A stretch of 47,081 nt of DNA. Origin: Halococcus hamelinensis 100A6 (GTDB lineage Archaea > Halobacteriota > Halobacteria > Halobacteriales > Halococcaceae). The notes beneath the pieces are model-generated. The model ran no database searches. It saw only the letters and a program-made list of their open reading frames with translations, and was not told the origin of the DNA. Within the stretch, counting starts at the first letter, position 1; the number at the start of each line of letters is the position of its first letter. Below, one piece after another: positions 1-47,081 of this stretch. The stretch lies in the NCBI RefSeq assembly GCF_000336675.1, contig NZ_AOMB01000037.1, positions 1 to 47,081 of the forward strand, read 5' to 3'. The position numbers and the translations under genes were made by a program.

Positions 1-158
1 CCCCGATCTCTGCGGGTTATATTGGAAGTAATTACGGGGCCACGATACCGTTCCTCATCGGGGCGGTCATCGTCGTGGTCGGTAGTGTGGGCCTCTTCTG
101 GAAACGTGAGGTCATGAATATCGGTCTTTCAGCGTCGACCCCGAACTCTGCCGACTGA
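1..158 (+). CDS. C-terminus of a membrane transporter, probably MFS (5' cut by window edge)
   Basis: Only the last 51 codons are in the window, in the third forward frame, ending with TGA at 156-158. The visible part has a glycine-rich loop, then one strongly hydrophobic segment (about codons 14-33) and a short basic tail after a tryptophan. This resembles the last transmembrane helix of a major facilitator superfamily permease. No substrate can be inferred. The family call rests on one helix and its flanks, so another polytopic transporter is possible. Confidence 0.5.
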   Translation, partial: PISAGYIGSNYGATIPFLIGAVIVVVGSVGLFWKREVMNIGLSASTPNSAD

Positions 159-162
159 CACC

Positions 163-505
163 CTAGTTCCCTTTGAACCGTGCAGGCGGGGAGTTTTCGG
201 ATGACCCAGAAGACCTGCTGTCGGCACCGGTAGTTACTATTCCAGCCTCGATCCCGTTGACCACGAGTACAACGGATTCGTTTCGGAGTGGCTGCCCGCT
301 CGTTGTGAGTCGGCCTGCAACGCTGACAACCAGGGCACTCACGTTCGAGCCGTTGACCGAGACCTGTGAGGGGCTGAGGGAGAGCGATGTCGGTGTCGAT
401 CGAACGGTGACCGGCAGTGACGTATTGACTTGATCAAGGGGGTCCTGAAGCGAAGCGAGACGCCAACAGTCTGGCCGGTGTCCACAGTCTTCGGGAGGCT
501 ACGGA
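163..505 (-). pseudogene. Decayed remnant of an Ig-like-repeat surface protein
   Basis: The minus strand is open from about 505 down to TAG at 163-165 but has no start codon. The reading is rich in Thr, Ser and Val (for example STPTSLSLSPSQVSVNGSN and ESVVLVVNG), the texture of bacterial-type Ig-like beta-sandwich repeats in haloarchaeal surface proteins. Just upstream, protein-like stretches (TVQITSVGFP; TVDTGQTVGVSLRF) continue in other frames, each ended by a stop. This suggests two or more frameshifts in one old gene. The plus-strand reading at 173-433 is the antisense of this stretch. The family assignment is by texture only. Confidence 0.35.
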
Positions 506-574
506 AACCCAACGGAGGTTATCTGTACAGTACGAGAGTAGGTCGAGTCCGACGTCGGCACCAGCTACAGAGAC

Positions 575-1066
575 CTAATCGAAAAGCTCGTTCTGCTCGC
601 TATATTCGCCTTCCGAGAGGCTCTCATCCTGGGCATTGTACTGCGGACCGAAAGCATCCCTTTCATCCTCCCAGTCGACGTAGTAGACGGTCAGCGTGCC
701 GGCAACGATATCTCCCAGATCGTCAAGTTCGGATTCAACCACATTGGCCTGCTCGATCGAGTCGAGATCTGGATGAATCTCCCGTTCGAGCCAATCTTCA
801 GGGAGTTCCGGTGCACGGTAATCGACCACCCCGGCTTCGTCGTCCCACATGAACTCGAAGTCAGCGAACAGATCGAGCTCGCGGGCGATCGCATATTCCT
901 GTTCGCTAAGTCCGGTATCGAGGGCCCACTGGTTGAACGCATCTTCCCACGCTCCCTGTTCGAGGTACTCGAAGAGGTCCCGATGGCGGTAGCGATCCGC
1001 CTCGTATGTGTCTCCATCTTCAACTGACGGTGCTGGCGGTGTGGGTGGTTCGATATCACGAGACAT
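575..1066 (-). CDS. Acidic hypothetical protein, 163 aa
   Basis: No family is recognised. The product is very rich in Asp and Glu, has no membrane segment or signal peptide, and contains several tryptophans in amphipathic stretches (FEYLEQGAWEDAFNQW; DFEFMWDDEAG; TVYYVDWEDE), so a folded cytosolic haloarchaeal protein is likely. The start at 1066 (MSRDIEP) is preferred over an in-frame ATG 12 codons upstream because a TATA-like box lies at 1089-1094. That spacing gives a leaderless message starting at or next to this ATG. It stands alone between a decayed surface-protein gene and a 277-nt gap in which I see no gene. Confidence 0.6.
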   Translation of the reverse strand: MSRDIEPPTPPAPSVEDGDTYEADRYRHRDLFEYLEQGAWEDAFNQWALDTGLSEQEYAIARELDLFADFEFMWDDEAGVVDYRAPELPEDWLEREIHPDLDSIEQANVVESELDDLGDIVAGTLTVYYVDWEDERDAFGPQYNAQDESLSEGEYSEQNELFD

Positions 1067-1088
1067 GCATTGCAAACGTGGGCCGAGG

Positions 1089-1094
1089 ATATAA
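1089..1094 (-). promoter_or_regulatory. TATA-like box for the acidic protein
   Basis: On the minus strand this reads TTATAT, 23-28 nt upstream of the ATG at 1066. This is the usual distance for a leaderless haloarchaeal transcript and decides the start codon chosen for that gene. Confidence 0.4.
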
Positions 1095-1343
1095 CAGTTC
1101 ACACGGTCGTTCGTGCCTCCACCTCGTGACCTCCTCGCCAGTATATGGACTATGTTATCGAATATCCGTCATCTCTGCCAACGCTGCTGTGTTGTGAAAC
1201 GCAGGTTCGTATCCAGTACGACCGCTGAAAGCTGCCATCAACCAGGTGTTTCTCAACAAGGCCAAAAATCCGGTTCCCGTTTCTGATAATGGGTAACCCG
1301 GAGTGGGGTTTCAGGGGAGTAATACAGGAGTCCCAAAGTGAGT

Positions 1344-1769
1344 TCAGACCAGCGCCCGTCCGTCGAATGCCGCTCTGAGGGCCTCACTCGGGTTGAGTCT
1401 CGTCAGTTCAGTTTCGACGTCGACCCCGGCGATCGCAGGGTCAACGTCCTCACGGTGTTGCTGTGCACGGACGTGATAGATGTACGAGATCAGCAGTAGT
1501 TCGATCGTTTCATCGATATCCGCCTCGGTGTCGAAGTAGTGGGTCACCCAACTCGACTCGGGGTAGATGTGGTGCTTCGATGTTTTGTTCTCTGCAAGGA
1601 GAACGTCACGGAGTCGTTTGGGAAAGGGAATATCCGCCTGTTGCTTCCCGTGAACATGACCGATCTCCCGCCCGCTCACGGTGAACTCCTCGCCGCCATA
1701 CCGATGTGACCCGACGGAAACACCGGGCCACTCGCTGACTTCCACTGTGATGGATTTCATGATGTTCAT
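1344..1769 (-). CDS. DUF5519 / luciferase-domain family protein
   Basis: This is a 141-residue cytosolic protein. The signature GREIGHVHG followed by DIPFPKRLRD and then HHIYPESSWVTHYF matches the small family annotated as DUF5519 or 'luciferase domain', whose reaction is not established. The two His-rich motifs and the invariant-looking ESSWV block are intact, and the length is normal for the family. A short acidic C-terminal tail follows. The start at 1769 gives MNIM; the internal ATG three codons later (MKSITVEV) is equally plausible. The gene is monocistronic, with no operon partner on either side. Confidence 0.65.
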   Translation of the reverse strand: MNIMKSITVEVSEWPGVSVGSHRYGGEEFTVSGREIGHVHGKQQADIPFPKRLRDVLLAENKTSKHHIYPESSWVTHYFDTEADIDETIELLLISYIYHVRAQQHREDVDPAIAGVDVETELTRLNPSEALRAAFDGRALV

Positions 1770-1941
1770 ATCCGTTGGTTCGACGGTTCGTTGCCGCGAC
1801 CGGTGGTTTCGTGGGTTTTTCTGAATTCTACGGTTTTAGTAGGGGTGCGAGGAGCATGAAGCTGTCTGCGAGTACGTCGATACGCCCATCACGATGAACT
1901 GGGCCGATGAAGCTATTTCCTGCTCTCGCGTAATGCGGGCT

Positions 1942-2601
1942 ATGGGTATCAGTCACACGAACGATTCAACCGGGCGGCTCGCTGTTCAAACATTCCTCAC
2001 ACTCGACGGTGTGATGCAAGCACCAGGAGGACCCGAGGAGGACCGGGACGGCGGCTTCGATCAGGGTGGGTGGACGGTCAACTACTGGGACGAGCAGATG
2101 GGAGAGGTCATGGACGAGCAGATGAACGAGGGTGACGCACTGTTGCTCGGTCGAAGGACGTACGACATCTTCGCCGCACACTGGCCCAACATCGATCCAG
2201 AGGACGACCCGACAGCAGCGAAATTGAACGACGTACCGAAGTACGTCGCTTCTCGAGATCTCTCGGACGTAGAATGGGAGAACTCGACGCTCCTCGAAGG
2301 AGACGTTGCCGAGGCGGTCCTCGGTCTCAAAGGGAAGTACGAAGGACAGACGATTTCGGTATCGGGAAGCCAGAACTTGATCCAGACGCTGTTGAAACAC
2401 GATCTCGTCGATGAGTTCTGGCTTTGGGTCTTTCCCGTGGTTGTGGGAGGGGGCAAGCGGTTGTTCGGCGAGGGAACGGTGCCCGCAGCCTTCGAACTGA
2501 GTGGTGCTGAAACGTCGAGTACGGGGGTTCAAATGCTTCGATACGAGCGAGCTGGAGAGATCGACCACGGCTCGTTTGCACTGGATGATACAGCTGCGTG
2601 A
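1942..2601 (+). CDS. Dihydrofolate reductase family (RibD C-terminal domain) protein
   Basis: The product is 219 aa with the RibD-C/YyaP-type reductase fold. It opens with a first strand and loop (VQTFLTLDGVMQAPGG), followed by the NADPH-loop signature LLLGRRTYDIFAAHWP and a late ISVSGSQNLIQTLLKHDLVDEFWLWVFPVVVGGGKRLF block. These proteins are NADPH-dependent reductases related to dihydrofolate and riboflavin-pathway reductases, and most have no defined substrate. The start at 1942 (MGISHTND) is chosen because the preceding 16 codons of open frame are not family-like. The gene is single, and the minus-strand reading over it is a shadow. Confidence 0.75.
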   Translation: MGISHTNDSTGRLAVQTFLTLDGVMQAPGGPEEDRDGGFDQGGWTVNYWDEQMGEVMDEQMNEGDALLLGRRTYDIFAAHWPNIDPEDDPTAAKLNDVPKYVASRDLSDVEWENSTLLEGDVAEAVLGLKGKYEGQTISVSGSQNLIQTLLKHDLVDEFWLWVFPVVVGGGKRLFGEGTVPAAFELSGAETSSTGVQMLRYERAGEIDHGSFALDDTAA

Positions 2602-2747
2602 GCAACGCCTTCACGTCTGTACTTCAATTTCGAAGAATTCCACTAGCGATAGGTCAGTGGCGACTAGTGTTGCTGATCCACCAATCTAATTCGAGAGTGT
2701 CGTACCCGGAAGCAGCAACGCCAGATAGCCACCCACACTTTGATTGT

Positions 2748-2882
2748 TTACTCTTCTGAGGGGATCTCGTTTCCACAGACCCGACATTGGTTCGGTTGCC
2801 AGGATACCGTCCGCACAACGGACTGAGTCTCTCCGCAACTTGGGCAGTACTGCTCAAGTGCTGTTCCTCTATCGTAAACCAT
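2748..2882 (-). CDS. CPxCG zinc-finger mini-protein, 44 aa
   Basis: A short gene with ATG at 2882 and TAA at 2748-2750. The protein has two knuckles, CPSCGE (C13, C16) and CRVCGN (C33, C36). This is the classic layout of haloarchaeal single-domain zinc-finger mini-proteins, which fold around one Zn and are mostly of unknown, often regulatory, function. Everything outside the knuckles is short and polar. A longer overlapping minus-strand frame at 2654-2899 lacks these cysteines in register and is not the gene. No operon partner is seen. The function is inferred from fold only. Confidence 0.7.
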   Translation of the reverse strand: MVYDRGTALEQYCPSCGETQSVVRTVSWQPNQCRVCGNEIPSEE

Positions 2883-3231
2883 CGAAAGCAGGTCGACACT
2901 CAAGAGTTGTAGGAGTTTACTCTAGGGGCCTAGACGGGAGTGACACGCATTCGGTAACATATGCACCGATAAGATATCTCAAATGTATGGTCGCTGAACC
3001 GTGCCAGAGGTGGTCGTGAGAGAGGGGATCACCAAGGGAGATATCCGGCAACGCTGATGTGCTCCACGCTCTCGGTGGCAACGGGAGTAGAAGTGGTATG
3101 ATTGGTGACGCAACACACCGAGGAAAGTATAACACCGCAAAGTCTCACGGGAAAACCGCTCTCTGACGCTACTTTCTGAGCGAGAGCACGATTCTATGAG
3201 ACGAACAGAGAATCCGAAAAGGGAGAGGTGG
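2883..3231. other. 349-nt intergenic stretch, no gene seen
   Basis: The short open frames here overlap one another on both strands and have neither family-like sequence nor a consistent start. I see no tRNA, no strong inverted repeat and no array. Confidence 0.4.
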
Positions 3232-3606
3232 TCATTCTTTGGGCCGCTCATCGGAGTTGAGATCGAAGGAGACGTTCTGGTCTTTGTTCAGGTTGACGCT
3301 CTTGCCCTTCTGGCCCTGAGCGACGACGTCGTATTGACCCTGTGGCAGAGTGACGCTGATCTGGCCGGCACTGTCAGTGTAGCCGCTGAAGACCTGGTCT
3401 TTGGTCTTCTTGTTAACAACCGTAACGGGGACGTTGTCCAGAGCGTCACCCTCAGAGGAGACATCAACTCCGAGTGAGCGTTCACCCGAATGACCACCGG
3501 GATTCTCCTTGGCAAGGACTGTGAGATCGGTTGCAATTGGAGTGCTGATCGCTGTAAGTGCCAGAATCGTCGTAACGAGGATGGTTACTCGGATTTGCCG
3601 ACTCAT
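3232..3606 (-). CDS. Secreted protein with carboxypeptidase-regulatory-like (beta-sandwich) domain
   Basis: The product is 124 aa starting at MSRQIR (3606). Residues about 1-35 form an Arg-led hydrophobic signal sequence (VTILVTTILALTAIST) with no lipobox cysteine. The mature part is acidic and includes VPVTVVNKKTKDQVFSGYTD followed by a GQISVTLPQGQYDVVA strand-turn. That is the pattern of carboxypeptidase-regulatory/CnaB-like beta-sandwich modules often found in extracellular proteins. It is probably exported to the cell surface, and no catalytic residues are seen. The longer open frame adds seven Cys/His-containing codons before the signal and is rejected. The next gene downstream (3808-5472, same strand) is a separate membrane protein. 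Confidence 0.6.
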   Translation of the reverse strand: MSRQIRVTILVTTILALTAISTPIATDLTVLAKENPGGHSGERSLGVDVSSEGDALDNVPVTVVNKKTKDQVFSGYTDSAGQISVTLPQGQYDVVAQGQKGKSVNLNKDQNVSFDLNSDERPKE

Positions 3607-3807
3607 TCTGACGCAATGACAAGTCATGTCTGAAAGAAAATAAGCTTTGCTTCATTGAGAGTTAGAGTCAAAGAAGAAAACTGTATGGAAGTTCGTCATC
3701 GGCGATGGCTGTAGTCACGAATTCTACTAGCAAATGCCCCAATCAGTCGGATACTATAGTCCCCTCCTATAGCTACGAAACGAGATGTGCTTGTTGGAGT
3801 AGTAATA

Positions 3808-5472
3808 TTAACATTTCGACGAGGCTCTACCGGTCGGAATTGTCAACGACAACGGATTCCGACCTGTCGTGGTGTATACCAAGTTGTGACTGCTGAGCCA
3901 CTCGTGATATCTGGCGTCGGATATCGTCTCCGGGGCGCTCGGGAACAGGTGAGCGCCCGTGGTGGTCCACGATTCGGCGGAGAGTACCGGACACCTCGGC
4001 TGTGGTCCATTATTCAGCCAGTTCGCGATAGGTGTGTAGGATACCTGAGTTTGAGTTGGATAGTAGAGAATTCCGACCTTCCAGAGGGAGTGCTCGGTCG
4101 TCCACTGGCCGGGAACGTGGTTTGTAGCGAACGTCGTGCCATCGAATTCCTCGGGGGTGGTGGTACTGGGATAGGAGAGCGTATCGAGGTCGACGAACGC
4201 CAACGGAGCGGTCACGGCCGCGCTGACGACCAACACGACACCAAGAGCCACCCGAAGGGAGCGACGACTCGGTGTCGGTATCCGTCCCCGAGAGTGGGCA
4301 TGGAGGCCGCCTGCCGCGGTCAGTGAGGCGAGGACGAACAGGGGGAGATGAACGAACGTCTGGGCTCGCATCACCGTGCCGAAGAACTCGGGGGTCAACG
4401 ACGCGGTGAGGGCGAAGAATACCTCGGCGATCGGGGCGACGAGGAGTGCGACGACGACGGCACCATCCCGAGGATCGGTCGCGGCCAGCGGGAGCCCGTA
4501 GCTCGCTAGTGCTGCCGGGACGAGAAAGACGAGTACGAGCACTAGGATAGGGAGCGGTGTCGTCACCGTTCCCGGAAATATCGGGAGGAAGACGTTCGCA
4601 ACCAAGACGGTATATCCAAACCCAATGGCCCCGATGAGAATCGTTCGTTGAAGGCGCTGGCTGGTCGAGCGAAGCCAGAGAATCCCGATCACGAGGACGA
4701 TGAGCCAGGCGACGAACAATCCCGGATAGGCCGCCACTCGGCCCACGTAGGGGACTGTGAGCCCGAATCGGGCAGCAACGTCGTAATAGAGCGCGAAGTA
4801 GCCCCAGAACCCACCGACGAGGGCGACACCGACCGTCACGATGCGGGTGGTGGGGACACGGAGGATCTGTGTTGTGAGGACCCCGAGGATCGTGAGCGCT
4901 GCAATGAGCGTACTGAAGGTGTGGACGAGGGGAAACGTAACGGTGAGTACGATGGTCGTCGCGATCCAGGCTGCCCGGCGCGTTCGAACGGCTCTGTGGA
5001 CGGCGATCGCGAGCAGTGGGACGAGCAGGATGCCGATCGCTTCCTCGTCGGCGACACCGGTTCGTCTGAGATAGAGCCCCTCGATGGCGAGTCCCAGGCC
5101 GGCGAGAACGGCCGCATAGCGAACCTGCCGATCGGGAAGTTCCAAGCCTGCTCCGAGACGCCGAACGATGGCGACGGCTGTCAGACAGGACCCGGCTCCG
5201 AGAACGGCAACGAGCAGTTGGGCTGTCTTTACCGGCTTCATGTCCGCGACGGCACTGAGCATCGCCAATCCGTTGGCAAAGGCGAAGTTGTCGGCACGGA
5301 ACTGATCCAGGGGGATGGAATCAGTCGCAAGTGTATCCCGCGCGAGGGCCGCATAGCCGAACCCGTCGGTCGTCGCCGGGTACGGACTCCAGTGAAGCGT
5401 TAGCGTTCGCATTCCGAGCGCCACCGCGAAAACGGCGAGAACGACGACCAAGTACTGACGATTACGACTCAT
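3808..5472 (-). CDS. Polytopic membrane protein, GT-C glycosyltransferase-like
   Basis: This is a protein of about 554 aa with a dozen or so hydrophobic segments and a C-terminal extracytoplasmic tail of about 120 residues. An early loop reads TTDGFGYAALARDTL, and further acidic and aromatic positions sit between the first helices. The plan resembles GT-C enzymes and related surface-glycan membrane proteins, which use lipid-linked sugars. The archaeal oligosaccharyltransferase signature WWDYG is absent. A similar architecture is seen in the gene at 17080-18804. The start at 5472 (MSRNRQYLVVV) places the first helix right after the initiator; the open frame extends 30 polar codons further upstream. 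Function is inferred from topology and context, not from a recognised family. Confidence 0.5.
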   Translation of the reverse strand: MSRNRQYLVVVLAVFAVALGMRTLTLHWSPYPATTDGFGYAALARDTLATDSIPLDQFRADNFAFANGLAMLSAVADMKPVKTAQLLVAVLGAGSCLTAVAIVRRLGAGLELPDRQVRYAAVLAGLGLAIEGLYLRRTGVADEEAIGILLVPLLAIAVHRAVRTRRAAWIATTIVLTVTFPLVHTFSTLIAALTILGVLTTQILRVPTTRIVTVGVALVGGFWGYFALYYDVAARFGLTVPYVGRVAAYPGLFVAWLIVLVIGILWLRSTSQRLQRTILIGAIGFGYTVLVANVFLPIFPGTVTTPLPILVLVLVFLVPAALASYGLPLAATDPRDGAVVVALLVAPIAEVFFALTASLTPEFFGTVMRAQTFVHLPLFVLASLTAAGGLHAHSRGRIPTPSRRSLRVALGVVLVVSAAVTAPLAFVDLDTLSYPSTTTPEEFDGTTFATNHVPGQWTTEHSLWKVGILYYPTQTQVSYTPIANWLNNGPQPRCPVLSAESWTTTGAHLFPSAPETISDARYHEWLSSHNLVYTTTGRNPLSLTIPTGRASSKC

Positions 5473-5751
5473 TCTAGCGGAAAGGTTGCGCCCTCTGGGA
5501 ATCGCCGAAGATGAAACGGTAGTGGTTCGTGTGAGCCGTCGATCGTCGGTCGATACTTGCAAAACGGTCCACAGTTACTCTATTCCTCTGTTTCGGATAC
5601 CATACAGCCACTCCGCTTAACTGTGGTGTGTTGGCTCTTCGAGGGGCACTCGTATTCTTGAACTCCTTTTCTCACGGAATTCATCGGGCTCGACTGCGTG
5701 AGGTATCGATACTAGTTGTTTGATTACGAGTCAATAATATGGAAGTAAAAC

Positions 5752-5757
5752 TTATAG
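5752..5757 (+). promoter_or_regulatory. TATA-like box for the 50-aa protein
   Basis: TTATAG lies about 40 nt before the ATG at 5796. It would place the transcription start near 5780, inside the perfect inverted repeat at 5773-5795. Confidence 0.35.
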
Positions 5758-5772
5758 GTGTGAACCGATACA

Positions 5773-5795
5773 AGTTACTCAGAAACTGAGTAACT
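5773..5795. promoter_or_regulatory. Perfect 10-bp inverted repeat abutting a start codon
   Basis: The left arm AGTTACTCAG (5773-5782) and right arm CTGAGTAACT (5786-5795) are exact reverse complements separated by AAA. The right arm ends one base before the ATG at 5796. Given the upstream TATA-like box, the palindrome should overlap the transcription start. That suggests an operator for a dimeric repressor. If transcribed, it could also form a hairpin directly before the start codon. Confidence 0.6.
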
Positions 5796-5948
5796 ATGGT
5801 CGCAGAATCAAACGCCGAAGGGGAGACCGGGGGAGAGACGGACGAGGAGCGGGAACAGGAGGCAGTTGATGGACATCTGGATGGGGTTGCTGATGGCTGT
5901 GGGTGTGCGGAAGTCTGGGAGCACCTCTCCGAGCATCGTGACGGGTGA
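5796..5948 (+). CDS. Acidic mini-protein with CGC motif, 50 aa
   Basis: An ATG at 5796 opens a 50-codon gene ending with TGA at 5946-5948. The N-terminal half is almost entirely polar and acidic. The C-terminal half carries the compact block DGCGCAEVWEHLSEHRDG, with two cysteines flanking one glycine and then an aromatic amphipathic helix. I recall similar DGCGC-xx-WEHLSE tails in haloarchaeal hypothetical proteins but know no function. The CGC pair could bind a metal or form a redox pair with a partner. The gene is isolated between a minus-strand membrane protein and the glycan cluster, and the abutting palindrome implies tight regulation. Confidence 0.6.
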   Translation: MVAESNAEGETGGETDEEREQEAVDGHLDGVADGCGCAEVWEHLSEHRDG

Positions 5949-6362
5949 GCGAGCGCAGATCGGCTCGTCGAATCAGTAGGATTGGCGATCCTGCTGGCAA
6001 TTCAGGACGCGCTGATAGAATCCAACGTCGATGGTCTTCCCGCGCTGACCCTCCCTCCAGAACTCCGAGAGGTGGCAAAAATTAGGAACTGGTCACGGTC
6101 CGCCCGACCTCTCATCGCGTATCACCGTTATTCTGTTACTGGTACCACGAGCGTTTGTCCAGCAATTATATTTCGATATATATCGAACAACCTAAAATCG
6201 GATGCCAGAATAGTACAACTGCGGTATAAGGACTGACACCGAGTGTTTTCGGGATAGATAATGTATCGAGACCGGTAGTATTATCTCCTCTCCGAACAAG
6301 TTGATTTTGAACGGGGAACGGTCGTTGATGGAACTAGATACGGGGAATAACACAGGGGGCGA
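5949..6362. other. 414-nt intergenic region upstream of the glycan cluster
   Basis: No convincing gene. A TTG-started open frame at 5982-6236 has a protein-like first third (ALTLPPELREVAK) but degenerates afterwards. AT-rich stretches around 6165-6190 (TCGATATATATCGA) could serve as a promoter for 6363, although they are far from its start. Confidence 0.35.
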
Positions 6363-7391
6363 ATGAACCTACCGTTAGACCTTCTGCTTGGAATCGTTGC
6401 ACTCGGGATACTTCTCTGGGGTTTCGAGCGCTACCGGTCCCGCTTTAGCAAGAGCGAACTCCTCATCGCGATAGCGGCCGCGATAGGGCTCTTCGCGATC
6501 GCGTTCGTTCCGACGGTGTACGACTGGGTGGGGAACGTCCTGAACATCCGCAGACGGTACGTGACCATCTCACTGCTCGCAAACATCGGGCTCATCGGCT
6601 GTGTGCTATACTTGGTGTCCCTGATCAGGAACACCCGCACGAGGGTCAACGACCTCACGCGAAGCCTGTCGGTCGATCAGGCGGATGCGGCCATCGCGGA
6701 CGGCGGGGAGGACATCCTCAGCATCGTGATCCCGGCATACAACGAAGAGGAGACGATCAGGGACGTCGTGAGTTCGCTACCCGAGAAAGTGCGGGGCCAT
6801 CTGGTACAGCCGATCGTCGTCTCGGACGGGTCGGCGGACGACACGGCGATCCGCGCGCGAGAGGACGGCGTCGTCGTCGTCGAGCACCCGCTGAACCAGG
6901 GCCAGGGTGGAGCGTTGCAGACGGGCTTCGAGATCGCGATGAAGCAGGGTGCGTCCATCGTCGTCACCATGGATGGCGATGGACAACACCCGGTTGGAGA
7001 GCTGGAGGCGTTGGTGAGCCCGATCGTCGACGACGAGGCGGACTACGTCATGGGGTCGCGGCACAAGGGAACGGATCGCTCCGGAAATCACCTCCTTCGG
7101 CGCGCGGGTATCAGAGCCTTCACGACCATGATAAACGTGCTCACGAAGTCCTCTATCACGGACTGTACGAACGGCTTCCGTGCGATTCGCGGGTCGGAAC
7201 TCGATGAACTGCTTCTCACTGAGGAACGATTCAGTGCGCCGGAGTTGATCATCGAGGCTCGGAAGAACGGGCTCCGATTGGAGGAGATCCCGATCACCAT
7301 CGAGGAGCGACAGGCCGGCGAGACGAAGAAGCCACGCCTCGGCTACGCGATCGGATTGACGCGTACGATACTAACGACGTGGGTGCGATAG
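6363..7391 (+). CDS. DUF2304-GT2 glycosyltransferase fusion (dolichyl-phosphate hexose synthase type)
   Basis: The protein is 342 aa. Residues 1-95 hold three hydrophobic segments and a basic RNTRTR linker, the arrangement of DUF2304 small membrane proteins. Residues 118-342 are a family 2 glycosyltransferase with SIVIPAYNEEETI, the nucleotide-binding DGS (155-157), the metal and catalytic block DGDGQH (204-209) and GSR (231-233). Such enzymes charge a polyprenyl or dolichyl phosphate with a hexose at the membrane. The fusion ties the soluble catalytic domain to the bilayer. It opens the cell-surface glycan cluster and is followed, after 158 nt, by the sugar epimerase. The sugar donor cannot be told from sequence. 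Confidence 0.8.
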   Translation: MNLPLDLLLGIVALGILLWGFERYRSRFSKSELLIAIAAAIGLFAIAFVPTVYDWVGNVLNIRRRYVTISLLANIGLIGCVLYLVSLIRNTRTRVNDLTRSLSVDQADAAIADGGEDILSIVIPAYNEEETIRDVVSSLPEKVRGHLVQPIVVSDGSADDTAIRAREDGVVVVEHPLNQGQGGALQTGFEIAMKQGASIVVTMDGDGQHPVGELEALVSPIVDDEADYVMGSRHKGTDRSGNHLLRRAGIRAFTTMINVLTKSSITDCTNGFRAIRGSELDELLLTEERFSAPELIIEARKNGLRLEEIPITIEERQAGETKKPRLGYAIGLTRTILTTWVR

Positions 7392-7549
7392 CTGCACTAT
7401 GATAATCTCGACCAACATGATTACCGTACAATAATTGAGTTCAGCACCATCTATCATAGGTTAGACAATTGAAGCCAAAAACAATAAGTGAATTGCAAAG
7501 AACCTTTCAAATCCACAGCTTAATAACAAAGTAATTCGGAGACATCACA

Positions 7550-8467
7550 ATGGCTGAAATACTGGTCACAGGTGGTTTAGGCTCTATCGGAGCACCCCTG
7601 ACTGAAGAATTAGAAACACGGGGTCATGACGTCTGGGTCGCAGACCTACCTTGGTCGGAACGAAAGCAATACCACCGATGTGATCTCAGCGAGTACCGCC
7701 AGATCGCATCGGTCTTCGAATCGCATGATTTTGATTACGTTTACCATCTCGCAGCCGAGTTCGGTCGCAAGAACGGCGAGGATTTCTACGATACCATGTG
7801 GAAATCGAACGCAATAGGCACAAAAAACATGCTCCGGCTACAGCAAGAGCACGACTTCCGGATGATATTCTCCTCCAGCAGCGAGGTCTACGGCGATTAC
7901 GGGGGCGAGATGAGTGAGGAAGTCCCTCGACAAACCCCGATCCGTCAGCTCAACGACTACGCGATCTCGAAGTGGGTGAGCGAACAGCAAATCTTGAATT
8001 CGGCGGAGCGACACGGGACCGAGACGGTTCGGGTCCGGTTTTTCAATACGTACGGCCCAGGTGAGAAATACAGTGAGTACCGGAGTGTAGTGGCGAAGTT
8101 CTGCTACCGCGCACTCCACGACCAACCGTATCACGTCTACGACAATCACCACCGATCGTTCACCTACATCGACGACACGATTCACACGCTGGCGAACATC
8201 GTTGAGACGTTCAACCCCGGTGAAGTGTACAACATCGCCGGCGAGAACTACCGCAACATCCAGGAGCTCTCCGACATCGTGCTCGACTATCTCGACAAAG
8301 ACGACGACCTCGTCGAGTATCGAGGCGTCGAAGAACACAACACGCTGAACAAGAAGGCGAGTATCGAGAAAGCCAAACGGGATCTCGGTCATGAACACCA
8401 GATTTCGCTCGAAGAAGGGGTTCCACGAACGATCGAGTGGATGAAGACGGTATACGACGTTGAGTGA
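7550..8467 (+). CDS. NAD-dependent nucleotide-sugar epimerase/dehydratase
   Basis: The product is 305 aa and a member of the extended SDR family. The NAD loop TGGLGSIG is at residues 7-14, the active-site serine stretch SSSSEVYG at 109-116 and the catalytic pair Y137-xxx-K141 (DYAISKWV). The C-terminal half has the substrate-domain motif RFFNTYGPGEKY and the loop VYNIAGENYRNIQEL. It acts on a nucleotide-activated hexose, probably as a 4-epimerase or 4,6-dehydratase. Its stop codon overlaps the start of the UDP-sugar dehydrogenase, so the two are translated from one message and probably feed one pathway. A clear 5' gap with AT-rich sequence precedes the ATG. Confidence 0.8.
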   Translation: MAEILVTGGLGSIGAPLTEELETRGHDVWVADLPWSERKQYHRCDLSEYRQIASVFESHDFDYVYHLAAEFGRKNGEDFYDTMWKSNAIGTKNMLRLQQEHDFRMIFSSSSEVYGDYGGEMSEEVPRQTPIRQLNDYAISKWVSEQQILNSAERHGTETVRVRFFNTYGPGEKYSEYRSVVAKFCYRALHDQPYHVYDNHHRSFTYIDDTIHTLANIVETFNPGEVYNIAGENYRNIQELSDIVLDYLDKDDDLVEYRGVEEHNTLNKKASIEKAKRDLGHEHQISLEEGVPRTIEWMKTVYDVE

Positions 8468-9731
8468 CACGGGGACGGTGGCCGACGACCAGCTCGCAGC
8501 GATCGACGAGGTCGTCGTCGTTGGAACCGGCTTCGTGGGTCTTCCACTCGCGTTGATGCTTGCCGAACACGGCAAGCAAGTGGTCGGGGTAGATATCGAT
8601 GAGAACCTCGTCGATGCGATCAACGACCAAACGCTCCATCTCGACGAGGAGCAACTACAGACATTGGTCGAAAGCGACCGGGTGAACGAACATCTCGAAG
8701 CGAGTACCACTCCGCGGACTGGTGACGCATTCGTCGTGTCGGTCCCGACACCCCTTGATGAGCAGACGAAAACACCTGACCTCACCTATGTCGTCAGTGC
8801 GGTCGAGTCCATACTCCCCTATCTCGAAGCGGGCGATCTCATCAACATCGAATCGACGATTCCGCCGCTCACCTGCGAGCGGACGGTCATACCGCTCATC
8901 GAGGAAGCCGGATTCGATGTCGGCGAGGAGATCCAGCTCGCACACTCCCCCGAACGTATCCTCCCTGGAAACGTCTTCGAGGAGATAGTCCACAACGACC
9001 GGATCATTGGCGGTGTCACCGAGGCCAGTCGACGCCGTGCTGCGAAGATCTACGAACCGTTCCTCGACGCAGAGACCTACTATACGGATCTGCTCTCGGC
9101 AGAGCTGTGTAAGCTCATGGAGAACACCTTCCGCGACGTCAATATCGCACTGGCGAACGAGTTCGCGCTCGTCGGCGAGCAGTTCGACGTGAACATGAAC
9201 GAGGTCATCGAGCTCGCCAATCATCATCCGAGGGTCGATATCCTCACTCCGGGTATCGGTGTTGGTGGACACTGCCTTCCAGTCGACCCGTGGTTTCTCA
9301 ACGACGCCAATCCGGAGCAAACAACGCTCATTACCAACGCCCGACGCATCAACGAACGGATGCCTCGGGTAGCCGCTCGCAAAGTGCGTCGTGCCGTCGC
9401 CGATCTGACCGATCCGCATATTCTCGCGCTCGGTCTAACCTACAAACCGGATACCAATGATATGCGCAACAGCGCGGCAGTAGCAGTTGCTGACGACCTC
9501 GACGCCGACGGGTACAGCGTAACCCGCCACGATCGGTATGTCGATGGAGATAGCTACTCCACCCTCTCGGAATTGATCGAACGAGAGGAACCCGACGTTG
9601 TCCTCCAGCTTGTTCCACATACAGAGACGGTCGCCGAACTCAACAGAATGTATTCAGATTTACGGGAAGATGATGTCCAAATACTCCAGTTCACTGGAGA
9701 GGATCCGCTCGATCCAACACAGCATGACTGA
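8460..9731 (+). CDS. UDP-N-acetyl-D-mannosamine / UDP-glucose dehydrogenase family
   Basis: This is a 423-aa member of the two-step UDP-sugar 6-dehydrogenases. The NAD loop GTGFVG is at 22-27. STIPP and the PERILPG block follow, then the dimer-helix motif ELCKLMENTFRDVNIALANE, with catalytic cysteine C272 in GVGGHCLPVDPWFL. The HCLPVDPWF form fits the UDP-ManNAc dehydrogenase (WecC-type) branch better than UDP-glucose dehydrogenases. It oxidises the C6 hydroxyl to a carboxylate, giving a uronic acid donor. The start is uncertain: TTG at 8460 overlaps the previous stop, and GTG at 8478 is also good. Its stop overlaps the next GT4 gene by 8 bp. Confidence 0.8.
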   Translation: MSDTGTVADDQLAAIDEVVVVGTGFVGLPLALMLAEHGKQVVGVDIDENLVDAINDQTLHLDEEQLQTLVESDRVNEHLEASTTPRTGDAFVVSVPTPLDEQTKTPDLTYVVSAVESILPYLEAGDLINIESTIPPLTCERTVIPLIEEAGFDVGEEIQLAHSPERILPGNVFEEIVHNDRIIGGVTEASRRRAAKIYEPFLDAETYYTDLLSAELCKLMENTFRDVNIALANEFALVGEQFDVNMNEVIELANHHPRVDILTPGIGVGGHCLPVDPWFLNDANPEQTTLITNARRINERMPRVAARKVRRAVADLTDPHILALGLTYKPDTNDMRNSAAVAVADDLDADGYSVTRHDRYVDGDSYSTLSELIEREEPDVVLQLVPHTETVAELNRMYSDLREDDVQILQFTGEDPLDPTQHD

Positions 9732-10968
9732 AGAACCGACAGAGAACAGCGTTCGCGTTCTCATTATCTCACAACTGTTCCCACCGGAATCGATGGGTGG
9801 GGCGCATCGCTGGCAGAAGCTCGCACAAAACCTTCCAGAAGAAGTCGAACCACATGTATTGGCACCGCCACCCATCGTCCCATTGGGAACATTTGAGCGC
9901 AGCTCTCATCTGTGGGAATCCGGGGAGATCGACGGGGTGCCTATTACTCGATTGTGGACCTACCAGCCGACTAATGATGACTGGACCGGCATTGGACGCA
10001 TTCTGAATTTCACCATCTTCGCTCTGTTTGCCTCGTTGTACGTCTTCACTCATTGGTGGCGATACGACTGTATTGTCTCCTTCATCGGGCCTCATTCCAC
10101 GCTCCTCCCTGGCTTCGTCGGACGGGCGTTCGGTCGGTCATGGATTGTCGATATCGACGATATGTGGATCGATAATGCAGCTGACCTTGGATTCGTTTCA
10201 CGTGATTCGCTTACACATCAAGCGGTCGAGAAACTCGAATCCTATGCGTTCGTACTTGCTGACGGGATCACTGTCATCACACAGACGATGGCCGAACAGT
10301 ACGCTGCAAAGCACGAGATGCAAGCGGCGGACTTCGTAGTGATACCGAATGGCATCGATGTCGAACGGTTTGCACCATCGGATGGTAGCACCACCAGCGA
10401 TCGCTCGATAGTGTATACGGGTAAGCTCGGACAGGCACAAGCATTCGAACCATTCTTCCGTGGGTTTGCACAGCTCGACACGACCTACAGTCTCCGTATT
10501 GTCGGCTTCGGAGATCGTCGTGAAGAGCTCGAAGAACTCACGAGAGAACTAGCAATCAACGATCGAGTAAGCTTTGAAGGACCTGTCGACCGTGAGGAAA
10601 TTCCAGCGATACTGCAATCGGCTGCACTGGCATGGGTGCCGCTGAAGACCACCCACAGTCTTGACTACGCGCGTCCGACGAAGTTACTGGAGACAATGGC
10701 CGCAGGCACTCCCTACATCGCAAGTCAGGTTGCTGAGATCGAGACCGTGACCGCCGACTCGGGAGCAGGGAGAGCAGTCGAGAATGAGCCACAGAAAGTC
10801 GCCAACGCAATGGATGAACTGATTGCCAATGATGATGACCGTGTTAGAGCAGGCCGTCGAGGTACTGTATTCGTTGCCGAAAATCACCAGTGGAGTGTAC
10901 TCGGCAAGCGCGCTGGGGACATGATCTTTGCAGGAATCAACACGACTAGTACGGCACTACTCGACTAA
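9724..10968 (+). CDS. Family 4 glycosyltransferase
   Basis: The protein is 414 aa with the GT-B fold. The N-terminal Rossmann half begins with VRVLIISQLFPPESMGGAHRW. The C-terminal half has VIPNGIDVERFAP, the linker strand SIVYTGKLGQAQAFEPF and a donor-binding helix YARPTKLLETMAAGTPYIAS. It transfers a sugar from a nucleotide donor to a lipid-linked glycan at the cytoplasmic face. The start at 9724 (MTEEPTEN) overlaps the dehydrogenase stop by 8 bp, indicating translational coupling; the upstream extension in the same frame is rejected. Two tryptophans and a hydrophobic stretch near residue 100 may anchor it to the membrane. The specific linkage is unknown. Confidence 0.8.
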   Translation: MTEEPTENSVRVLIISQLFPPESMGGAHRWQKLAQNLPEEVEPHVLAPPPIVPLGTFERSSHLWESGEIDGVPITRLWTYQPTNDDWTGIGRILNFTIFALFASLYVFTHWWRYDCIVSFIGPHSTLLPGFVGRAFGRSWIVDIDDMWIDNAADLGFVSRDSLTHQAVEKLESYAFVLADGITVITQTMAEQYAAKHEMQAADFVVIPNGIDVERFAPSDGSTTSDRSIVYTGKLGQAQAFEPFFRGFAQLDTTYSLRIVGFGDRREELEELTRELAINDRVSFEGPVDREEIPAILQSAALAWVPLKTTHSLDYARPTKLLETMAAGTPYIASQVAEIETVTADSGAGRAVENEPQKVANAMDELIANDDDRVRAGRRGTVFVAENHQWSVLGKRAGDMIFAGINTTSTALLD

Positions 10969-11004
10969 ACAAACTATCCGACTACATATCATTTGTCTTA
11001 TATT

Positions 11005-12156
11005 TTATGGCTCAAGTGTTGAGCTATATACCTCTATGTGCCTATCCGCGATATGATCAACCGAGAACGCGTCCTTAGCACGTTCTCTAGCACTTCGTCC
11101 GTATTCACGACATTTTTTGGGTTCATTCAGAAGGTCACACATCGCTTCTCCCAGGGATTCCGAGTCCGCTGGAGGAACAACTAAGCCGTGTTCTTTGTGG
11201 ACGAACTGCTCTGGAACGACCCCAACGTTGGTCGTCACTATCGGTTTTTCCATTGCCATTGCTTCCATAAGCGTCATGGGGCCGGTCTCGGCCACGGATG
11301 GCATAGCAAAAGCATCGAATTCAGATAGCAGTTGAGGAATATCAGACCGTCGGCCAAGAAAATGGACGGTATCTTCTAATTTCAACTCAGATCGTAGTTT
11401 CAAGAGCGATCGATAGTATTCTCGCTGAGTATCCAATATCGAACCTGCAATCGGGACACAGATCGGACCATAGCTATCGACTACATGACGAACCGCTCGC
11501 AGCAGATACTCATACCCCTTCGTTCGATTAACGTTCCCGATGGAACCAACGATCGGGGTTGAGGCGTCGATATCCACCATTTCGTGGAGCGGATTTTTAT
11601 CAACAAACGTCTTCAAGGGATCGTATTGGTCTGTATCAACTATTGGATATACTGTTTCTGATCCTTCCCAATCTTCAACAAAGAAGTGTTGATTAACGAC
11701 ATTTGAAGACACGACGATGGTGTCCGACATGGCTTTTGCAGCGGTCGCGACGGCCCGATTGATCGGCCACGGGGCGTTGACGTCGTTCAAGTGCCACAGA
11801 ACCTTTGCGTCACTCAGATAGGCAGCAACGGCCGATTGGAAGTTGAACGACATATTCACGTGAACGAGGTCGGGGTCGAGGTCACGGATGCAACCGAGAA
11901 TTCGAGCAACGGATACGGGAAACGTGCCGACGTAGTTCAGATTCGCAAATACGCGCGCAGGAGGATGAACGCAGGAGAAGTGCGGACGGTATACCGAAAA
12001 CCCTTCCTCCGCCAATCGCTCCGCAAAGACATCCTCACCGGGTGGAAACAGGAACGATGTTTCGATCCCCCGTTCGCGGAGCAGTCGAGCAACTGAGAGC
12101 GAACGTATCTGTGGCCCTCCGGTTCGACTATCCGTGAGACAAACGAGTACGTCCAT
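11005..12156 (-). CDS. Family 4 glycosyltransferase (minus strand)
   Basis: The product is 383 aa, starting at MDVLVCLTDSRTGGPQ. GT-B features are the glycine-rich N-terminal loop TGGPQ, a middle HVNMSFNFQSAVAAYLSD, the strand PIVGSIGNVNRTKGYEYLLRA that starts the donor half, and the E-x7-E-type block ETGPMTLMEAMAMEKPIV. It is encoded against the direction of its neighbours and converges with the GT4 gene ending at 10968, so it has its own promoter in the 186-nt gap shared with the divergent GT4 at 12343. Its role in the same glycan pathway is inferred from location. Sugar and linkage are unknown. Confidence 0.78.
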   Translation of the reverse strand: MDVLVCLTDSRTGGPQIRSLSVARLLRERGIETSFLFPPGEDVFAERLAEEGFSVYRPHFSCVHPPARVFANLNYVGTFPVSVARILGCIRDLDPDLVHVNMSFNFQSAVAAYLSDAKVLWHLNDVNAPWPINRAVATAAKAMSDTIVVSSNVVNQHFFVEDWEGSETVYPIVDTDQYDPLKTFVDKNPLHEMVDIDASTPIVGSIGNVNRTKGYEYLLRAVRHVVDSYGPICVPIAGSILDTQREYYRSLLKLRSELKLEDTVHFLGRRSDIPQLLSEFDAFAMPSVAETGPMTLMEAMAMEKPIVTTNVGVVPEQFVHKEHGLVVPPADSESLGEAMCDLLNEPKKCREYGRSARERAKDAFSVDHIADRHIEVYSSTLEP

Positions 12157-12342
12157 TGAACGAATAACGTAGAGCAGCAAAGAATTATTTTCGGAAGGTG
12201 ACTACGAAGGCTACTGTGACGAAACACGAATGCGTGGCCGGTAACCGTCGAGAAACGGTAGTGAATTTTAGTCTATGAGGCACACGAGAAGTACTAGAGG
12301 AACGCTTTATACACTCCATTCTGAAGTCATGCATACAACAAA

Positions 12343-13503
12343 ATGAGCCTACCTGTCGTTGGATTCGTCATTTTAGTAGACGTTCTTGACGACCAGAACG
12401 CCGCATATCCAGCTGTACAGAATTTCATTGAGCTGTATATAAACGAAACCGAAGAAATATTGATTTTTGGACCGTCAGACGCAGATATCGATCGTGAGGG
12501 TGTCAAAGTAATACCTCTCCCACGCGATGCTCCCAAGAATACTGTCTTTAGAATATTGAGTTATGTTTGGTATCAGTGTCGGCTCGCCATCAAACTATTT
12601 CAAGCGCGTAATCACTGTGATTCAATATTCTTCCACATTGGTGGAACAGCGATGCTACTTCCTGTTATAGCGTGTCGATTAGGGGGATCGGCCGTGAATC
12701 TATTCGTCCTTGGTTCGGTTCGTATATCGTATCAACAGAACCACAAGCGAGGGATCGTTTCTAGAATGATTACCCGGCAGCTTGTTGCACTTGAGTGGGT
12801 CACAAGTCGACTTGCCGATCGTATTCTCGTGCTCTCAGAGGGGATGGTTTCTCCAGGTGACGGGCAACTTTCGACTGCAAAACGTGTTGCATCCAATCTC
12901 AACTACATAGATTGCGACCGTTTCGAGCGAGGGCCACCGGTCAGCGAGCGACCGTACGATATCGTATATATCGGACGATTTGAACAGGAAAAGGGCATCG
13001 TCAAGCTTGCAAACGCGTTAACACGTCTTGCTGAACGACGTCCTGATGTACGTGTCAAACTTATCGGCGATGGATCGCTCTACGATGAGGTAACAGGCAT
13101 TCTCCAAGATGGGGATGCCACCGAACAGGTGGATCTGACAGGATGGGTCGACCACGAGGCGATCCCAACCCACCTCGCCGAAAGTCAGCTACTTGTGCTC
13201 CCGTCTGAATCGGAGGGCGTTCCTAAGACGATACTCGAAGCACTGGCGTGTGGGACGATACCCGTGGCGACGCCAGTCGGTGGTGTGCCTGATGTCGTTT
13301 CTGATGAAACCGGAGTGCTTCTCACCGATAACAATCCAGAGACGATTGCTCGTGTGCTTGACCGAACACTCAACCGCGACGACCTCGATGAAATGGCCAG
13401 TCGCGGCCGAGCATACATCCGTTCGATACACTCCTTCGAAGCGACTGCCGAGCGTTTTCGGGCGTTCCTTGCGTCGGACGTCGACACCGACACCCCAACC
13501 TGA
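12343..13503 (+). CDS. Family 4 glycosyltransferase
   Basis: The protein is 386 aa. The N-terminal half is less conserved than in its neighbours. The C-terminal half has DIVYIGRFEQEKGIVKLANA, the VKLIGDGSLYDEV strand, the LTGWVDHEAIPTHLAESQ block and the strong donor-site motif SESEGVPKTILEALACGTIP. It is a retaining glycosyltransferase acting on the lipid-linked glycan. Base composition falls noticeably toward AT at this point and stays there through 19 kb, in contrast to the GC-rich genes at 6.3-9.7 kb. That fits recurrent gene exchange inside surface-glycan loci. It is followed, after 78 nt, by the flippase and probably forms an operon with it. Confidence 0.8.
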   Translation: MSLPVVGFVILVDVLDDQNAAYPAVQNFIELYINETEEILIFGPSDADIDREGVKVIPLPRDAPKNTVFRILSYVWYQCRLAIKLFQARNHCDSIFFHIGGTAMLLPVIACRLGGSAVNLFVLGSVRISYQQNHKRGIVSRMITRQLVALEWVTSRLADRILVLSEGMVSPGDGQLSTAKRVASNLNYIDCDRFERGPPVSERPYDIVYIGRFEQEKGIVKLANALTRLAERRPDVRVKLIGDGSLYDEVTGILQDGDATEQVDLTGWVDHEAIPTHLAESQLLVLPSESEGVPKTILEALACGTIPVATPVGGVPDVVSDETGVLLTDNNPETIARVLDRTLNRDDLDEMASRGRAYIRSIHSFEATAERFRAFLASDVDTDTPT

Positions 13504-13581
13504 GAGGAAATAACAGAGCATATGTTACCCGTCTCGAATAATGAGACATCTACTGGAACCATTTAACAAGCACAGACTGTT

Positions 13582-15156
13582 GTGTCAGAAAATGATACGC
13601 GCTATAGAATGAGTGAAAGCGTCGTCGATCGTGTGCTTGCAGTACTTGGTTCGACCCTTGGCACGCAGGCGATCACGATTGTTTTCACGCCACTACTGGT
13701 TCGATTGCTCGGTGTTGGGGCGTACGGCGAGTATGCGTTTATCCTCTCAGTTTTGTCAGTCTCTGTAGTCGTAGTTTCGGCCGGAACGTTCGATAGCGCT
13801 CGGAAGTTCATCGCTGAACAACGTGAAACGGAAAATTGGCGCGAGCACGTCTTTGGTTTCTATGCCCGTGTAGTGATCGTACTCGGTGCTATTGTGGGAA
13901 TTCTTTTTATTGTTGCTACACAACTTGGAGTGGTCGCGTTGGTACTCAACCCAGCGTACGAGCCATATTTCTACGTTCTCGCATTACTCGTCCCACTACA
14001 AGCGGGGTTCAAACTCTCGCGAAGCGTGCTCATGGGTCTCGACCTCGAATCGAGTTCCGAGCCACTGTACGTTCTGCAGCAACTGCTGTTTGCACTACTC
14101 GCGCTCACATTGGTGTGGCTTGGATGGAGCGTTGTTGGCGCACTCATTGGTCGTTTACTCGCCTATCTCTGTGTAGTTGTATTCATGTTGGTCTTCATCT
14201 GGCGCAAGATCGATATGTCAGAAGTAGTGAAGATAGCACCTGCATCATTTCCGCGACGGAACCTATTGTCGTACAACGTGTTGACAGTGGTGTTCAAGCT
14301 GCTCGTCACATCCCTTTACAACGTAGATATTATACTTCTCGGATTGCTCGTCGGTAGTACGGCAACTGGCTCATACCGTGCAGCACTCGTTATTGCTCAG
14401 TTCCTTTGGCTCATCCCAACTGCAGTGCAGGTAGGATTGCTCCACTCAACATCGCGACTATGGTCCGATGGCGAAAACGCTCGTATCTCGATACTGTCAT
14501 CACGTGCAGCCCGATTTACGCTCCTCTTTACGCTATTGCTTGTTCTCGGTGTGGCGGCACTGGCTGAGCCGCTTGTCTCGCTATATTTCGGGGAAGGATT
14601 TTCACGAACGCCAGAAACAGTTCTATACCTACTCCCCGGCGTACTCGGACTCGCGGTGGCACGTCCAATCTTTGCGACGAGTCAAGGACATGGAAACCTT
14701 CGGCCCGTTCTACTAGCTACAGGTAGTGCTGCAATACTCAACGTCGTTCTCAACCTCGTACTTATTCCCCGCTACGGAGTAACCGGGGCTGCGATTGCTA
14801 CAAGTGCTGGCTACGGTTCGATGGTTGTATTCCATATTCGGGCTGCTCAAACACTTGGATTTAATCCAGCCGCTGATCTGCGACTTTCTCGAACTATGGC
14901 TACAGCCGCGCTCACAGCGATTCCAATATTCGGTCTCTCGTGGTTATTGGAGGGTATTATCCAACTAATTGCGGTTCCACCCATTGGGTTTGTTGTCTAC
15001 ACGATACTAGCATTCCGCACTCACGCCATCGAGCTATCCGAAGTGCGTCCCTTGGTCAGATCAGAAACAATCAGGACACTTGGCCAGGTCCTACCCCAAC
15101 AAATCGTGTCCCTCTTTCAACGGTCTCTTGAAGTAGCTCTCGGCTCCCGAATATGA
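13582..15156 (+). CDS. Oligosaccharide flippase (polysaccharide biosynthesis protein, MATE/MOP type)
   Basis: The product is 524 aa with about twelve to fourteen hydrophobic helices spread over the whole length. It begins DRVLAVLGSTLGTQAITIVFTPLLV and includes the typical FDSARKFIAEQ loop after the second helix. This is the RfbX/Wzx plan of the MOP exporter superfamily. It should translocate a lipid-linked glycan from the cytoplasmic to the outer face of the membrane. The start is GTG at 13582 (VSENDTRYRMSES); an ATG nine codons later is the alternative. The gene lies directly after a GT4 gene and before a phosphodiesterase-type enzyme, which suggests the glycan is finished or modified after export. 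Confidence 0.8.
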   Translation: MSENDTRYRMSESVVDRVLAVLGSTLGTQAITIVFTPLLVRLLGVGAYGEYAFILSVLSVSVVVVSAGTFDSARKFIAEQRETENWREHVFGFYARVVIVLGAIVGILFIVATQLGVVALVLNPAYEPYFYVLALLVPLQAGFKLSRSVLMGLDLESSSEPLYVLQQLLFALLALTLVWLGWSVVGALIGRLLAYLCVVVFMLVFIWRKIDMSEVVKIAPASFPRRNLLSYNVLTVVFKLLVTSLYNVDIILLGLLVGSTATGSYRAALVIAQFLWLIPTAVQVGLLHSTSRLWSDGENARISILSSRAARFTLLFTLLLVLGVAALAEPLVSLYFGEGFSRTPETVLYLLPGVLGLAVARPIFATSQGHGNLRPVLLATGSAAILNVVLNLVLIPRYGVTGAAIATSAGYGSMVVFHIRAAQTLGFNPAADLRLSRTMATAALTAIPIFGLSWLLEGIIQLIAVPPIGFVVYTILAFRTHAIELSEVRPLVRSETIRTLGQVLPQQIVSLFQRSLEVALGSRI

Positions 15157-15375
15157 GCAAGCAAGACCAATAGCGGTAACGGTGAAGCAAGTAGAATTTG
15201 TTCAAAACTATTTTATCCAACCCTTTCCATTCCCCTGAAGTCAAATCTTTAAAATTGCGATTGCTCCTATCCATATAAGAGAGAATCATATTCGGATTTT
15301 CGCTTCTGTTCTCTTGTTGAAAAACCCAGGAGATGTTTCTAGCAGATTTATTACCCTGGTATAAGTATCACGCAC

Positions 15376-16266
15376 ATGGATCCTACGCTTTGTGTCCTTG
15401 GCATTGACGCTGCGGATTATGCCCTTGTGAAAGAATGGGGGTGTAGCAACCTACAGCTTAGCAACCATAGCCAACTCAGCACATTCTCTGATGGAATCGA
15501 TTTGCCAGCAACATTAGAAGTGTGGCCGACTATCGCCACAGGGGTCCCGCCGGATGAGCACGGAATACATCTTCATGCAGAGAACCGGTCTAGATGGGGC
15601 AAATCAGCTGCAATACAAGCAAACAGATTGCTTCCAGACACAGTACAGAATAGTCTCCGGAAATTGTATCAACGGGTACAAAATCCTCAACCTCCACAAA
15701 CACAACACTCACACGCTTTTCATACCGGCAGTATCAAAAACTGGCCGGGCTTGACACCGTGTTTTGAATGGGAGACAGAAGGAAATTGGTTTCGATCGAT
15801 AAACAGTGGGAACATGAATGGACAAGAGTTTATTCGACAGGCGCTTGGTAATGCCGGTTCAGGGATTGGATGGCTAGCTGGACAGGACACTGCTGGTGTA
15901 TCAGTTGCAGGTGTCCATATTCATATTCTGGACCACGTTGGACACCTCTATGCAGATAGACCAAATAAACTACGTAGTGTTTACGACGCGATCGATAGGC
16001 TAGTAGGCTGGCTCAAAAAGAAAGTCGACAAATTGCTCATCGTCTCGGATCATGGTATGCAAACTACAGAAACAGATGATAGGAAACCGGGTGTACATTC
16101 GTGGCGTGCAATGATATCTTCTACTGAGTCTGGAGACTTGCCAAAGAGCGTATTTGATGTTCGAGAGTGGATTGAACAGCATACTGTCACTACTGAATCT
16201 CATAGTGAACCCCAAACAGATGTAGCAGCACCTCGAGAACACTTAGAGGATCTTGGATATTTATGA
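15376..16266 (+). CDS. Alkaline-phosphatase-superfamily (type I phosphodiesterase-like) protein
   Basis: The product is 296 aa. The N-terminus reads CVLGIDAADYALV, giving the first metal aspartate. The block WPTIATGVPPDEHGIH carries the likely nucleophile threonine, and VSDHGM near the C-terminus supplies the second Asp-His pair. These are marks of the type I phosphodiesterase/nucleotide pyrophosphatase branch. There is no signal peptide. It ends in HLEDLGYL, a tail almost shared with the enzymes at 37088-38107 (LDGLGYL) and 19225-20759 (LSDMGYL). It is shorter than usual for the family, and the metal-site histidine HSW near residue 240 is present. It probably hydrolyses or transfers a phosphate-ester group in surface-glycan metabolism (inferred). 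Confidence 0.7.
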   Translation: MDPTLCVLGIDAADYALVKEWGCSNLQLSNHSQLSTFSDGIDLPATLEVWPTIATGVPPDEHGIHLHAENRSRWGKSAAIQANRLLPDTVQNSLRKLYQRVQNPQPPQTQHSHAFHTGSIKNWPGLTPCFEWETEGNWFRSINSGNMNGQEFIRQALGNAGSGIGWLAGQDTAGVSVAGVHIHILDHVGHLYADRPNKLRSVYDAIDRLVGWLKKKVDKLLIVSDHGMQTTETDDRKPGVHSWRAMISSTESGDLPKSVFDVREWIEQHTVTTESHSEPQTDVAAPREHLEDLGYL

Positions 16267-16412
16267 ACTAGCCAAAATACTTTTACAAGTCTTCGATACT
16301 CAAATCGATATTGCTGCTGGCTATATGTAAATATAAATTTTACATATATTTGAATCAGTCGTCTTCTGATGTGAACTTGAGGATTTTAGTACCCGACTTT
16401 GTCTGAGATCGT

Positions 16413-16777
16413 ATGCTATCTAGGAGTATAGAGATCGAGTCGGGGTGGGGAAGCATGTTTAACGACCCACCAAACCGGCATACTCATTTGTCGGGTCCAG
16501 ATAGATTGCTCGGAACCAAGCGGCTAAAACAACTTTTAGACGTGTGTGATGGCACGGAATTCCCTTTTCGTTCGATGTTGTCGGTCACTTACTGCTTGAG
16601 AAGTGTAATAATCACGGCGCACCCCATGAATACTGGTTTCAAGAGAATGATCCGAGAACAGATACCGCTACAGGGCCCCAATTGAACGCGATGGTCTTGA
16701 GGGGCTTCACGGATCTTTAGTTGGTAGACAATCGCGTCATCGACGAACACAGTACCCCGTATGAGTATGCGTACTAA
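16413..16777 (+). pseudogene. Ruined polysaccharide deacetylase (NodB-like) gene
   Basis: The start SRSIEIESGWGSM and the following RLKQLLDVCDG match the opening of haloarchaeal polysaccharide-deacetylase-family proteins. Near 16550 the reading moves to another frame, where HGIPFSFDVVGHLLL and HEYWFQENDPRTDTATG continue the same family pattern. An in-frame TAG at 16718-16720 follows, then LVDNRVIDEHSTPYEYAY and a final stop at 16777. One frameshift plus one nonsense codon, with the C-terminal half missing, make it non-functional. An intact relative would remove acetyl groups from N-acetyl sugars in the surface glycan. The family call is from memory of the motif pattern. Confidence 0.5.
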
Positions 16778-17079
16778 CTGTCTCAATATAGCGGCTCGGA
16801 CGAGGCGAGAGTGTGAGATAACACTGCAACTGGATAGAGACTGGGACTCACTGAATCGGTATCGAGACGTCCGGGTTTGTGTGGAATAGGGTTGTACAAC
16901 CATGGAGATCCCAATATGACCGGCCAGTGGACGGGATGAATTTAGGTGTCTAACACCCGGAGACATCGATAATAGAGTTGCACATTAGTTCTTGAACGAC
17001 GGGTGGGTGTGAGATACTCGTCTTCTAATCAGACAGTAGATGGGTAATATTCAAGTCTGGACCGGGTTTACCTTGATTA
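16778..17079. other. Gap between deacetylase remnant and membrane protein
   Basis: No start-to-stop gene on either strand. It may contain further unreadable remnant of the deacetylase. The minus-strand frame at 16589-16966 is not protein-like. Confidence 0.35.
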
Positions 17080-18804
17080 GTGTCTGAGCCATCCCGTAGG
17101 AGGTCCTTCTCTGTTAGTTTGTTCGCTCTTCTGTCGGTAGTGATCACGGTTGTGTCGTTCACTCCTGCTCCCTCTGGGTACGAGATATCCATCCATGGCG
17201 CGTATAGCCCATTCCTCAAATTTGCATTTCTCGCTGTACTCCTTGGTGGTATTGGGCTCATTATTGACGGGACACGATCGAAAGCCATTTCATGGGCTGT
17301 CGGGCTCATGCTTATCCTTGTGGCATATGCTGTATTATACTCACTCCCACTCGTTCGCGGGTATGAAATCTATGGGACACCCCTAACCGATTCACTCTAC
17401 CATCTGGGTGTTGTCTCAGATATTATCTCCAATGGTCATATCCCAAACGAACTATATCCGGCAACTCACATACTATTCAGTGAACTCTCCATACTCACCG
17501 GGCTCTCCGCCAACACGTTCCAGATGCCAGTCTCATACTTGTTCTCGGTACTCCTAATAACCGGATGCTTCGTGGCTGGCCGGGGGTTATTTGGAGTTCA
17601 AGCTGGCCGATATGTCCTCGCAGCAGCTATCCCACTCGTATATGCTGACCTCCAAATAACGATCCTCCCTTGGTTCTACGCCATCTGTTTTATTCCGCTC
17701 TTCTTATTGACGCTACACAAGGCAGTCGGGGTTGGCTCTCAAATCGTGGCATTGGTCTTCGCAGTTGCTATCACGATGTACCATCCCTTGACGAGCCTAT
17801 TCATGACCGTCGTGGTAGCTGTATACACACTTTGGACATGGTTATCTCGCTCTCGAAGAAATCAGAGTATTGGGCTACCTCTCGCGATCGGTGTTATAGC
17901 TGCGATATGGGCGATCGGGTCTGATAGGGTTCAGGGCATGATCGCCGGAGTTGCAACTGGTGCAGCTACCGGGGGTGGGGTTGCCACGTATGCTTCGGAG
18001 GCTGCCAATAGCGGACGAAATATCTACGATCTCGTCGTGAATTTTCTCATCATTCGTTGGGGGACCGCGGTGCTCTACATGGGCTTCGGTGGCCTGATCG
18101 TATTGTGGATAACTTACCGCTCAATTCGAGGTCGGCAACGCGCTGAGATTCAGATGGTGTCAGCACAGTATGTTGCCGGTGGTCTGTTCGGCGTGTCCTT
18201 GGCAGCCGGACAAGTTCTCGCGCGGAACCCCGTTCGGATCTCACAGTTTTGCTTGCTGTTCTCTATATTCTTGATCGGGTATGGGCTCTGGGCAGCCTCG
18301 CAGAACTCACAGCGCAGAACAGCGCGTATTGCGAGCGCGATCCTGATTATGGTCGTACTGTCTACTGCGCTCTTGGGTGCGGGGACTGCTTACGAAGACA
18401 ACCGACAAGTAACCCATACCACTATCGACGGTTCAAGTTGGTTTCTTGAACACCGCGACGCCGACATCCAGACTAGGTCGTTCCGGATGAGCCGTGGTGT
18501 GCAATTCTATATTCAAGGCAACAATCTCGCCAGAGCAAGTAGCGTCGCGTTTTCGCGCTTCTTGGAGAGCCGACAACTACCCAAGCATCTTGGGTACACT
18601 GGAAATGGCACCGCCGAAGAAGTGTTCGGATCGAGACAATATATCATCACGAAGACACCCGACGTGGTGTGGACTGAAAGCCAATATGGCGATGGAAACA
18701 TAGAACGCGGGTACACTCAGACAGACCTAACCAAGATTGAAAACGATCCCACTGTTAGTAAGGCGTACACAAACGGTCCGTATGATATCTGGTTCCTTCA
18801 ATAG
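17080..18804 (+). CDS. Polytopic membrane protein of the glycan cluster (GT-C-like)
   Basis: The protein is 574 aa starting with GTG at 17080 (VSEPSRRRSF). The basic start is followed by around eleven hydrophobic helices up to residue 440 and a C-terminal outside domain of about 130 residues (SSWFLEHRDADIQTRSF; ending in GPYDIWFLQ). The first outside loop reads GTPLTDSLYHLGVVSDI, with an Asp in the position expected of GT-C enzymes. The plan resembles the protein at 3808-5472. It may use lipid-linked sugars outside the membrane or polymerise repeat units, but no family signature is certain. The gene is AT-rich compared with the first half of the locus and stands alone. Confidence 0.5.
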   Translation: MSEPSRRRSFSVSLFALLSVVITVVSFTPAPSGYEISIHGAYSPFLKFAFLAVLLGGIGLIIDGTRSKAISWAVGLMLILVAYAVLYSLPLVRGYEIYGTPLTDSLYHLGVVSDIISNGHIPNELYPATHILFSELSILTGLSANTFQMPVSYLFSVLLITGCFVAGRGLFGVQAGRYVLAAAIPLVYADLQITILPWFYAICFIPLFLLTLHKAVGVGSQIVALVFAVAITMYHPLTSLFMTVVVAVYTLWTWLSRSRRNQSIGLPLAIGVIAAIWAIGSDRVQGMIAGVATGAATGGGVATYASEAANSGRNIYDLVVNFLIIRWGTAVLYMGFGGLIVLWITYRSIRGRQRAEIQMVSAQYVAGGLFGVSLAAGQVLARNPVRISQFCLLFSIFLIGYGLWAASQNSQRRTARIASAILIMVVLSTALLGAGTAYEDNRQVTHTTIDGSSWFLEHRDADIQTRSFRMSRGVQFYIQGNNLARASSVAFSRFLESRQLPKHLGYTGNGTAEEVFGSRQYIITKTPDVVWTESQYGDGNIERGYTQTDLTKIENDPTVSKAYTNGPYDIWFLQ

Positions 18805-19001
18805 TCCTTATAACTACGGAATGCGCCGGGAAGACCTCAGGTCACGGATATCGAGATGAGTGGATGCTCAAGAATCGGATGTCCTTATACGACTAAGAGA
18901 AAGTCAAGGATATGTTACTGCTTTGTGACGAGACACAACATAGCGATAGCTCATAGAGTGAGAGAACCTAGCTGGGAATGTTTGCTTTTGGGGCCAATTT
19001 T

Positions 19002-19043
19002 TTTGTTGTGGTGGAGATATACGGCTTAATAAACCACAACAAA
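19002..19043. repeat. 11-bp perfect inverted repeat around a TATA-like stretch
   Basis: TTTGTTGTGGT (19002-19012) and ACCACAACAAA (19033-19043) are exact reverse complements separated by 20 nt containing AT-rich, TATA-like sequence. It lies in the otherwise empty gap 18805-19224. An open frame starting at 19046 just after it is not protein-like. The element could be an operator, a terminator hairpin, or a small mobile-element end. Confidence 0.45.
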
Positions 19044-19224
19044 GCATGAGGAAGGACGCTGCTCAAATCCGAGAAAACGATGATATGCAAGCTCGCAATG
19101 GAGGTAAGCTCTACATACAAAACCATCAACGGAGAACTAACCGTCACGGACGTTTCGAGGAACAGCTCGACGCGTTCACAATAACTACGAGTAGGTTTTT
19201 GAGGCCGGGGAAAAACGATGAACT

Positions 19225-20759
19225 ATGGTTTCAGTCACGCTTATTGGGCTCGACGGTGCGACTTGGGACGTACTCCGGCCGCTGCTTGAAGAGGGGGATC
19301 TTCCCAATCTCTCCCAGCTGATGGAAGATGGGTTCTCGGGGACGCTTTACAGTACGGTTCCGTCGCGAACCAGCCCCGCCATCCCTTCGCTCTACACTGG
19401 CTGTGACCCTTCGGAGCTCGATTCCTTGGGTTCACCAAGCCAAATGGCGAGACGATCTCGGCTGATGACATAGACGCCCCCCGGATTTGGACGATGCTTG
19501 GTCAGCATGATATCCGTTCTTCGGTTGTCAACGTCCGGACGACTTACCCTCCGGACCGGACGAACGGTGTGGTCGTCGCAGGCGACCCTGCACCCGGCGA
19601 AGATAGCGACTATGTTCATCCCCCTAGCCTTCACAAGCGGATTGAGGGTTTCCGTGCCGAGGAGTTGGACCACCGCCGACACAAGGAGTTAGTTCCTGCT
19701 ACCGACAACCCCAAAGAGGTCACAGATATTTCAATCGAGATCTTGAATCGCCGTTTTGAGTCCTTCATGGAGATACTCTCGACCGAAGAGTCCGGTTTCA
19801 ACATGTTTTGGATCGGTGGGACAGACTTCCTCCAGCACCGACTCTGGGGACATCCGGAACAACTCAGACGCTTCTACAAAGCGGCAGACAAATCTATCGG
19901 GCGGGTATTGGAAACCACCGAGGGCGACACGTTCGTACTAAGCGACCACGGATTTTCAGCGCCTTCTGAGTGGTCCTTCCACCTAAACCAGTGGTTGTAC
20001 GATGAGGGGTATCTGGAACTCTATGGCGGACGAATTGGAGGGGAAGTGATTCGAACCGGCCAAACACTAGCCCGGCGACACGTTCCAACAAAGTACCTCC
20101 ATCGAGTTCTGAGCCTCCTAAACGACGAGTCCGAGGAGAATCCAGACCCTCCTTGGTTTGACCGTTCGTATTTGAACACTCCTGGCGTGAAACCCGACTC
20201 TATCGCACGGGTCGGGTCTCCATCCACCATCCACATCAACGCCTCTGGAGAAAAACGCCGACGGGTAGCCAATGAGATCATTTCCAACCTCAAATCAGTT
20301 CAAACACCGTCTGGCACTCCAGCAGTCAAGAACGCATGGCTCGCTGAGGACCTCTACAATGGAGGCCGATACAGTGAGGATCTCCCAGACATTTTCCTCC
20401 AGGCGGGAGAATCAGTCGGCGTTGACCCTCAAATCACTTCGTCCACGTTCTCCAAGAAGAACGCTCAACGGACAGGGCACATCCATTCCCGAGAAGGCGT
20501 GTGGATGGGGAATGGCCCAAACATCGACGCACAATCAGAGCCGTTCAACGCGTCGATAATTGATGTAGCTCCAACGATCCTGCACATGATCGGGGTCCCC
20601 GTAGGTGAACATATGCATGGCACGGTCCAACAAGAGATGCTTGCTGACGAGTCTTCCGTACAGACTGAAGACTACCAGCAGAGTACGAGAAAATCTGTCA
20701 TGACCGAAGAAGACCAAGAAGCCAGAAGAGAGTGGCTTTCTGACATGGGTTATCTGTAG
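19225..20759 (+). pseudogene. Alkaline-phosphatase-superfamily enzyme, broken by a one-base deletion
   Basis: The ATG at 19225 opens VTLIGLDGATWDVLRPLLEEG (the metal Asp), then SRTSPAIPSLYTGCDPSELD (nucleophile region). Near 19425 the frame is lost, and the family sequence resumes one frame over (GFTKPNGETISADDIDAPR) and runs to TAG at 20757-20759. Restoring one base gives exactly 512 codons. The second part holds WIGGTDFLQHRLWG, VLSDHGFS and TGHIHSREGVWMG, that is all expected metal ligands. It ends WLSDMGYL. Such enzymes cleave or transfer phosphoesters at surface glycans or lipids. The deletion is in GATTCCTTGGG. It may be a real null allele or a base-call error. It is the last gene of the glycan locus. 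Confidence 0.7.
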
Positions 20760-20943
20760 ATGAGTTTGATTTACTTCTCTAGTTGGTCAAGTGATTCGTT
20801 TGCTAAGTACACGGTTCTATTCAGACATCACATAATCCGGAAACGAAAATGAAGTAGAAAACACGCAAACCACATACGATATACAATGAACTTATATAAG
20901 AAAGTTAGATTAATCGGTTATCAGCGGTCGTGAGAGGGTTTCT

Positions 20944-21174
20944 TCATTCGTCAGCTATGGACCACAGTCGAGCGTTCGCCACTTTTCTGCTTTTGACCTC
21001 GCCACTATCTTCAAGATGTCGGAGTTTCTTGTAGGCCGTATCGTAAATACAGTCCACCTGATCCGCGATCTCCTGAGTACCGCCCGCGCCACCAAGACTT
21101 TCGATCGCCTCAAGAAAATCGGCTGTAGAGTACTCCGCAGTATAACGGCCAGTATCTTGATCACGCTCAGGCAT
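20944..21174 (-). CDS. Winged-helix DNA-binding regulator, 76 aa
   Basis: The product is MPERDQDTGRYTAEY followed by a single winged helix: TADFLEAIESL, then TQEIADQVDC and IYDTAYKKLRHLEDSG, with the wing EVKSRKVANARLWS. This is a common haloarchaeal MarR/ArsR-like mini-regulator. The start at 21174 is chosen because this N-terminal GRYTxEY sequence is typical and a TATA-like box (TTATATC, 21204-21210) lies about 30 nt upstream. The gene points away from the zinc-finger operon at 21360, and the gap between holds a 16-bp inverted repeat. It is therefore the natural candidate to control that operon and itself. Confidence 0.75.
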   Translation of the reverse strand: MPERDQDTGRYTAEYSTADFLEAIESLGGAGGTQEIADQVDCIYDTAYKKLRHLEDSGEVKSRKVANARLWSIADE

Positions 21175-21203
21175 CGATAGGGTTTGAGGTAGCACTGTAA
21201 GTA

Positions 21204-21210
21204 GATATAA
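21204..21210 (-). promoter_or_regulatory. TATA-like box of the winged-helix gene
   Basis: It reads TTATATC on the minus strand, about 30 nt before the ATG at 21174 and about 20 nt from the inverted repeat that starts at 21230. Confidence 0.4.
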
Positions 21211-21229
21211 CGGTTTGGTGAGTGAGAGC

Positions 21230-21285
21230 CATCCATTACAATCACTTGGAAAGGCTTTTGCCTATACAGGTGGTTGTAATGGATG
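21230..21285. promoter_or_regulatory. 16-bp inverted repeat in the divergent promoter region
   Basis: CATCCATTACAATCAC (21230-21245) and GTGGTTGTAATGGATG (21270-21285) are reverse complements at 15 of 16 positions, separated by 24 nt. The spacer contains CCTATACA (21261-21268), a fair TATA box for the plus-strand operon, and a small internal stem AGGC-TTTT-GCCT. Placement between a regulator gene and its divergent operon suggests an operator whose two halves bracket the promoter. Confidence 0.6.
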
Positions 21286-21358
21286 TGAAGGCGGTGCTCT
21301 TGGGGTGTTACGATGCGAGAACGCCCGGATGCGCCAACATCCGAGCATAGGCCTTCAC
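21285..21358 (+). ncRNA. Candidate structured RNA leader with a three-way junction
   Basis: The plus strand can fold into four stems. P1 pairs 21285-21292 GTGAAGGC with 21351-21358. P2 pairs 21294-21299 GTGCTC with 21343-21348 (one G-U). P3 pairs 21303-21309 GGGTGTT with 21320-21326 (one G-U) around a 10-nt loop. P4 pairs 21327-21331 GGATG with 21338-21342 around a 6-nt loop. Only three bases are unpaired in the junction. It starts about 20 nt after the TATA-like CCTATACA and ends two bases before the GTG start of the zinc-finger operon, so it could be that operon's 5' leader. No known riboswitch, tRNA or ribozyme motif is recognised. Confidence 0.5.
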
Positions 21359-21359
21359 G

Positions 21360-21551
21360 GTGGATCGAAAGCCCATGCGAACTAACGAATCCGGCAGTCT
21401 TGAAACTGCCGACTGTTCAGGCGCACAGCCAAGCGAACGATGTGACCACTGTGGTCAGCCCACCGAGGAGGGCGATGGTCGAACCGAGTCGCTCCTTGCG
21501 GATGATGTGTTCTGCTCCCCAAAATGTGCGATGCGGGGTGCGCAAAAATGA
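21360..21551 (+). CDS. Zinc-finger mini-protein, first gene of a four-gene overlapping operon
   Basis: The product is 63 aa from GTG at 21360, or 58 aa from ATG at 21375. The N-terminal third is polar. The rest is one zinc-binding unit, CDHCGQPTEEGDG followed by DVFCSPKCAMRG, a treble-clef-like pair of CxxC knuckles ending in a basic helix. DNA, RNA or protein binding is possible, and the role is unknown. The stop overlaps the next gene in the ATGA arrangement, so translation is coupled. The structured leader at 21285-21358 lies directly before the GTG. A 7-bp hairpin (arms CGGCAGT and ACTGCCG, spaced by 6 nt) sits just inside the coding region. Confidence 0.6.
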   Translation: MDRKPMRTNESGSLETADCSGAQPSERCDHCGQPTEEGDGRTESLLADDVFCSPKCAMRGAQK

Positions 21552-21688
21552 GCACTTTCTGTGTCAGATGCGGGGTAGATATGTGGGAGTACAGTGACGA
21601 AGCGAAAGCGGATAGGTGGTGTATCGAGTGCGCTCCTGAGTGCTATACCGGCGGCATTCATATCGCCGCGTTAAGGGCAGTCGAATGA
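21548..21688 (+). CDS. Zinc-finger mini-protein, 46 aa
   Basis: It starts ATG at 21548, overlapping the previous stop by 4 bp, and ends TGA at 21686-21688. The sequence MSTFCVRCGVDMWEY...WCIECAPECYTGG shows two knuckles, CVRC and CIEC, with an extra cysteine three residues after the second and a short C-terminal helix (HIAALRAVE). This is the size and layout of haloarchaeal zinc mini-proteins carried on plasmids and integrated elements. Its stop overlaps the ATG of the next gene (ATGA at 21685-21688). The function is unknown, but the strict head-to-tail overlaps imply that the four products are made together. Confidence 0.65.
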   Translation: MSTFCVRCGVDMWEYSDEAKADRWCIECAPECYTGGIHIAALRAVE

Positions 21689-22032
21689 GTATCGATTCCG
21701 CTCCGGCGGCCGAGCAGTCCATTAGCGGGTGGAGTGTCGGCATCAACACGACCGCGTTCTGCCAGCGATGTACGAGCGATCTCGGTGAAGGAGATCCTGT
21801 CACTGTCTATGCCTATCGACCTGCCGAAGCACAGCGCGTCTCGGTCACACGGCTCTACTGTAGCGCATGCGACCATCGCCGTATCGAACATCCCGCACGC
21901 GGCTGCTATGAGTGGCTGGCGACAGCGCGACTCGTCACCACCTCCGATGTCACAACCCAATCGCACGGACTGATCCTCCAGGGTGTGGAGATACTCGACG
22001 AATGTGGCCCGAAGGAGGGCGGTAGACTGTGA
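21685..22032 (+). CDS. Zinc-finger protein, 115 aa
   Basis: It starts ATG at 21685 (MSIDSAPAAEQ). The centre holds FCQRCTSDLGEGDPVTVYAY, a strand-rich stretch, then LYCSACDHRRIEHPARG, so one Zn site is split over about 45 residues. The last 40 residues are an ordinary acidic domain (LVTTSDVTTQSHGLILQGVE). The pattern resembles haloarchaeal rubredoxin-like or HNH-adjacent zinc domains, but without catalytic residues that I can see. It overlaps both neighbours by 4 bp and is the largest member of the operon. The longer upstream frame from 21640 is rejected because the overlapping ATG fits the operon pattern. Confidence 0.6.
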   Translation: MSIDSAPAAEQSISGWSVGINTTAFCQRCTSDLGEGDPVTVYAYRPAEAQRVSVTRLYCSACDHRRIEHPARGCYEWLATARLVTTSDVTTQSHGLILQGVEILDECGPKEGGRL

Positions 22033-22163
22033 GCGAATCTAGCCTCCTGTCAGCGCTCACAAGATGGACCAAGGCCGAGGTCCATCCCACTGCCAGTTCG
22101 AACACGGAGAGGGCCTCACGGGCCCCAGAGACTCGTCAACAAGCCACCAGTCCGGACGCATAG
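22029..22163 (+). CDS. Small basic-polar protein, last of the overlapping operon
   Basis: It starts GTG at 22029, overlapping the previous TGA by 3 bp, and has 44 codons ending at TAG 22161-22163. An amphipathic start (SLLSALTRWTKAEVHP) is followed by a Ser/Thr/Arg-rich disordered tail. No family is recognised. The only evidence for reality is the repeated stop-start overlap with the preceding genes and the absence of any better frame here. Confidence 0.4.
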   Translation: MSESSLLSALTRWTKAEVHPTASSNTERASRAPETRQQATSPDA

Positions 22164-22215
22164 CCAGCTAACCTCCAACCAGGAGTGACCACTTCACTCC
22201 TTACCCGATACAGCG

Positions 22216-22941
22216 ATGCCCACAGACACAGCCACCGCTATCGACAGCACCGACACCATCGACACGGAATCGAGCGACGAACTCACCCAGTTGCTCCAAC
22301 GCGTCGAAGCCCTCGAAGCCGAGAACGACCGACTCCAAGCAGAACTCGACAGCGTCCACAAACAACACCGAGAGGACCACCACGCAGTAGCCCGCGAGAA
22401 CCACGACCTTCGAAAATCCAACGAACAGCTCCGAGAGCGCGTCGACAAAACCGAAGTCAAGGACAGCCACTTACTCGACGATATCATCGACCTGGAGAAC
22501 CAACTCACTGATCTCGAAGCGAGTAGCTCCACATCGGAGAACCAGAGTCAGGACACCAGTGCTCGCGACACGGAGCTAACTCCCATCGAACGCGTCGCGA
22601 AGCTCGGCAATGAGGGTACAGGCATCGAGGTCACGCCATCCATCGAACGGGCCGTCGCGATCTACGAACACTGGGACGAATGGGCGAAGAAAACGCCGAG
22701 GGGCCACGTCCTGAAGGATGGACTGAAGACCCTCCTCCGGACCGCAACGGGAGAGAAACTCGCCTGGCGACAAGTCTACCGCGCCGCGGAAGCGCTCGAA
22801 GAGCTCTCGAAAGGCCGGATCAAGTTTTTCCATCATGACCGTCACGGGAAGATGTTTCTCGAACCACCATTGGAAACGGAGCACGAGTGTCACTCGTCGT
22901 CAGTAGCCACGAAGGAGACCCCGTCAGCGAATCAGCTGTGA
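22216..22941 (+). CDS. Coiled-coil protein with C-terminal globular domain
   Basis: The product is 241 aa. Residues about 18-105 are a long heptad coiled coil (LTQLLQRVEALEAENDRLQ and onward), separated by a Ser/Thr/Gln linker from a globular part at about 120-225. The globular part contains TPIERVAKLGNEGTGIEVTP, SIERAVAIYEHWDEWAKKTP, KDGLKTLLRTATGEKLAWRQ and RAAEALEELSKGRIKFFHHD. The latter looks helical and winged-helix-like. Similar proteins occur beside small zinc-finger genes in haloarchaeal integrated elements and plasmids, probably as DNA-binding or partition-type factors (inference). It follows the mini-gene operon after 52 nt on the same strand and may be cotranscribed. Confidence 0.6.
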   Translation: MPTDTATAIDSTDTIDTESSDELTQLLQRVEALEAENDRLQAELDSVHKQHREDHHAVARENHDLRKSNEQLRERVDKTEVKDSHLLDDIIDLENQLTDLEASSSTSENQSQDTSARDTELTPIERVAKLGNEGTGIEVTPSIERAVAIYEHWDEWAKKTPRGHVLKDGLKTLLRTATGEKLAWRQVYRAAEALEELSKGRIKFFHHDRHGKMFLEPPLETEHECHSSSVATKETPSANQL

Positions 22942-23158
22942 GATAACACCGAAGAGATAGGAGTCATCTTTCCAGGAACGAACGCGGTGTACGCATTGGT
23001 CCGCTACAGGTAGGTGAAATCCCTTAGACCGCTACCCAGACGATCGAGAGAACACAACGCCGAATCTAACAACTGACGATGTGTGTCAGTACTCGTATCG
23101 GAAGGCGTGGAGCGCAGCGCTCAATAGTGGTCTGTTGGTCCAAGGGGAGACGCTGTCA

Positions 23159-23240
23159 TCAAAACTGACTGAGAATATCGGTGCTGCCACACTCCTGACA
23201 GTGTGCGGCCCGGGCGAGATAGTGAACCAATCCGTCTTGA
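23159..23240 (-). pseudogene. C-terminal scrap of a CPxCG zinc-finger gene
   Basis: On the minus strand the end reads HCQECGSTDILSQF with a stop at 23159-23161, nearly the same as the tail of the intact gene at 28371-28529 (QCPECGSTDVLSRS). The DNA shares GGTGCTGCCACACTCC with that copy. Upstream there is no first knuckle and no start, so this is a decayed paralogue. The surrounding gap 22942-23376 holds nothing else that I can support. Confidence 0.45.
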
Positions 23241-23376
23241 GATCCTGTGGTAAATGTTCGAATGGACTGAACTCTGGATAGGAGAATGACTAGGCAATGG
23301 GTAGTAAAGTTGCTGTTATCTGATGCTTTGAGGGTTAGCAGAGATATAACCGGTTTAGCCTCATAGGGCCACTACA

Positions 23377-24342
23377 ATGTCACCGACGACACCGGGGCTA
23401 CATCACGTGACCGCTATCGCGGGTGACCCACAGCGAAACGCCGAATTCTACGTCGAAACGCTCGGTCTGCGCTTTCTGAAAAAGACCGTCAATCACGACG
23501 ACAAACACACCTACCACTTCTATTTCGGCGATAGCGAGGGGACACCAGGGTCCAACATCACGTTCTTCCCCTGGGGAGAGCGCGGCCGCCCCGGGCAATT
23601 CGGTGCGGGACAGACCAAGGTCACGACGTACTTCATCTCCGAAAATTCGCTTGAATACTGGCTCGATCGGCTGGAAGCACACGATATCGATATCGAAGGA
23701 CCGACCGAACAGTTCGGCGAGACCGTCATTGAGTTCGACGATCCTGATGGCATCACGCTTGCGCTCGTTGCCACGGACGATGCACCCGAGGCAAAACCAT
23801 GGGAGGAGAGCCCTGTTCCCAACGAACACCAACTGCGCGGCTTTCACAGTGTCACCCTCGGTGTCAATGATATCGAACCGACTGCCGACGTGTTGACCAA
23901 GGGACTTGGCTACGAATTCGAGGCCAAGGAGGATGGGCGGCATCGATATCGGTCCGCCACCGGAGGTCCAGGCTCTATCATCGACCTCGTTGAAACGGAG
24001 CGATCACGAGGGCAGATGGGTACTGGCACTGTTCACCACATTGCCTACAAGGCCGAGGACACTGACGAACAAGAGCAGTGGCGCGATCATCTAATCGACC
24101 AAGGATTGCGCGTTACTGATATCGTCGATCGGGTTTATTTCAAATCAATCTACTTTCGCGAACCGGGTGGTGTCCTCTTCGAGATCGCAACGATGGGACC
24201 CGGCTTCAGCGTTGATCAGAGCCAGGACGAGCTCGGCACGGACCTCGCGCTCCCCGACTGGTTGGAGAGCGAACGCAAGGAAATCGAGTCCCGCCTTCCA
24301 TCGTTCGAAACCCCGTCTACAAGCCCCCTTTCCGACGATTAG
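23377..24342 (+). CDS. Ring-cleaving dioxygenase / glyoxalase family (VOC) protein
   Basis: The product is 321 aa, a tandem pair of vicinal-oxygen-chelate domains. The first starts PGLHHVTAIAGDPQRNAEFY (metal His) and ends VIEFDDPDGI. The second begins RGFHSVTLGVNDIEPTADVL and ends FREPGGVLFEIATMGPGF. It has the length and sequence pattern of the MhqO/LinE-like class annotated as ring-cleaving dioxygenases, which open hydroquinone-type rings or detoxify quinones with a divalent metal. It is cytosolic and monocistronic. The C-terminal LPDWLESERKEIESRLPSF is also typical of the class. Its link to the neighbouring genes is not apparent. The minus-strand frame over it is a shadow. Confidence 0.8.
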   Translation: MSPTTPGLHHVTAIAGDPQRNAEFYVETLGLRFLKKTVNHDDKHTYHFYFGDSEGTPGSNITFFPWGERGRPGQFGAGQTKVTTYFISENSLEYWLDRLEAHDIDIEGPTEQFGETVIEFDDPDGITLALVATDDAPEAKPWEESPVPNEHQLRGFHSVTLGVNDIEPTADVLTKGLGYEFEAKEDGRHRYRSATGGPGSIIDLVETERSRGQMGTGTVHHIAYKAEDTDEQEQWRDHLIDQGLRVTDIVDRVYFKSIYFREPGGVLFEIATMGPGFSVDQSQDELGTDLALPDWLESERKEIESRLPSFETPSTSPLSDD

Positions 24343-24462
24343 TAGCGGATCTCTCACTGAATGTCGGCATAATTGGCGGTGTACCCTACTATTCGTTTTC
24401 GAACCTTTAGATAAATTCGGACAGGAGGTATATAATGAAGCGTCGAATGCTATCGACGAGAG

Positions 24463-24621
24463 CTAATTCCGGCGCTTCGATTTCGCTTCGCGAACGTCGC
24501 CACCGTCCCAAAGCATGTCAAGGCAATCAGGACAGATCTGGACAGTGTCCATTCCAGTCGGAGCGAATACACGAACATATTGTTGAGTAACGAACCCATC
24601 GCAGTTTTCGCAATTCGGCAT
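24463..24621 (-). CDS. DUF7563-like zinc-finger mini-protein, 52 aa
   Basis: ATG at 24621, TAG at 24463-24465. MPNCENCDGFVTQQYVRVF is followed by QICPDCLDMLWDG. It pairs one CxxC near the start with CPDC at mid-protein, around the YVRVFAP strand. This pattern matches a very widespread haloarchaeal mini-protein family (MPxCxxC, VRVFAP, CPxC). Its function is unknown. It lies between the dioxygenase gene, to which it is convergent, and the left end of the IS1341-type element. Confidence 0.7.
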   Translation of the reverse strand: MPNCENCDGFVTQQYVRVFAPTGMDTVQICPDCLDMLWDGGDVREAKSKRRN

Positions 24622-24695
24622 ACTCAGGTTGGCTTGTTCGCCTCACTCGATGGTATCGGCTTTAATTGGTGATACTGACCGGTAGCAAGCGGAAG

Positions 24696-24715
24696 CCCAC
24701 GACTTCAGTCGTGGG
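24696..24715. repeat. Left subterminal hairpin of the IS1341-type element
   Basis: Arms CCCACGAC and GTCGTGGG surround TTCA. The same arms recur at 26231-26250 with loop TGAA. Confidence 0.7.
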
Positions 24716-24748
24716 TCTGAGCGCCACTTCGTAACACCAGACCGGGCC

Positions 24749-24880
24749 TCATCCGTCTTCTAAGTTGTCGGCGGCACAAACCAGCATCCCGCGCCACGTC
24801 AACCCATGTTTGTCCTTTACCTCTTTCAGATGGTCATACTGATCCTCATCCGGCACCTCGATGTGAATGTTCGTCACCAC
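24749..24880 (-). CDS. Small IS-associated protein, 43 aa
   Basis: A GTG start at 24880 gives [20 protein letters not shown] and ends with [18 protein letters not shown]. The pattern (a short strand, IEVPDEDxYDxLK, then an amphipathic GLTWRGML helix) resembles a ribbon-helix-helix half. It recurs, to my recollection, divergently upstream of haloarchaeal IS1341-type tnpB genes. It may regulate tnpB or act as an accessory factor. A longer minus-strand frame extends the N-terminus antisense to tnpB and is rejected. A second GTG one codon later is an alternative start. Confidence 0.6.
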
Positions 24881-24924
24881 ATGACCAAACACAAACCATA
24901 GATTATTGTATGTTGTGCTCAAGG

Positions 24925-26181
24925 ATGGATCCCATGAGGCGGACCAACACCTTCGAGGTGGTTCCGATGTCCGAGGTGGACGAGGAGTTGCTTCGACGCG
25001 TGATGGACGCAACCGCTTCGCTGTGGAACGAACTCACCTACGAGCGGCGTCAGAACCTCTTCGACGGCGAATCCGTATGGGACACCGAGGATTACCGCAT
25101 GCAGTACGTCGGCGTCCTCGGCTCCGCCTCGGCACAACAGGCCATCCGAAAATCCGGTCAGGCGTGGCGCGGGTTCTTTGATTCGGACGAGGACGATACC
25201 GGTCTACCGGGCTACTGGGGCAATGAGGACGAGGGGCGTGAACTCCACTGGTTCGGTCGCAACGACCAGTACACGATCCAGTGGGGCGACCGCTCGCGCC
25301 TCGAAATCCCGGTCGGCAAGGACCTGAAGGACGAATACGACCTCACCGGACGCCTTCGCCTCGAAGTGCGCGGCGAGCCACGATGGGACGGCGAGCAGGG
25401 ACAACTGGAGATACAGTACGACGAACAGCGCGACCGATACAGGGCCTATCAGCCGGTCGAGGTGGACGATTCTCACCCCCGTCTCGGAACACCACTAGCC
25501 GACGAATCGGCTGCCCTCGATATCGGCGCGAACAATCTCGTCGCCTGTACCACCACGACCGGCGAACAGTTCCTGTACGCCGGGCGTGACGAGTTCGAGC
25601 GATTCCGCGAGACGACGCGCGAGATCGCACGCCTTCAATCGAAACTCCCCGAGGGACGGTACAGCAGTCACCGTATCCGCCGCCTCTATCGCAAGCGGAC
25701 CGCCCGCCGGGATCACGCGATGGAGGGGATGGCCCGCGACCTGATGGAGCGACTGCACGCCAGGGGAGTGGCGACAGTGTACGTCGGCGCTCTCACGGAT
25801 GTTCTCGAAACTCACTGGTCGGTGCGAGCGAACGCGAAGACGCACAACTTCTGGGCGTTCAGCGCGTTCATCGACCGTCTTGAAACGACTGCCGAGGAGT
25901 TCGGGATCGAGGCCGAAGAACGGTCGGAAGCGTGGACCTCGCAAGAGTGCCCGCAGTGCGGTTCGACCGACCGAACGACACGGCACCGAGACACGCTCAC
26001 CTGCGAGTGTGGTTTCGAGGGGCACGCAGATCTGGTGGCGTCCGAAACGTTCCTGCAGCGACACGCGGCGACGAAGCGATTCAGGCCGATGGCACGGCCC
26101 GTGCGATACGAGTGGGACAGCCAAAAGTGGCTGGAGTCACCACGCTCTCATCGTCCCAAAGTAGCGCGCACGAACCCATAA
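24925..26181 (+). CDS. tnpB: TnpB, RNA-guided nuclease of an IS1341-type element
   Basis: The product is about 418 aa from the ATG at 24925; the ATG at 24934 ([11 protein letters not shown]) is also likely. The N-terminal helical part has [12 protein letters not shown]. RuvC-I is [10 protein letters not shown] (Asp, codon at 25519-25521). The four-cysteine zinc finger is CPQCGS to CECG, and the RuvC-III region is [12 protein letters not shown]. The RuvC-II strand reads [11 protein letters not shown], with Ala where an acidic residue is expected, so cleavage activity is doubtful. TnpB proteins use a guide RNA from the element's right end to cut DNA at the donor joint and promote retention. No tnpA is nearby. 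Confidence 0.85.
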
Positions 26182-26230
26182 GTTGCCCTCGCGGGGTGGG
26201 CACCGGTGCCCGAGACCCCGGCGAAGGAAT

Positions 26231-26250
26231 CCCACGACTGAAGTCGTGGG
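26231..26250. repeat. Right subterminal hairpin of the IS1341-type element
   Basis: Arms CCCACGAC and GTCGTGGG surround TGAA, followed by AGGATGTCAA, the usual 3' end of these haloarchaeal elements. This is where a TnpB guide RNA would end. Confidence 0.65.
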
Positions 26251-26260
26251 AGGATGTCAA

Positions 26261-26644
26261 GACCCGGTATTCGCGTATTTCGCCGATGAATTCAGTCGCC
26301 CGTACGCCTTTTCACCGGACGTTGTCGTTGGCATCGACGAGGTCATCGACCGCAAATTCGCGATGCTCGATTGCCACGAATCACAGATGTACGAATGGCT
26401 TCCGTCCAATGAGGGGAACCTGGATTCAGTACCGGAAGCTGCCGATGAACGTTTGGAGTGGCTCAAAGCCGGTGGGGTAAATCAAGTGGCGGTGACGACC
26501 GAAATCGCGGAACGATTTCGTGAATCACTCATCACACAGTACGGGAGCACGGTCGGCCACACCATAGAACACGCAGAGGCATTCGAGATCAGCGAGTATG
26601 GGAGTCAAATGGGAAAAGTGAAGCAGATTTTTCCGCTCGCATAG
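26261..26644 (+). pseudogene. PIG-L deacetylase, 5'-truncated by the IS1341-type element
   Basis: Right after the element the frame reads DPVFAYFADEFSRPYAFSPD, then VVVGIDEVIDRKFAMLDCHE and SQMYEWLPSNEGN, and later HTIEHAEAFEISEYGSQ. This is the C-terminal half of haloarchaeal PIG-L/LmbE family deacetylases, which remove acetyl groups from GlcNAc-type sugars in glycolipids or glycan precursors. The zinc-binding N-terminal half (with the HPDD signature) is absent, and it is not seen on the other side of the element either. Insertion was therefore accompanied by deletion or replacement. The open frame continues back into the element's 3' region only by chance. An epimerase gene follows downstream. 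Confidence 0.65.
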
Positions 26645-26900
26645 TTTCCACCCCTATCACCCACGATCGAAGGAAGATGATCTCCCCTTACAGAGAGCAC
26701 TGATTACCCGAACCCATTACGAGTCGTGGGCCGCTACTCGTCCGATCTGAGCTAGCAGGCAGGTCTTGGTGGTGGTCTTGGACGAGAACTCTACCTTGAC
26801 GCGAATGGTACTGGTCCATCCCTATTCCTCCAAAGGACACTGCGGCGGTATGCGCGATCGAGAGCACTCATCGGCCACACGGATCCTCCACGGGTAGATC

Positions 26901-27236
26901 TTACTCCAGCGGAACTACCTGTGTATGTGTGTACAAATAGTCTAGATGTTCAGGCACCACTGTCGTGTACAATAGCTCTTTGGCCCGAACTACTTGCTCA
27001 TATTTTGAGAACGTGGGTTCGGCAATGGTCGATTTGTCGGCGGCTGTGAGCATCTCCACCGGAACTACGGGTATATATCCGAGATCCAGATAGATATTTC
27101 GCCCGATACGGACACGAACGACGATACCCCTATACACAGAGCCGTCGGTATCCACGTCACCGACCGTCGAATACGCGCTGCGATCAAGTGGGGAATCCGC
27201 ATTCAGAGGACCGAAATAGCGAAATGAAATCCTCAT
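26901..27236 (-). CDS. Hypothetical protein, about 111 aa
   Basis: No family is recognised. Starting at MRISFRYFGPLNADSPLDRS, the protein has alternating strand-like segments (VYRGIVVRVRIGRNIYLDLGYIPVVPVEML) and a C-terminal helical part ending DYLYTHTQVVPLE. It is not strongly acidic and has no signal peptide. It is divergent from the epimerase gene, with starts about 45 nt apart, so they must share a promoter region. A GTG start at 27278 would add a hydrophobic stretch (LVLALSVLAIQ) and almost touch the epimerase ATG. The stretch 26645-26900 beyond its stop has no gene that I can support. Confidence 0.4.
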   Translation of the reverse strand: MRISFRYFGPLNADSPLDRSAYSTVGDVDTDGSVYRGIVVRVRIGRNIYLDLGYIPVVPVEMLTAADKSTIAEPTFSKYEQVVRAKELLYTTVVPEHLDYLYTHTQVVPLE

Positions 27237-27280
27237 TGACTGAATAGCTAAGACAGAGAGAGCCAGTACCAAATACACCT

Positions 27281-28231
27281 ATGAACGGGAAACGGGTTCT
27301 CGTAACTGGTGGCGCGGGCTTCATCGGCTCGAATCTCGCCAACCATCTCGCCGAGTCAAACGACGTGATAGCCCTTGACAACGGGTACCTCGGCACCGAA
27401 GAGAATCTAAACAATAAGGTAGAGTTCGTGGAGGCAAGTGTCCTCGACGACGATCTCCCCACGAATGTGGATGTCGTGTTCCACCTCGCTGCGCTCTCCT
27501 CGTACGCGATGCACGAAGCGAACCCCCAACAAGGCGCCCGTGTCAACGTCAAGGGGTTCGTCAACGTCGTCGAGCAAGCACGCAACCAGGGGTGTGAAAC
27601 CGTGGTATATGCGTCCACTTCCTCGATCTACGGAAACCGGACCGAGCCCTCTCCAGAGGATATGGACGTCCAGGCAAACACGGGCTATGAAGCCTCCAAA
27701 TTGGCCCGTGAACGCTACGCCGAGTACTACTCGAACTTCCACGACATGACCTGTGCTGGGATGCGCTTTTTCTCCGTCTTTCAGGGCTATGGCGGGAGCG
27801 AGGCGCACAAAGGCGAGTACGCGAATGTCATTGCTCAGTTCGCCGACAGCCTCGCTACCGGTGAGACACCGGTTCTCTACGGTGACGGAACGCAGACCCG
27901 CGACTTCACACACGTGCAGGATATCGTTCGTGGGCTGGAAATCGCCGCCGACGAACGCCTCGACGGGATCTACAACCTCGGCACCGGAGAGAGCTACTCG
28001 TTCAACACCATCATTGAGTTATTGAACGACGAGTTGGGGACCGATATCGAGCCCGACCATGTCGAGAATCCCATTCCTGAGGATGTGTACGTTCACGATA
28101 CCATGGCCGATATTACGAAGATGACTACCGAAACCAGCTGGGAACCGCAAATCACCTTTGAGGAAGGGATCCGCCTGGTTACCAATGAATACCGAAACGA
28201 ATCCCTTGAGAGTACGATAAAGAGGTGGTGA
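27281..28231 (+). CDS. NAD-dependent nucleotide-sugar epimerase (GalE-like)
   Basis: The product is 316 aa. The NAD loop VTGGAGFIGSNLA is at about 8-20, the active-site serine stretch YASTSSIYG is in the middle, and the catalytic Y-xxx-K is in TGYEASKLARERYAEYY. The C-terminal half shows RFFSVFQGYGG and YNLGTGESYSFNTII. It is an extended SDR that most likely interconverts UDP-hexoses (4-epimerase type). It is a second, different epimerase from the one at 7550-8467 and stands next to the PIG-L remnant, hinting at an older amino-sugar modification unit. The ATG at 27281 is family-consistent, and no leader is evident. Confidence 0.8.
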   Translation: MNGKRVLVTGGAGFIGSNLANHLAESNDVIALDNGYLGTEENLNNKVEFVEASVLDDDLPTNVDVVFHLAALSSYAMHEANPQQGARVNVKGFVNVVEQARNQGCETVVYASTSSIYGNRTEPSPEDMDVQANTGYEASKLARERYAEYYSNFHDMTCAGMRFFSVFQGYGGSEAHKGEYANVIAQFADSLATGETPVLYGDGTQTRDFTHVQDIVRGLEIAADERLDGIYNLGTGESYSFNTIIELLNDELGTDIEPDHVENPIPEDVYVHDTMADITKMTTETSWEPQITFEEGIRLVTNEYRNESLESTIKRW

Positions 28232-28370
28232 TAATTAAATATCCATCTCGACACTACGAATCAACGACATTGCGTCGTCGAATCTACTCGTTGTCAGCTG
28301 GAGTGCAAGAGACGCAATAACAGAAGGTCAACCAAGTGATATACTGGAGGTTACAGAACAGCCGCTAGCC

Positions 28371-28529
28371 TCATGACCGACTGAGAACATCGGTGCTGCC
28401 ACACTCCGGACACTGTGTAAGGCTACGGAACGGTGGTGCATCAACTCGATTCCACTCGTCACTGCCGGAATCCGCTTCGAACCCACACTTCAGACATCGC
28501 GATTGCCGTGATGCGGATCGGGTGCTCAT
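28371..28529 (-). CDS. Zinc-finger mini-protein, 52 aa
   Basis: ATG at 28529, TGA at 28371-28373. A basic start, MSTRSASRQSR, is followed by CLKCGFEADSGSDEWNRVD, a linker, and QCPECGSTDVLSRS. Two CxxC knuckles about 25 residues apart form one zinc ribbon of a widespread haloarchaeal type. The function is unknown. A decayed relative of its 3' end is at 23159-23240. The gap 28232-28370 after the epimerase shows nothing else. Confidence 0.7.
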   Translation of the reverse strand: MSTRSASRQSRCLKCGFEADSGSDEWNRVDAPPFRSLTQCPECGSTDVLSRS

Positions 28530-28686
28530 ACCGATCATTACTACATCAAAGATAATAGTGTTTACCCTGCTTGCTCGGCTCTCTGCGATAATCGCTTAAA
28601 GAGTTCTACCAATTTACGGTCAGTACCAGTTTTCGTTGTATCCACCTCAACCCGATACCAATGAAGCGGGGATTGGCAGGTAGAAA

Positions 28687-28887
28687 CTACTCATCCGGAA
28701 GCTCAACAGGAGCACTTGAGGCGTTCGCCTGAACAGTCCGTAAGTCACGGAGTACGGCCTGTTCGGATGTATAATCTTGACGTGATTCAGCGAGGATAGT
28801 GCCGTTGATGCTGATGAATTGCCAGCCCCAACTATTAGGGGCATCTTTGTAGACATCGAAGTAAGCAGGTTTGGTTGTGGTACTCAT
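28687..28887 (-). CDS. DUF1508 (YegP-like) protein, 66 aa
   Basis: MSTTTKPAYFDVYKDAPNSW is followed by GWQFISINGTILAESRQDYT and SEQAVLRDLRTVQANA. This is a single copy of the DUF1508 beta-alpha unit (F-x-V-Y-K-D, W-x-x-x-x-x-N-G, with S-x-x-Y-x-x). Bacterial YegP has two copies, whereas haloarchaeal forms have one and dimerise. The biological role is unclear. It is cytosolic and single-gene. The ATG is preceded by a normal short intergenic stretch shared with the plus-strand gene at 29065. Confidence 0.75.
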   Translation of the reverse strand: MSTTTKPAYFDVYKDAPNSWGWQFISINGTILAESRQDYTSEQAVLRDLRTVQANASSAPVELPDE

Positions 28888-29064
28888 ACACGAGGTTTGG
28901 ACCCTACGCTTGTAAATATCTGTTTGACGCTTGCAGGGTTCTTTCCAGCGAACACTATCAGCACTAGTCGGAGCTTCTCACCTCAAACCCCGAGGCTCCA
29001 GACTATATGTTCAAAAATAAATATTATGAAATATTTAAGTATATGTATTGCATCCTACCATAGT

Positions 29065-29256
29065 ATGAGTGAGTGTCCCCTATGCGACGAGCCTGTATCT
29101 GCGGAGCGGCCACGGCATAAGGTCGTTCTCAGGGTTGAAGACAGAACACGCCCCGCAAAACAGATAACGGCTGAGGAAACTGAAGTCGATCGATACTGTC
29201 TCAATCAGCAGGTGTGTTCGGATTGCTGGGAGAACCTCCTCAAGAAGGTCTCGTAG
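29065..29256 (+). CDS. Zinc-finger protein, 63 aa
   Basis: It starts at ATG 29065, directly after an AT-rich stretch with TATA-like sequence (ATATTTAAG near 29031). MSECPLCDEPVSAERPRHKV opens with one knuckle, and QQVCSDCWENLLKKVS closes the ribbon, with a charged beta-hairpin between. The longer upstream open frame is out of keeping with the composition and is not used. No family function is known. Confidence 0.65.
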   Translation: MSECPLCDEPVSAERPRHKVVLRVEDRTRPAKQITAEETEVDRYCLNQQVCSDCWENLLKKVS

Positions 29257-29616
29257 CTCATTTCTCAAAGAACAACATCTACTTCTTCACTCGATCGGGT
29301 TCCTTTCTTGAGGGAGATTCTCTGTCAGTCTGAGCGGCTTGATCGTTCTATTGTGGCTACTGGTACTCCGCTCGTATCCCACGTAGAGCTGCGGTAGCCT
29401 GCTGTTCGCCTACAGTCTGACCTTCTTAGGTGTGCCAGCGATAGGTTCATCAGGATTACTCCAAGACTGGGTTGACAAACAGAAAATCCACCTTACCCTG
29501 GATATATCACGAACCATCGTCGGAAATCTATATGTTTCAGATAGAAAAACCAATTCAATTCATGTAATAACTATTCGAAAATATTCATATCAGTTGCGCG
29601 CATTGGATAGGATGTC
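29257..29616. other. 360-nt intergenic region
   Basis: No gene seen. The plus-strand frame at 29432-29689 overlaps the DUF7503-like gene in another register and is not protein-like. The last 100 nt are AT-rich and probably contain the promoter of 29617. Confidence 0.35.
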
Positions 29617-29754
29617 ATGTCCGACAATGACGACCTCCGGACGTACCTGCAAAGCCACCCGAAAACCCTCGGCACGCTGTTCGGCCTAACAGTCCTGCTA
29701 TCCCAGATCGGGAGCGTGGCAGCGAGCCATACCAGCTTCATCTCAGGTCCCTAA
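29617..29754 (+). CDS. DUF7503-like membrane mini-protein, 45 aa
   Basis: The sequence MSDNDDLRTYLQSHPKTLGT is followed by a single hydrophobic helix, LFGLTVLLSQIGSVAAS, and a short tail ending SGP. The polar N-terminus, the L-x-x-Y-L-x-x-x-P-K pattern and one helix match a very common haloarchaeal mini-protein family of unknown role. Its stop codon overlaps by four bases the convergent end of the CHAT gene. No partner is known. A helix of this kind could insert in the membrane or be exported. Confidence 0.65.
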   Translation: MSDNDDLRTYLQSHPKTLGTLFGLTVLLSQIGSVAASHTSFISGP

Positions 29755-31890
29755 CCCTGCAGATCGTCAGCATCGATTTGGGAGCTCCAATGTAGCTTCC
29801 CATCAATCTTGGTTGGAGCATCCGATAGTGGAAGGAAATTCAGCAGTTCGTTCTGAGAAAGGTCCTGCTCTCGAATTTCTCCAGTAGAGATATGATATTC
29901 GGTGTCATCGAGATGTGGTGCAACTAGTGTCCCCAATCCAGTGCTTGAGGTGTGATATGATTTGATCGTCAAATCGAATGATTCGCCTTTCCGTTCTATA
30001 CCTAGTAGATTTGCTGTTCCACTATCGGTTTGTGCGACTGAGAGAGTCCCATCGCCCACAACGAGGTATTCACCCCCCAATGATACTCTCCTCACGAGCG
30101 ATCCCGAGCGCAGGGCGCAGCGGAAACCCGGAGTTGAGAAGGCGTGCGAGCGTCCGACCCATCGTTACGGCTTCGCAGTTCAAGACGTCCGTGAGGGTGA
30201 CAATACCCCCAATAGCACCATGTTCGATGAGTGCCATCCCTTGGCGGTAGGACTGACAGGCGTTGAGTAAGAAGGCATCCACACCCACCGATTCCAACGT
30301 CGTGGCATCGAGTTTTCCATCCACACATTCGAACCCCTCGGGGTCGACGTGTCCAATGTAGTGAAGAAAGTCACTCTGGGTCGAGAGTACCGCTTTGAGC
30401 TGCTCGACCGTAAGGTCGCGTTCAACAGTGATATCGAAGGGTAGCTCATCGCGCTCACCGTAAGTTTCATTGATGAAATCTCGCTCTTCATCCATCGACG
30501 CGTCGTTGCAGACGACGGTAATACCGATCTCACCGTCAGTCGGAGTACGGGCAAGGCGATGCTTGTAAGCCTCAACGGACCCCTTACTTGCGTTTACGGG
30601 TGTCCCTTCGCCAACCCACATCTGTTCGAGTGATTCATCCGGCTCAGGTTCGACAAACGGATCCTCGGACTGGACTCCCTTATTCGAAGTCGCGCTCCGC
30701 GTGAAGCCCTCACTCCTGGCTGTTTCGGATATCGCAACATCGCCGCTTTCTACGGCCCCAGCCATCGCGGGATTCGGGGCGGGTTCTGGATCTTCACACC
30801 GAATCGTCGCGAGGTCGTTGACGGCAAACGGGAGCATTTCGACACTAGAAGCAGTAGGGCTCACGTGAGTGGTGAGCTTCCACTCCGGAAGATGGTCCTC
30901 GAGCGTCTCGAACGGCACGGCGAGGTAGGCTTCGAGCTGATCGGCTAGCGAGGTGTCGTATAACGTAGGGAAATCGAGACCGATCTTCGCTTCCAGCATA
31001 CGTCGTTCGTGGACTTCGATAGGGTAGAGCCCCTCAGTCCGGGTGAGACAATCGAGGAAGAAGACCTGCTTCAGCGTGCGTTCGACCGTCTGCTCGAATC
31101 CCGTTGGCCCATCCAGACTGTATTCGAATCCCTTCTCGGTTCGTAAGAGAGGTTCGTCACCGGGAACCACTCGTGCACCGAGATAGTACGCCAGTGATGC
31201 AACGAGGAATACTGAACGACAGTCCGGCGGGACTTCAATAGCAACGCCGGTCTTGGGTGGTTCCAGCCCGGCGAGATCGAGTTCATCGCCTACTTCGACC
31301 ATCGGTGGATGACCTCTGAGCGTGGGGTACGAGCGCTCCGAACTCGTTGTCTTGAGGGCCGAACCAAATGCCGAAATTACTCGCATCAGATCCTCAGGGT
31401 CCGTTGTGGTCGTGACTGTCGCCGCTGGTTGATCGTGATATGAGCGAGCCCCCACTACGACCTCCGTGGGCCCATCGAATTCGATGGTCATGCTCTCTGC
31501 AGTCGCACTCAGTGTGATGGCGCTCTCAACCCGAAGGTAGAGCTTGATGGGTGCGTGTAACTCGACCGTGTATTCACCCACTGGGAGTTCCTCATAGGCG
31601 AAATGATTCGCTTTGCAGACTGGTGACCCGTCTTCATCGCGGATGTGTACTGAGATAACCCTCGGTAGCGAGATGGCGGTAGTGGTGATCGAAGTAGCAG
31701 TATCGACGGGAAACTGAAAGTCGTCCGTCGTAGCCGGCTCGGGAAATACCTCTTCTGGTGTCGACAGCGTATAGCGATGGCGTTCGATGGGGTCGATCGC
31801 TAGTAGCCCACCATTATCTGCTACCTCGAAGAATGGAGATACATGATTTTCACTCGCTCGTTCGTTTAGTAATCGATTCGACGTACTCAT
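29751..31890 (-). pseudogene. CHAT-domain caspase-like protease, frameshifted in a C6 run
   Basis: Numbered from the ATG at 31890, the first part covers about 600 residues. It has a beta-rich N-terminal half (FEVADNGGLLAIDPIERHRY), a middle helical region, and a C-terminal CHAT protease. The catalytic His is in FLHYIGHVDPEG (about 514) and the Cys in AFLLNACQSY (about 545). The frame stops at 30070-30072 after SIIGG. The missing tail continues one frame over (GGEYLVVGDGTLSVAQ) to 29751. Six Gs on the coding strand (30073-30078) where five would keep frame explain this; the repaired gene is 712 aa. CHAT proteases in prokaryotes cleave partners in stress or defence. No dedicated substrate gene is evident nearby. 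Confidence 0.7.
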
Positions 31891-31928
31891 TCTGTATTCA
31901 CTAGAGTAATCCATAATCTAAAAAGGTA

Positions 31929-32357
31929 TTGGCGAGGATAGTCTTCGGGCTTGCTCGCGAGAAGTCTACGACCGGGGCGTACAGCCTACTACTCAACGAT
32001 TATGAGACTGAGGGCGATATCCTCGATCTCGTTGCCCTGGATGCCGATGGCGAGGTCGTCGTGGCGGTCGAAGCCGAACGAAGCAACAACGACCGGTATA
32101 CGTCCGTTCCGGACGATTTCGATAAAATGGCGGCGTGTGAACCGGACCATGCCCTCTGGGTGGTGATGCATCGGGATGGTGCTCACGATGTCCTCAACGC
32201 ACTCAACAACCCAACGGATGGCGAACCACGGGTCGAAAAGACCTACGCCTCCGGGACACCGTCAAGTCAGTTCACGATCGACACCGAGGGACTCACCGAG
32301 ATTGCAACCATCTCGAGGGTCCAGACGGCGATAGAAGACGGTGAATCGCTCTGGTAA
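31929..32357 (+). CDS. Nuclease-like C-terminal fragment, probably 5'-truncated
   Basis: The product is 142 aa, opened only by a TTG (31929). The core GDILDLVALDADGEVVVAVE, then DKMAACEPDHALWVV, has an Asp, a beta-hairpin and E-x-E, resembling a PD-(D/E)XK-type fold. I recall the same block at the C-terminus of longer haloarchaeal proteins. The lack of an ATG and the abrupt start beside the CHAT promoter suggest that the N-terminal part was lost. The ending EKTYASGTPSSQFTIDTEGL is protein-like. Divergent from the CHAT gene, with which it may share regulation. Confidence 0.4.
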   Translation: MARIVFGLAREKSTTGAYSLLLNDYETEGDILDLVALDADGEVVVAVEAERSNNDRYTSVPDDFDKMAACEPDHALWVVMHRDGAHDVLNALNNPTDGEPRVEKTYASGTPSSQFTIDTEGLTEIATISRVQTAIEDGESLW

Positions 32358-32518
32358 GGCAATCGAATTGAAGACCACGACTTCACACCTTCCGACCGAT
32401 GGAATTCTGTGAGGGCAAGCTAGTCTGTTTCTGAAATAGAGCGGTCAGCGTGCCCAATTATCCGACCGTCCCTGTGAGCTGTATCTACCAACACAATATG
32501 ACCTCATGAGATTCATCT

Positions 32519-32542
32519 GCTGTAGGTAAATTCATCTACAGC
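32519..32542. promoter_or_regulatory. Inverted repeat upstream of the Fic gene (likely operator)
   Basis: GCTGTAG (32519-32525) and CTACAGC (32536-32542) are exact reverse complements spaced by 10 nt. The tract also holds ATTCATCT twice (from 32511 and 32530). It lies about 75 nt before the ATG at 32617, upstream of a TATA-like TTAATAC at 32582-32588. Because the Fic protein has its own winged helix, autoregulation at this site is plausible. Confidence 0.45.
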
Positions 32543-32616
32543 CGATTCCTACCATCTATCTATTCATTTACCACCAATGGATTAATACTTCGGGGAGATC
32601 TACTGGTTGAGTATGT

Positions 32617-33792
32617 ATGCAACAGTCAGACCTCGATTCTAACGCTCCTGGTGAACTCATTTCGTACGGACGGAGGTCGTACTACAAGCCTGCTCCGCTG
32701 CCGCCATCCCGCGACCTCGCTCTCCGACCCGACTTCTATGAAACGCTCTCAGACGCAACGTTCTGGTTAGGGAAACTCAGTGGAATAAGTCTCGAACTCG
32801 ATTTCCCGCCAGTACTCTACACCTCACTCCTCCGTAAGGAAGCCATGCAATCCGCTGAAATCGAAGGTGCCGACGTTGACTACGATGCTCTCTACAGCCT
32901 CGAAACACGCTCATTTGACGCCGGTGAAGACGAGATAAGCGTCGAATCCACGAAGGGCCAAACGAAGGACACGCAGGAAGTCCTCAACTACGAAGACGCT
33001 ATCAAGGATGGTATCGAGGCACTCGACCGAGGCGAAGACTTGACCGTCGAACGATTGCACGAATTCCACGAGACCCTTCTTACGAGCGTTCCAGACGACC
33101 GCGTTGATACCGATACTCTCGGCGCATACAAGACGACACCGAACCATATCGGTGAGTTCTTCCCACCCGTTCCAGATCAGGTCGATGGCCTAATGGATGG
33201 GCTGTTCACCTACTACAGAACTGGCGGGAGCTACCACCCGCTCGTAGATGTCGCACTCTTCCACTACCAATTCGAGACCATCCATCCATATGGCGACGGC
33301 AATGGTCGTCTCGGCCGACTTCTCATCACGCTCCAGTTGTACGACGCTGGCTACCTCGAACGCCCGAATCTCTATCTCAGTGAGTACTTCAATCGAAACA
33401 AGCCGACGTATATCGACCGGTTGGAGGCCGTTCGATACGATGGCGATTGGGAAGTGTGGCTATCGTTCTTTATCGAGGGTGTCGCTCGCCAGGCCCACGA
33501 GTCCGTCGACCGAACGCTCTCGCTGGCCCGCCTCAAGCGTCAGTACGACGCTGAGTATGGGGGAAAGTCGTACACGAAGAACCAACTTATCGTGAAACTC
33601 TTCGAACAGCCCTACGTCACAAGCAAGACTGTTCAACGGCTCTTTGGCGTCAAGCAACCGACGGCATCACGAGTAATCAACGACCTCGTCGACGAAGGAA
33701 TTCTGGAAGAAGTGACCGGGAAGGGGCGCAACAAGGAATATCGTGCCCGAGAAATTTTCGAAATTCTTGAGCAGCCACCGCAGACCTACTGA
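32617..33792 (+). CDS. Fic family AMP-transferase with C-terminal winged helix
   Basis: The product is 391 aa. The N-terminal inhibitory helix carries S79-AEI-E83-G84 (the S/T-xxx-E-G/N rule), so this is a class II Fic protein whose own helix blocks the active site. The catalytic loop is H223-PYGDGNGR-231. The C-terminal 80 residues (YTKNQLIVKLFEQPYVTSKT; QPTASRVINDLVDEGILEEV) form a winged helix. Fic enzymes attach AMP from ATP to Ser, Thr or Tyr of target proteins. This DNA-binding fusion is common in prokaryotes and often acts as a regulator or toxin. It is a single gene with a strong TATA-like box about 30 nt upstream. The target is unknown. Confidence 0.88.
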   Translation: MQQSDLDSNAPGELISYGRRSYYKPAPLPPSRDLALRPDFYETLSDATFWLGKLSGISLELDFPPVLYTSLLRKEAMQSAEIEGADVDYDALYSLETRSFDAGEDEISVESTKGQTKDTQEVLNYEDAIKDGIEALDRGEDLTVERLHEFHETLLTSVPDDRVDTDTLGAYKTTPNHIGEFFPPVPDQVDGLMDGLFTYYRTGGSYHPLVDVALFHYQFETIHPYGDGNGRLGRLLITLQLYDAGYLERPNLYLSEYFNRNKPTYIDRLEAVRYDGDWEVWLSFFIEGVARQAHESVDRTLSLARLKRQYDAEYGGKSYTKNQLIVKLFEQPYVTSKTVQRLFGVKQPTASRVINDLVDEGILEEVTGKGRNKEYRAREIFEILEQPPQTY

Positions 33793-33848
33793 ACATGGTG
33801 GTGACGTGCCGGATGGTGTATGAATCGGTTGGTCCACAACTCGATCTG

Positions 33849-34087
33849 TCCTCGTCGGTCATTACGCAGCCAGTACTGCCTGCTCGTAGTTGAAAGTCGT
33901 GGCTACGTGCAGTAATTCTCCGCCGAGAAGCCAGCGCGTTCCTCCCTCGTATCTACACCTTGTCGCCAGAAGCACTTAAAGAATCAGCGATCTTCACACA
34001 TCTTCATTTTCCTGTGGCCTCAAGGTCTTACCAAACATTCGGCGCGCCATGTGAACTAGCGTTTGGTAAGACGGGAATTCCTTCTCG
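33849..34087. repeat. Left copy of a 240-bp direct repeat
   Basis: This stretch matches 44801-45040 in the same orientation. The first 140 bp differ at about a dozen positions by eye. Then comes a more diverged 30 bp, then a conserved hairpin, ending in CCTTCTCG. In the right copy the sequence is the upstream region of the RNA polymerase epsilon gene. Here only its first five codons (MTDED, from 33862) survive before the sequence changes. The two copies bracket about 10.7 kb. Confidence 0.75.
34025..34072. repeat. 12-bp inverted repeat in the left direct repeat
   Basis: GTCTTACCAAAC (34025-34036) and GTTTGGTAAGAC (34061-34072) are exact reverse complements with a 24-nt spacer. The spacer contains the palindrome GGCGCGCC. 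The arms and the spacer length are kept in the right copy although the spacer sequence differs, pointing to a bound or folded element. Confidence 0.7.
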
Positions 34088-34116
34088 TGGTAGCGAAACG
34101 ACCGATATCAGTACTC

Positions 34117-34263
34117 TCACCGCGTGAAGTATGTGTCCGAGTGGAGTTCGTGAGTGATCTCTCTCAGCGACGGCTCACCACAATCGTCGCATTTGGGTGG
34201 CTCGTCCGGCGACGCGTAGACCGTCCCGCACTGTTCACACACGAAGTACCGCAGGCTGAGCAC
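34117..34263 (-). CDS. Rubrerythrin-like zinc-ribbon mini-protein, 48 aa
   Basis: GTG at 34263, TGA at 34117-34119. LRYFVCEQCGTVYASPDEPP and KCDDCGEPSLREIT form a two-knuckle zinc ribbon of the rubrerythrin/rubredoxin type, followed by a short acidic tail ending YFTR. Such single-domain ribbons are frequent in haloarchaea and have no known enzyme activity. The gene runs toward the direct repeat at 33849-34087. An ATG two bases upstream is in another frame, so GTG is the only usable start. Confidence 0.6.
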   Translation of the reverse strand: MLSLRYFVCEQCGTVYASPDEPPKCDDCGEPSLREITHELHSDTYFTR

Positions 34264-34364
34264 ATTGGGTCTACGCGAGCAAACCTCAAACCACTACCGT
34301 GAGCCTATGAGAAAGGTGTCACCCGTGCCCGGAGGGTTTTGCTGGTCGGGTTCGAAGGAGGAGT

Positions 34365-34592
34365 ATGCGAGCCGTTCGCTACCACGAGTATGGTGGGCCG
34401 GATGTCCTCGAAGTCGATGAGATAGACCGGCCAGTTCCCGATGTGGACGAGGTCCTCCTCGAGGTTCGGGCTGCAAGCGTGAACGCGGTGGATACGCGCT
34501 TCCGAGCGGGGACCTACGGTTCGGTTTCACTCCCAGGGATTCCAGGTGGTGATGCCGCAGGGGTCGTCGCAGAGGTCGGTGGGATAGAGTGA
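34365..34592 (+). pseudogene. N-terminal fragment of a zinc-type alcohol dehydrogenase / quinone oxidoreductase
   Basis: MRAVRYHEYGGPDVLEVDEI is followed by LLEVRAASVNAVDTRFRAGT and LPGIPGGDAAGVVAEVG. This is the start of a medium-chain dehydrogenase (quinone oxidoreductase branch), which normally spans about 320-340 residues. It stops after 75 residues, and the rest (NAD-binding half) is missing from the window. The protein could not bind cofactor, so it is a remnant. It lies just inside the left direct repeat, consistent with a rearranged boundary. Confidence 0.7.
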
Positions 34593-34758
34593 ATTTGACT
34601 GTCGTACTTCTCTCGGTAGCCCCCGAGCGTCGTCTGGTAGCTTATCTGGCGCAATCAGTTCGGCGTTCCATGCATCAAATGGTTGCAGAGACTACCGCTT
34701 GAAACAGGGATACCAAAAGCACCAACCTTTAATCCACACCCTGGGTCCGCCTTGCTAC

Positions 34759-36690
34759 ATGGCGGCAACTGATAGGCCGAACGTCCTCTGTTTCGTTTGT
34801 GACCAGCTCCGATATGACCACTTGGGGTGTACTGGTAATGACCTCGTCGAGACCCCAAATATCGACGCACTCTCTGAAACCGGGGTGACGTTCGATCGAA
34901 TGTACTCGAACAACCCAATGTGTACACCGGCCCGGTCTACGATGTTTACTGGGCAGAACCCTCACCAACACGGAGTTCGGTCGAATGGCGTTGCACTATC
35001 ACGGGATATTCCTGCCCTCCCCGAACTCCTCTCGGAAGACGGTTACCGTACACACTCAGCGGGGAAGATCCACCTCGATCTCTATACTCTTCCGGTCCCT
35101 CAGCAGGTTGCTCACATAATGACCGAACTTTCAACCCAGGCAGACACCCCGTTTGCCAAGCGGCTCCGAGATACTCTCAGCGGCGTGCTCCACGAATTGC
35201 TAGAGTGTCCCGATGACTTCAGCGAGGGCCGCACGTCTGGAGAATCCCACGAGGGGTTCTCCGGCCGCGCTAAGAGCCCGCTCGCCCGCGTACTTGAAGC
35301 AATCCACGTCCCGAAGTGGTCCGATACCGCACTTCTATTTCGTGAGGCTATCGAAAATACTGTTGAAGATTGGCCTGCTGACAGCCTCTCAGAAGCAGAG
35401 TGGGACGCGTTTTCAGCGGAACTCGAACGACAGTTAGCGGGGATGTTTGAGGAACTTGATGTGACGGAGTTCTCTGAGCTTCAGTATGATCCTGAAGCCT
35501 TCCCTGAGGCTCGAGAAGTCTGGGAATCTGGGCGAATAGACGAACTACCAGAGTCCTACTACGGATTCGATACTACGGACTTTACTGGTGGGCATGTCAA
35601 CGAAATTTTTGGCGAGTACAAAGATTGGCTTCGGGAGACCCATCCGGACGCCTACGACCGACTCGATTTCACCCATCCTGACAACACCCGCGGGAATACC
35701 TTCCAAGTCCTCGATGAGTGGTCACTCCCCGAATCGGCCCACTATAACCACTGGATCAGCGACCGGAGCATCGACTTCCTCGAAGAGCAAGCCGACGAAG
35801 ACGACCCCTTCTTTATGTGGTGTTCGTACCCCGACCCGCACAACCCCTACGCCGCACCCGAACCGTGGGGATCGATGTACGACCCAGCGGACGTGTCACC
35901 ACCGGCACGGCGCGAGGGTGAACTCGAGGATCTGCCACCGTTCTACAACGACGTTTACGAAGGTGAATTCTTCCAGCTCCAAGGCCTCTACACCGATCCG
36001 CGTCCAGAGGTCGATGAAGGTTCTGTTGAGGAACTCATTGCCCAGACCTACGGAATGGTGAGCTATATCGACTATGAGGTTGGTCGAGTGATGGATGCGC
36101 TTGAAGCTCAGGGGCTCCGCGAGGACACCATAGTAATCTTCCTCTCGGACCACGGTGCAATGATGGGCGACCACTGGATGCTCCGAAAGGGACCTTTCCA
36201 ATTCGAGAGTTTGCTTCACGTGCCGGCAATCTGGAGCTGGCCCGACGAGTTCGTCGAGGATGAACGCATCGAGACTACTTGTAGCCATACGGATTTGTTG
36301 CCCACCCTACTCGACTGCTGTGACGTGACTTCACCACATGCGGCTTACGAGCCCTCGTATCGTGACGATCCGTCTTCGTGGGCGGGCCGTTCGCTCGCTC
36401 CACTATTGACTGGTGAAGTCGACGAGATGGAGCGCTCGGTCGTAATTGAAAACGACGAGGACTATCTCGGAATGCGTGCGCGGACTCTTATCACAGATCG
36501 ATATAAACTTACTGTCTATGCTGGCGAAGAGTACGGCGAACTGTTCGACCTCAATAAGGATCCTAAGGAGCTCCATAACCGGTGGAATGACTCCGAATAC
36601 GCTGAGACCAAGAACAGGTTGTATCGCGAACTAGTAGATGAACTTGTGCGCCAGGAAGGCGCGGTTCCCCCCCGTCGCAACGTCGCCTAA
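34759..36690 (+). CDS. Arylsulfatase-type sulfatase
   Basis: The product is 643 aa from MAATDRPNVLCFVCDQLRYD, which brings the first metal aspartate. The active-site signature C55-TPAR-59 in NPMCTPARSTMFTG needs conversion of the Cys to formylglycine. Later come FMWCSYPDPHNPYAAPEP, FLSDHGAMMGDHWMLRKGPF and a C-terminal GELFDLNKDPKELHN. It hydrolyses sulfate esters. There is no N-terminal signal peptide. Residues about 125-300 contain an acidic insert not usual in small sulfatases. In this context the substrate may be a sulfated surface glycan. The maturation enzyme is not in the window. The open frame begins 20 codons earlier, but MAATDRPNV fits family starts. Confidence 0.85.
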   Translation: MAATDRPNVLCFVCDQLRYDHLGCTGNDLVETPNIDALSETGVTFDRMYSNNPMCTPARSTMFTGQNPHQHGVRSNGVALSRDIPALPELLSEDGYRTHSAGKIHLDLYTLPVPQQVAHIMTELSTQADTPFAKRLRDTLSGVLHELLECPDDFSEGRTSGESHEGFSGRAKSPLARVLEAIHVPKWSDTALLFREAIENTVEDWPADSLSEAEWDAFSAELERQLAGMFEELDVTEFSELQYDPEAFPEAREVWESGRIDELPESYYGFDTTDFTGGHVNEIFGEYKDWLRETHPDAYDRLDFTHPDNTRGNTFQVLDEWSLPESAHYNHWISDRSIDFLEEQADEDDPFFMWCSYPDPHNPYAAPEPWGSMYDPADVSPPARREGELEDLPPFYNDVYEGEFFQLQGLYTDPRPEVDEGSVEELIAQTYGMVSYIDYEVGRVMDALEAQGLREDTIVIFLSDHGAMMGDHWMLRKGPFQFESLLHVPAIWSWPDEFVEDERIETTCSHTDLLPTLLDCCDVTSPHAAYEPSYRDDPSSWAGRSLAPLLTGEVDEMERSVVIENDEDYLGMRARTLITDRYKLTVYAGEEYGELFDLNKDPKELHNRWNDSEYAETKNRLYRELVDELVRQEGAVPPRRNVA

Positions 36691-37087
36691 GCGGCAGCAA
36701 ACTCTATCTTAGCTAATTAGCGAAATACCATGAAGAGATAACCGAATTTGTGGGTCTTAGTTGGTGGAAGCTAATAATGCAACTAGATCGGATACATTTA
36801 TACAAATACGTTGTTCTGAACGGCCTTCTTTCTTTGTATTATATTCCTTTATCATTCTGTGAGGAGGGATACACCACTTGCAGATTCTGGAGAACAGTTG
36901 AGTACCAACGAGGCCAACTCACGCGTATTAATAGATTCACCAAGTCTCGTATTTGAAGAACAGAAAGGTCGATAATAGATGGGACACAGAGCATTCTATT
37001 GCTGAACCGCGAGAATCCGGCGTCTTTTTCGCCTTGGGAGTCGTGCAGGCAAAACAGTAATAGTCCTGTTCCGGGAAATCCGTGTCT
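36691..37087. other. 397-nt intergenic region
   Basis: AT-rich, with no supported gene. The plus-strand frame at 36750-36956 has no family-like sequence. A stretch TTAGCTAATTAGC near 36710 is partly palindromic. Confidence 0.35.
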
Positions 37088-38107
37088 ATGACTAGCACGA
37101 CCGTTGTCCTCGGTTGGGACGGGCTCGATCGCACTCTCGTGGAGGAGTACGATCTCACGGAAGCGTTCGGTCCACACTACTCGCCGCTCGAAACGTTCGA
37201 CAACCCGATTCTCGGCAAGCCTCACACCTACGAACTGTGGCCGTCGATAATCACCGGCCGACCGCCGAATGAGCACGGTGTCCACATCGCTACTGATGAG
37301 GACTCCGCCCCGAATCACCCGCTATTCGAAGCGATTGGCGAGACAGTATGGAAAGCCACACCGCGGCGACTCCGGGCGGCGCTCGAGAAACGATTTGAAG
37401 GTCGCGGCGCAAAACTCGGTCTCCTCTCTGCGGACTACTATCGAACGCGGGACATTTCGACGGTGTTTGACGGTCGTACAGCGAGACCGATTGCAATTCC
37501 GAACTACCGGGTGACGCGCGATTACGATCTCGATGTTGTTTTCGACCGAGGTCGGGAGTTCGAGCGATTTCTGCGGGCCGGCGAACGCGGCGGGCGCAGT
37601 CGCGCACTGGCAGCGTTGGTCCCGCAGCTTGAGGAACTGCTTGCGGGTGAAGCATCCCGGAAGTTCGGCATCGTCCGGTCGGCAGTCCAGCGTGAGTACG
37701 ATCTAGTGTTTGTCTGGCTTGGGTTCATTGACACTGTCGGGCACCTCGCACCCATCGCCGGCGAGATAGCGCCGGGGTGGCAAGAGCGAAGCTATCGGCT
37801 GGCTGCCGACTGGACGCGCGAACTTCGGGAGGCACTGCTAGAGACAGATAAGGTCGTATGTGTCTCGGATCATGGGATCCGGGAGGGTCATCATACTCCC
37901 GACGCATTCATTGGTGCGACCCATAAGGGGATTCCCGAGAGCGCCGATACCGTACTCGACGTCCGATCAGCCATCGAGAATGTGACACCGGCGAGCGGGG
38001 TGACCGGCACACCGGACCTCAAGGAGGCCTACCGAACCGAAGGGCACACGCACGTTCGGACGGCTAGGGATGTCAAGGAGCAACTAGATGGACTGGGCTA
38101 CCTTTGA
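37088..38107 (+). CDS. Alkaline-phosphatase-superfamily (type I phosphodiesterase-like) protein
   Basis: The product is 339 aa from ATG 37088 (GTG 37082 also possible). VVLGWDGLDRTLV brings the first metal Asp. WPSIITGRPPNEHGVHIATD holds the presumed nucleophile Thr. FVWLGFIDTVGHLAP gives the middle Asp-His, and VSDHGIREGHH the second pair. It is a cytosolic-looking member of the type I phosphodiesterase/nucleotide pyrophosphatase branch and shares the C-terminal LGYL ending and overall layout with 15376-16266. It probably cleaves a nucleotide-sugar or phosphoester in surface-glycan metabolism. It follows the sulfatase on the same strand but has its own promoter region. Confidence 0.75.
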   Translation: MTSTTVVLGWDGLDRTLVEEYDLTEAFGPHYSPLETFDNPILGKPHTYELWPSIITGRPPNEHGVHIATDEDSAPNHPLFEAIGETVWKATPRRLRAALEKRFEGRGAKLGLLSADYYRTRDISTVFDGRTARPIAIPNYRVTRDYDLDVVFDRGREFERFLRAGERGGRSRALAALVPQLEELLAGEASRKFGIVRSAVQREYDLVFVWLGFIDTVGHLAPIAGEIAPGWQERSYRLAADWTRELREALLETDKVVCVSDHGIREGHHTPDAFIGATHKGIPESADTVLDVRSAIENVTPASGVTGTPDLKEAYRTEGHTHVRTARDVKEQLDGLGYL

Positions 38108-38385
38108 GCGACACCGCAGGCGTGCTATCGCCACCTATTAGGTGTACCTTTTCGACAGTAGAATAATCGACATAATCCTCTTAATTACTCATTGAAACTC
38201 TGACCTCTATCTCGACCACGCCACCTAACTCGCCTAGGCGCTTCGCAGCCTTTGACAGCGGTCTTCGTGAGTAGTTACTAGGATTACTACATCAAACTCA
38301 GGACTCAGTCACTGTCTAATTGGATACTGCTTTCTGAGTTCCATGGGCAGGCAAGGTTCATAGTATTCCACAGGTATTATACGAT

Positions 38386-38568
38386 ATGCCGAAAATCAGC
38401 GTCGATGTTCCACAGGAGCTGCTTGATGATCTTGATGAGCACGTTGGAGATGGAGGGAAGTTCGTCAATCGTAGTGACGCGATTCGCGCATCTATGCGCA
38501 AGACGCTTGATATTCTGGATGATATTGATGAGCGCCATGGGAGACTTGAGCACGAAGAAAAACTCTAG
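38386..38568 (+). CDS. Ribbon-helix-helix (CopG-like) DNA-binding protein, 60 aa
   Basis: MPKISVDVPQELLDDLDEHV is followed by FVNRSDAIRASMRKTLDIL. This is the standard RHH fold: a short N-terminal strand, helix A, a turn with NRSDA, and helix B. A charged tail, DDIDERHGRLEHEEKL, follows. RHH proteins bind DNA as dimers of dimers. It lies 48 nt before queD on the same strand and very likely forms an operon with queD and queE, a common pairing in haloarchaea. It may control preQ0 synthesis. A TATA-like TAGTATT lies about 25 nt upstream. Confidence 0.8.
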   Translation: MPKISVDVPQELLDDLDEHVGDGGKFVNRSDAIRASMRKTLDILDDIDERHGRLEHEEKL

Positions 38569-38616
38569 TTTTCCATCGGCAGTTACCTATAAGTGAATGC
38601 GAGATAATACTAGAGT

Positions 38617-39084
38617 ATGCCTGAGGTTGTCCCAAGCGAACATAGACATGATCTGTCGTCGCTTACTGATGAGGAACGGATATTGTCGATTGGGTCGGAC
38701 CGCCCAATCCGTATCAGTACTGGGCATCGGTTACTCCATCATCAAGGGAAGTGCAGTCGACCACATGGGCACAACTACGAGATCGCAGTCGAGGTAACTG
38801 GTAAATTGAGGGAAGAAGGCTGGGTCGTGGACAAAGGTGCTGTGACCGATATTGTTGACGAATGGGACCATCAATTCCTTCTCCAACGGGGTGATCCACT
38901 TATCGAGGCGTTCGAGCAGAGCGGAGACGGAGATGCTACTGTAGTTCTTGATCATCCTCCGACAGCTGAGGTGATGGGCATCATTCTTGAAGACCGGTTA
39001 GAGGAACGATTACCGAATTCGGTCACTGACATAGCAGTGGAAGTGAGTGAAACGAGTGAACTTCGGACACAGCCTTTGAGATAA
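38617..39084 (+). CDS. queD: 6-carboxy-5,6,7,8-tetrahydropterin synthase
   Basis: The product is 155 aa, a member of the 6-pyruvoyl-tetrahydropterin synthase fold. The zinc ligands H37 (TGHRLLHH), H50 and H52 (CSRPHGHNYE) and the catalytic C46 are present. VVDKGAVTDIVDEWDHQFLL matches the conserved second half, and PPTAEVMGIILEDRLEE the last catalytic acid block. It converts dihydroneopterin triphosphate to 6-carboxytetrahydropterin, the second step towards preQ0 and hence archaeosine in tRNA or 7-deazaguanine in DNA. One base separates it from queE, so the two are cotranscribed. QueC, needed for preQ0, is not in the window. Confidence 0.85.
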   Translation: MPEVVPSEHRHDLSSLTDEERILSIGSDRPIRISTGHRLLHHQGKCSRPHGHNYEIAVEVTGKLREEGWVVDKGAVTDIVDEWDHQFLLQRGDPLIEAFEQSGDGDATVVLDHPPTAEVMGIILEDRLEERLPNSVTDIAVEVSETSELRTQPLR

Positions 39085-39085
39085 C

Positions 39086-39865
39086 ATGCCTGTGAATTCA
39101 GAGGTCGACGTGAGTGAGAGTTCGCCGGACAGCTCCGAAACTGCGAGCTTTCCGATCAACGAGCTCTTCTATTCGATACAAGGAGAGGGGAAGCTTGCGG
39201 GTGTCCCATCCGTCTTCGTCCGAACAAGTGGCTGCAATCTCCGCTGTTGGTTCTGTGATTCCTACCACACCTCTTGGGAGCCGACGCATGCCTGGATGGA
39301 TGCTGAGGACATCATCGAAGAGGTATCCTCGTATAGTCAGGCAGCCCATATTGTGGTCACCGGAGGAGAGCCTCTTATCCACGATGAATTAGGTAAACTC
39401 ATCAATGCTCTCGACAGCGAGGGATATCACACCACAGTCGAAACGAACGGAACGATATACCGAGATACGTCGATCGGCCTTGCGAGCATTAGTCCTAAAC
39501 TCGCCAGCAGTATACCTACGCCAGCAAGGGACCCCAAAGGCGATGGTGAGTGGGCCGAGAAGCACGAGCAGCAACGAACTGATATGACGGCGCTGACACG
39601 TCTCATCGAAGACTATCCCTTCCAGCTCAAATTTGTCGTTACTGACTCAACTGATATCGATGAGATAACTAATCTCGTCGAACGAGTTCGCCAACAAACG
39701 AGCGTTCGAGTACGGAATCAGGATATCCTGCTAATGCCAGAAGGGCAGACTGAAAATCAGATTGCGAAGAAACGTGAGGACGTCGCTGACCTGGCAATGG
39801 AGCACGGATATCGTTACACTCCACGTTTGCACGTCAATCTGTGGAACGATGAAGCGGGTCGGTAG
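39086..39865 (+). CDS. queE: 7-carboxy-7-deazaguanine synthase (radical SAM)
   Basis: The product is 259 aa with the radical-SAM cluster motif C50-x3-C54-x2-C57 (CNLRCWFC), preceded by FYSIQGEGKLAGVPSVFVRT, the substrate and Mg site of QueE. VTGGEPLIHD provides the SAM-binding GGEP and ETNG follows. The C-terminal ILLMPEGQTENQI is typical. It rearranges 6-carboxytetrahydropterin to 7-carboxy-7-deazaguanine, the step after QueD. The start at 39086 has a polar 20-residue N-terminal extension. It closes the RHH-queD-queE operon. The nearby methylase-nuclease locus raises the possibility that the product modifies DNA rather than tRNA, but no DpdA-like transglycosylase is seen. Confidence 0.88.
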   Translation: MPVNSEVDVSESSPDSSETASFPINELFYSIQGEGKLAGVPSVFVRTSGCNLRCWFCDSYHTSWEPTHAWMDAEDIIEEVSSYSQAAHIVVTGGEPLIHDELGKLINALDSEGYHTTVETNGTIYRDTSIGLASISPKLASSIPTPARDPKGDGEWAEKHEQQRTDMTALTRLIEDYPFQLKFVVTDSTDIDEITNLVERVRQQTSVRVRNQDILLMPEGQTENQIAKKREDVADLAMEHGYRYTPRLHVNLWNDEAGR

Positions 39866-39980
39866 GGATGAAGAGCGACTCCATGAACCAAGTTATTAGA
39901 CTCCATCGTTCGAGATCAGGTATCGGTAGCTAATTCACCTACAATACAAAGCAATCAATGAACGACGAAACCCCTGATAA

Positions 39981-40280
39981 ATCGAGACTGAACTAGGCGG
40001 GGTACAAACTCGCCGGAACATTGCAGATGCTCACGACCAAGCCAAGCGTGACTTTATCAATGGCGTTGAGTGGTTGGTCCCTAACGACGAGCGGGGGTGT
40101 TCGCCTGTTTGCGAGGCCACTGCAGAAGAAATTGAGGCTCGTGGTGGGGCCGTTTCAATCCTCGAGCTACAGGAAATTCTGCGAACGAACGCCGAAAAGT
40201 ACGACGGAACACCAGGGCGAATGGATGACTGGATACCGCACAACAGGTGTCGATGCACCATTGTGAAATCACTCGGATAA
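39981..40280 (+). pseudogene. C-terminal remnant of a virus head-morphogenesis protein
   Basis: The frame is open from 39981 to the TAA at 40278-40280 but has no usable start codon. NIADAHDQAKRDFINGVEWL is followed by VPNDERGCSPVCEATAEEIE and DWIPHNRCRCTIVKSL. This is the pattern of the Mu-F/SPP1-gp7-like minor head proteins: a D-x-R-x-C-x-x-C motif, a helical linker, then the P-H-x-x-C-R-C-x ending. Only the C-terminal third remains. It marks a former provirus between queE and the defence-like operon. The gaps on either side (39866-39980 and 40281-40442) contain nothing else that I recognise. Confidence 0.55.
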
Positions 40281-40442
40281 CTCCCGTGTCAGCACAAACT
40301 GGATGTTTCAGATGCGGAGATTCAGAGTTGAATAGCCTGTTGCTCGGGTTCTAAATTCAGCTTTCCCAATAAATTGATCAGGCGTCGTCGTTATCAATAC
40401 GAATATCATTGACCACCCAGATATGATAAGAGCAATAATTGG

Positions 40443-41093
40443 TTAGCGCGTCCATGAAAGGTACAATCTACCCATGTCAGTCAGGTATACCCGTTTACTC
40501 CGACCATCGGTTTCCGTTTCTAGCAGGCCTTGTTCATCCAATCTATTGACATGGTAGCTGATTTTTTGGGCTGCTTCTTTAAGTTCTTCTCCGATATCTC
40601 GATAGAGAACTCCTGTACGGCCTTCTTTGTCCCACCTACCAACAGTCGTTAACACATTTCGTTGAAGTCCCTCAACCTCGAAGGTAAGGGGCTGTTTCGG
40701 TGTTGGAAGTTCTAACACAAGATCATCAATCGGTTCCTCACCGGTCTGAGGTTCTAGTACATAATACGGCGTCGCACCTACAAAGAAAGATGATGATGTC
40801 GCACCTCCTGCGACGAGGTTGGTTCCCCCAGTAATGTTGATATACATCGTTGCCTGGGGATTGTTCTTTGCGATATCGACAATTGGATCTACTACATCAC
40901 GAAGATCAAAGGCGTTGATCGTCCGTCGATGGACATCATATCCGAACCGATCAAGCTCAGTTGCTAAGTCGTTCCCTGTATCAAGGAAGGCATCACTTGT
41001 GAGGAGATACACTGTCTCGACGCTCCCAAACGCTCGGAGACCACGGTGAATATGCTCAATCGCCCGTCCGTGCGGAACAATATGTGTACTCAT
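40443..41093 (-). CDS. CARF-winged-helix protein (HFX_2341 / DUF6293-like)
   Basis: The product is 216 aa. Residues 1-130 form a Rossmann-like CARF domain, with the ligand-loop signature NITGGTNLVAGGA (86-98) and a hydrophobic core (VETVYLLTSD; ATPYYVLEP). Residues 150-216 are a winged helix (EELKEAAQKISYHVNRLDEQ; wing SKRVYLTDMGRLYL). CARF domains sense cyclic oligoadenylates or related second messengers, mostly in type III CRISPR and allied defence. No CRISPR array or cas gene is in the window. It is the last gene of a minus-strand operon, and its ATG overlaps the stop of the unknown 260-aa protein by 4 bp. It probably regulates the operon or switches it in response to a nucleotide signal (inference). 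Confidence 0.8.
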   Translation of the reverse strand: MSTHIVPHGRAIEHIHRGLRAFGSVETVYLLTSDAFLDTGNDLATELDRFGYDVHRRTINAFDLRDVVDPIVDIAKNNPQATMYINITGGTNLVAGGATSSSFFVGATPYYVLEPQTGEEPIDDLVLELPTPKQPLTFEVEGLQRNVLTTVGRWDKEGRTGVLYRDIGEELKEAAQKISYHVNRLDEQGLLETETDGRSKRVYLTDMGRLYLSWTR

Positions 41094-41872
41094 GGAGCAT
41101 ACAGTTCAACGTCTTCTGCCGGGTCGCTACTTGGTTTTTCGGCTGGGCGAACTTTGACGATATCTCCTTCCGAGGGGAAGAAGGCAAGAGGTGCCTTGAA
41201 CTTCGTCCGGTATCCGAGTTCCGCTTCTGAGTATGTCGTTATTTTCCCTTCCATCCTATCATCGTAAATGACGTCTATGAACCCGACTTCGTGGTCTTCC
41301 TCCCCAAGCAATTCACCCCCTTTCATAAACTGCGTGAAATCCCCAATCTCCAGAATTCGCAACCAAACCTCCAAGATTTGCTCCAGGACTTTCCAAATCA
41401 AATTCAGCATGCTCGTTAACACTGGGTCGGGTTGTCCAGGAGATACTGGTGGTCCTTCCTCGCCAGCGTGCTCTTGATCATCACGGTACTTTTTGAATGA
41501 CCCAAGGGCGAACTCTTCCTCAAATTCAATCTGTTCTTCTAGATAGACGCTTGCATATAGGCGGAACCATCGAACTAGGTTCACGAGGTTGTCACTGTGT
41601 CTATCGGGTTTGAATTCGAGTTTATCGTAGAATCCCTGCTGACGGATACTTGCTCCGACAATTTGCTTTATGTTCGAATACAGTGATTGTCCGACAGAAC
41701 TGTTGCTTGTTGAAGCGCGTGTGAGTTCTACAGCCGAAGTAAATGCGTTTTCAAAATCCTCTCTAATTGGTCCCTCTTCTAGTTCGTCAATTATGATTGT
41801 CTCTGCGATCTCCCTGGTATCTTCGATTTGTTCGTCAAGTAGTTGACTTGGTGTATAAGTATCGAACACCAT
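41090..41872 (-). CDS. Unknown 260-aa protein in the CARF/RM-fusion operon
   Basis: No family is recognised. The N-terminal 150 residues are acidic and helical (DEQIEDTREIAETIIIDELE; FYDKLEFKPDRHSDNLVNLV; WFRLYASVYLEEQIEFEEEF). A Pro/Gly-rich linker follows. A strongly hydrophobic amphipathic helix comes next (PVLTSMLNLIWKVLEQILEV, about residues 150-170), then a C-terminal beta-rich part (HEVGFIDVIYDDRMEGKITT; LGYRTKFKAPLAFFPSEGDI) that looks like an OB or SH3-like barrel. It starts two bases after the stop of the methylase fusion and overlaps the CARF gene. The amphipathic helix could contact a membrane or a partner. It could be a DNA-binding or effector subunit. Confidence 0.6.
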   Translation of the reverse strand: MVFDTYTPSQLLDEQIEDTREIAETIIIDELEEGPIREDFENAFTSAVELTRASTSNSSVGQSLYSNIKQIVGASIRQQGFYDKLEFKPDRHSDNLVNLVRWFRLYASVYLEEQIEFEEEFALGSFKKYRDDQEHAGEEGPPVSPGQPDPVLTSMLNLIWKVLEQILEVWLRILEIGDFTQFMKGGELLGEEDHEVGFIDVIYDDRMEGKITTYSEAELGYRTKFKAPLAFFPSEGDIVKVRPAEKPSSDPAEDVELYAP

Positions 41873-41874
41873 GT

Positions 41875-43875
41875 TTACACCCCCTTTGAGAAATCCGGTA
41901 CTGGAAGGTTATGTAATGCACTTATCGTGATGTATCTTATCGCACTCCCGGTTCGATTTGCCTCCAAAATATCATTCCCTAACTTTGATTCGAAGAACGA
42001 CTGATACAGGTCCGCCCGCTGATCAGAGTCAAACTTGACTACAGCCCACCGAGAGGAGGGGATGACATCACGATCGATTCGACGGACAACCGTGCCTCCA
42101 CCCTTAACGGATATCAGAACGTCTGTTGGAGTTGCGATCGTAGATACGTCATCGGGAGAACGGAGAGACAAATCTTCGATTTCAATGTCACGAGTTGTGT
42201 CGAGGTATGGTAGTCCGGAGTCTGCTTGTTCTGGTTCCCTCGTTGTCCCTGACTCAATTATCGCAACCTCTCCTAACTTTGTGATAGCATCATACTGTCT
42301 ATAGAGTTCGTCTACAACGTCTCGCTCGCCCTGTATCTGAGATGGGAGAAGTGTTCGGACCTCTCTAGGGTCAATTTCAATTACGTCCGCATGTCCACTA
42401 TCAACCACCTCAATCGCAGTGGCGATGTCGTTCGGTCCGTCGTGCTCTGGCTCAGGAGAGACCTCTGCTGTTGCAATCGCTTGATGCGATGGTGATCGTG
42501 AGTTGCGGATCCGAATGATAGCTCCCCGGAAGCTGACATCAGAAAACACCGCACCGCCAAACGTGATGATAGCCTCAATTGTTGCTTGCTGAAGAAGATG
42601 ATCCCGAAGCCCCTTCGATTGATCGCCCGCAAGAATGTATTCTGGAATGAGGGCAACCAGCGTGCCATTGTCATCTAGCAAAGAGAGTGCACGCGCCACA
42701 AACGCTTCCTCAATTCGAATTTGATTCCTTGAACTGTGAAACTCAGGGACACGGTCGGCAAAAACTCGCTCACCTATTGGGGGATTCAAGACGATCCGGT
42801 CGAATAGGCTGACCGAGTTGACACGATGGGTATGCGATGTCTTATCCGTGCTGTACGATCCCAAAGCCAGACTGGAGTCTGAGTCAGGTTGACTTTGCGA
42901 ACTCCACTCAAAGAAGTCAGCACAGACACTCTCAATCGCGTCATCTTGTTGCCCGAGCTCGTTAAGAAATGCCGCAATGATTACAGCAGTTTCGTTGATT
43001 TCTACACCGGTAGCACTCGCCCCACGAGTAGCGAGCTCACGGCATAGAACTCCAAAACCGCTAGCGGGGTCAAGCACTCGATCCTCTGGTTCAACTCCTG
43101 CAAAGTCTACCATAGGGCGAGAGACTTTCCGCGAGAGCTGCTCAGCCCCGAGCTCCGTGTGACCTGCAAGTTCGTCAAAAAATCCTGATGCTACGTCTGC
43201 AGATGTCTTCGATAGCTCGAAACTACCGAAATAACTGAGCGTTGTTCGAACTGTTTCTAAGTCATGTGGCACTATGTCGACGGGCTCGAGTGCGGTATAA
43301 TGTGACTTGAGAGGGTCCTCAAGTTGCACCAACTGATTCTCGAGGTTGTTAGAGTGATCAAGTTGAACACTGTCTCTCTCGGCGGTCAATTGGTATAAGA
43401 GGGCCAGAAAAACGTCAGATTTCAAATTAGACTCATAGCTGTGTTGCTCATGCGCTCCGAGGTCTTCCAGCAATAGACGTAGTAAGAATCTAACTTCGAC
43501 AACGGAGTCAAGAGGCCGATTACTGCTATTTGTCTGGATTCCCGGGAACGAAGGAAGAATTGTCGGTTCTTGATCAGAAGGACTGAAGCTAAAAATGTAG
43601 TCAAGAGCTGGTGTTATCACTGCTCCATACTGTGACCCGCTCTCACGGATGTATTCAAACAGCTCCTCTCGTCCGCTTCGGAACCGCTCATTACTCTCCT
43701 TACCAGATTTTACCTCAACAACCAGAAATATATTATTCTGGTCAGTGGTTTCATAGACAACTAAATCTGGTCTGAGCCTTGTACCAGCGAGTGAATGCCC
43801 CACTCCGATGCGTTCGGAACCATAGAGGTCAGCAAGTCTTTGTCTGACCTCTACAACGAATTCAGCTTCTTTCAC
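41875..43875 (-). CDS. Single-chain nuclease-methylase-specificity (RMS) fusion
   Basis: The product is 666 aa from GTG 43875. Residues 1-60 carry a PD-(D/E)XK-like core: D37 in RPDLVV and E54-V-K56 in FLVVEVKSGK. Around 265-366 is an N6-adenine methylase with the SAM loop LDPASGFGVL and the catalytic block LNPPIGERV. The fourth residue is Ile instead of the usual Phe/Tyr of N/D-P-P-F/Y. The last 190 residues resemble a type I specificity (HsdS) recognition unit (AIIESGTTREPEQADSGLPY; TDVLISVKGGGTVVRRIDRD; TGSAIRYITISALHNLPVPD). The order nuclease-methylase-specificity on one chain is type IIG/BcgI-like, with no helicase. It heads an operon with the unknown protein and the CARF regulator. Confidence 0.8.
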   Translation of the reverse strand: MKEAEFVVEVRQRLADLYGSERIGVGHSLAGTRLRPDLVVYETTDQNNIFLVVEVKSGKESNERFRSGREELFEYIRESGSQYGAVITPALDYIFSFSPSDQEPTILPSFPGIQTNSSNRPLDSVVEVRFLLRLLLEDLGAHEQHSYESNLKSDVFLALLYQLTAERDSVQLDHSNNLENQLVQLEDPLKSHYTALEPVDIVPHDLETVRTTLSYFGSFELSKTSADVASGFFDELAGHTELGAEQLSRKVSRPMVDFAGVEPEDRVLDPASGFGVLCRELATRGASATGVEINETAVIIAAFLNELGQQDDAIESVCADFFEWSSQSQPDSDSSLALGSYSTDKTSHTHRVNSVSLFDRIVLNPPIGERVFADRVPEFHSSRNQIRIEEAFVARALSLLDDNGTLVALIPEYILAGDQSKGLRDHLLQQATIEAIITFGGAVFSDVSFRGAIIRIRNSRSPSHQAIATAEVSPEPEHDGPNDIATAIEVVDSGHADVIEIDPREVRTLLPSQIQGERDVVDELYRQYDAITKLGEVAIIESGTTREPEQADSGLPYLDTTRDIEIEDLSLRSPDDVSTIATPTDVLISVKGGGTVVRRIDRDVIPSSRWAVVKFDSDQRADLYQSFFESKLGNDILEANRTGSAIRYITISALHNLPVPDFSKGV

Positions 43876-43981
43876 TGCTAATGACTGCGATGGAGAGGAA
43901 CTAATACTTTATCTTGGACAATCCAATCTCCGTTTTTACATTCATTTTGGTTGAATAGTTGGTTACTAGGGTACTGTCTAG

Positions 43982-44071
43982 TTACTGTTCCAACACCTCT
44001 TCAACTGGCGTGAGATTATTGAATGCCTAATTAGGTCGTTGTAAATTATAGTAGTGGACGAAGGCGAGATA
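43982..44071 (-). pseudogene. 3' scrap of a DDE-type transposase
   Basis: On the minus strand this reads YLAFVHYYNLQRPN, a TAG stop, then AFNNLTPVEEVLEQ and TAA at 43982-43984. The HYYNLQRPNxAxNNLTPVE ending is typical of the integrase-core transposases of haloarchaeal insertion sequences. The glutamine after N is replaced by a stop. Only the last 29 codons are left, and they start where the epsilon gene ends. The IS probably removed the original 3' flank of that gene. No other part of the IS is seen. The gap from 43876 to 43981 contains the RMS promoter (AGTATTAG near 43900). Confidence 0.55.
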
Positions 44072-44076
44072 TCAAA

Positions 44077-44814
44077 TCAGGCCAAGGAGCTAATCGCAGT
44101 ATTTGGTAGACTTGGGTCACGGTAGGGATTGCGGCCGTAGACCGCATCGTGGAGGTCGCGTTCGTCGAGTTGGTCGACGAGGGTTCGACGGAGTCGATTG
44201 AGACTGGTCGTGTCGAGGTCGTGGTTCTCGCAGAGGCTCGTGAACGATTCCTCATCGGTGATGGAGCGGAACTGGTCGTAGAGGGCTGCGAGTTTCTCTG
44301 GGGACTGATCGGCGATCCACTCGTCGTCGTGGAGACCGAGATGATGCTCACGTTCGCGGTCGACGACGTGGCGGATCACGACGAGGGCGACCTTGGGGAT
44401 AGCACGCTGACTACCGAAGGCGGTGAGGTCGAGATCGACCATCGTCCCGATGGCGCGGTCGCGCTGCCACGGGGTGAGATCGAGACTACTACACAGAGCG
44501 TGGGTCAGTCGGAGCTTTTCGAGCCGGTGAGCACGCCGGCTGTAGCCCTCCATCGCGGGATGGCGCTCGTCGTGGAGCCGCCGAACGTTCTCACTCAGGT
44601 CGTGCTCGGGTGCGTCCGCGCGACCGATACGCGTCGCACTCGGCGTGACGAGCCCCCATCGACGGACGGTTTCGTCGCGCTGGAGGTCTGCTCGCGAAAC
44701 AGTACTATCTCCAGGAAGCTGGCTGAGTGGCGAGATATCGCGTTCGCTGAGCAGTTCCGGGTGGCGGTCCTCAACCGCTGGAAGTAGATACCGACCAGTA
44801 TCCTCGTCGGTCAT
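44077..44814 (-). CDS. Haloarchaeal DNA-directed RNA polymerase subunit epsilon-like protein
   Basis: The product is 245 aa. The middle and C-terminus match the haloarchaeal protein annotated as RNA polymerase subunit epsilon: RRWGLVTPSATRIGRADAPE; LRLTHALCSSLDLTPWQRDR; DLDLTAFGSQRAIPKVALVV; LDERDLHDAVYGRNPYRDPS. Its role in transcription is not well defined, and the annotation may be historical. The usual end after YRDP has gained a few residues (NTAISSLA) running into a transposase remnant, so the last codons are probably rearranged. The N-terminal 60 residues are variable. Its upstream region is the right copy of the 240-bp repeat, with a TTTAAG box near 44930 implying a leader of about 90 nt. 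Confidence 0.75.
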   Translation of the reverse strand: MTDEDTGRYLLPAVEDRHPELLSERDISPLSQLPGDSTVSRADLQRDETVRRWGLVTPSATRIGRADAPEHDLSENVRRLHDERHPAMEGYSRRAHRLEKLRLTHALCSSLDLTPWQRDRAIGTMVDLDLTAFGSQRAIPKVALVVIRHVVDREREHHLGLHDDEWIADQSPEKLAALYDQFRSITDEESFTSLCENHDLDTTSLNRLRRTLVDQLDERDLHDAVYGRNPYRDPSLPNTAISSLA

Positions 44815-45040
44815 TACGCAGCCAGTACTGGCTACTCGTAGTTGAAAGGCATGGCTATGTGCAGTAATCCTCCACCGAGAAACCAGTGCGTTCCTCCCTC
44901 GTATCTATACCTTGTCGCCAGAAGCACTTAAAGAATCAGCGACTATAATGTGCCATCGACTTTGCCTGTCCTCAACATCTTACCAAACATTTAGCGCATT
45001 GTGAGAGATAGCGTTTGGTAAGACGGGGGACTCCTTCTCG
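44801..45040. repeat. Right copy of the 240-bp direct repeat
   Basis: Same orientation as 33849-34087 (TCCTCGTCGGTCATTACGCA at the left border, CTTCTCG at the right). It covers the first codons and the upstream region of the epsilon gene and ends six bases before the zinc-ribbon gene at 45046. Promoter-like sequence (CTTTAAG on the minus strand) is conserved in both copies. Confidence 0.75.
44978..45023. repeat. 11-bp inverted repeat in the right direct repeat
   Basis: TCTTACCAAAC (44978-44988) and GTTTGGTAAGA (45013-45023) are exact reverse complements with a 24-nt spacer, the same spacer length as in the left copy. It lies between two divergent genes (epsilon and the zinc ribbon), where an operator would sit. 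Confidence 0.7.
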
Positions 45041-45045
45041 ATCCA

Positions 45046-45276
45046 ATGTACTGTCCGGACTGTGGAAGCAAGTCAGGGAATGTTGGTGGACAACAGATGT
45101 ATCCGCATCGAAGAGTTGGATCAATCATGACGTACGATGTGGGTGAAAAACCCGGTGTCGGGACGTACTGTTGCACCAACTGTGATTGGGAGGTTGACCT
45201 GGACGATTCAACAGATACCCTCCCACCCTGTGGAAACTGCGGCAAAGGTCACGATACAGAGTACGTAGACTGCTAG
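45046..45276 (+). CDS. Zinc-ribbon protein, 76 aa
   Basis: MYCPDCGSKSGNVGGQQMYP opens with one CxxC pair. TYCCTNCDWEVDLDDSTDTL holds a second and LPPCGNCGKGHDTEYVDC a third, so two zinc sites are possible. The middle is polar. No catalytic residue is visible, and the protein resembles haloarchaeal zinc-ribbon proteins of unknown role. It is divergent from the epsilon gene across the inverted repeat at 44978-45023. The ATG at 45046 is the only start. Confidence 0.7.
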   Translation: MYCPDCGSKSGNVGGQQMYPHRRVGSIMTYDVGEKPGVGTYCCTNCDWEVDLDDSTDTLPPCGNCGKGHDTEYVDC

Positions 45277-45477
45277 AATTTAGCAGGACTATCAGTAGCC
45301 TCATGAATCGAATGTCAGTTTCATCAAGCAATCTGTAAGTGTCGGCTATGATATGTCAGCAAAACCGAGGAGAGATATACTCATGGTTGGAGAGCAAAGG
45401 ACGAGTAACCTCTGACTCTCCTTCGGGTTCAGTCCTCTACCCAGAAGCTCACGCCCGGTCAGTCACTCTGGAAAGCA

Positions 45478-45486
45478 AATATAAAT
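45478..45486 (+). promoter_or_regulatory. TATA-like box for the MNT-HEPN pair
   Basis: AATATAAAT lies 28-36 nt before the ATG at 45514, a good promoter position for a near-leaderless transcript. Confidence 0.4.
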
Positions 45487-45513
45487 GACCTCAACACCTA
45501 TGTTCCTCCAGAG

Positions 45514-45876
45514 ATGAGCGGGAAGGCCGCACGTAAGCCACTATCTGCCGACGCCCATACGGACGCAGCGGCGGCCTTTGGCAAACGCGCACGGTCTAAA
45601 CACGGCACCGACATAATCGATCTGTACGTATTTGGTTCAACTGTTCGTGGTGAAGCCCACGGACGATCGAGTGATGTTGATGTCCTAGTTGTCGTCGAGG
45701 AGAACGACCGGCGTGCTCTTGAGGAATCGCTTCGCGATATCGCCCTCGATGTGATGCTCGAATATGGCCCAGCAATCGAGTTACATATCCTCTCGGAGAC
45801 CGCATTCGAGCGCCATCAACGGGAACAGAACCCCTTCATCCAGAACGTTCTCTCTGAGGGGCAGTCGTATGGTTGA
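45514..45876 (+). CDS. Minimal nucleotidyltransferase (MNT), antitoxin-type
   Basis: The product is 120 aa with the polymerase-beta fold signature FGSTVRGEAHGRSSDVDVLV: G41-S42 and metal aspartates D54 and D56. A third Asp or Glu is expected near residue 90 (AIELHIL). In MNT-HEPN pairs this enzyme adds nucleotides to a Tyr or Arg region of the HEPN toxin and neutralises it. Its stop overlaps the HEPN start by 8 bp, the standard arrangement. The start ATG follows the TATA-like box at 45478-45486. There is no transmembrane segment. Confidence 0.8.
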   Translation: MSGKAARKPLSADAHTDAAAAFGKRARSKHGTDIIDLYVFGSTVRGEAHGRSSDVDVLVVVEENDRRALEESLRDIALDVMLEYGPAIELHILSETAFERHQREQNPFIQNVLSEGQSYG

Positions 45877-46264
45877 TGACGACAGAGACGCTGCTGTCGA
45901 CCGAGAAATTCAGCAAGCCCAGCAGGCACTCGACGATGCTGCCAAAGCTCAAGATGCTGAGCTCTCAGACGCGGCAGTGATAAACCGACTCTATTATGCC
46001 GCGTTTCACTCCGTTCAGGCCGTTCTCTATGCCCGTGAATTCGACCCCTCATCTCATGGAGGAGTTCTTTCACTCTTCGGCTCAGAGGTTATCGCCGTCG
46101 GTGACGCTTCTCGGGACGATGGTCGATTCTTCAGCCAACTCTCGGAACTTCGCCAACAAGCCGACTACGGGTACGATGAACTTGATGAGAACGTTGGCGC
46201 TCTCTACTCCCGAACACAGAAGCTCGTTACCAAGATGGAATCCCTCTGCACCCCCGCTGAGTAA
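45869..46264 (+). CDS. HEPN-domain protein, toxin-type
   Basis: The product is 131 aa from ATG 45869 (MVDDDRDAAVDREIQQAQQA). The HEPN four-helix pattern includes the motif R40-LYYAAF-H47 (R-x6-H), the putative RNase site of HEPN toxins. A Tyr pair just after the Arg is the likely AMPylation area. The C-terminal helices (RFFSQLSELRQQADYGYDEL; LYSRTQKLVTKMESL) complete the fold. The start is chosen because it overlaps the MNT stop by 8 bp; the longer open frame is antitoxin-shadow sequence. The pair is a toxin-antitoxin or abortive-infection-like module, which is common in haloarchaea. Confidence 0.8.
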   Translation: MVDDDRDAAVDREIQQAQQALDDAAKAQDAELSDAAVINRLYYAAFHSVQAVLYAREFDPSSHGGVLSLFGSEVIAVGDASRDDGRFFSQLSELRQQADYGYDELDENVGALYSRTQKLVTKMESLCTPAE

Positions 46265-46359
46265 GTCGTTTCTTGCGATCAACGTGAAGACTATGGGAAA
46301 ACTTCTTGCGTGGCCTATTTTCCCAAGAATGGGTTACCTGCTAACGAATTTGCTCTGAG

Positions 46360-46800
46360 CTACAGGAGGCCAGCGATAATGAGCAGTGCGATTGCAACCA
46401 CACTCCCTCCAAGAAACCATGGGCGTGCCTTCGTTGCAGCCACCACTGCTGATTGTCCCGGCTTACTACTGGTGAGTCGACGGAAGCCGAAGAAGAGTAC
46501 AACTGCAAGGACAAACCATAATCCAACCATTAGTAGTACGAGATTTCCCCGGCTGCTTGACTGGAGTGTTTCGACGGTATAGAGTGTTCCTGCGAGATGT
46601 CCCCCGCTAAACATCAACAGGAGAACTGAACCAACTGTGAGATACCAGAATCGCCGTGCGATAAGGGTCAAGCCATCGATGCTCAGCAATTCGTTACGAG
46701 CTGCTGGGATAACAGCACCAGCGATCACTAATGTTCCACCTGTCCAGATCGCGGCGAAGATCGTGTGAACGGTCATCGCCACATCATGAATGCTTGCCAT
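46360..46800 (-). CDS. CopD-like integral membrane protein
   Basis: The product is 146 aa from MASIHDVAMTVHTIFAAIWT. Four hydrophobic helices are visible: AMTVHTIFAAIWTGGTLVIA, FWYLTVGSVLLLMFSGGHLA, LVLLMVGLWFVLAVVLFFGF and FLGGSVVAIALLIIAGLL. The His in the first helix and the GG pairs fit the CopD/DUF2269-like families of four-helix proteins, where His residues may bind heme or copper. The substrate is not known here. The longer frame adds 23 polar codons and is not used. It is convergent with the HEPN gene across a 95-nt gap. Confidence 0.6.
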   Translation of the reverse strand: MASIHDVAMTVHTIFAAIWTGGTLVIAGAVIPAARNELLSIDGLTLIARRFWYLTVGSVLLLMFSGGHLAGTLYTVETLQSSSRGNLVLLMVGLWFVLAVVLFFGFRRLTSSKPGQSAVVAATKARPWFLGGSVVAIALLIIAGLL

Positions 46801-46943
46801 CAGTGTGCTCCTGTATATTGTGGCGTGTCTGGGGTAATAGTTCTGCCAGTCTGAGGCGGCCACATTCAACCAACGAACACTAGATTAGCTCGAACACAGT
46901 GGAACAGAGTAGTTATCAACAAGCCGAGAGCACACACCTGAGT

Positions 46944-47079
46944 ATGTGTCCGTTGCCGCCAACGACCAGTAATGTTACTTGTCCGAATTGTGGGGGCGAA
47001 CAATGTTCAGACGGTCGGCGCTGAACCGGGTGAAAACCCGGACTATGAGTGTCTCACTTGTGAGAAAGTCTTTGAATAG
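46944..47079 (+). pseudogene. Zinc-finger mini-gene, frameshifted in a G5 run
   Basis: ATG at 46944 reads MCPLPPTTSNVTCPNCGG and then runs out of frame. One frame over, VQTVGAEPGENPDYECLTCE and KVFE continue to TAG at 47077-47079, giving the second knuckle CLTC of an ordinary CPxCG mini-protein. Removing one G of the run at 46992-46996 restores exactly 45 codons. It is either a decayed copy, a homopolymer base-call error, or a phase-variable site. No other gene is visible to the window end. Confidence 0.5.
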
Positions 47080-47081
47080 GT

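Follow-up and report, generated by a model that had tools for sequence, protein, structure and literature searches.

We suggest that the DNA in front of a small zinc-finger operon of Halococcus hamelinensis 100A6 encodes one copy of a two-state 5′ leader RNA that controls translation of the first or early operons of haloarchaeal mobile elements, a reading to which we assign a probability of about 0.68. The stretch analysed, referred to hereafter as the window, comprises all 47,081 nt of contig NZ_AOMB01000037.1. Transcription would begin at or beside the first base of stem P1, and the RNA would form a three-way junction, with P1 closing the abutting stems P3 and P4. In state A, the 3′ strand of P1 would be paired with the 5′ strand of P1, so that the junction is locked and the region before the start codon is free; in state B, the same 3′ strand would pair with a second copy of the 5′ strand and form a hairpin (P5) against the AUG. 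Translation of the first gene would be allowed in state A and hindered in state B, although we infer both the effect on translation and which of the states is on. A ligand, a protein bound to the P3 and P4 loops, or the speed of transcription could favour one state and thereby switch expression. The element is found opposite a small repressor-like gene, where the early or first operon of viruses, plasmids and islands begins, and would supplement the repressor-controlled promoter with an RNA checkpoint. In Haloferax, a synthetic switchable helix that masks the start codon controls translation (PMC8241225).

Folding of the element returned the four stems P1–P4 and the three unpaired junction bases at the positions first drawn for them (Table 1). 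The 74-nt element has a minimum free energy of −37.1 kcal/mol, compared to −22.7±2.9 kcal/mol for 200 dinucleotide shuffles, none of which matched it (z = −4.92), and it is recognised by a covariance model built from 101 aligned copies (R2; match at 21286–21377, 19.8 bits, E = 2e-5 with 701 bases searched). None of 4227 Rfam 15 families matched at the gathering score in the window or at 14 homologous loci, and an E-value search of the window gave just chance-level miRNA matches (E of 0.35 and above), so the absence of a known family reported in the initial annotation is borne out. A tRNA-like RNA was considered as the identity of the element and rejected, as ARAGORN recognised no tRNA or tmRNA cloverleaf there. 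The nearest relative, L003, from another genome of the same genus, has the same layout and differs from the window at five places in 74 nt (one insertion in the junction, three changes in the P3 loop region, and one inside P3 where U-G is replaced by C-G), all of which leave P1, P2, P4 and the 7-bp P3 stem unbroken. Three other copies (L244–L246) were found with R2 in the genome of the window itself; these leaders precede one gene for a SWIM-type protein and two genes whose products start with MQHHDLVALE.

Table 1. Features of the leader locus in the window and further leader copies in the same genome
Feature	Position	Strand	Size, basis or remark
Divergent small winged-helix regulator gene (phrog_18890, transcriptional regulator)	20944..21195	-	83 aa; PHROG E 7.8e-17
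12-bp inverted repeat, arms 21230-21241 / 21274-21285, flanking the TATA-like box	21230..21285		opposite-strand self-match
TATA-like box TATACA	about 21263-21268	+	seen in sequence
Three-way-junction RNA domain	21285..21358	+	fold, family covariation, R2 match
P1	21285-21292/21351-21358		8 bp
P2	21294-21299/21343-21348		6 bp
P3	21303-21309/21320-21326		7 bp
P4	21327-21331/21338-21342		5 bp
P1 3′ strand segment GGCCTTC, alternative partner of the pre-ATG segment	21350..21356	+	
Pre-ATG "anti-P1" segment GAAAGCC, 3′ arm of P5	21367..21373	+	
ORF1, CxxC zinc-finger-like protein with module-typical start MRTNESGSLETAD...	21375..21551	+	58 aa; homology, N-terminal comparison
Conserved coding-region motif CGGCAGTCTTGAAACTGCCG, self-complementary	21392..21411	+	nucleotide conservation
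ORF2, CxxC protein	21548..21688	+	46 aa; ORF frame, start inferred from ORF1 overlap
ORF3, C4 zinc-finger protein, query for homologous operons	21685..22032	+	115 aa
Coiled-coil protein, last gene of the operon	22216..22941	+	241 aa; similar coiled-coil ORF follows in L004
L244 copy	contig C5:59966-60043	-	R2
L245 copy	contig C30:149020-149095	-	R2
L246 copy	contig C3:4845-4919	+	R2

The GTG at 21360, which had been taken for the start of the operon, was rejected as a start codon: this triplet is GCG in L003, and the covariance model, built from loci other than that of the window, aligns its ATG to 21375–21377. GTG 21360 is therefore unlikely to open ORF1, whose start we place at 21375, and the leader does not end two bases before the start codon as proposed, but runs on to this ATG. 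The TATA-like box ~20 nt upstream of the element is indeed seen in the sequence and places the predicted transcription start on the first base of P1 or close to it. The inverted repeat on either side of the box is probably the operator of the divergent regulator. Its right arm had been described as directly followed by the element; the two do adjoin, but the last base of the arm (21285) also belongs to P1.

Homologues of ORF3 were detected by protein search in 124 of 391 haloarchaeal genomes. Upstream DNA was inspected at 30 of these loci, selected by protein homology with no use made of the structure, and most have the same architecture in a different sequence immediately ahead of the first gene's ATG (for example L004 (GGACACCCACG...CGTGGGCAGTCC), L014, L034 and L038); three (L027, L031 and L032) are apparently without a leader. 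RNAfold produced the three-way junction in most of 26 such leaders and an alternative hairpin before the ATG in several others. A covariance model built from seven leaders (R1) matched 179 of the 391 haloarchaeal genomes, spread over 62 of 86 genera (E ≤ 0.01), often with several copies per genome, in a sampled set that is biased to one type of leader because the seed of R1 consisted mostly of copies with a GAGAAGC pre-ATG arm. R2 matched 13 of the 18 genomes of the family to which the window belongs (E ≤ 0.1), and across a sample of 295 genomes of the phylum all the matches listed fall in its own order. A strict sequence pattern gave seven matches in genome contigs, one of them in a planctomycete and lacking the rest of the leader, and a DNA match in genome G177 (L008) was dismissed as a chance match within an unrelated region. 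Distant blastn against plasmids gave no match, and a protein search matched 14 plasmids; leader copies are present on pHTUR03 and on plasmid 2 of Halalkalicoccus jeotgali. Halobacterium salinarum DSM 3754 also carries a copy (L073).

The leader sequences were too different for MAFFT and RNAalifold, which recovered 4 pairs from the diverged set, and a covariance model was used instead. In the 101-copy alignment, which is biased towards the structure because it was fitted to the model, 19 of 20 pairs vary on both sides (360 double-change cells) and 95.9% of cells pair, compared to 28–59% in a control with the partners slid by 1–3 columns. The compensatory changes in P1–P4 that had been named as the way to check the structure are thus present, decisively, at the level of the family. 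Of 122 non-redundant leaders folded without the model and with the terminal bases up to and including the ATG removed, 117 formed the three-way junction, versus 9.8% of shuffles (mean z of −4.1); as most of the 122 had been found with the model, the protein-found set serves as a less biased check. We conclude that the three-way junction of this family is an RNA structure under covariation. The folded strand is the transcribed plus strand, as G-U pairs outnumber A-C in the stems (111 versus 44). P3 and P4 follow each other without a spacer in 107 of 117 leaders, the P3 loop is 55% A, and the P4 hexaloop carries U at position 2 in 62/66 and A at position 6 in 59/66.

The element had been presented as the leader of a zinc-finger operon, which it does head in the window; elsewhere it also precedes many unrelated first genes, which rules out a zinc-finger-specific leader. 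Crude k-mer clustering yielded 52 first-gene clusters with no shared body downstream of the leaders, and the products include SWIM-type, C2H2-like and CxxC proteins, a tyrosine recombinase and uncharacterised proteins. What the first genes have in common is an N-terminal start of the form M-S-T-x4/5-E-K/T-R/V/S, fading past about residue 14, and, at the DNA level, an A-rich coding motif at +25 to +30. Since the start is shared while the gene bodies differ, we regard the leader together with the first dozen codons as a transferable module. Of 117 leaders, 112 have an ORF of 50 aa or more that starts no more than 330 nt upstream and diverges from them; many of those ORFs shown encode winged-helix or "LLTEREREQ"-type small proteins, and some are not gene-like. 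Across 112 leaders there is an AT-rich peak 25–30 nt upstream of the P1 5′ end, the position expected if transcription starts there. Both the divergent small regulator and the typical N-terminal start of ORF1 were found in the window, where the CGGCAGTCTTGAAACTGCCG motif sits near the position of the A-rich motif of the family; a 22-mer at this motif is identical in two further genomes (G002 and G003). In the window and its relatives the same stretch could form a small coding-region hairpin (CGGCAGT-loop-ACTGCCG, 21392–21411). Within the first ~40 nt of the genes after 52 leaders, the A-rich motif reads GAAAACGxTwyCGG and resembles the A-rich P3 loop. One locus, L167, has three leaders in less than 1.4 kb with one ORF each, two starting with MQTSNT-x-x-EK and one with MTYSTTTEEK.

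Most leaders carry, just before the ATG, a second copy of the 5′ strand of P1, which offers the 3′ strand of P1 an alternative partner and allows P5 to form. P1 and P5 compete for the outer half of this 3′ strand and are mutually exclusive. P5 is at least 5 bp long in 98 of 117 leaders and shorter in the other 19; among the 98, it overlaps P1 by 3 or more nt in 97 and stops 0–1 nt before the ATG in 88. The P5 helix that a leader forms with its own segment averages 6.1 bp, compared to 4.4 bp when differing segments are swapped in from other loci (permutation p ≤ 5e-4), and the protein-found leaders taken by themselves give 6.0 versus 3.8 bp (n=22). There are 45 different shared strands, nearly all of which pair both ways, with the P1 and P5 partners following each strand (e.g., GCTTC with GAAGC and GAAGC, GGTCT with AGACC and AGACC). 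We conclude that the mutually exclusive pairing is kept by covariation in the family. The median energy difference between the two states is −2.7 kcal/mol, with P1 favoured, and they lie within 5 kcal/mol of each other in 74 of the 98 leaders, in energies computed for standard conditions rather than molar KCl; leaders of the L034 and L038 type exemplify balanced states. The initial proposal of a structured RNA leader regulating translation is the best reading of the element; family covariation supports the structure, and the regulation itself is what we infer.

The copy in the window is a weak representative in this respect. Its P5 (GGCCTTC/GAAAGCC) consists of six pairs and one C-A mismatch, as opposed to the perfect P5 of L244 from the same genome (GGCTTTC/GAAAGCC), and P5 is likewise weak in its nearest relative. 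This is most simply explained by the replacement of a P1 U-A pair with C-G in the window, at the cost of one P5 pair. State A (−41.0 kcal/mol) is favoured over state B (−28.1 kcal/mol) by about 13 kcal/mol, so that this copy may be almost fixed in state A or may retain little of its switching.

Leaders of this type are also carried by cultivated viruses. Virus BJ1 (L191, AM419438) has two copies, at 9559–9636 (E = 4.9e-5) and 3506–3600 (E = 0.0022), and in both a winged-helix gene lies opposite and a P5 arm precedes the ATG. The second copy contains position 3547, the valine codon at which BJ1 ORF7 is annotated to start; the likely start is instead the ATG at 3598. Virus CGphi46 has two copies (E = 9e-7 and 5e-6), about a dozen IMG/VR contigs contain the leader, and the region of phiCh1 that separates the repressor from ORF49 was matched marginally (E = 0.019). 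T4 and T1 are early-lytic transcripts of Halobacterium virus phiH (Stolt and Zillig, cited in PMC6210493). The experimental T4 start of phiH1 at 34556, as annotated in record MK002701, coincides exactly with the base at which a long stem begins, and this stem closes a three-way junction (z = −6.5); as predicted for the family, the junction opens at the transcript start, here directly opposite the repressor gene repR. R2 found no significant match in the T4 leader, and phiH1 is assigned on architecture and position. The phiH1 leaders differ from the family in being longer (151–174 nt) and having extra hairpins, and in T4 a long extra stretch separates the junction from the ATG. The start of T1 at 38582 (AGAGCA...) is likewise the start of a long stem, and a copy of AGAGC recurs before the ATG. 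This T1 leader (L190, 38582–38735), in which the 5′ strand of the first stem is repeated before the ATG, is covered by the antisense RNA Tant. The genome paper of phiH1 (PMC6210493) does not mention a leader structure.

What decides between P1 and P5 could be a host or element protein bound to the junction, a sub-case of the two-state leader that we consider possible and put forward tentatively. The conserved A-rich P3 loop and P4 hexaloop would be the binding site, and many first genes encode small zinc-finger proteins, one of which might be the binder; however, the first genes are so diverse, with their 52 clusters, that no single downstream product would serve as the common binder, which leaves room for a host protein. 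Another sub-case, to which we are less inclined and which we consider rather unlikely, is a strict small-molecule or ion riboswitch whose ligand sits in the junction and stabilises P1. Riboswitches usually have a P1 that closes a three-way junction and whose 3′ strand has an alternative partner, the layout seen here together with conserved loops, but the downstream genes form no metabolic pathway, the interior of the junction is little conserved, and there is no ligand candidate. Near-isoenergetic states could also shift with growth conditions with no ligand involved, as in a temperature or salt sensor. Although the small median difference between the states (under standard conditions, not molar KCl) and the 12-fold gain in switching capacity of the synthetic Haloferax switch from 3 to 4 M NaCl (PMC8241225) point this way, a purely physical sensor needs no conserved loops, and we find this explanation improbable. 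We give similarly little credence to a leader that acts as a 5′-end stabiliser only, with P1 at +1 shielding the mRNA from 5′ exonucleases and the pre-ATG repeat incidental: P1 does lie at the mapped +1 in phiH1 T4, and generally ~25–30 nt past the TATA-like peak, but the co-varying pre-ATG arm is left unexplained. A DNA-level element (operator palindrome, recombination or packaging site, or single-stranded DNA hairpin) is very improbable despite the palindromic stems, the adjoining inverted repeat and the mobility of the elements, given the excess of G-U over A-C pairs, the fixed position between promoter and start codon, and a P5 that ends 0–1 nt from the ATG.

To our knowledge, natural cis-regulatory RNAs are scarcely known from archaea. 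The two-state leader proposed here has the architecture of a known kind of regulatory RNA, and the RNA family is apparently undescribed. As in translational riboswitches of the anti-P1, sequestering type, a P1 strand is exchanged with a hairpin at the start codon; unlike them, the family heads genes of mobile elements, is not in Rfam and is without a known ligand. The archaeal fluoride (crcB) riboswitch, described in one paper as the sole natural archaeal riboswitch determined experimentally (PMC8241225), is similarly a natural 5′ leader switch, but it serves other genes, and the Rfam search of the window and 14 homologous loci gave no match to it. The S15 ribosomal leader of Halobacteria (PMC7247131) is likewise a structured haloarchaeal 5′ leader known from comparative genomics; it differs in preceding rpsO rather than the genes of the family, and the loci searched have no Rfam match. 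No description of the element was found in the open-access literature searched, a scope outside which the subscription phiH papers of the 1990s fall.

One RNA architecture with very strong covariation thus stands before the first operon in many mobile elements of haloarchaea, cultivated viruses included. We think it fairly probable that these viruses and plasmids share a natural two-state translational switch RNA of a class not described before, which occurs in about half of the haloarchaeal genomes sampled, travels as a module with the first ~12 codons before unrelated genes and contributes an RNA decision step to the lysis/lysogeny-type control region known first from phiH. If this is true, early-gene control in archaeal viruses includes an RNA layer open to immediate testing in Haloferax volcanii, and the leader is a ready-made expression part as well as a marker for proviruses and plasmid control regions.

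PADLOC returned weak coiled-coil and CARF-like matches and nothing more. In the window, a gene for a small DUF7563 zinc-ribbon protein lies at 24463–24621 on the minus strand, and a TnpB gene (OrfB_IS605, Cas12f1-like TNB domain) is located close downstream of the operon, at 24910–26181.

Follow-up and report, generated by a model that had tools for sequence, protein, structure and literature searches.

The locus examined here raises two questions: whether a CARF regulator, a single-chain restriction-modification-specificity (R-M-S, or RMS) protein and a 260-aa protein without an assigned family truly belong together, and what such a regulator would control and sense in archaea in which Cas10 is not detected. 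CARF domains have been studied mainly as receptors for Cas10-made cyclic oligoadenylates. The three genes lie in a 47,081-nucleotide stretch of the Halococcus hamelinensis 100A6 genome (the window), and the ORF coordinates bear out the close packing on the minus strand described in the initial annotation, with a 2-nt gap between genes 1 and 2 and a 4-bp overlap between genes 2 and 3 (Table 1).

Table 1. Positions of the three genes, their domains and the adjacent sequence elements.
Feature	Position	Strand	Details
Putative CARF-wHTH operator TAAAAACGGAGATTGGA	43922..43938	-	11/14 to consensus TCAAAACNNNGTTTTGA; far end 63 nt before RMS start
Possible TATA-like element AAAGTATTAG	43901..43910	-	Lies between start codon and operator; chosen visually from side-by-side promoters
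Gene 1, RMS	41875..43875	-	666 aa, GTG start; single-chain R-M-S protein
HsdR_N-like PD-(D/E)XK domain	RMS residues ~1-110		PD..EVK; HSDR_N_2 in relatives
N6-adenine methylase domain	RMS residues ~240-465		Motif I LDPASGFG, motif IV NPPI
Single HsdS-type recognition domain (HsdS half)	RMS residues ~530-662
Gene 2, HEPN-CSD (predicted)	41090..41872	-	260 aa
Predicted HEPN ribonuclease domain	Gene 2 residues ~30-177		R130-x4-H135
Cold-shock/OB-type barrel (predicted)	Gene 2 residues 192-259		CspA Z 6.6
Gene 3, CARF-winged-helix protein	40443..41093	-	216 aa
DNA homology to G043	40450..43944	-	73.9% over 3506 columns, ~3.5 kb

The three genes form a true conserved unit, and the neighborhood search across haloarchaeal genomes that had been proposed for this locus recovered it repeatedly. 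Among 391 sampled genomes of the same class, the 260-aa gene is present in 10, with the RMS gene adjacent in all 10 and a close CARF gene (E <= 2e-83) next to it in nine. Full-length RMS occurs in 11 genomes of the sample, each with the 260-aa gene adjacent, and a twelfth RMS genome (G226) holds a truncated copy; at two loci (L061 and L064), RMS and the 260-aa gene occur without the CARF gene. Additionally, the pairwise distances of the three proteins are correlated over 12 loci (Mantel tests; 1, 2 and 21 of 5000 permutations reached the observed values), which together with the adjacency counts places the association beyond chance. The initial annotation had named an RMS gene widespread without its partners, or a CARF gene among unrelated genes, as signs of chance adjacency. 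These tests were for the most part favorable to the unit, given the constant adjacency of full-length RMS and the 260-aa gene within the class sample. At greater distance, however, bacterial HsdR_N-HsdM (type IIG-like) fusions, which likewise join nuclease and methylase in one chain and are ~24% identical to the Methanomassiliicoccus RMS, have no gene 2 or CARF profile match in four plasmid regions, and of 11 CARF relatives with 24-37% identity, nine are without an RMS-like gene in the flanks examined. That the genes are chance neighbors inside a defense island, as the presence of another defense-like pair nearby might suggest, is refuted because gene order and operator are common to several genera, the protein distances are correlated and DNA homology to G043 stops at the edges of the unit, with no further blastn match between window 36000-55999 and 20 kb of that genome's locus (L055).

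The proposed fusion of a nuclease, an N6-methylase and an HsdS-like domain in gene 1 was upheld by evidence of differing strength. Eco57I and N6_Mtase exceed the Pfam cut-offs, while the C-terminus is weakly HsdS-like (PADLOC specificity subunit over residues 531-659, E 2e-4, with HsdS-type chains in the profile search). At the N-terminus, the window protein gives weak Uma2 and VRR_NUC matches alone (E 0.03-0.07), and HSDR_N_2 matches the same end of RMS relatives. The PD...(D/E)xK motif is present in the window RMS as PD...EVK. Among 15 RMS proteins, the ExK lysine is kept in five and replaced by serine in 10; methylase motif I is present and motif IV, NPPI in the window, reads DPPF or DPPY in 10. 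The ExK form occurs exactly where motif IV is non-aromatic (5/15) and ExS or NxS where it is DPPF or DPPY (10/15), such that none of the 15 has both catalytic motifs in the usual form and each keeps one. A reading of this pattern as strong covariation was dropped; it was noticed post hoc, and the tree needs only two changes (1-3 in bootstraps), so that it amounts to one or two events. Nucleases of the BamHI/BglII type are also without the lysine, and thus its loss is no proof of a dead nuclease. The PD...ExK pattern search matched none of four far bacterial R-M fusions, three of which show by eye a D...E-x-K without the P.

The 260-aa protein, listed as unknown in the initial annotation, has no significant match in Pfam, NCBIfam or PADLOC; sub-threshold Pfam matches (Caprin, UbiD, YicC and others), whether of the protein or of relatives, were set aside as chance. 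The structure prediction that had been suggested for it yielded an AF2 model (pLDDT 84) for which Foldseek returned nothing at E <= 0.001 and VIA-align matches point to a HEPN domain and a cold-shock-type barrel. HEPN entries score Z 5.6-6.7 (sacsin HEPN 3o10 6.7, MntA-HepT 6m6w 6.7, AF_0298 2hsb 6.6), values that unrelated helical bundles equal or surpass (CCM3 7.2, catenin 7.0, vinculin 6.7). In the match to the HEPN(R102A) toxin 7ae8 (Z 6.2), the aligned ranges 30-181 and 3-150 would set R130 near residue 102. An Rx4-5H motif, within the Rx4-6H form sought, is found in all 14 gene 2 relatives, most of which are 21-34% identical to the window protein, and R130 is among 11 invariant columns of 324 in the alignment. 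Further afield, the Methanomassiliicoccus gene in this position carries RNCTEH, with no clear match to the gene 2 profile (hhalign 20%), and the Firmicutes protein in this position is without the R and has no profile match. Based on sequence and model, gene 2 is predicted to combine a probable HEPN RNase domain with a cold-shock-type barrel.

The identification of gene 3 as a CARF-winged-helix protein was confirmed, with PF19810 (HFX_2341_N), a winged helix and PADLOC CARF3 at E 6.7e-81. Its AF2 model (pLDDT 90) matches CARF domains up to Z 17.5 by VIA, and NITGGTN is invariant in 21/21 aligned CARFs, in keeping with the CARF superfamily, whose Rossmann fold has a conserved motif following its fourth strand and whose regulators have a C-terminal wHTH. 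The protein shares CARF and winged helix with Csa3 and the HFX_2341 regulators, and Csa3 (2wte) is matched over its full length (Z 14.4, 197 aligned, rmsd 6.6). Conversely, the wiring to cyclic oligoadenylate that the initial annotation envisaged found no support, neither in the cA4-contact residues nor in the genomes. The Csa3 cA4 contacts given in passages of PMC8844856 are motif 1, G9-F10-(N/D)11-x-x-F14, and motif 2, R98; F10, N/D11, F14 and R98 read R10, A11, H14 and N92 in gene 3, the residues having been placed by sequence through the G9 and GG anchors and not by superposition. The Cas10 palm profile (PF22335) matched none of 17 genomes (completeness of 95% or more, or close to it, for 12 and no figure for five), including the window's own, whose assembly is 96.4% complete. 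It also matched none of nine genomes with far CARFs, for which completeness figures are absent, and only two of the 391 class genomes; as a control, it was matched in five of 14 named genomes, E. coli included. With Cas10 absent from the 17 genomes and the contact residues missing, Cas10-made signals are an unlikely ligand for gene 3.

The upstream region indicates what this regulator may control. An inverted repeat, TCAAAAC-N3-GTTTTGA, lies 62-67 nt before gene 1 at 12/12 haloarchaeal CARF-bearing loci, and in leave-clade-out scoring, with training sites chosen using the overall consensus, it ranks first within the 200 bp upstream at all 12 (-62/-63 in 11, -67 in one). The window site scores 12.6 on the leave-clade-out matrix; the runner-up within 200 bp scores 1.8. 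The operator-like repeat tracks the presence of the CARF gene, being absent at both haloarchaeal loci with genes 1 and 2 alone; L065 has the operator, yet no CARF within 20 kb. A Methanomassiliicoccus site matches 12/14 and has its far edge 64 nt upstream of RMS (a match reached by 18 of 20,000 single-base shuffles), no good operator was found at the Firmicutes locus where CARF is present (best 9/14), and no consistent site near far CARF genes (best 11/14, L075). Over 11 genomes, four of the five sites with at most one mismatch are the RMS promoter; at two mismatches, a limit that the G000 and G240 sites exceed, there are 36 sites against 15 for a reversed control, and nine of the 36 are the RMS promoter. 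It should be noted that a site is unremarkable alone, as single-region dinucleotide shuffles were as good in 33 of 300 cases for the window, 96 for L057, 251 for L058 and 23 for L059, and with a free spacer the best L056 site lies elsewhere than the operator position; its weight rests on the fixed spacer, the fixed position and leave-clade-out scoring. Judged from sequence, the CARF protein may bind this candidate repeat, and gene 3 very probably regulates the operon, itself included. The plain reading offered initially, of a CARF protein acting as a transcriptional regulator, proved the better one, with the operator as evidence, but its target is more than an RM gene and includes the probable HEPN RNase.

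The favored reading, held with moderate confidence, is an RM-linked, PrrC-like back-up defense module, in which a HEPN RNase under CARF control would step in after DNA restriction as a second line. The CARF-winged-helix regulator would bind the inverted repeat directly upstream of the promoter and, on a signal that is probably small and nucleotide-like, would switch the three-gene operon with its own gene, probably as an activator rather than a repressor. The R-M-S protein would sense DNA sequence and modification state and, often with an adjoining type I RM system, probably keeps the HEPN silent until restriction fails, as modelled on EcoprrI restraining PrrC. Once freed, the HEPN-cold-shock protein would probably cut RNA and halt translation or kill the cell. 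The precedent comes from PMC3710099, sections of which describe PrrC/EcoprrI along with at least 16 clades of RM-linked HEPNs. Should the CARF protein instead control an R-M-S enzyme that the 260-aa protein merely assists, in a structural or nucleic-acid-binding role and without RNase activity, the operator would be equally compatible, the HEPN fold scores would be no obstacle, as they are no higher than those of unrelated bundles, and motif-less HEPN proteins such as MtlR, thought non-catalytic (PMC3710099, in part), would be the parallel. This possibility is unlikely given that the R and H persist in every relative despite low identity, that RMS and gene 2 persist without CARF at L061 and L064, and that no RMS has both catalytic motifs in the usual form.

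The surroundings bear on a further alternative. Type I RM (hsd) genes occur in the examined flanks of 12/17 loci and BREX surrounds one, a context that favors the back-up module. The hsd neighbors, and the 10/15 RMS proteins that are without the ExK lysine but have DPPF/DPPY, would also suit an add-on in which RMS is an alternative modification/specificity subunit whose recognition domain and methylase serve a neighboring HsdR, widening its targets, with CARF and gene 2 merely tuning it; for HVO_A0006, a PD-(D/E)XK fragment, an action on a different RM system has been suggested (PMC4389544, in part). Against this, and leaving it rather improbable, there is no hsd profile match in the examined flanks of the window, G043, Natrinema zhouii and Salinibaculum loci, the G002 copy is inside BREX, and ExK is kept in five of the 15. 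Counting against the back-up module too, no hsd profile was matched on the contig of the window, and a search of that genome with the L059 HsdR gave nothing at 1e-8. A similarly doubtful proposal is a Cas10-independent CARF circuit, in which the CARF-wHTH activator would sense RNA ends produced by its own HEPN and so amplify itself, and the R-M-S protein, because each of the 15 keeps one catalytic motif in the usual form, would be a DNA-modification sensor locking the HEPN. Such ends might, for example, be 2',3'-cyclic-phosphate fragments, which have been proposed as the ligand of RtcR-type CARFs (PMC11090510, in part).

RM-linked HEPNs and CARF regulators are each known separately; the combination is not described in the literature searched. 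The favored back-up module would share with PrrC and EcoprrI a HEPN-type effector, here a predicted one, encoded alongside RM genes and active when restriction is blocked (passages of PMC3710099). It differs in that neither the window gene 2 nor four relatives have an ABC ATPase match, whereas the PrrC chain is an ABC ATPase-HEPN, and in the fusion of the predicted HEPN to a cold-shock-type domain, the single-chain R-M-S partner and the additional CARF-wHTH regulator. CoCoNuTs, which are McrBC-type systems with RNA as their predicted target, also unite HEPN, a cold-shock domain, a CARF protein and type I RM within one region (PMC11090510, in part), and a further likeness is that some far CARF relatives adjoin an Hsp70-like gene or SF1 helicases, but the three-gene unit itself is without a McrB/McrC-type gene and gene 3 lacks the AAA domain that RtcR-like regulators have. 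The MADS methylase Mad2 is the best PADLOC match of gene 1 (E 3.3e-24), although NCBIfam MAD2 scores no more than 22 bits where the cut-off is 720. The unit is probably a second antiviral line beside the ordinary restriction systems of salt-loving archaea and contributes an archaeal example to the view that RNA-cutting suicide back-ups accompany restriction systems. A conserved CARF regulator and a precise candidate operator are here tied to a restriction-linked operon with a probable RNase in archaea without detected Cas10. Given the three genes, their predicted promoter and the candidate site of 17 bp, CARF sensing outside type III CRISPR becomes directly testable in genera such as Natrinema and Halorubrum.

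The distribution of the unit was also followed beyond the class sample. A genome-contig scan with RMS alone found nothing, and a second with the CARF alignment as query gave 17 loci, among which L069, L070 and L072 coincide by coordinates with L062, L057 and L063 and were excluded from counts. The Methanomassiliicoccus RMS occurs in one of 160 genomes of its class, namely itself. Viral contigs hold no CARF or gene 2 relative; plasmids hold no match to gene 2 or the L059 RMS and one weak CARF match (27%). An MNT-HEPN pair lies near the locus in the window. Relatives of queE, considered as a possible empty site for the insertion, showed none, the matches being limited to queD-queE themselves.

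The three genes lie on the DNA of the window in the order given by the initial annotation, and the 2-nt gap and 4-bp overlap that it recognized were confirmed as well. On balance, the evidence tips slightly towards this unit, a nuclease-methylase-specificity fusion (RMS, gene 1), a 260-aa protein (Y, gene 2) and a CARF-winged-helix protein (gene 3), being an RM-linked back-up RNase module with a predicted HEPN RNase activity. The constituent themes are established. RM-linked HEPN domains are well documented: at least 16 clades have such a link, and PrrC, silenced by EcoprrI, is the tested case (PMC3710099). HEPN back-up effectors are catalogued in BREX (PMC12839542), and superoperons of CARF, type I RM and CoCoNuT components with HEPN and cold-shock domains have been described (PMC11090510). 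The unit unites these themes in compact form and, because literature searches returned no description of the RMS-Y-CARF combination, it is classed as a variation on known themes.

Coordinates of the features discussed (L numbers, fetched loci; G numbers, genomes of the class sample)
Feature	Locus	Positions	Strand
RMS-Y-CARF unit	window	40443-43875	minus
Candidate operator	window	43922-43938	
DNA common to window and G043	window	40450-43944	
queD-queE pair, accessory type	window	38617-39865	
Overlapping nucleotidyltransferase (PF01909) and HEPN (PF05168) genes, MntA/HepT-type toxin-antitoxin pair near the unit	window	45514-46264	
BREX with PglX - RMS - Y - PglZ - BrxHII, without CARF or operator	L061 (G002)	3925-17295	
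Divergent TATA-binding-protein genes	L059	7329-7859, 17466-18014	
Phage-integrase-family gene and 1526-aa protein, directly after the G043 copy	L055 (G043)	11936-17259	

Across an evenly drawn class sample of 391 genomes, in which RMS was scored on the three best candidates per genome only, 10 genomes had gene 2, 12 had RMS and 9 had a member of the close CARF clade, the last figure rising to 63 once weaker CARF matches were included. RMS adjoined gene 2 in all 10 genomes with gene 2, and the CARF gene was also present in nine. The exceptions were G002, with RMS-Y but no CARF, G383, with RMS and a Y that diverges further (21% identity, picked up by clustering) but no CARF, and G226, where RMS is truncated, Y is absent and no CARF was seen. 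Complete sets also occur in named genomes of a second collection (Natrinema zhouii, Salinibaculum litoreum and Halovenus salina). Pairwise distances, measured at 12 loci, correlate between the three proteins; mean pairwise identity is far higher for CARF (69%) than for Y (39%) and RMS (37%). Within the 20 kb compared, the window and G043 have no DNA in common outside the tabulated stretch.

Gene 1 carries Eco57I and N6_Mtase domains on a single chain (Pfam), and its tail matches a type I specificity subunit (PADLOC, E 2e-4; HsdS-like). The family profile matches Esub1 and HsdS 1yf2, and Methylase_S is found in several relatives. The N-terminus, which reads PD...EVK in the window, is recognized as HSDR_N_2 in relatives (L056, 3.5e-6; L077, 3.9e-13; L064, 3.9e-5, slightly below the Pfam cut-off). 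Among 14 RMS proteins plus that of the Methanomassiliicoccus locus (L077), the ExK lysine is kept in five, and in each of these the fourth residue of motif IV is non-aromatic (NPPI, NPPI, DPPI, DPPV, DPPL); the remaining 10 have ExS or NxS and every one has DPPF or DPPY. All four far bacterial proteins have NPPF, and three of them, judged by eye, also D...E-x-K. As about two changes on the tree suffice for the pattern, the exclusion of ExK by an aromatic motif IV among RMS is only suggestive. Were it real, no RMS in the set would be an ordinary self-sufficient RM enzyme, which would favor a sensing or guarding role.

For gene 2, no family in Pfam, NCBIfam or PADLOC gave a significant match. 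Its AlphaFold2 model (11 relatives, pLDDT 84) combines a bundle of helices with a barrel at the C-terminus. In VIA-align, residues 192-258 resemble cold-shock proteins (CspA, Z 6.6, rmsd 2.2 over 64) and residues ~30-180 HEPN structures (sacsin, MntA-HepT, AF_0298, SO_3166-SO_3165 and others, Z 5.6-6.7). Since bundles unrelated to HEPN reach equal or better scores (CCM3, 7.2), the fold alone is not decisive for HEPN, and Foldseek returned nothing at E <= 0.001. The stronger sign is that all 14 Y proteins carry an Rx4-5H motif; R130, one of 11 invariant alignment columns, would fall near residue 102 of the HEPN(R102A) toxin 7ae8, a placement that is approximate and drawn from aligned ranges only.

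An inverted repeat upstream of RMS (consensus TCAAAAC-N3-GTTTTGA) is a putative operator for the CARF protein. With matrices trained without the tested clade and the 200-bp upstream region scored, it was the top site in all 12 haloarchaeal loci that carry CARF (-62/-63 in 11, -67 in one), scoring 10.8-21.1 against at most 9.2 for next-best sites. It was absent upstream of RMS-Y without CARF (best 2.7 in L061, 1.4 in L064), and the truncated RMS locus (L065), where no CARF was seen, carries it. In Methanomassiliicoccus a match (12/14) lies between RMS and the divergent CARF gene, with its far edge 64 nt before RMS begins; no good match is present upstream at the Firmicutes locus (L083). Across 11 whole genomes there are five sites with one mismatch or none, four of them RMS promoters, and the window copy is of a weaker kind (three mismatches). 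Seen from RMS, the operator sits beyond a TATA-like stretch; given leaderless transcripts in haloarchaea, this position suggests that CARF would act on the RMS promoter as an activator.

Gene 3 is a CARF-winged-helix protein by Pfam and PADLOC, and its model aligns with the CARF domains of the cyclic-oligoadenylate effectors 6sce, Csm6 and Can2 (Z ~17) and with full-length Csa3 (Z 14.4). Even so, a Cas10-made cyclic oligoadenylate seems an unlikely signal, because no Cas10 palm was found in the unit- or RMS-bearing genomes searched and the Csa3 residues for cA4 are replaced. PF22335 (Cas10 palm) was found in none of 17 unit- or RMS-bearing genomes (five without a completeness figure) and none of nine with far CARFs (all without one), several of those searched being MAGs; the same search was positive in 2 of the 391 class genomes and 5 of 14 control genomes, including E. 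coli. In Csa3, loss of F10 or F14 abolishes cA4 binding and R98 lies in motif 2 (PMC8844856); these positions, placed by sequence anchors, are R, H and N in the window CARF. A ligand from a source other than Cas10 is possible. Far CARF-wHTH genes adjoin other genes: Hsp70-like and HEPN_Swt1-SF1 helicase genes in L074, an SF1 helicase in L075, L081 and L084 with a PLD nuclease also in the first two, and weak GrpE-like matches only in L076 and L082. These are perhaps other CARF-linked defence operons.

The fetched flanks of 17 loci (16 with RMS and the Firmicutes RMS-like locus) contain hsd genes in 12 (L056-L060, L062-L065, L073, L077 and L083). HsdM of L057 is located at a contig end, L064 has HsdR only, the R-like 740-aa ORF of L056 was matched via BLAST clustering and not by the HsdR profile, and HsdR of L077 was matched by profile and not by the L059 protein search. 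Neither hsd genes nor BREX occur in the fetched flanks of the window, G043, and the Natrinema zhouii and Salinibaculum loci (L068 and L071). The Methanomassiliicoccus series is RMS, a 202-aa protein with RNCTEH, HsdR, HsdM and HsdS; profile comparison did not establish homology of the 202-aa protein with Y. The Firmicutes locus has an RMS-like protein without a recognized nuclease domain, a 233-aa protein lacking the R, and CARF.

TATA-binding-protein genes like those tabulated also adjoin the RM islands of L056, L062, L065 and L073; in L059 and L062 they flank the island at either end. They are possibly dedicated transcription factors of these islands. The queD-queE pair has no wider synteny across four stretches compared; QueE matches at E <= 1e-40 occur in 8 of 21 genomes, its own included, which has a second copy elsewhere (70%). 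The 1526-aa protein beside the G043 copy has sub-threshold AAA matches and a PDC-M54A match over 147-310.
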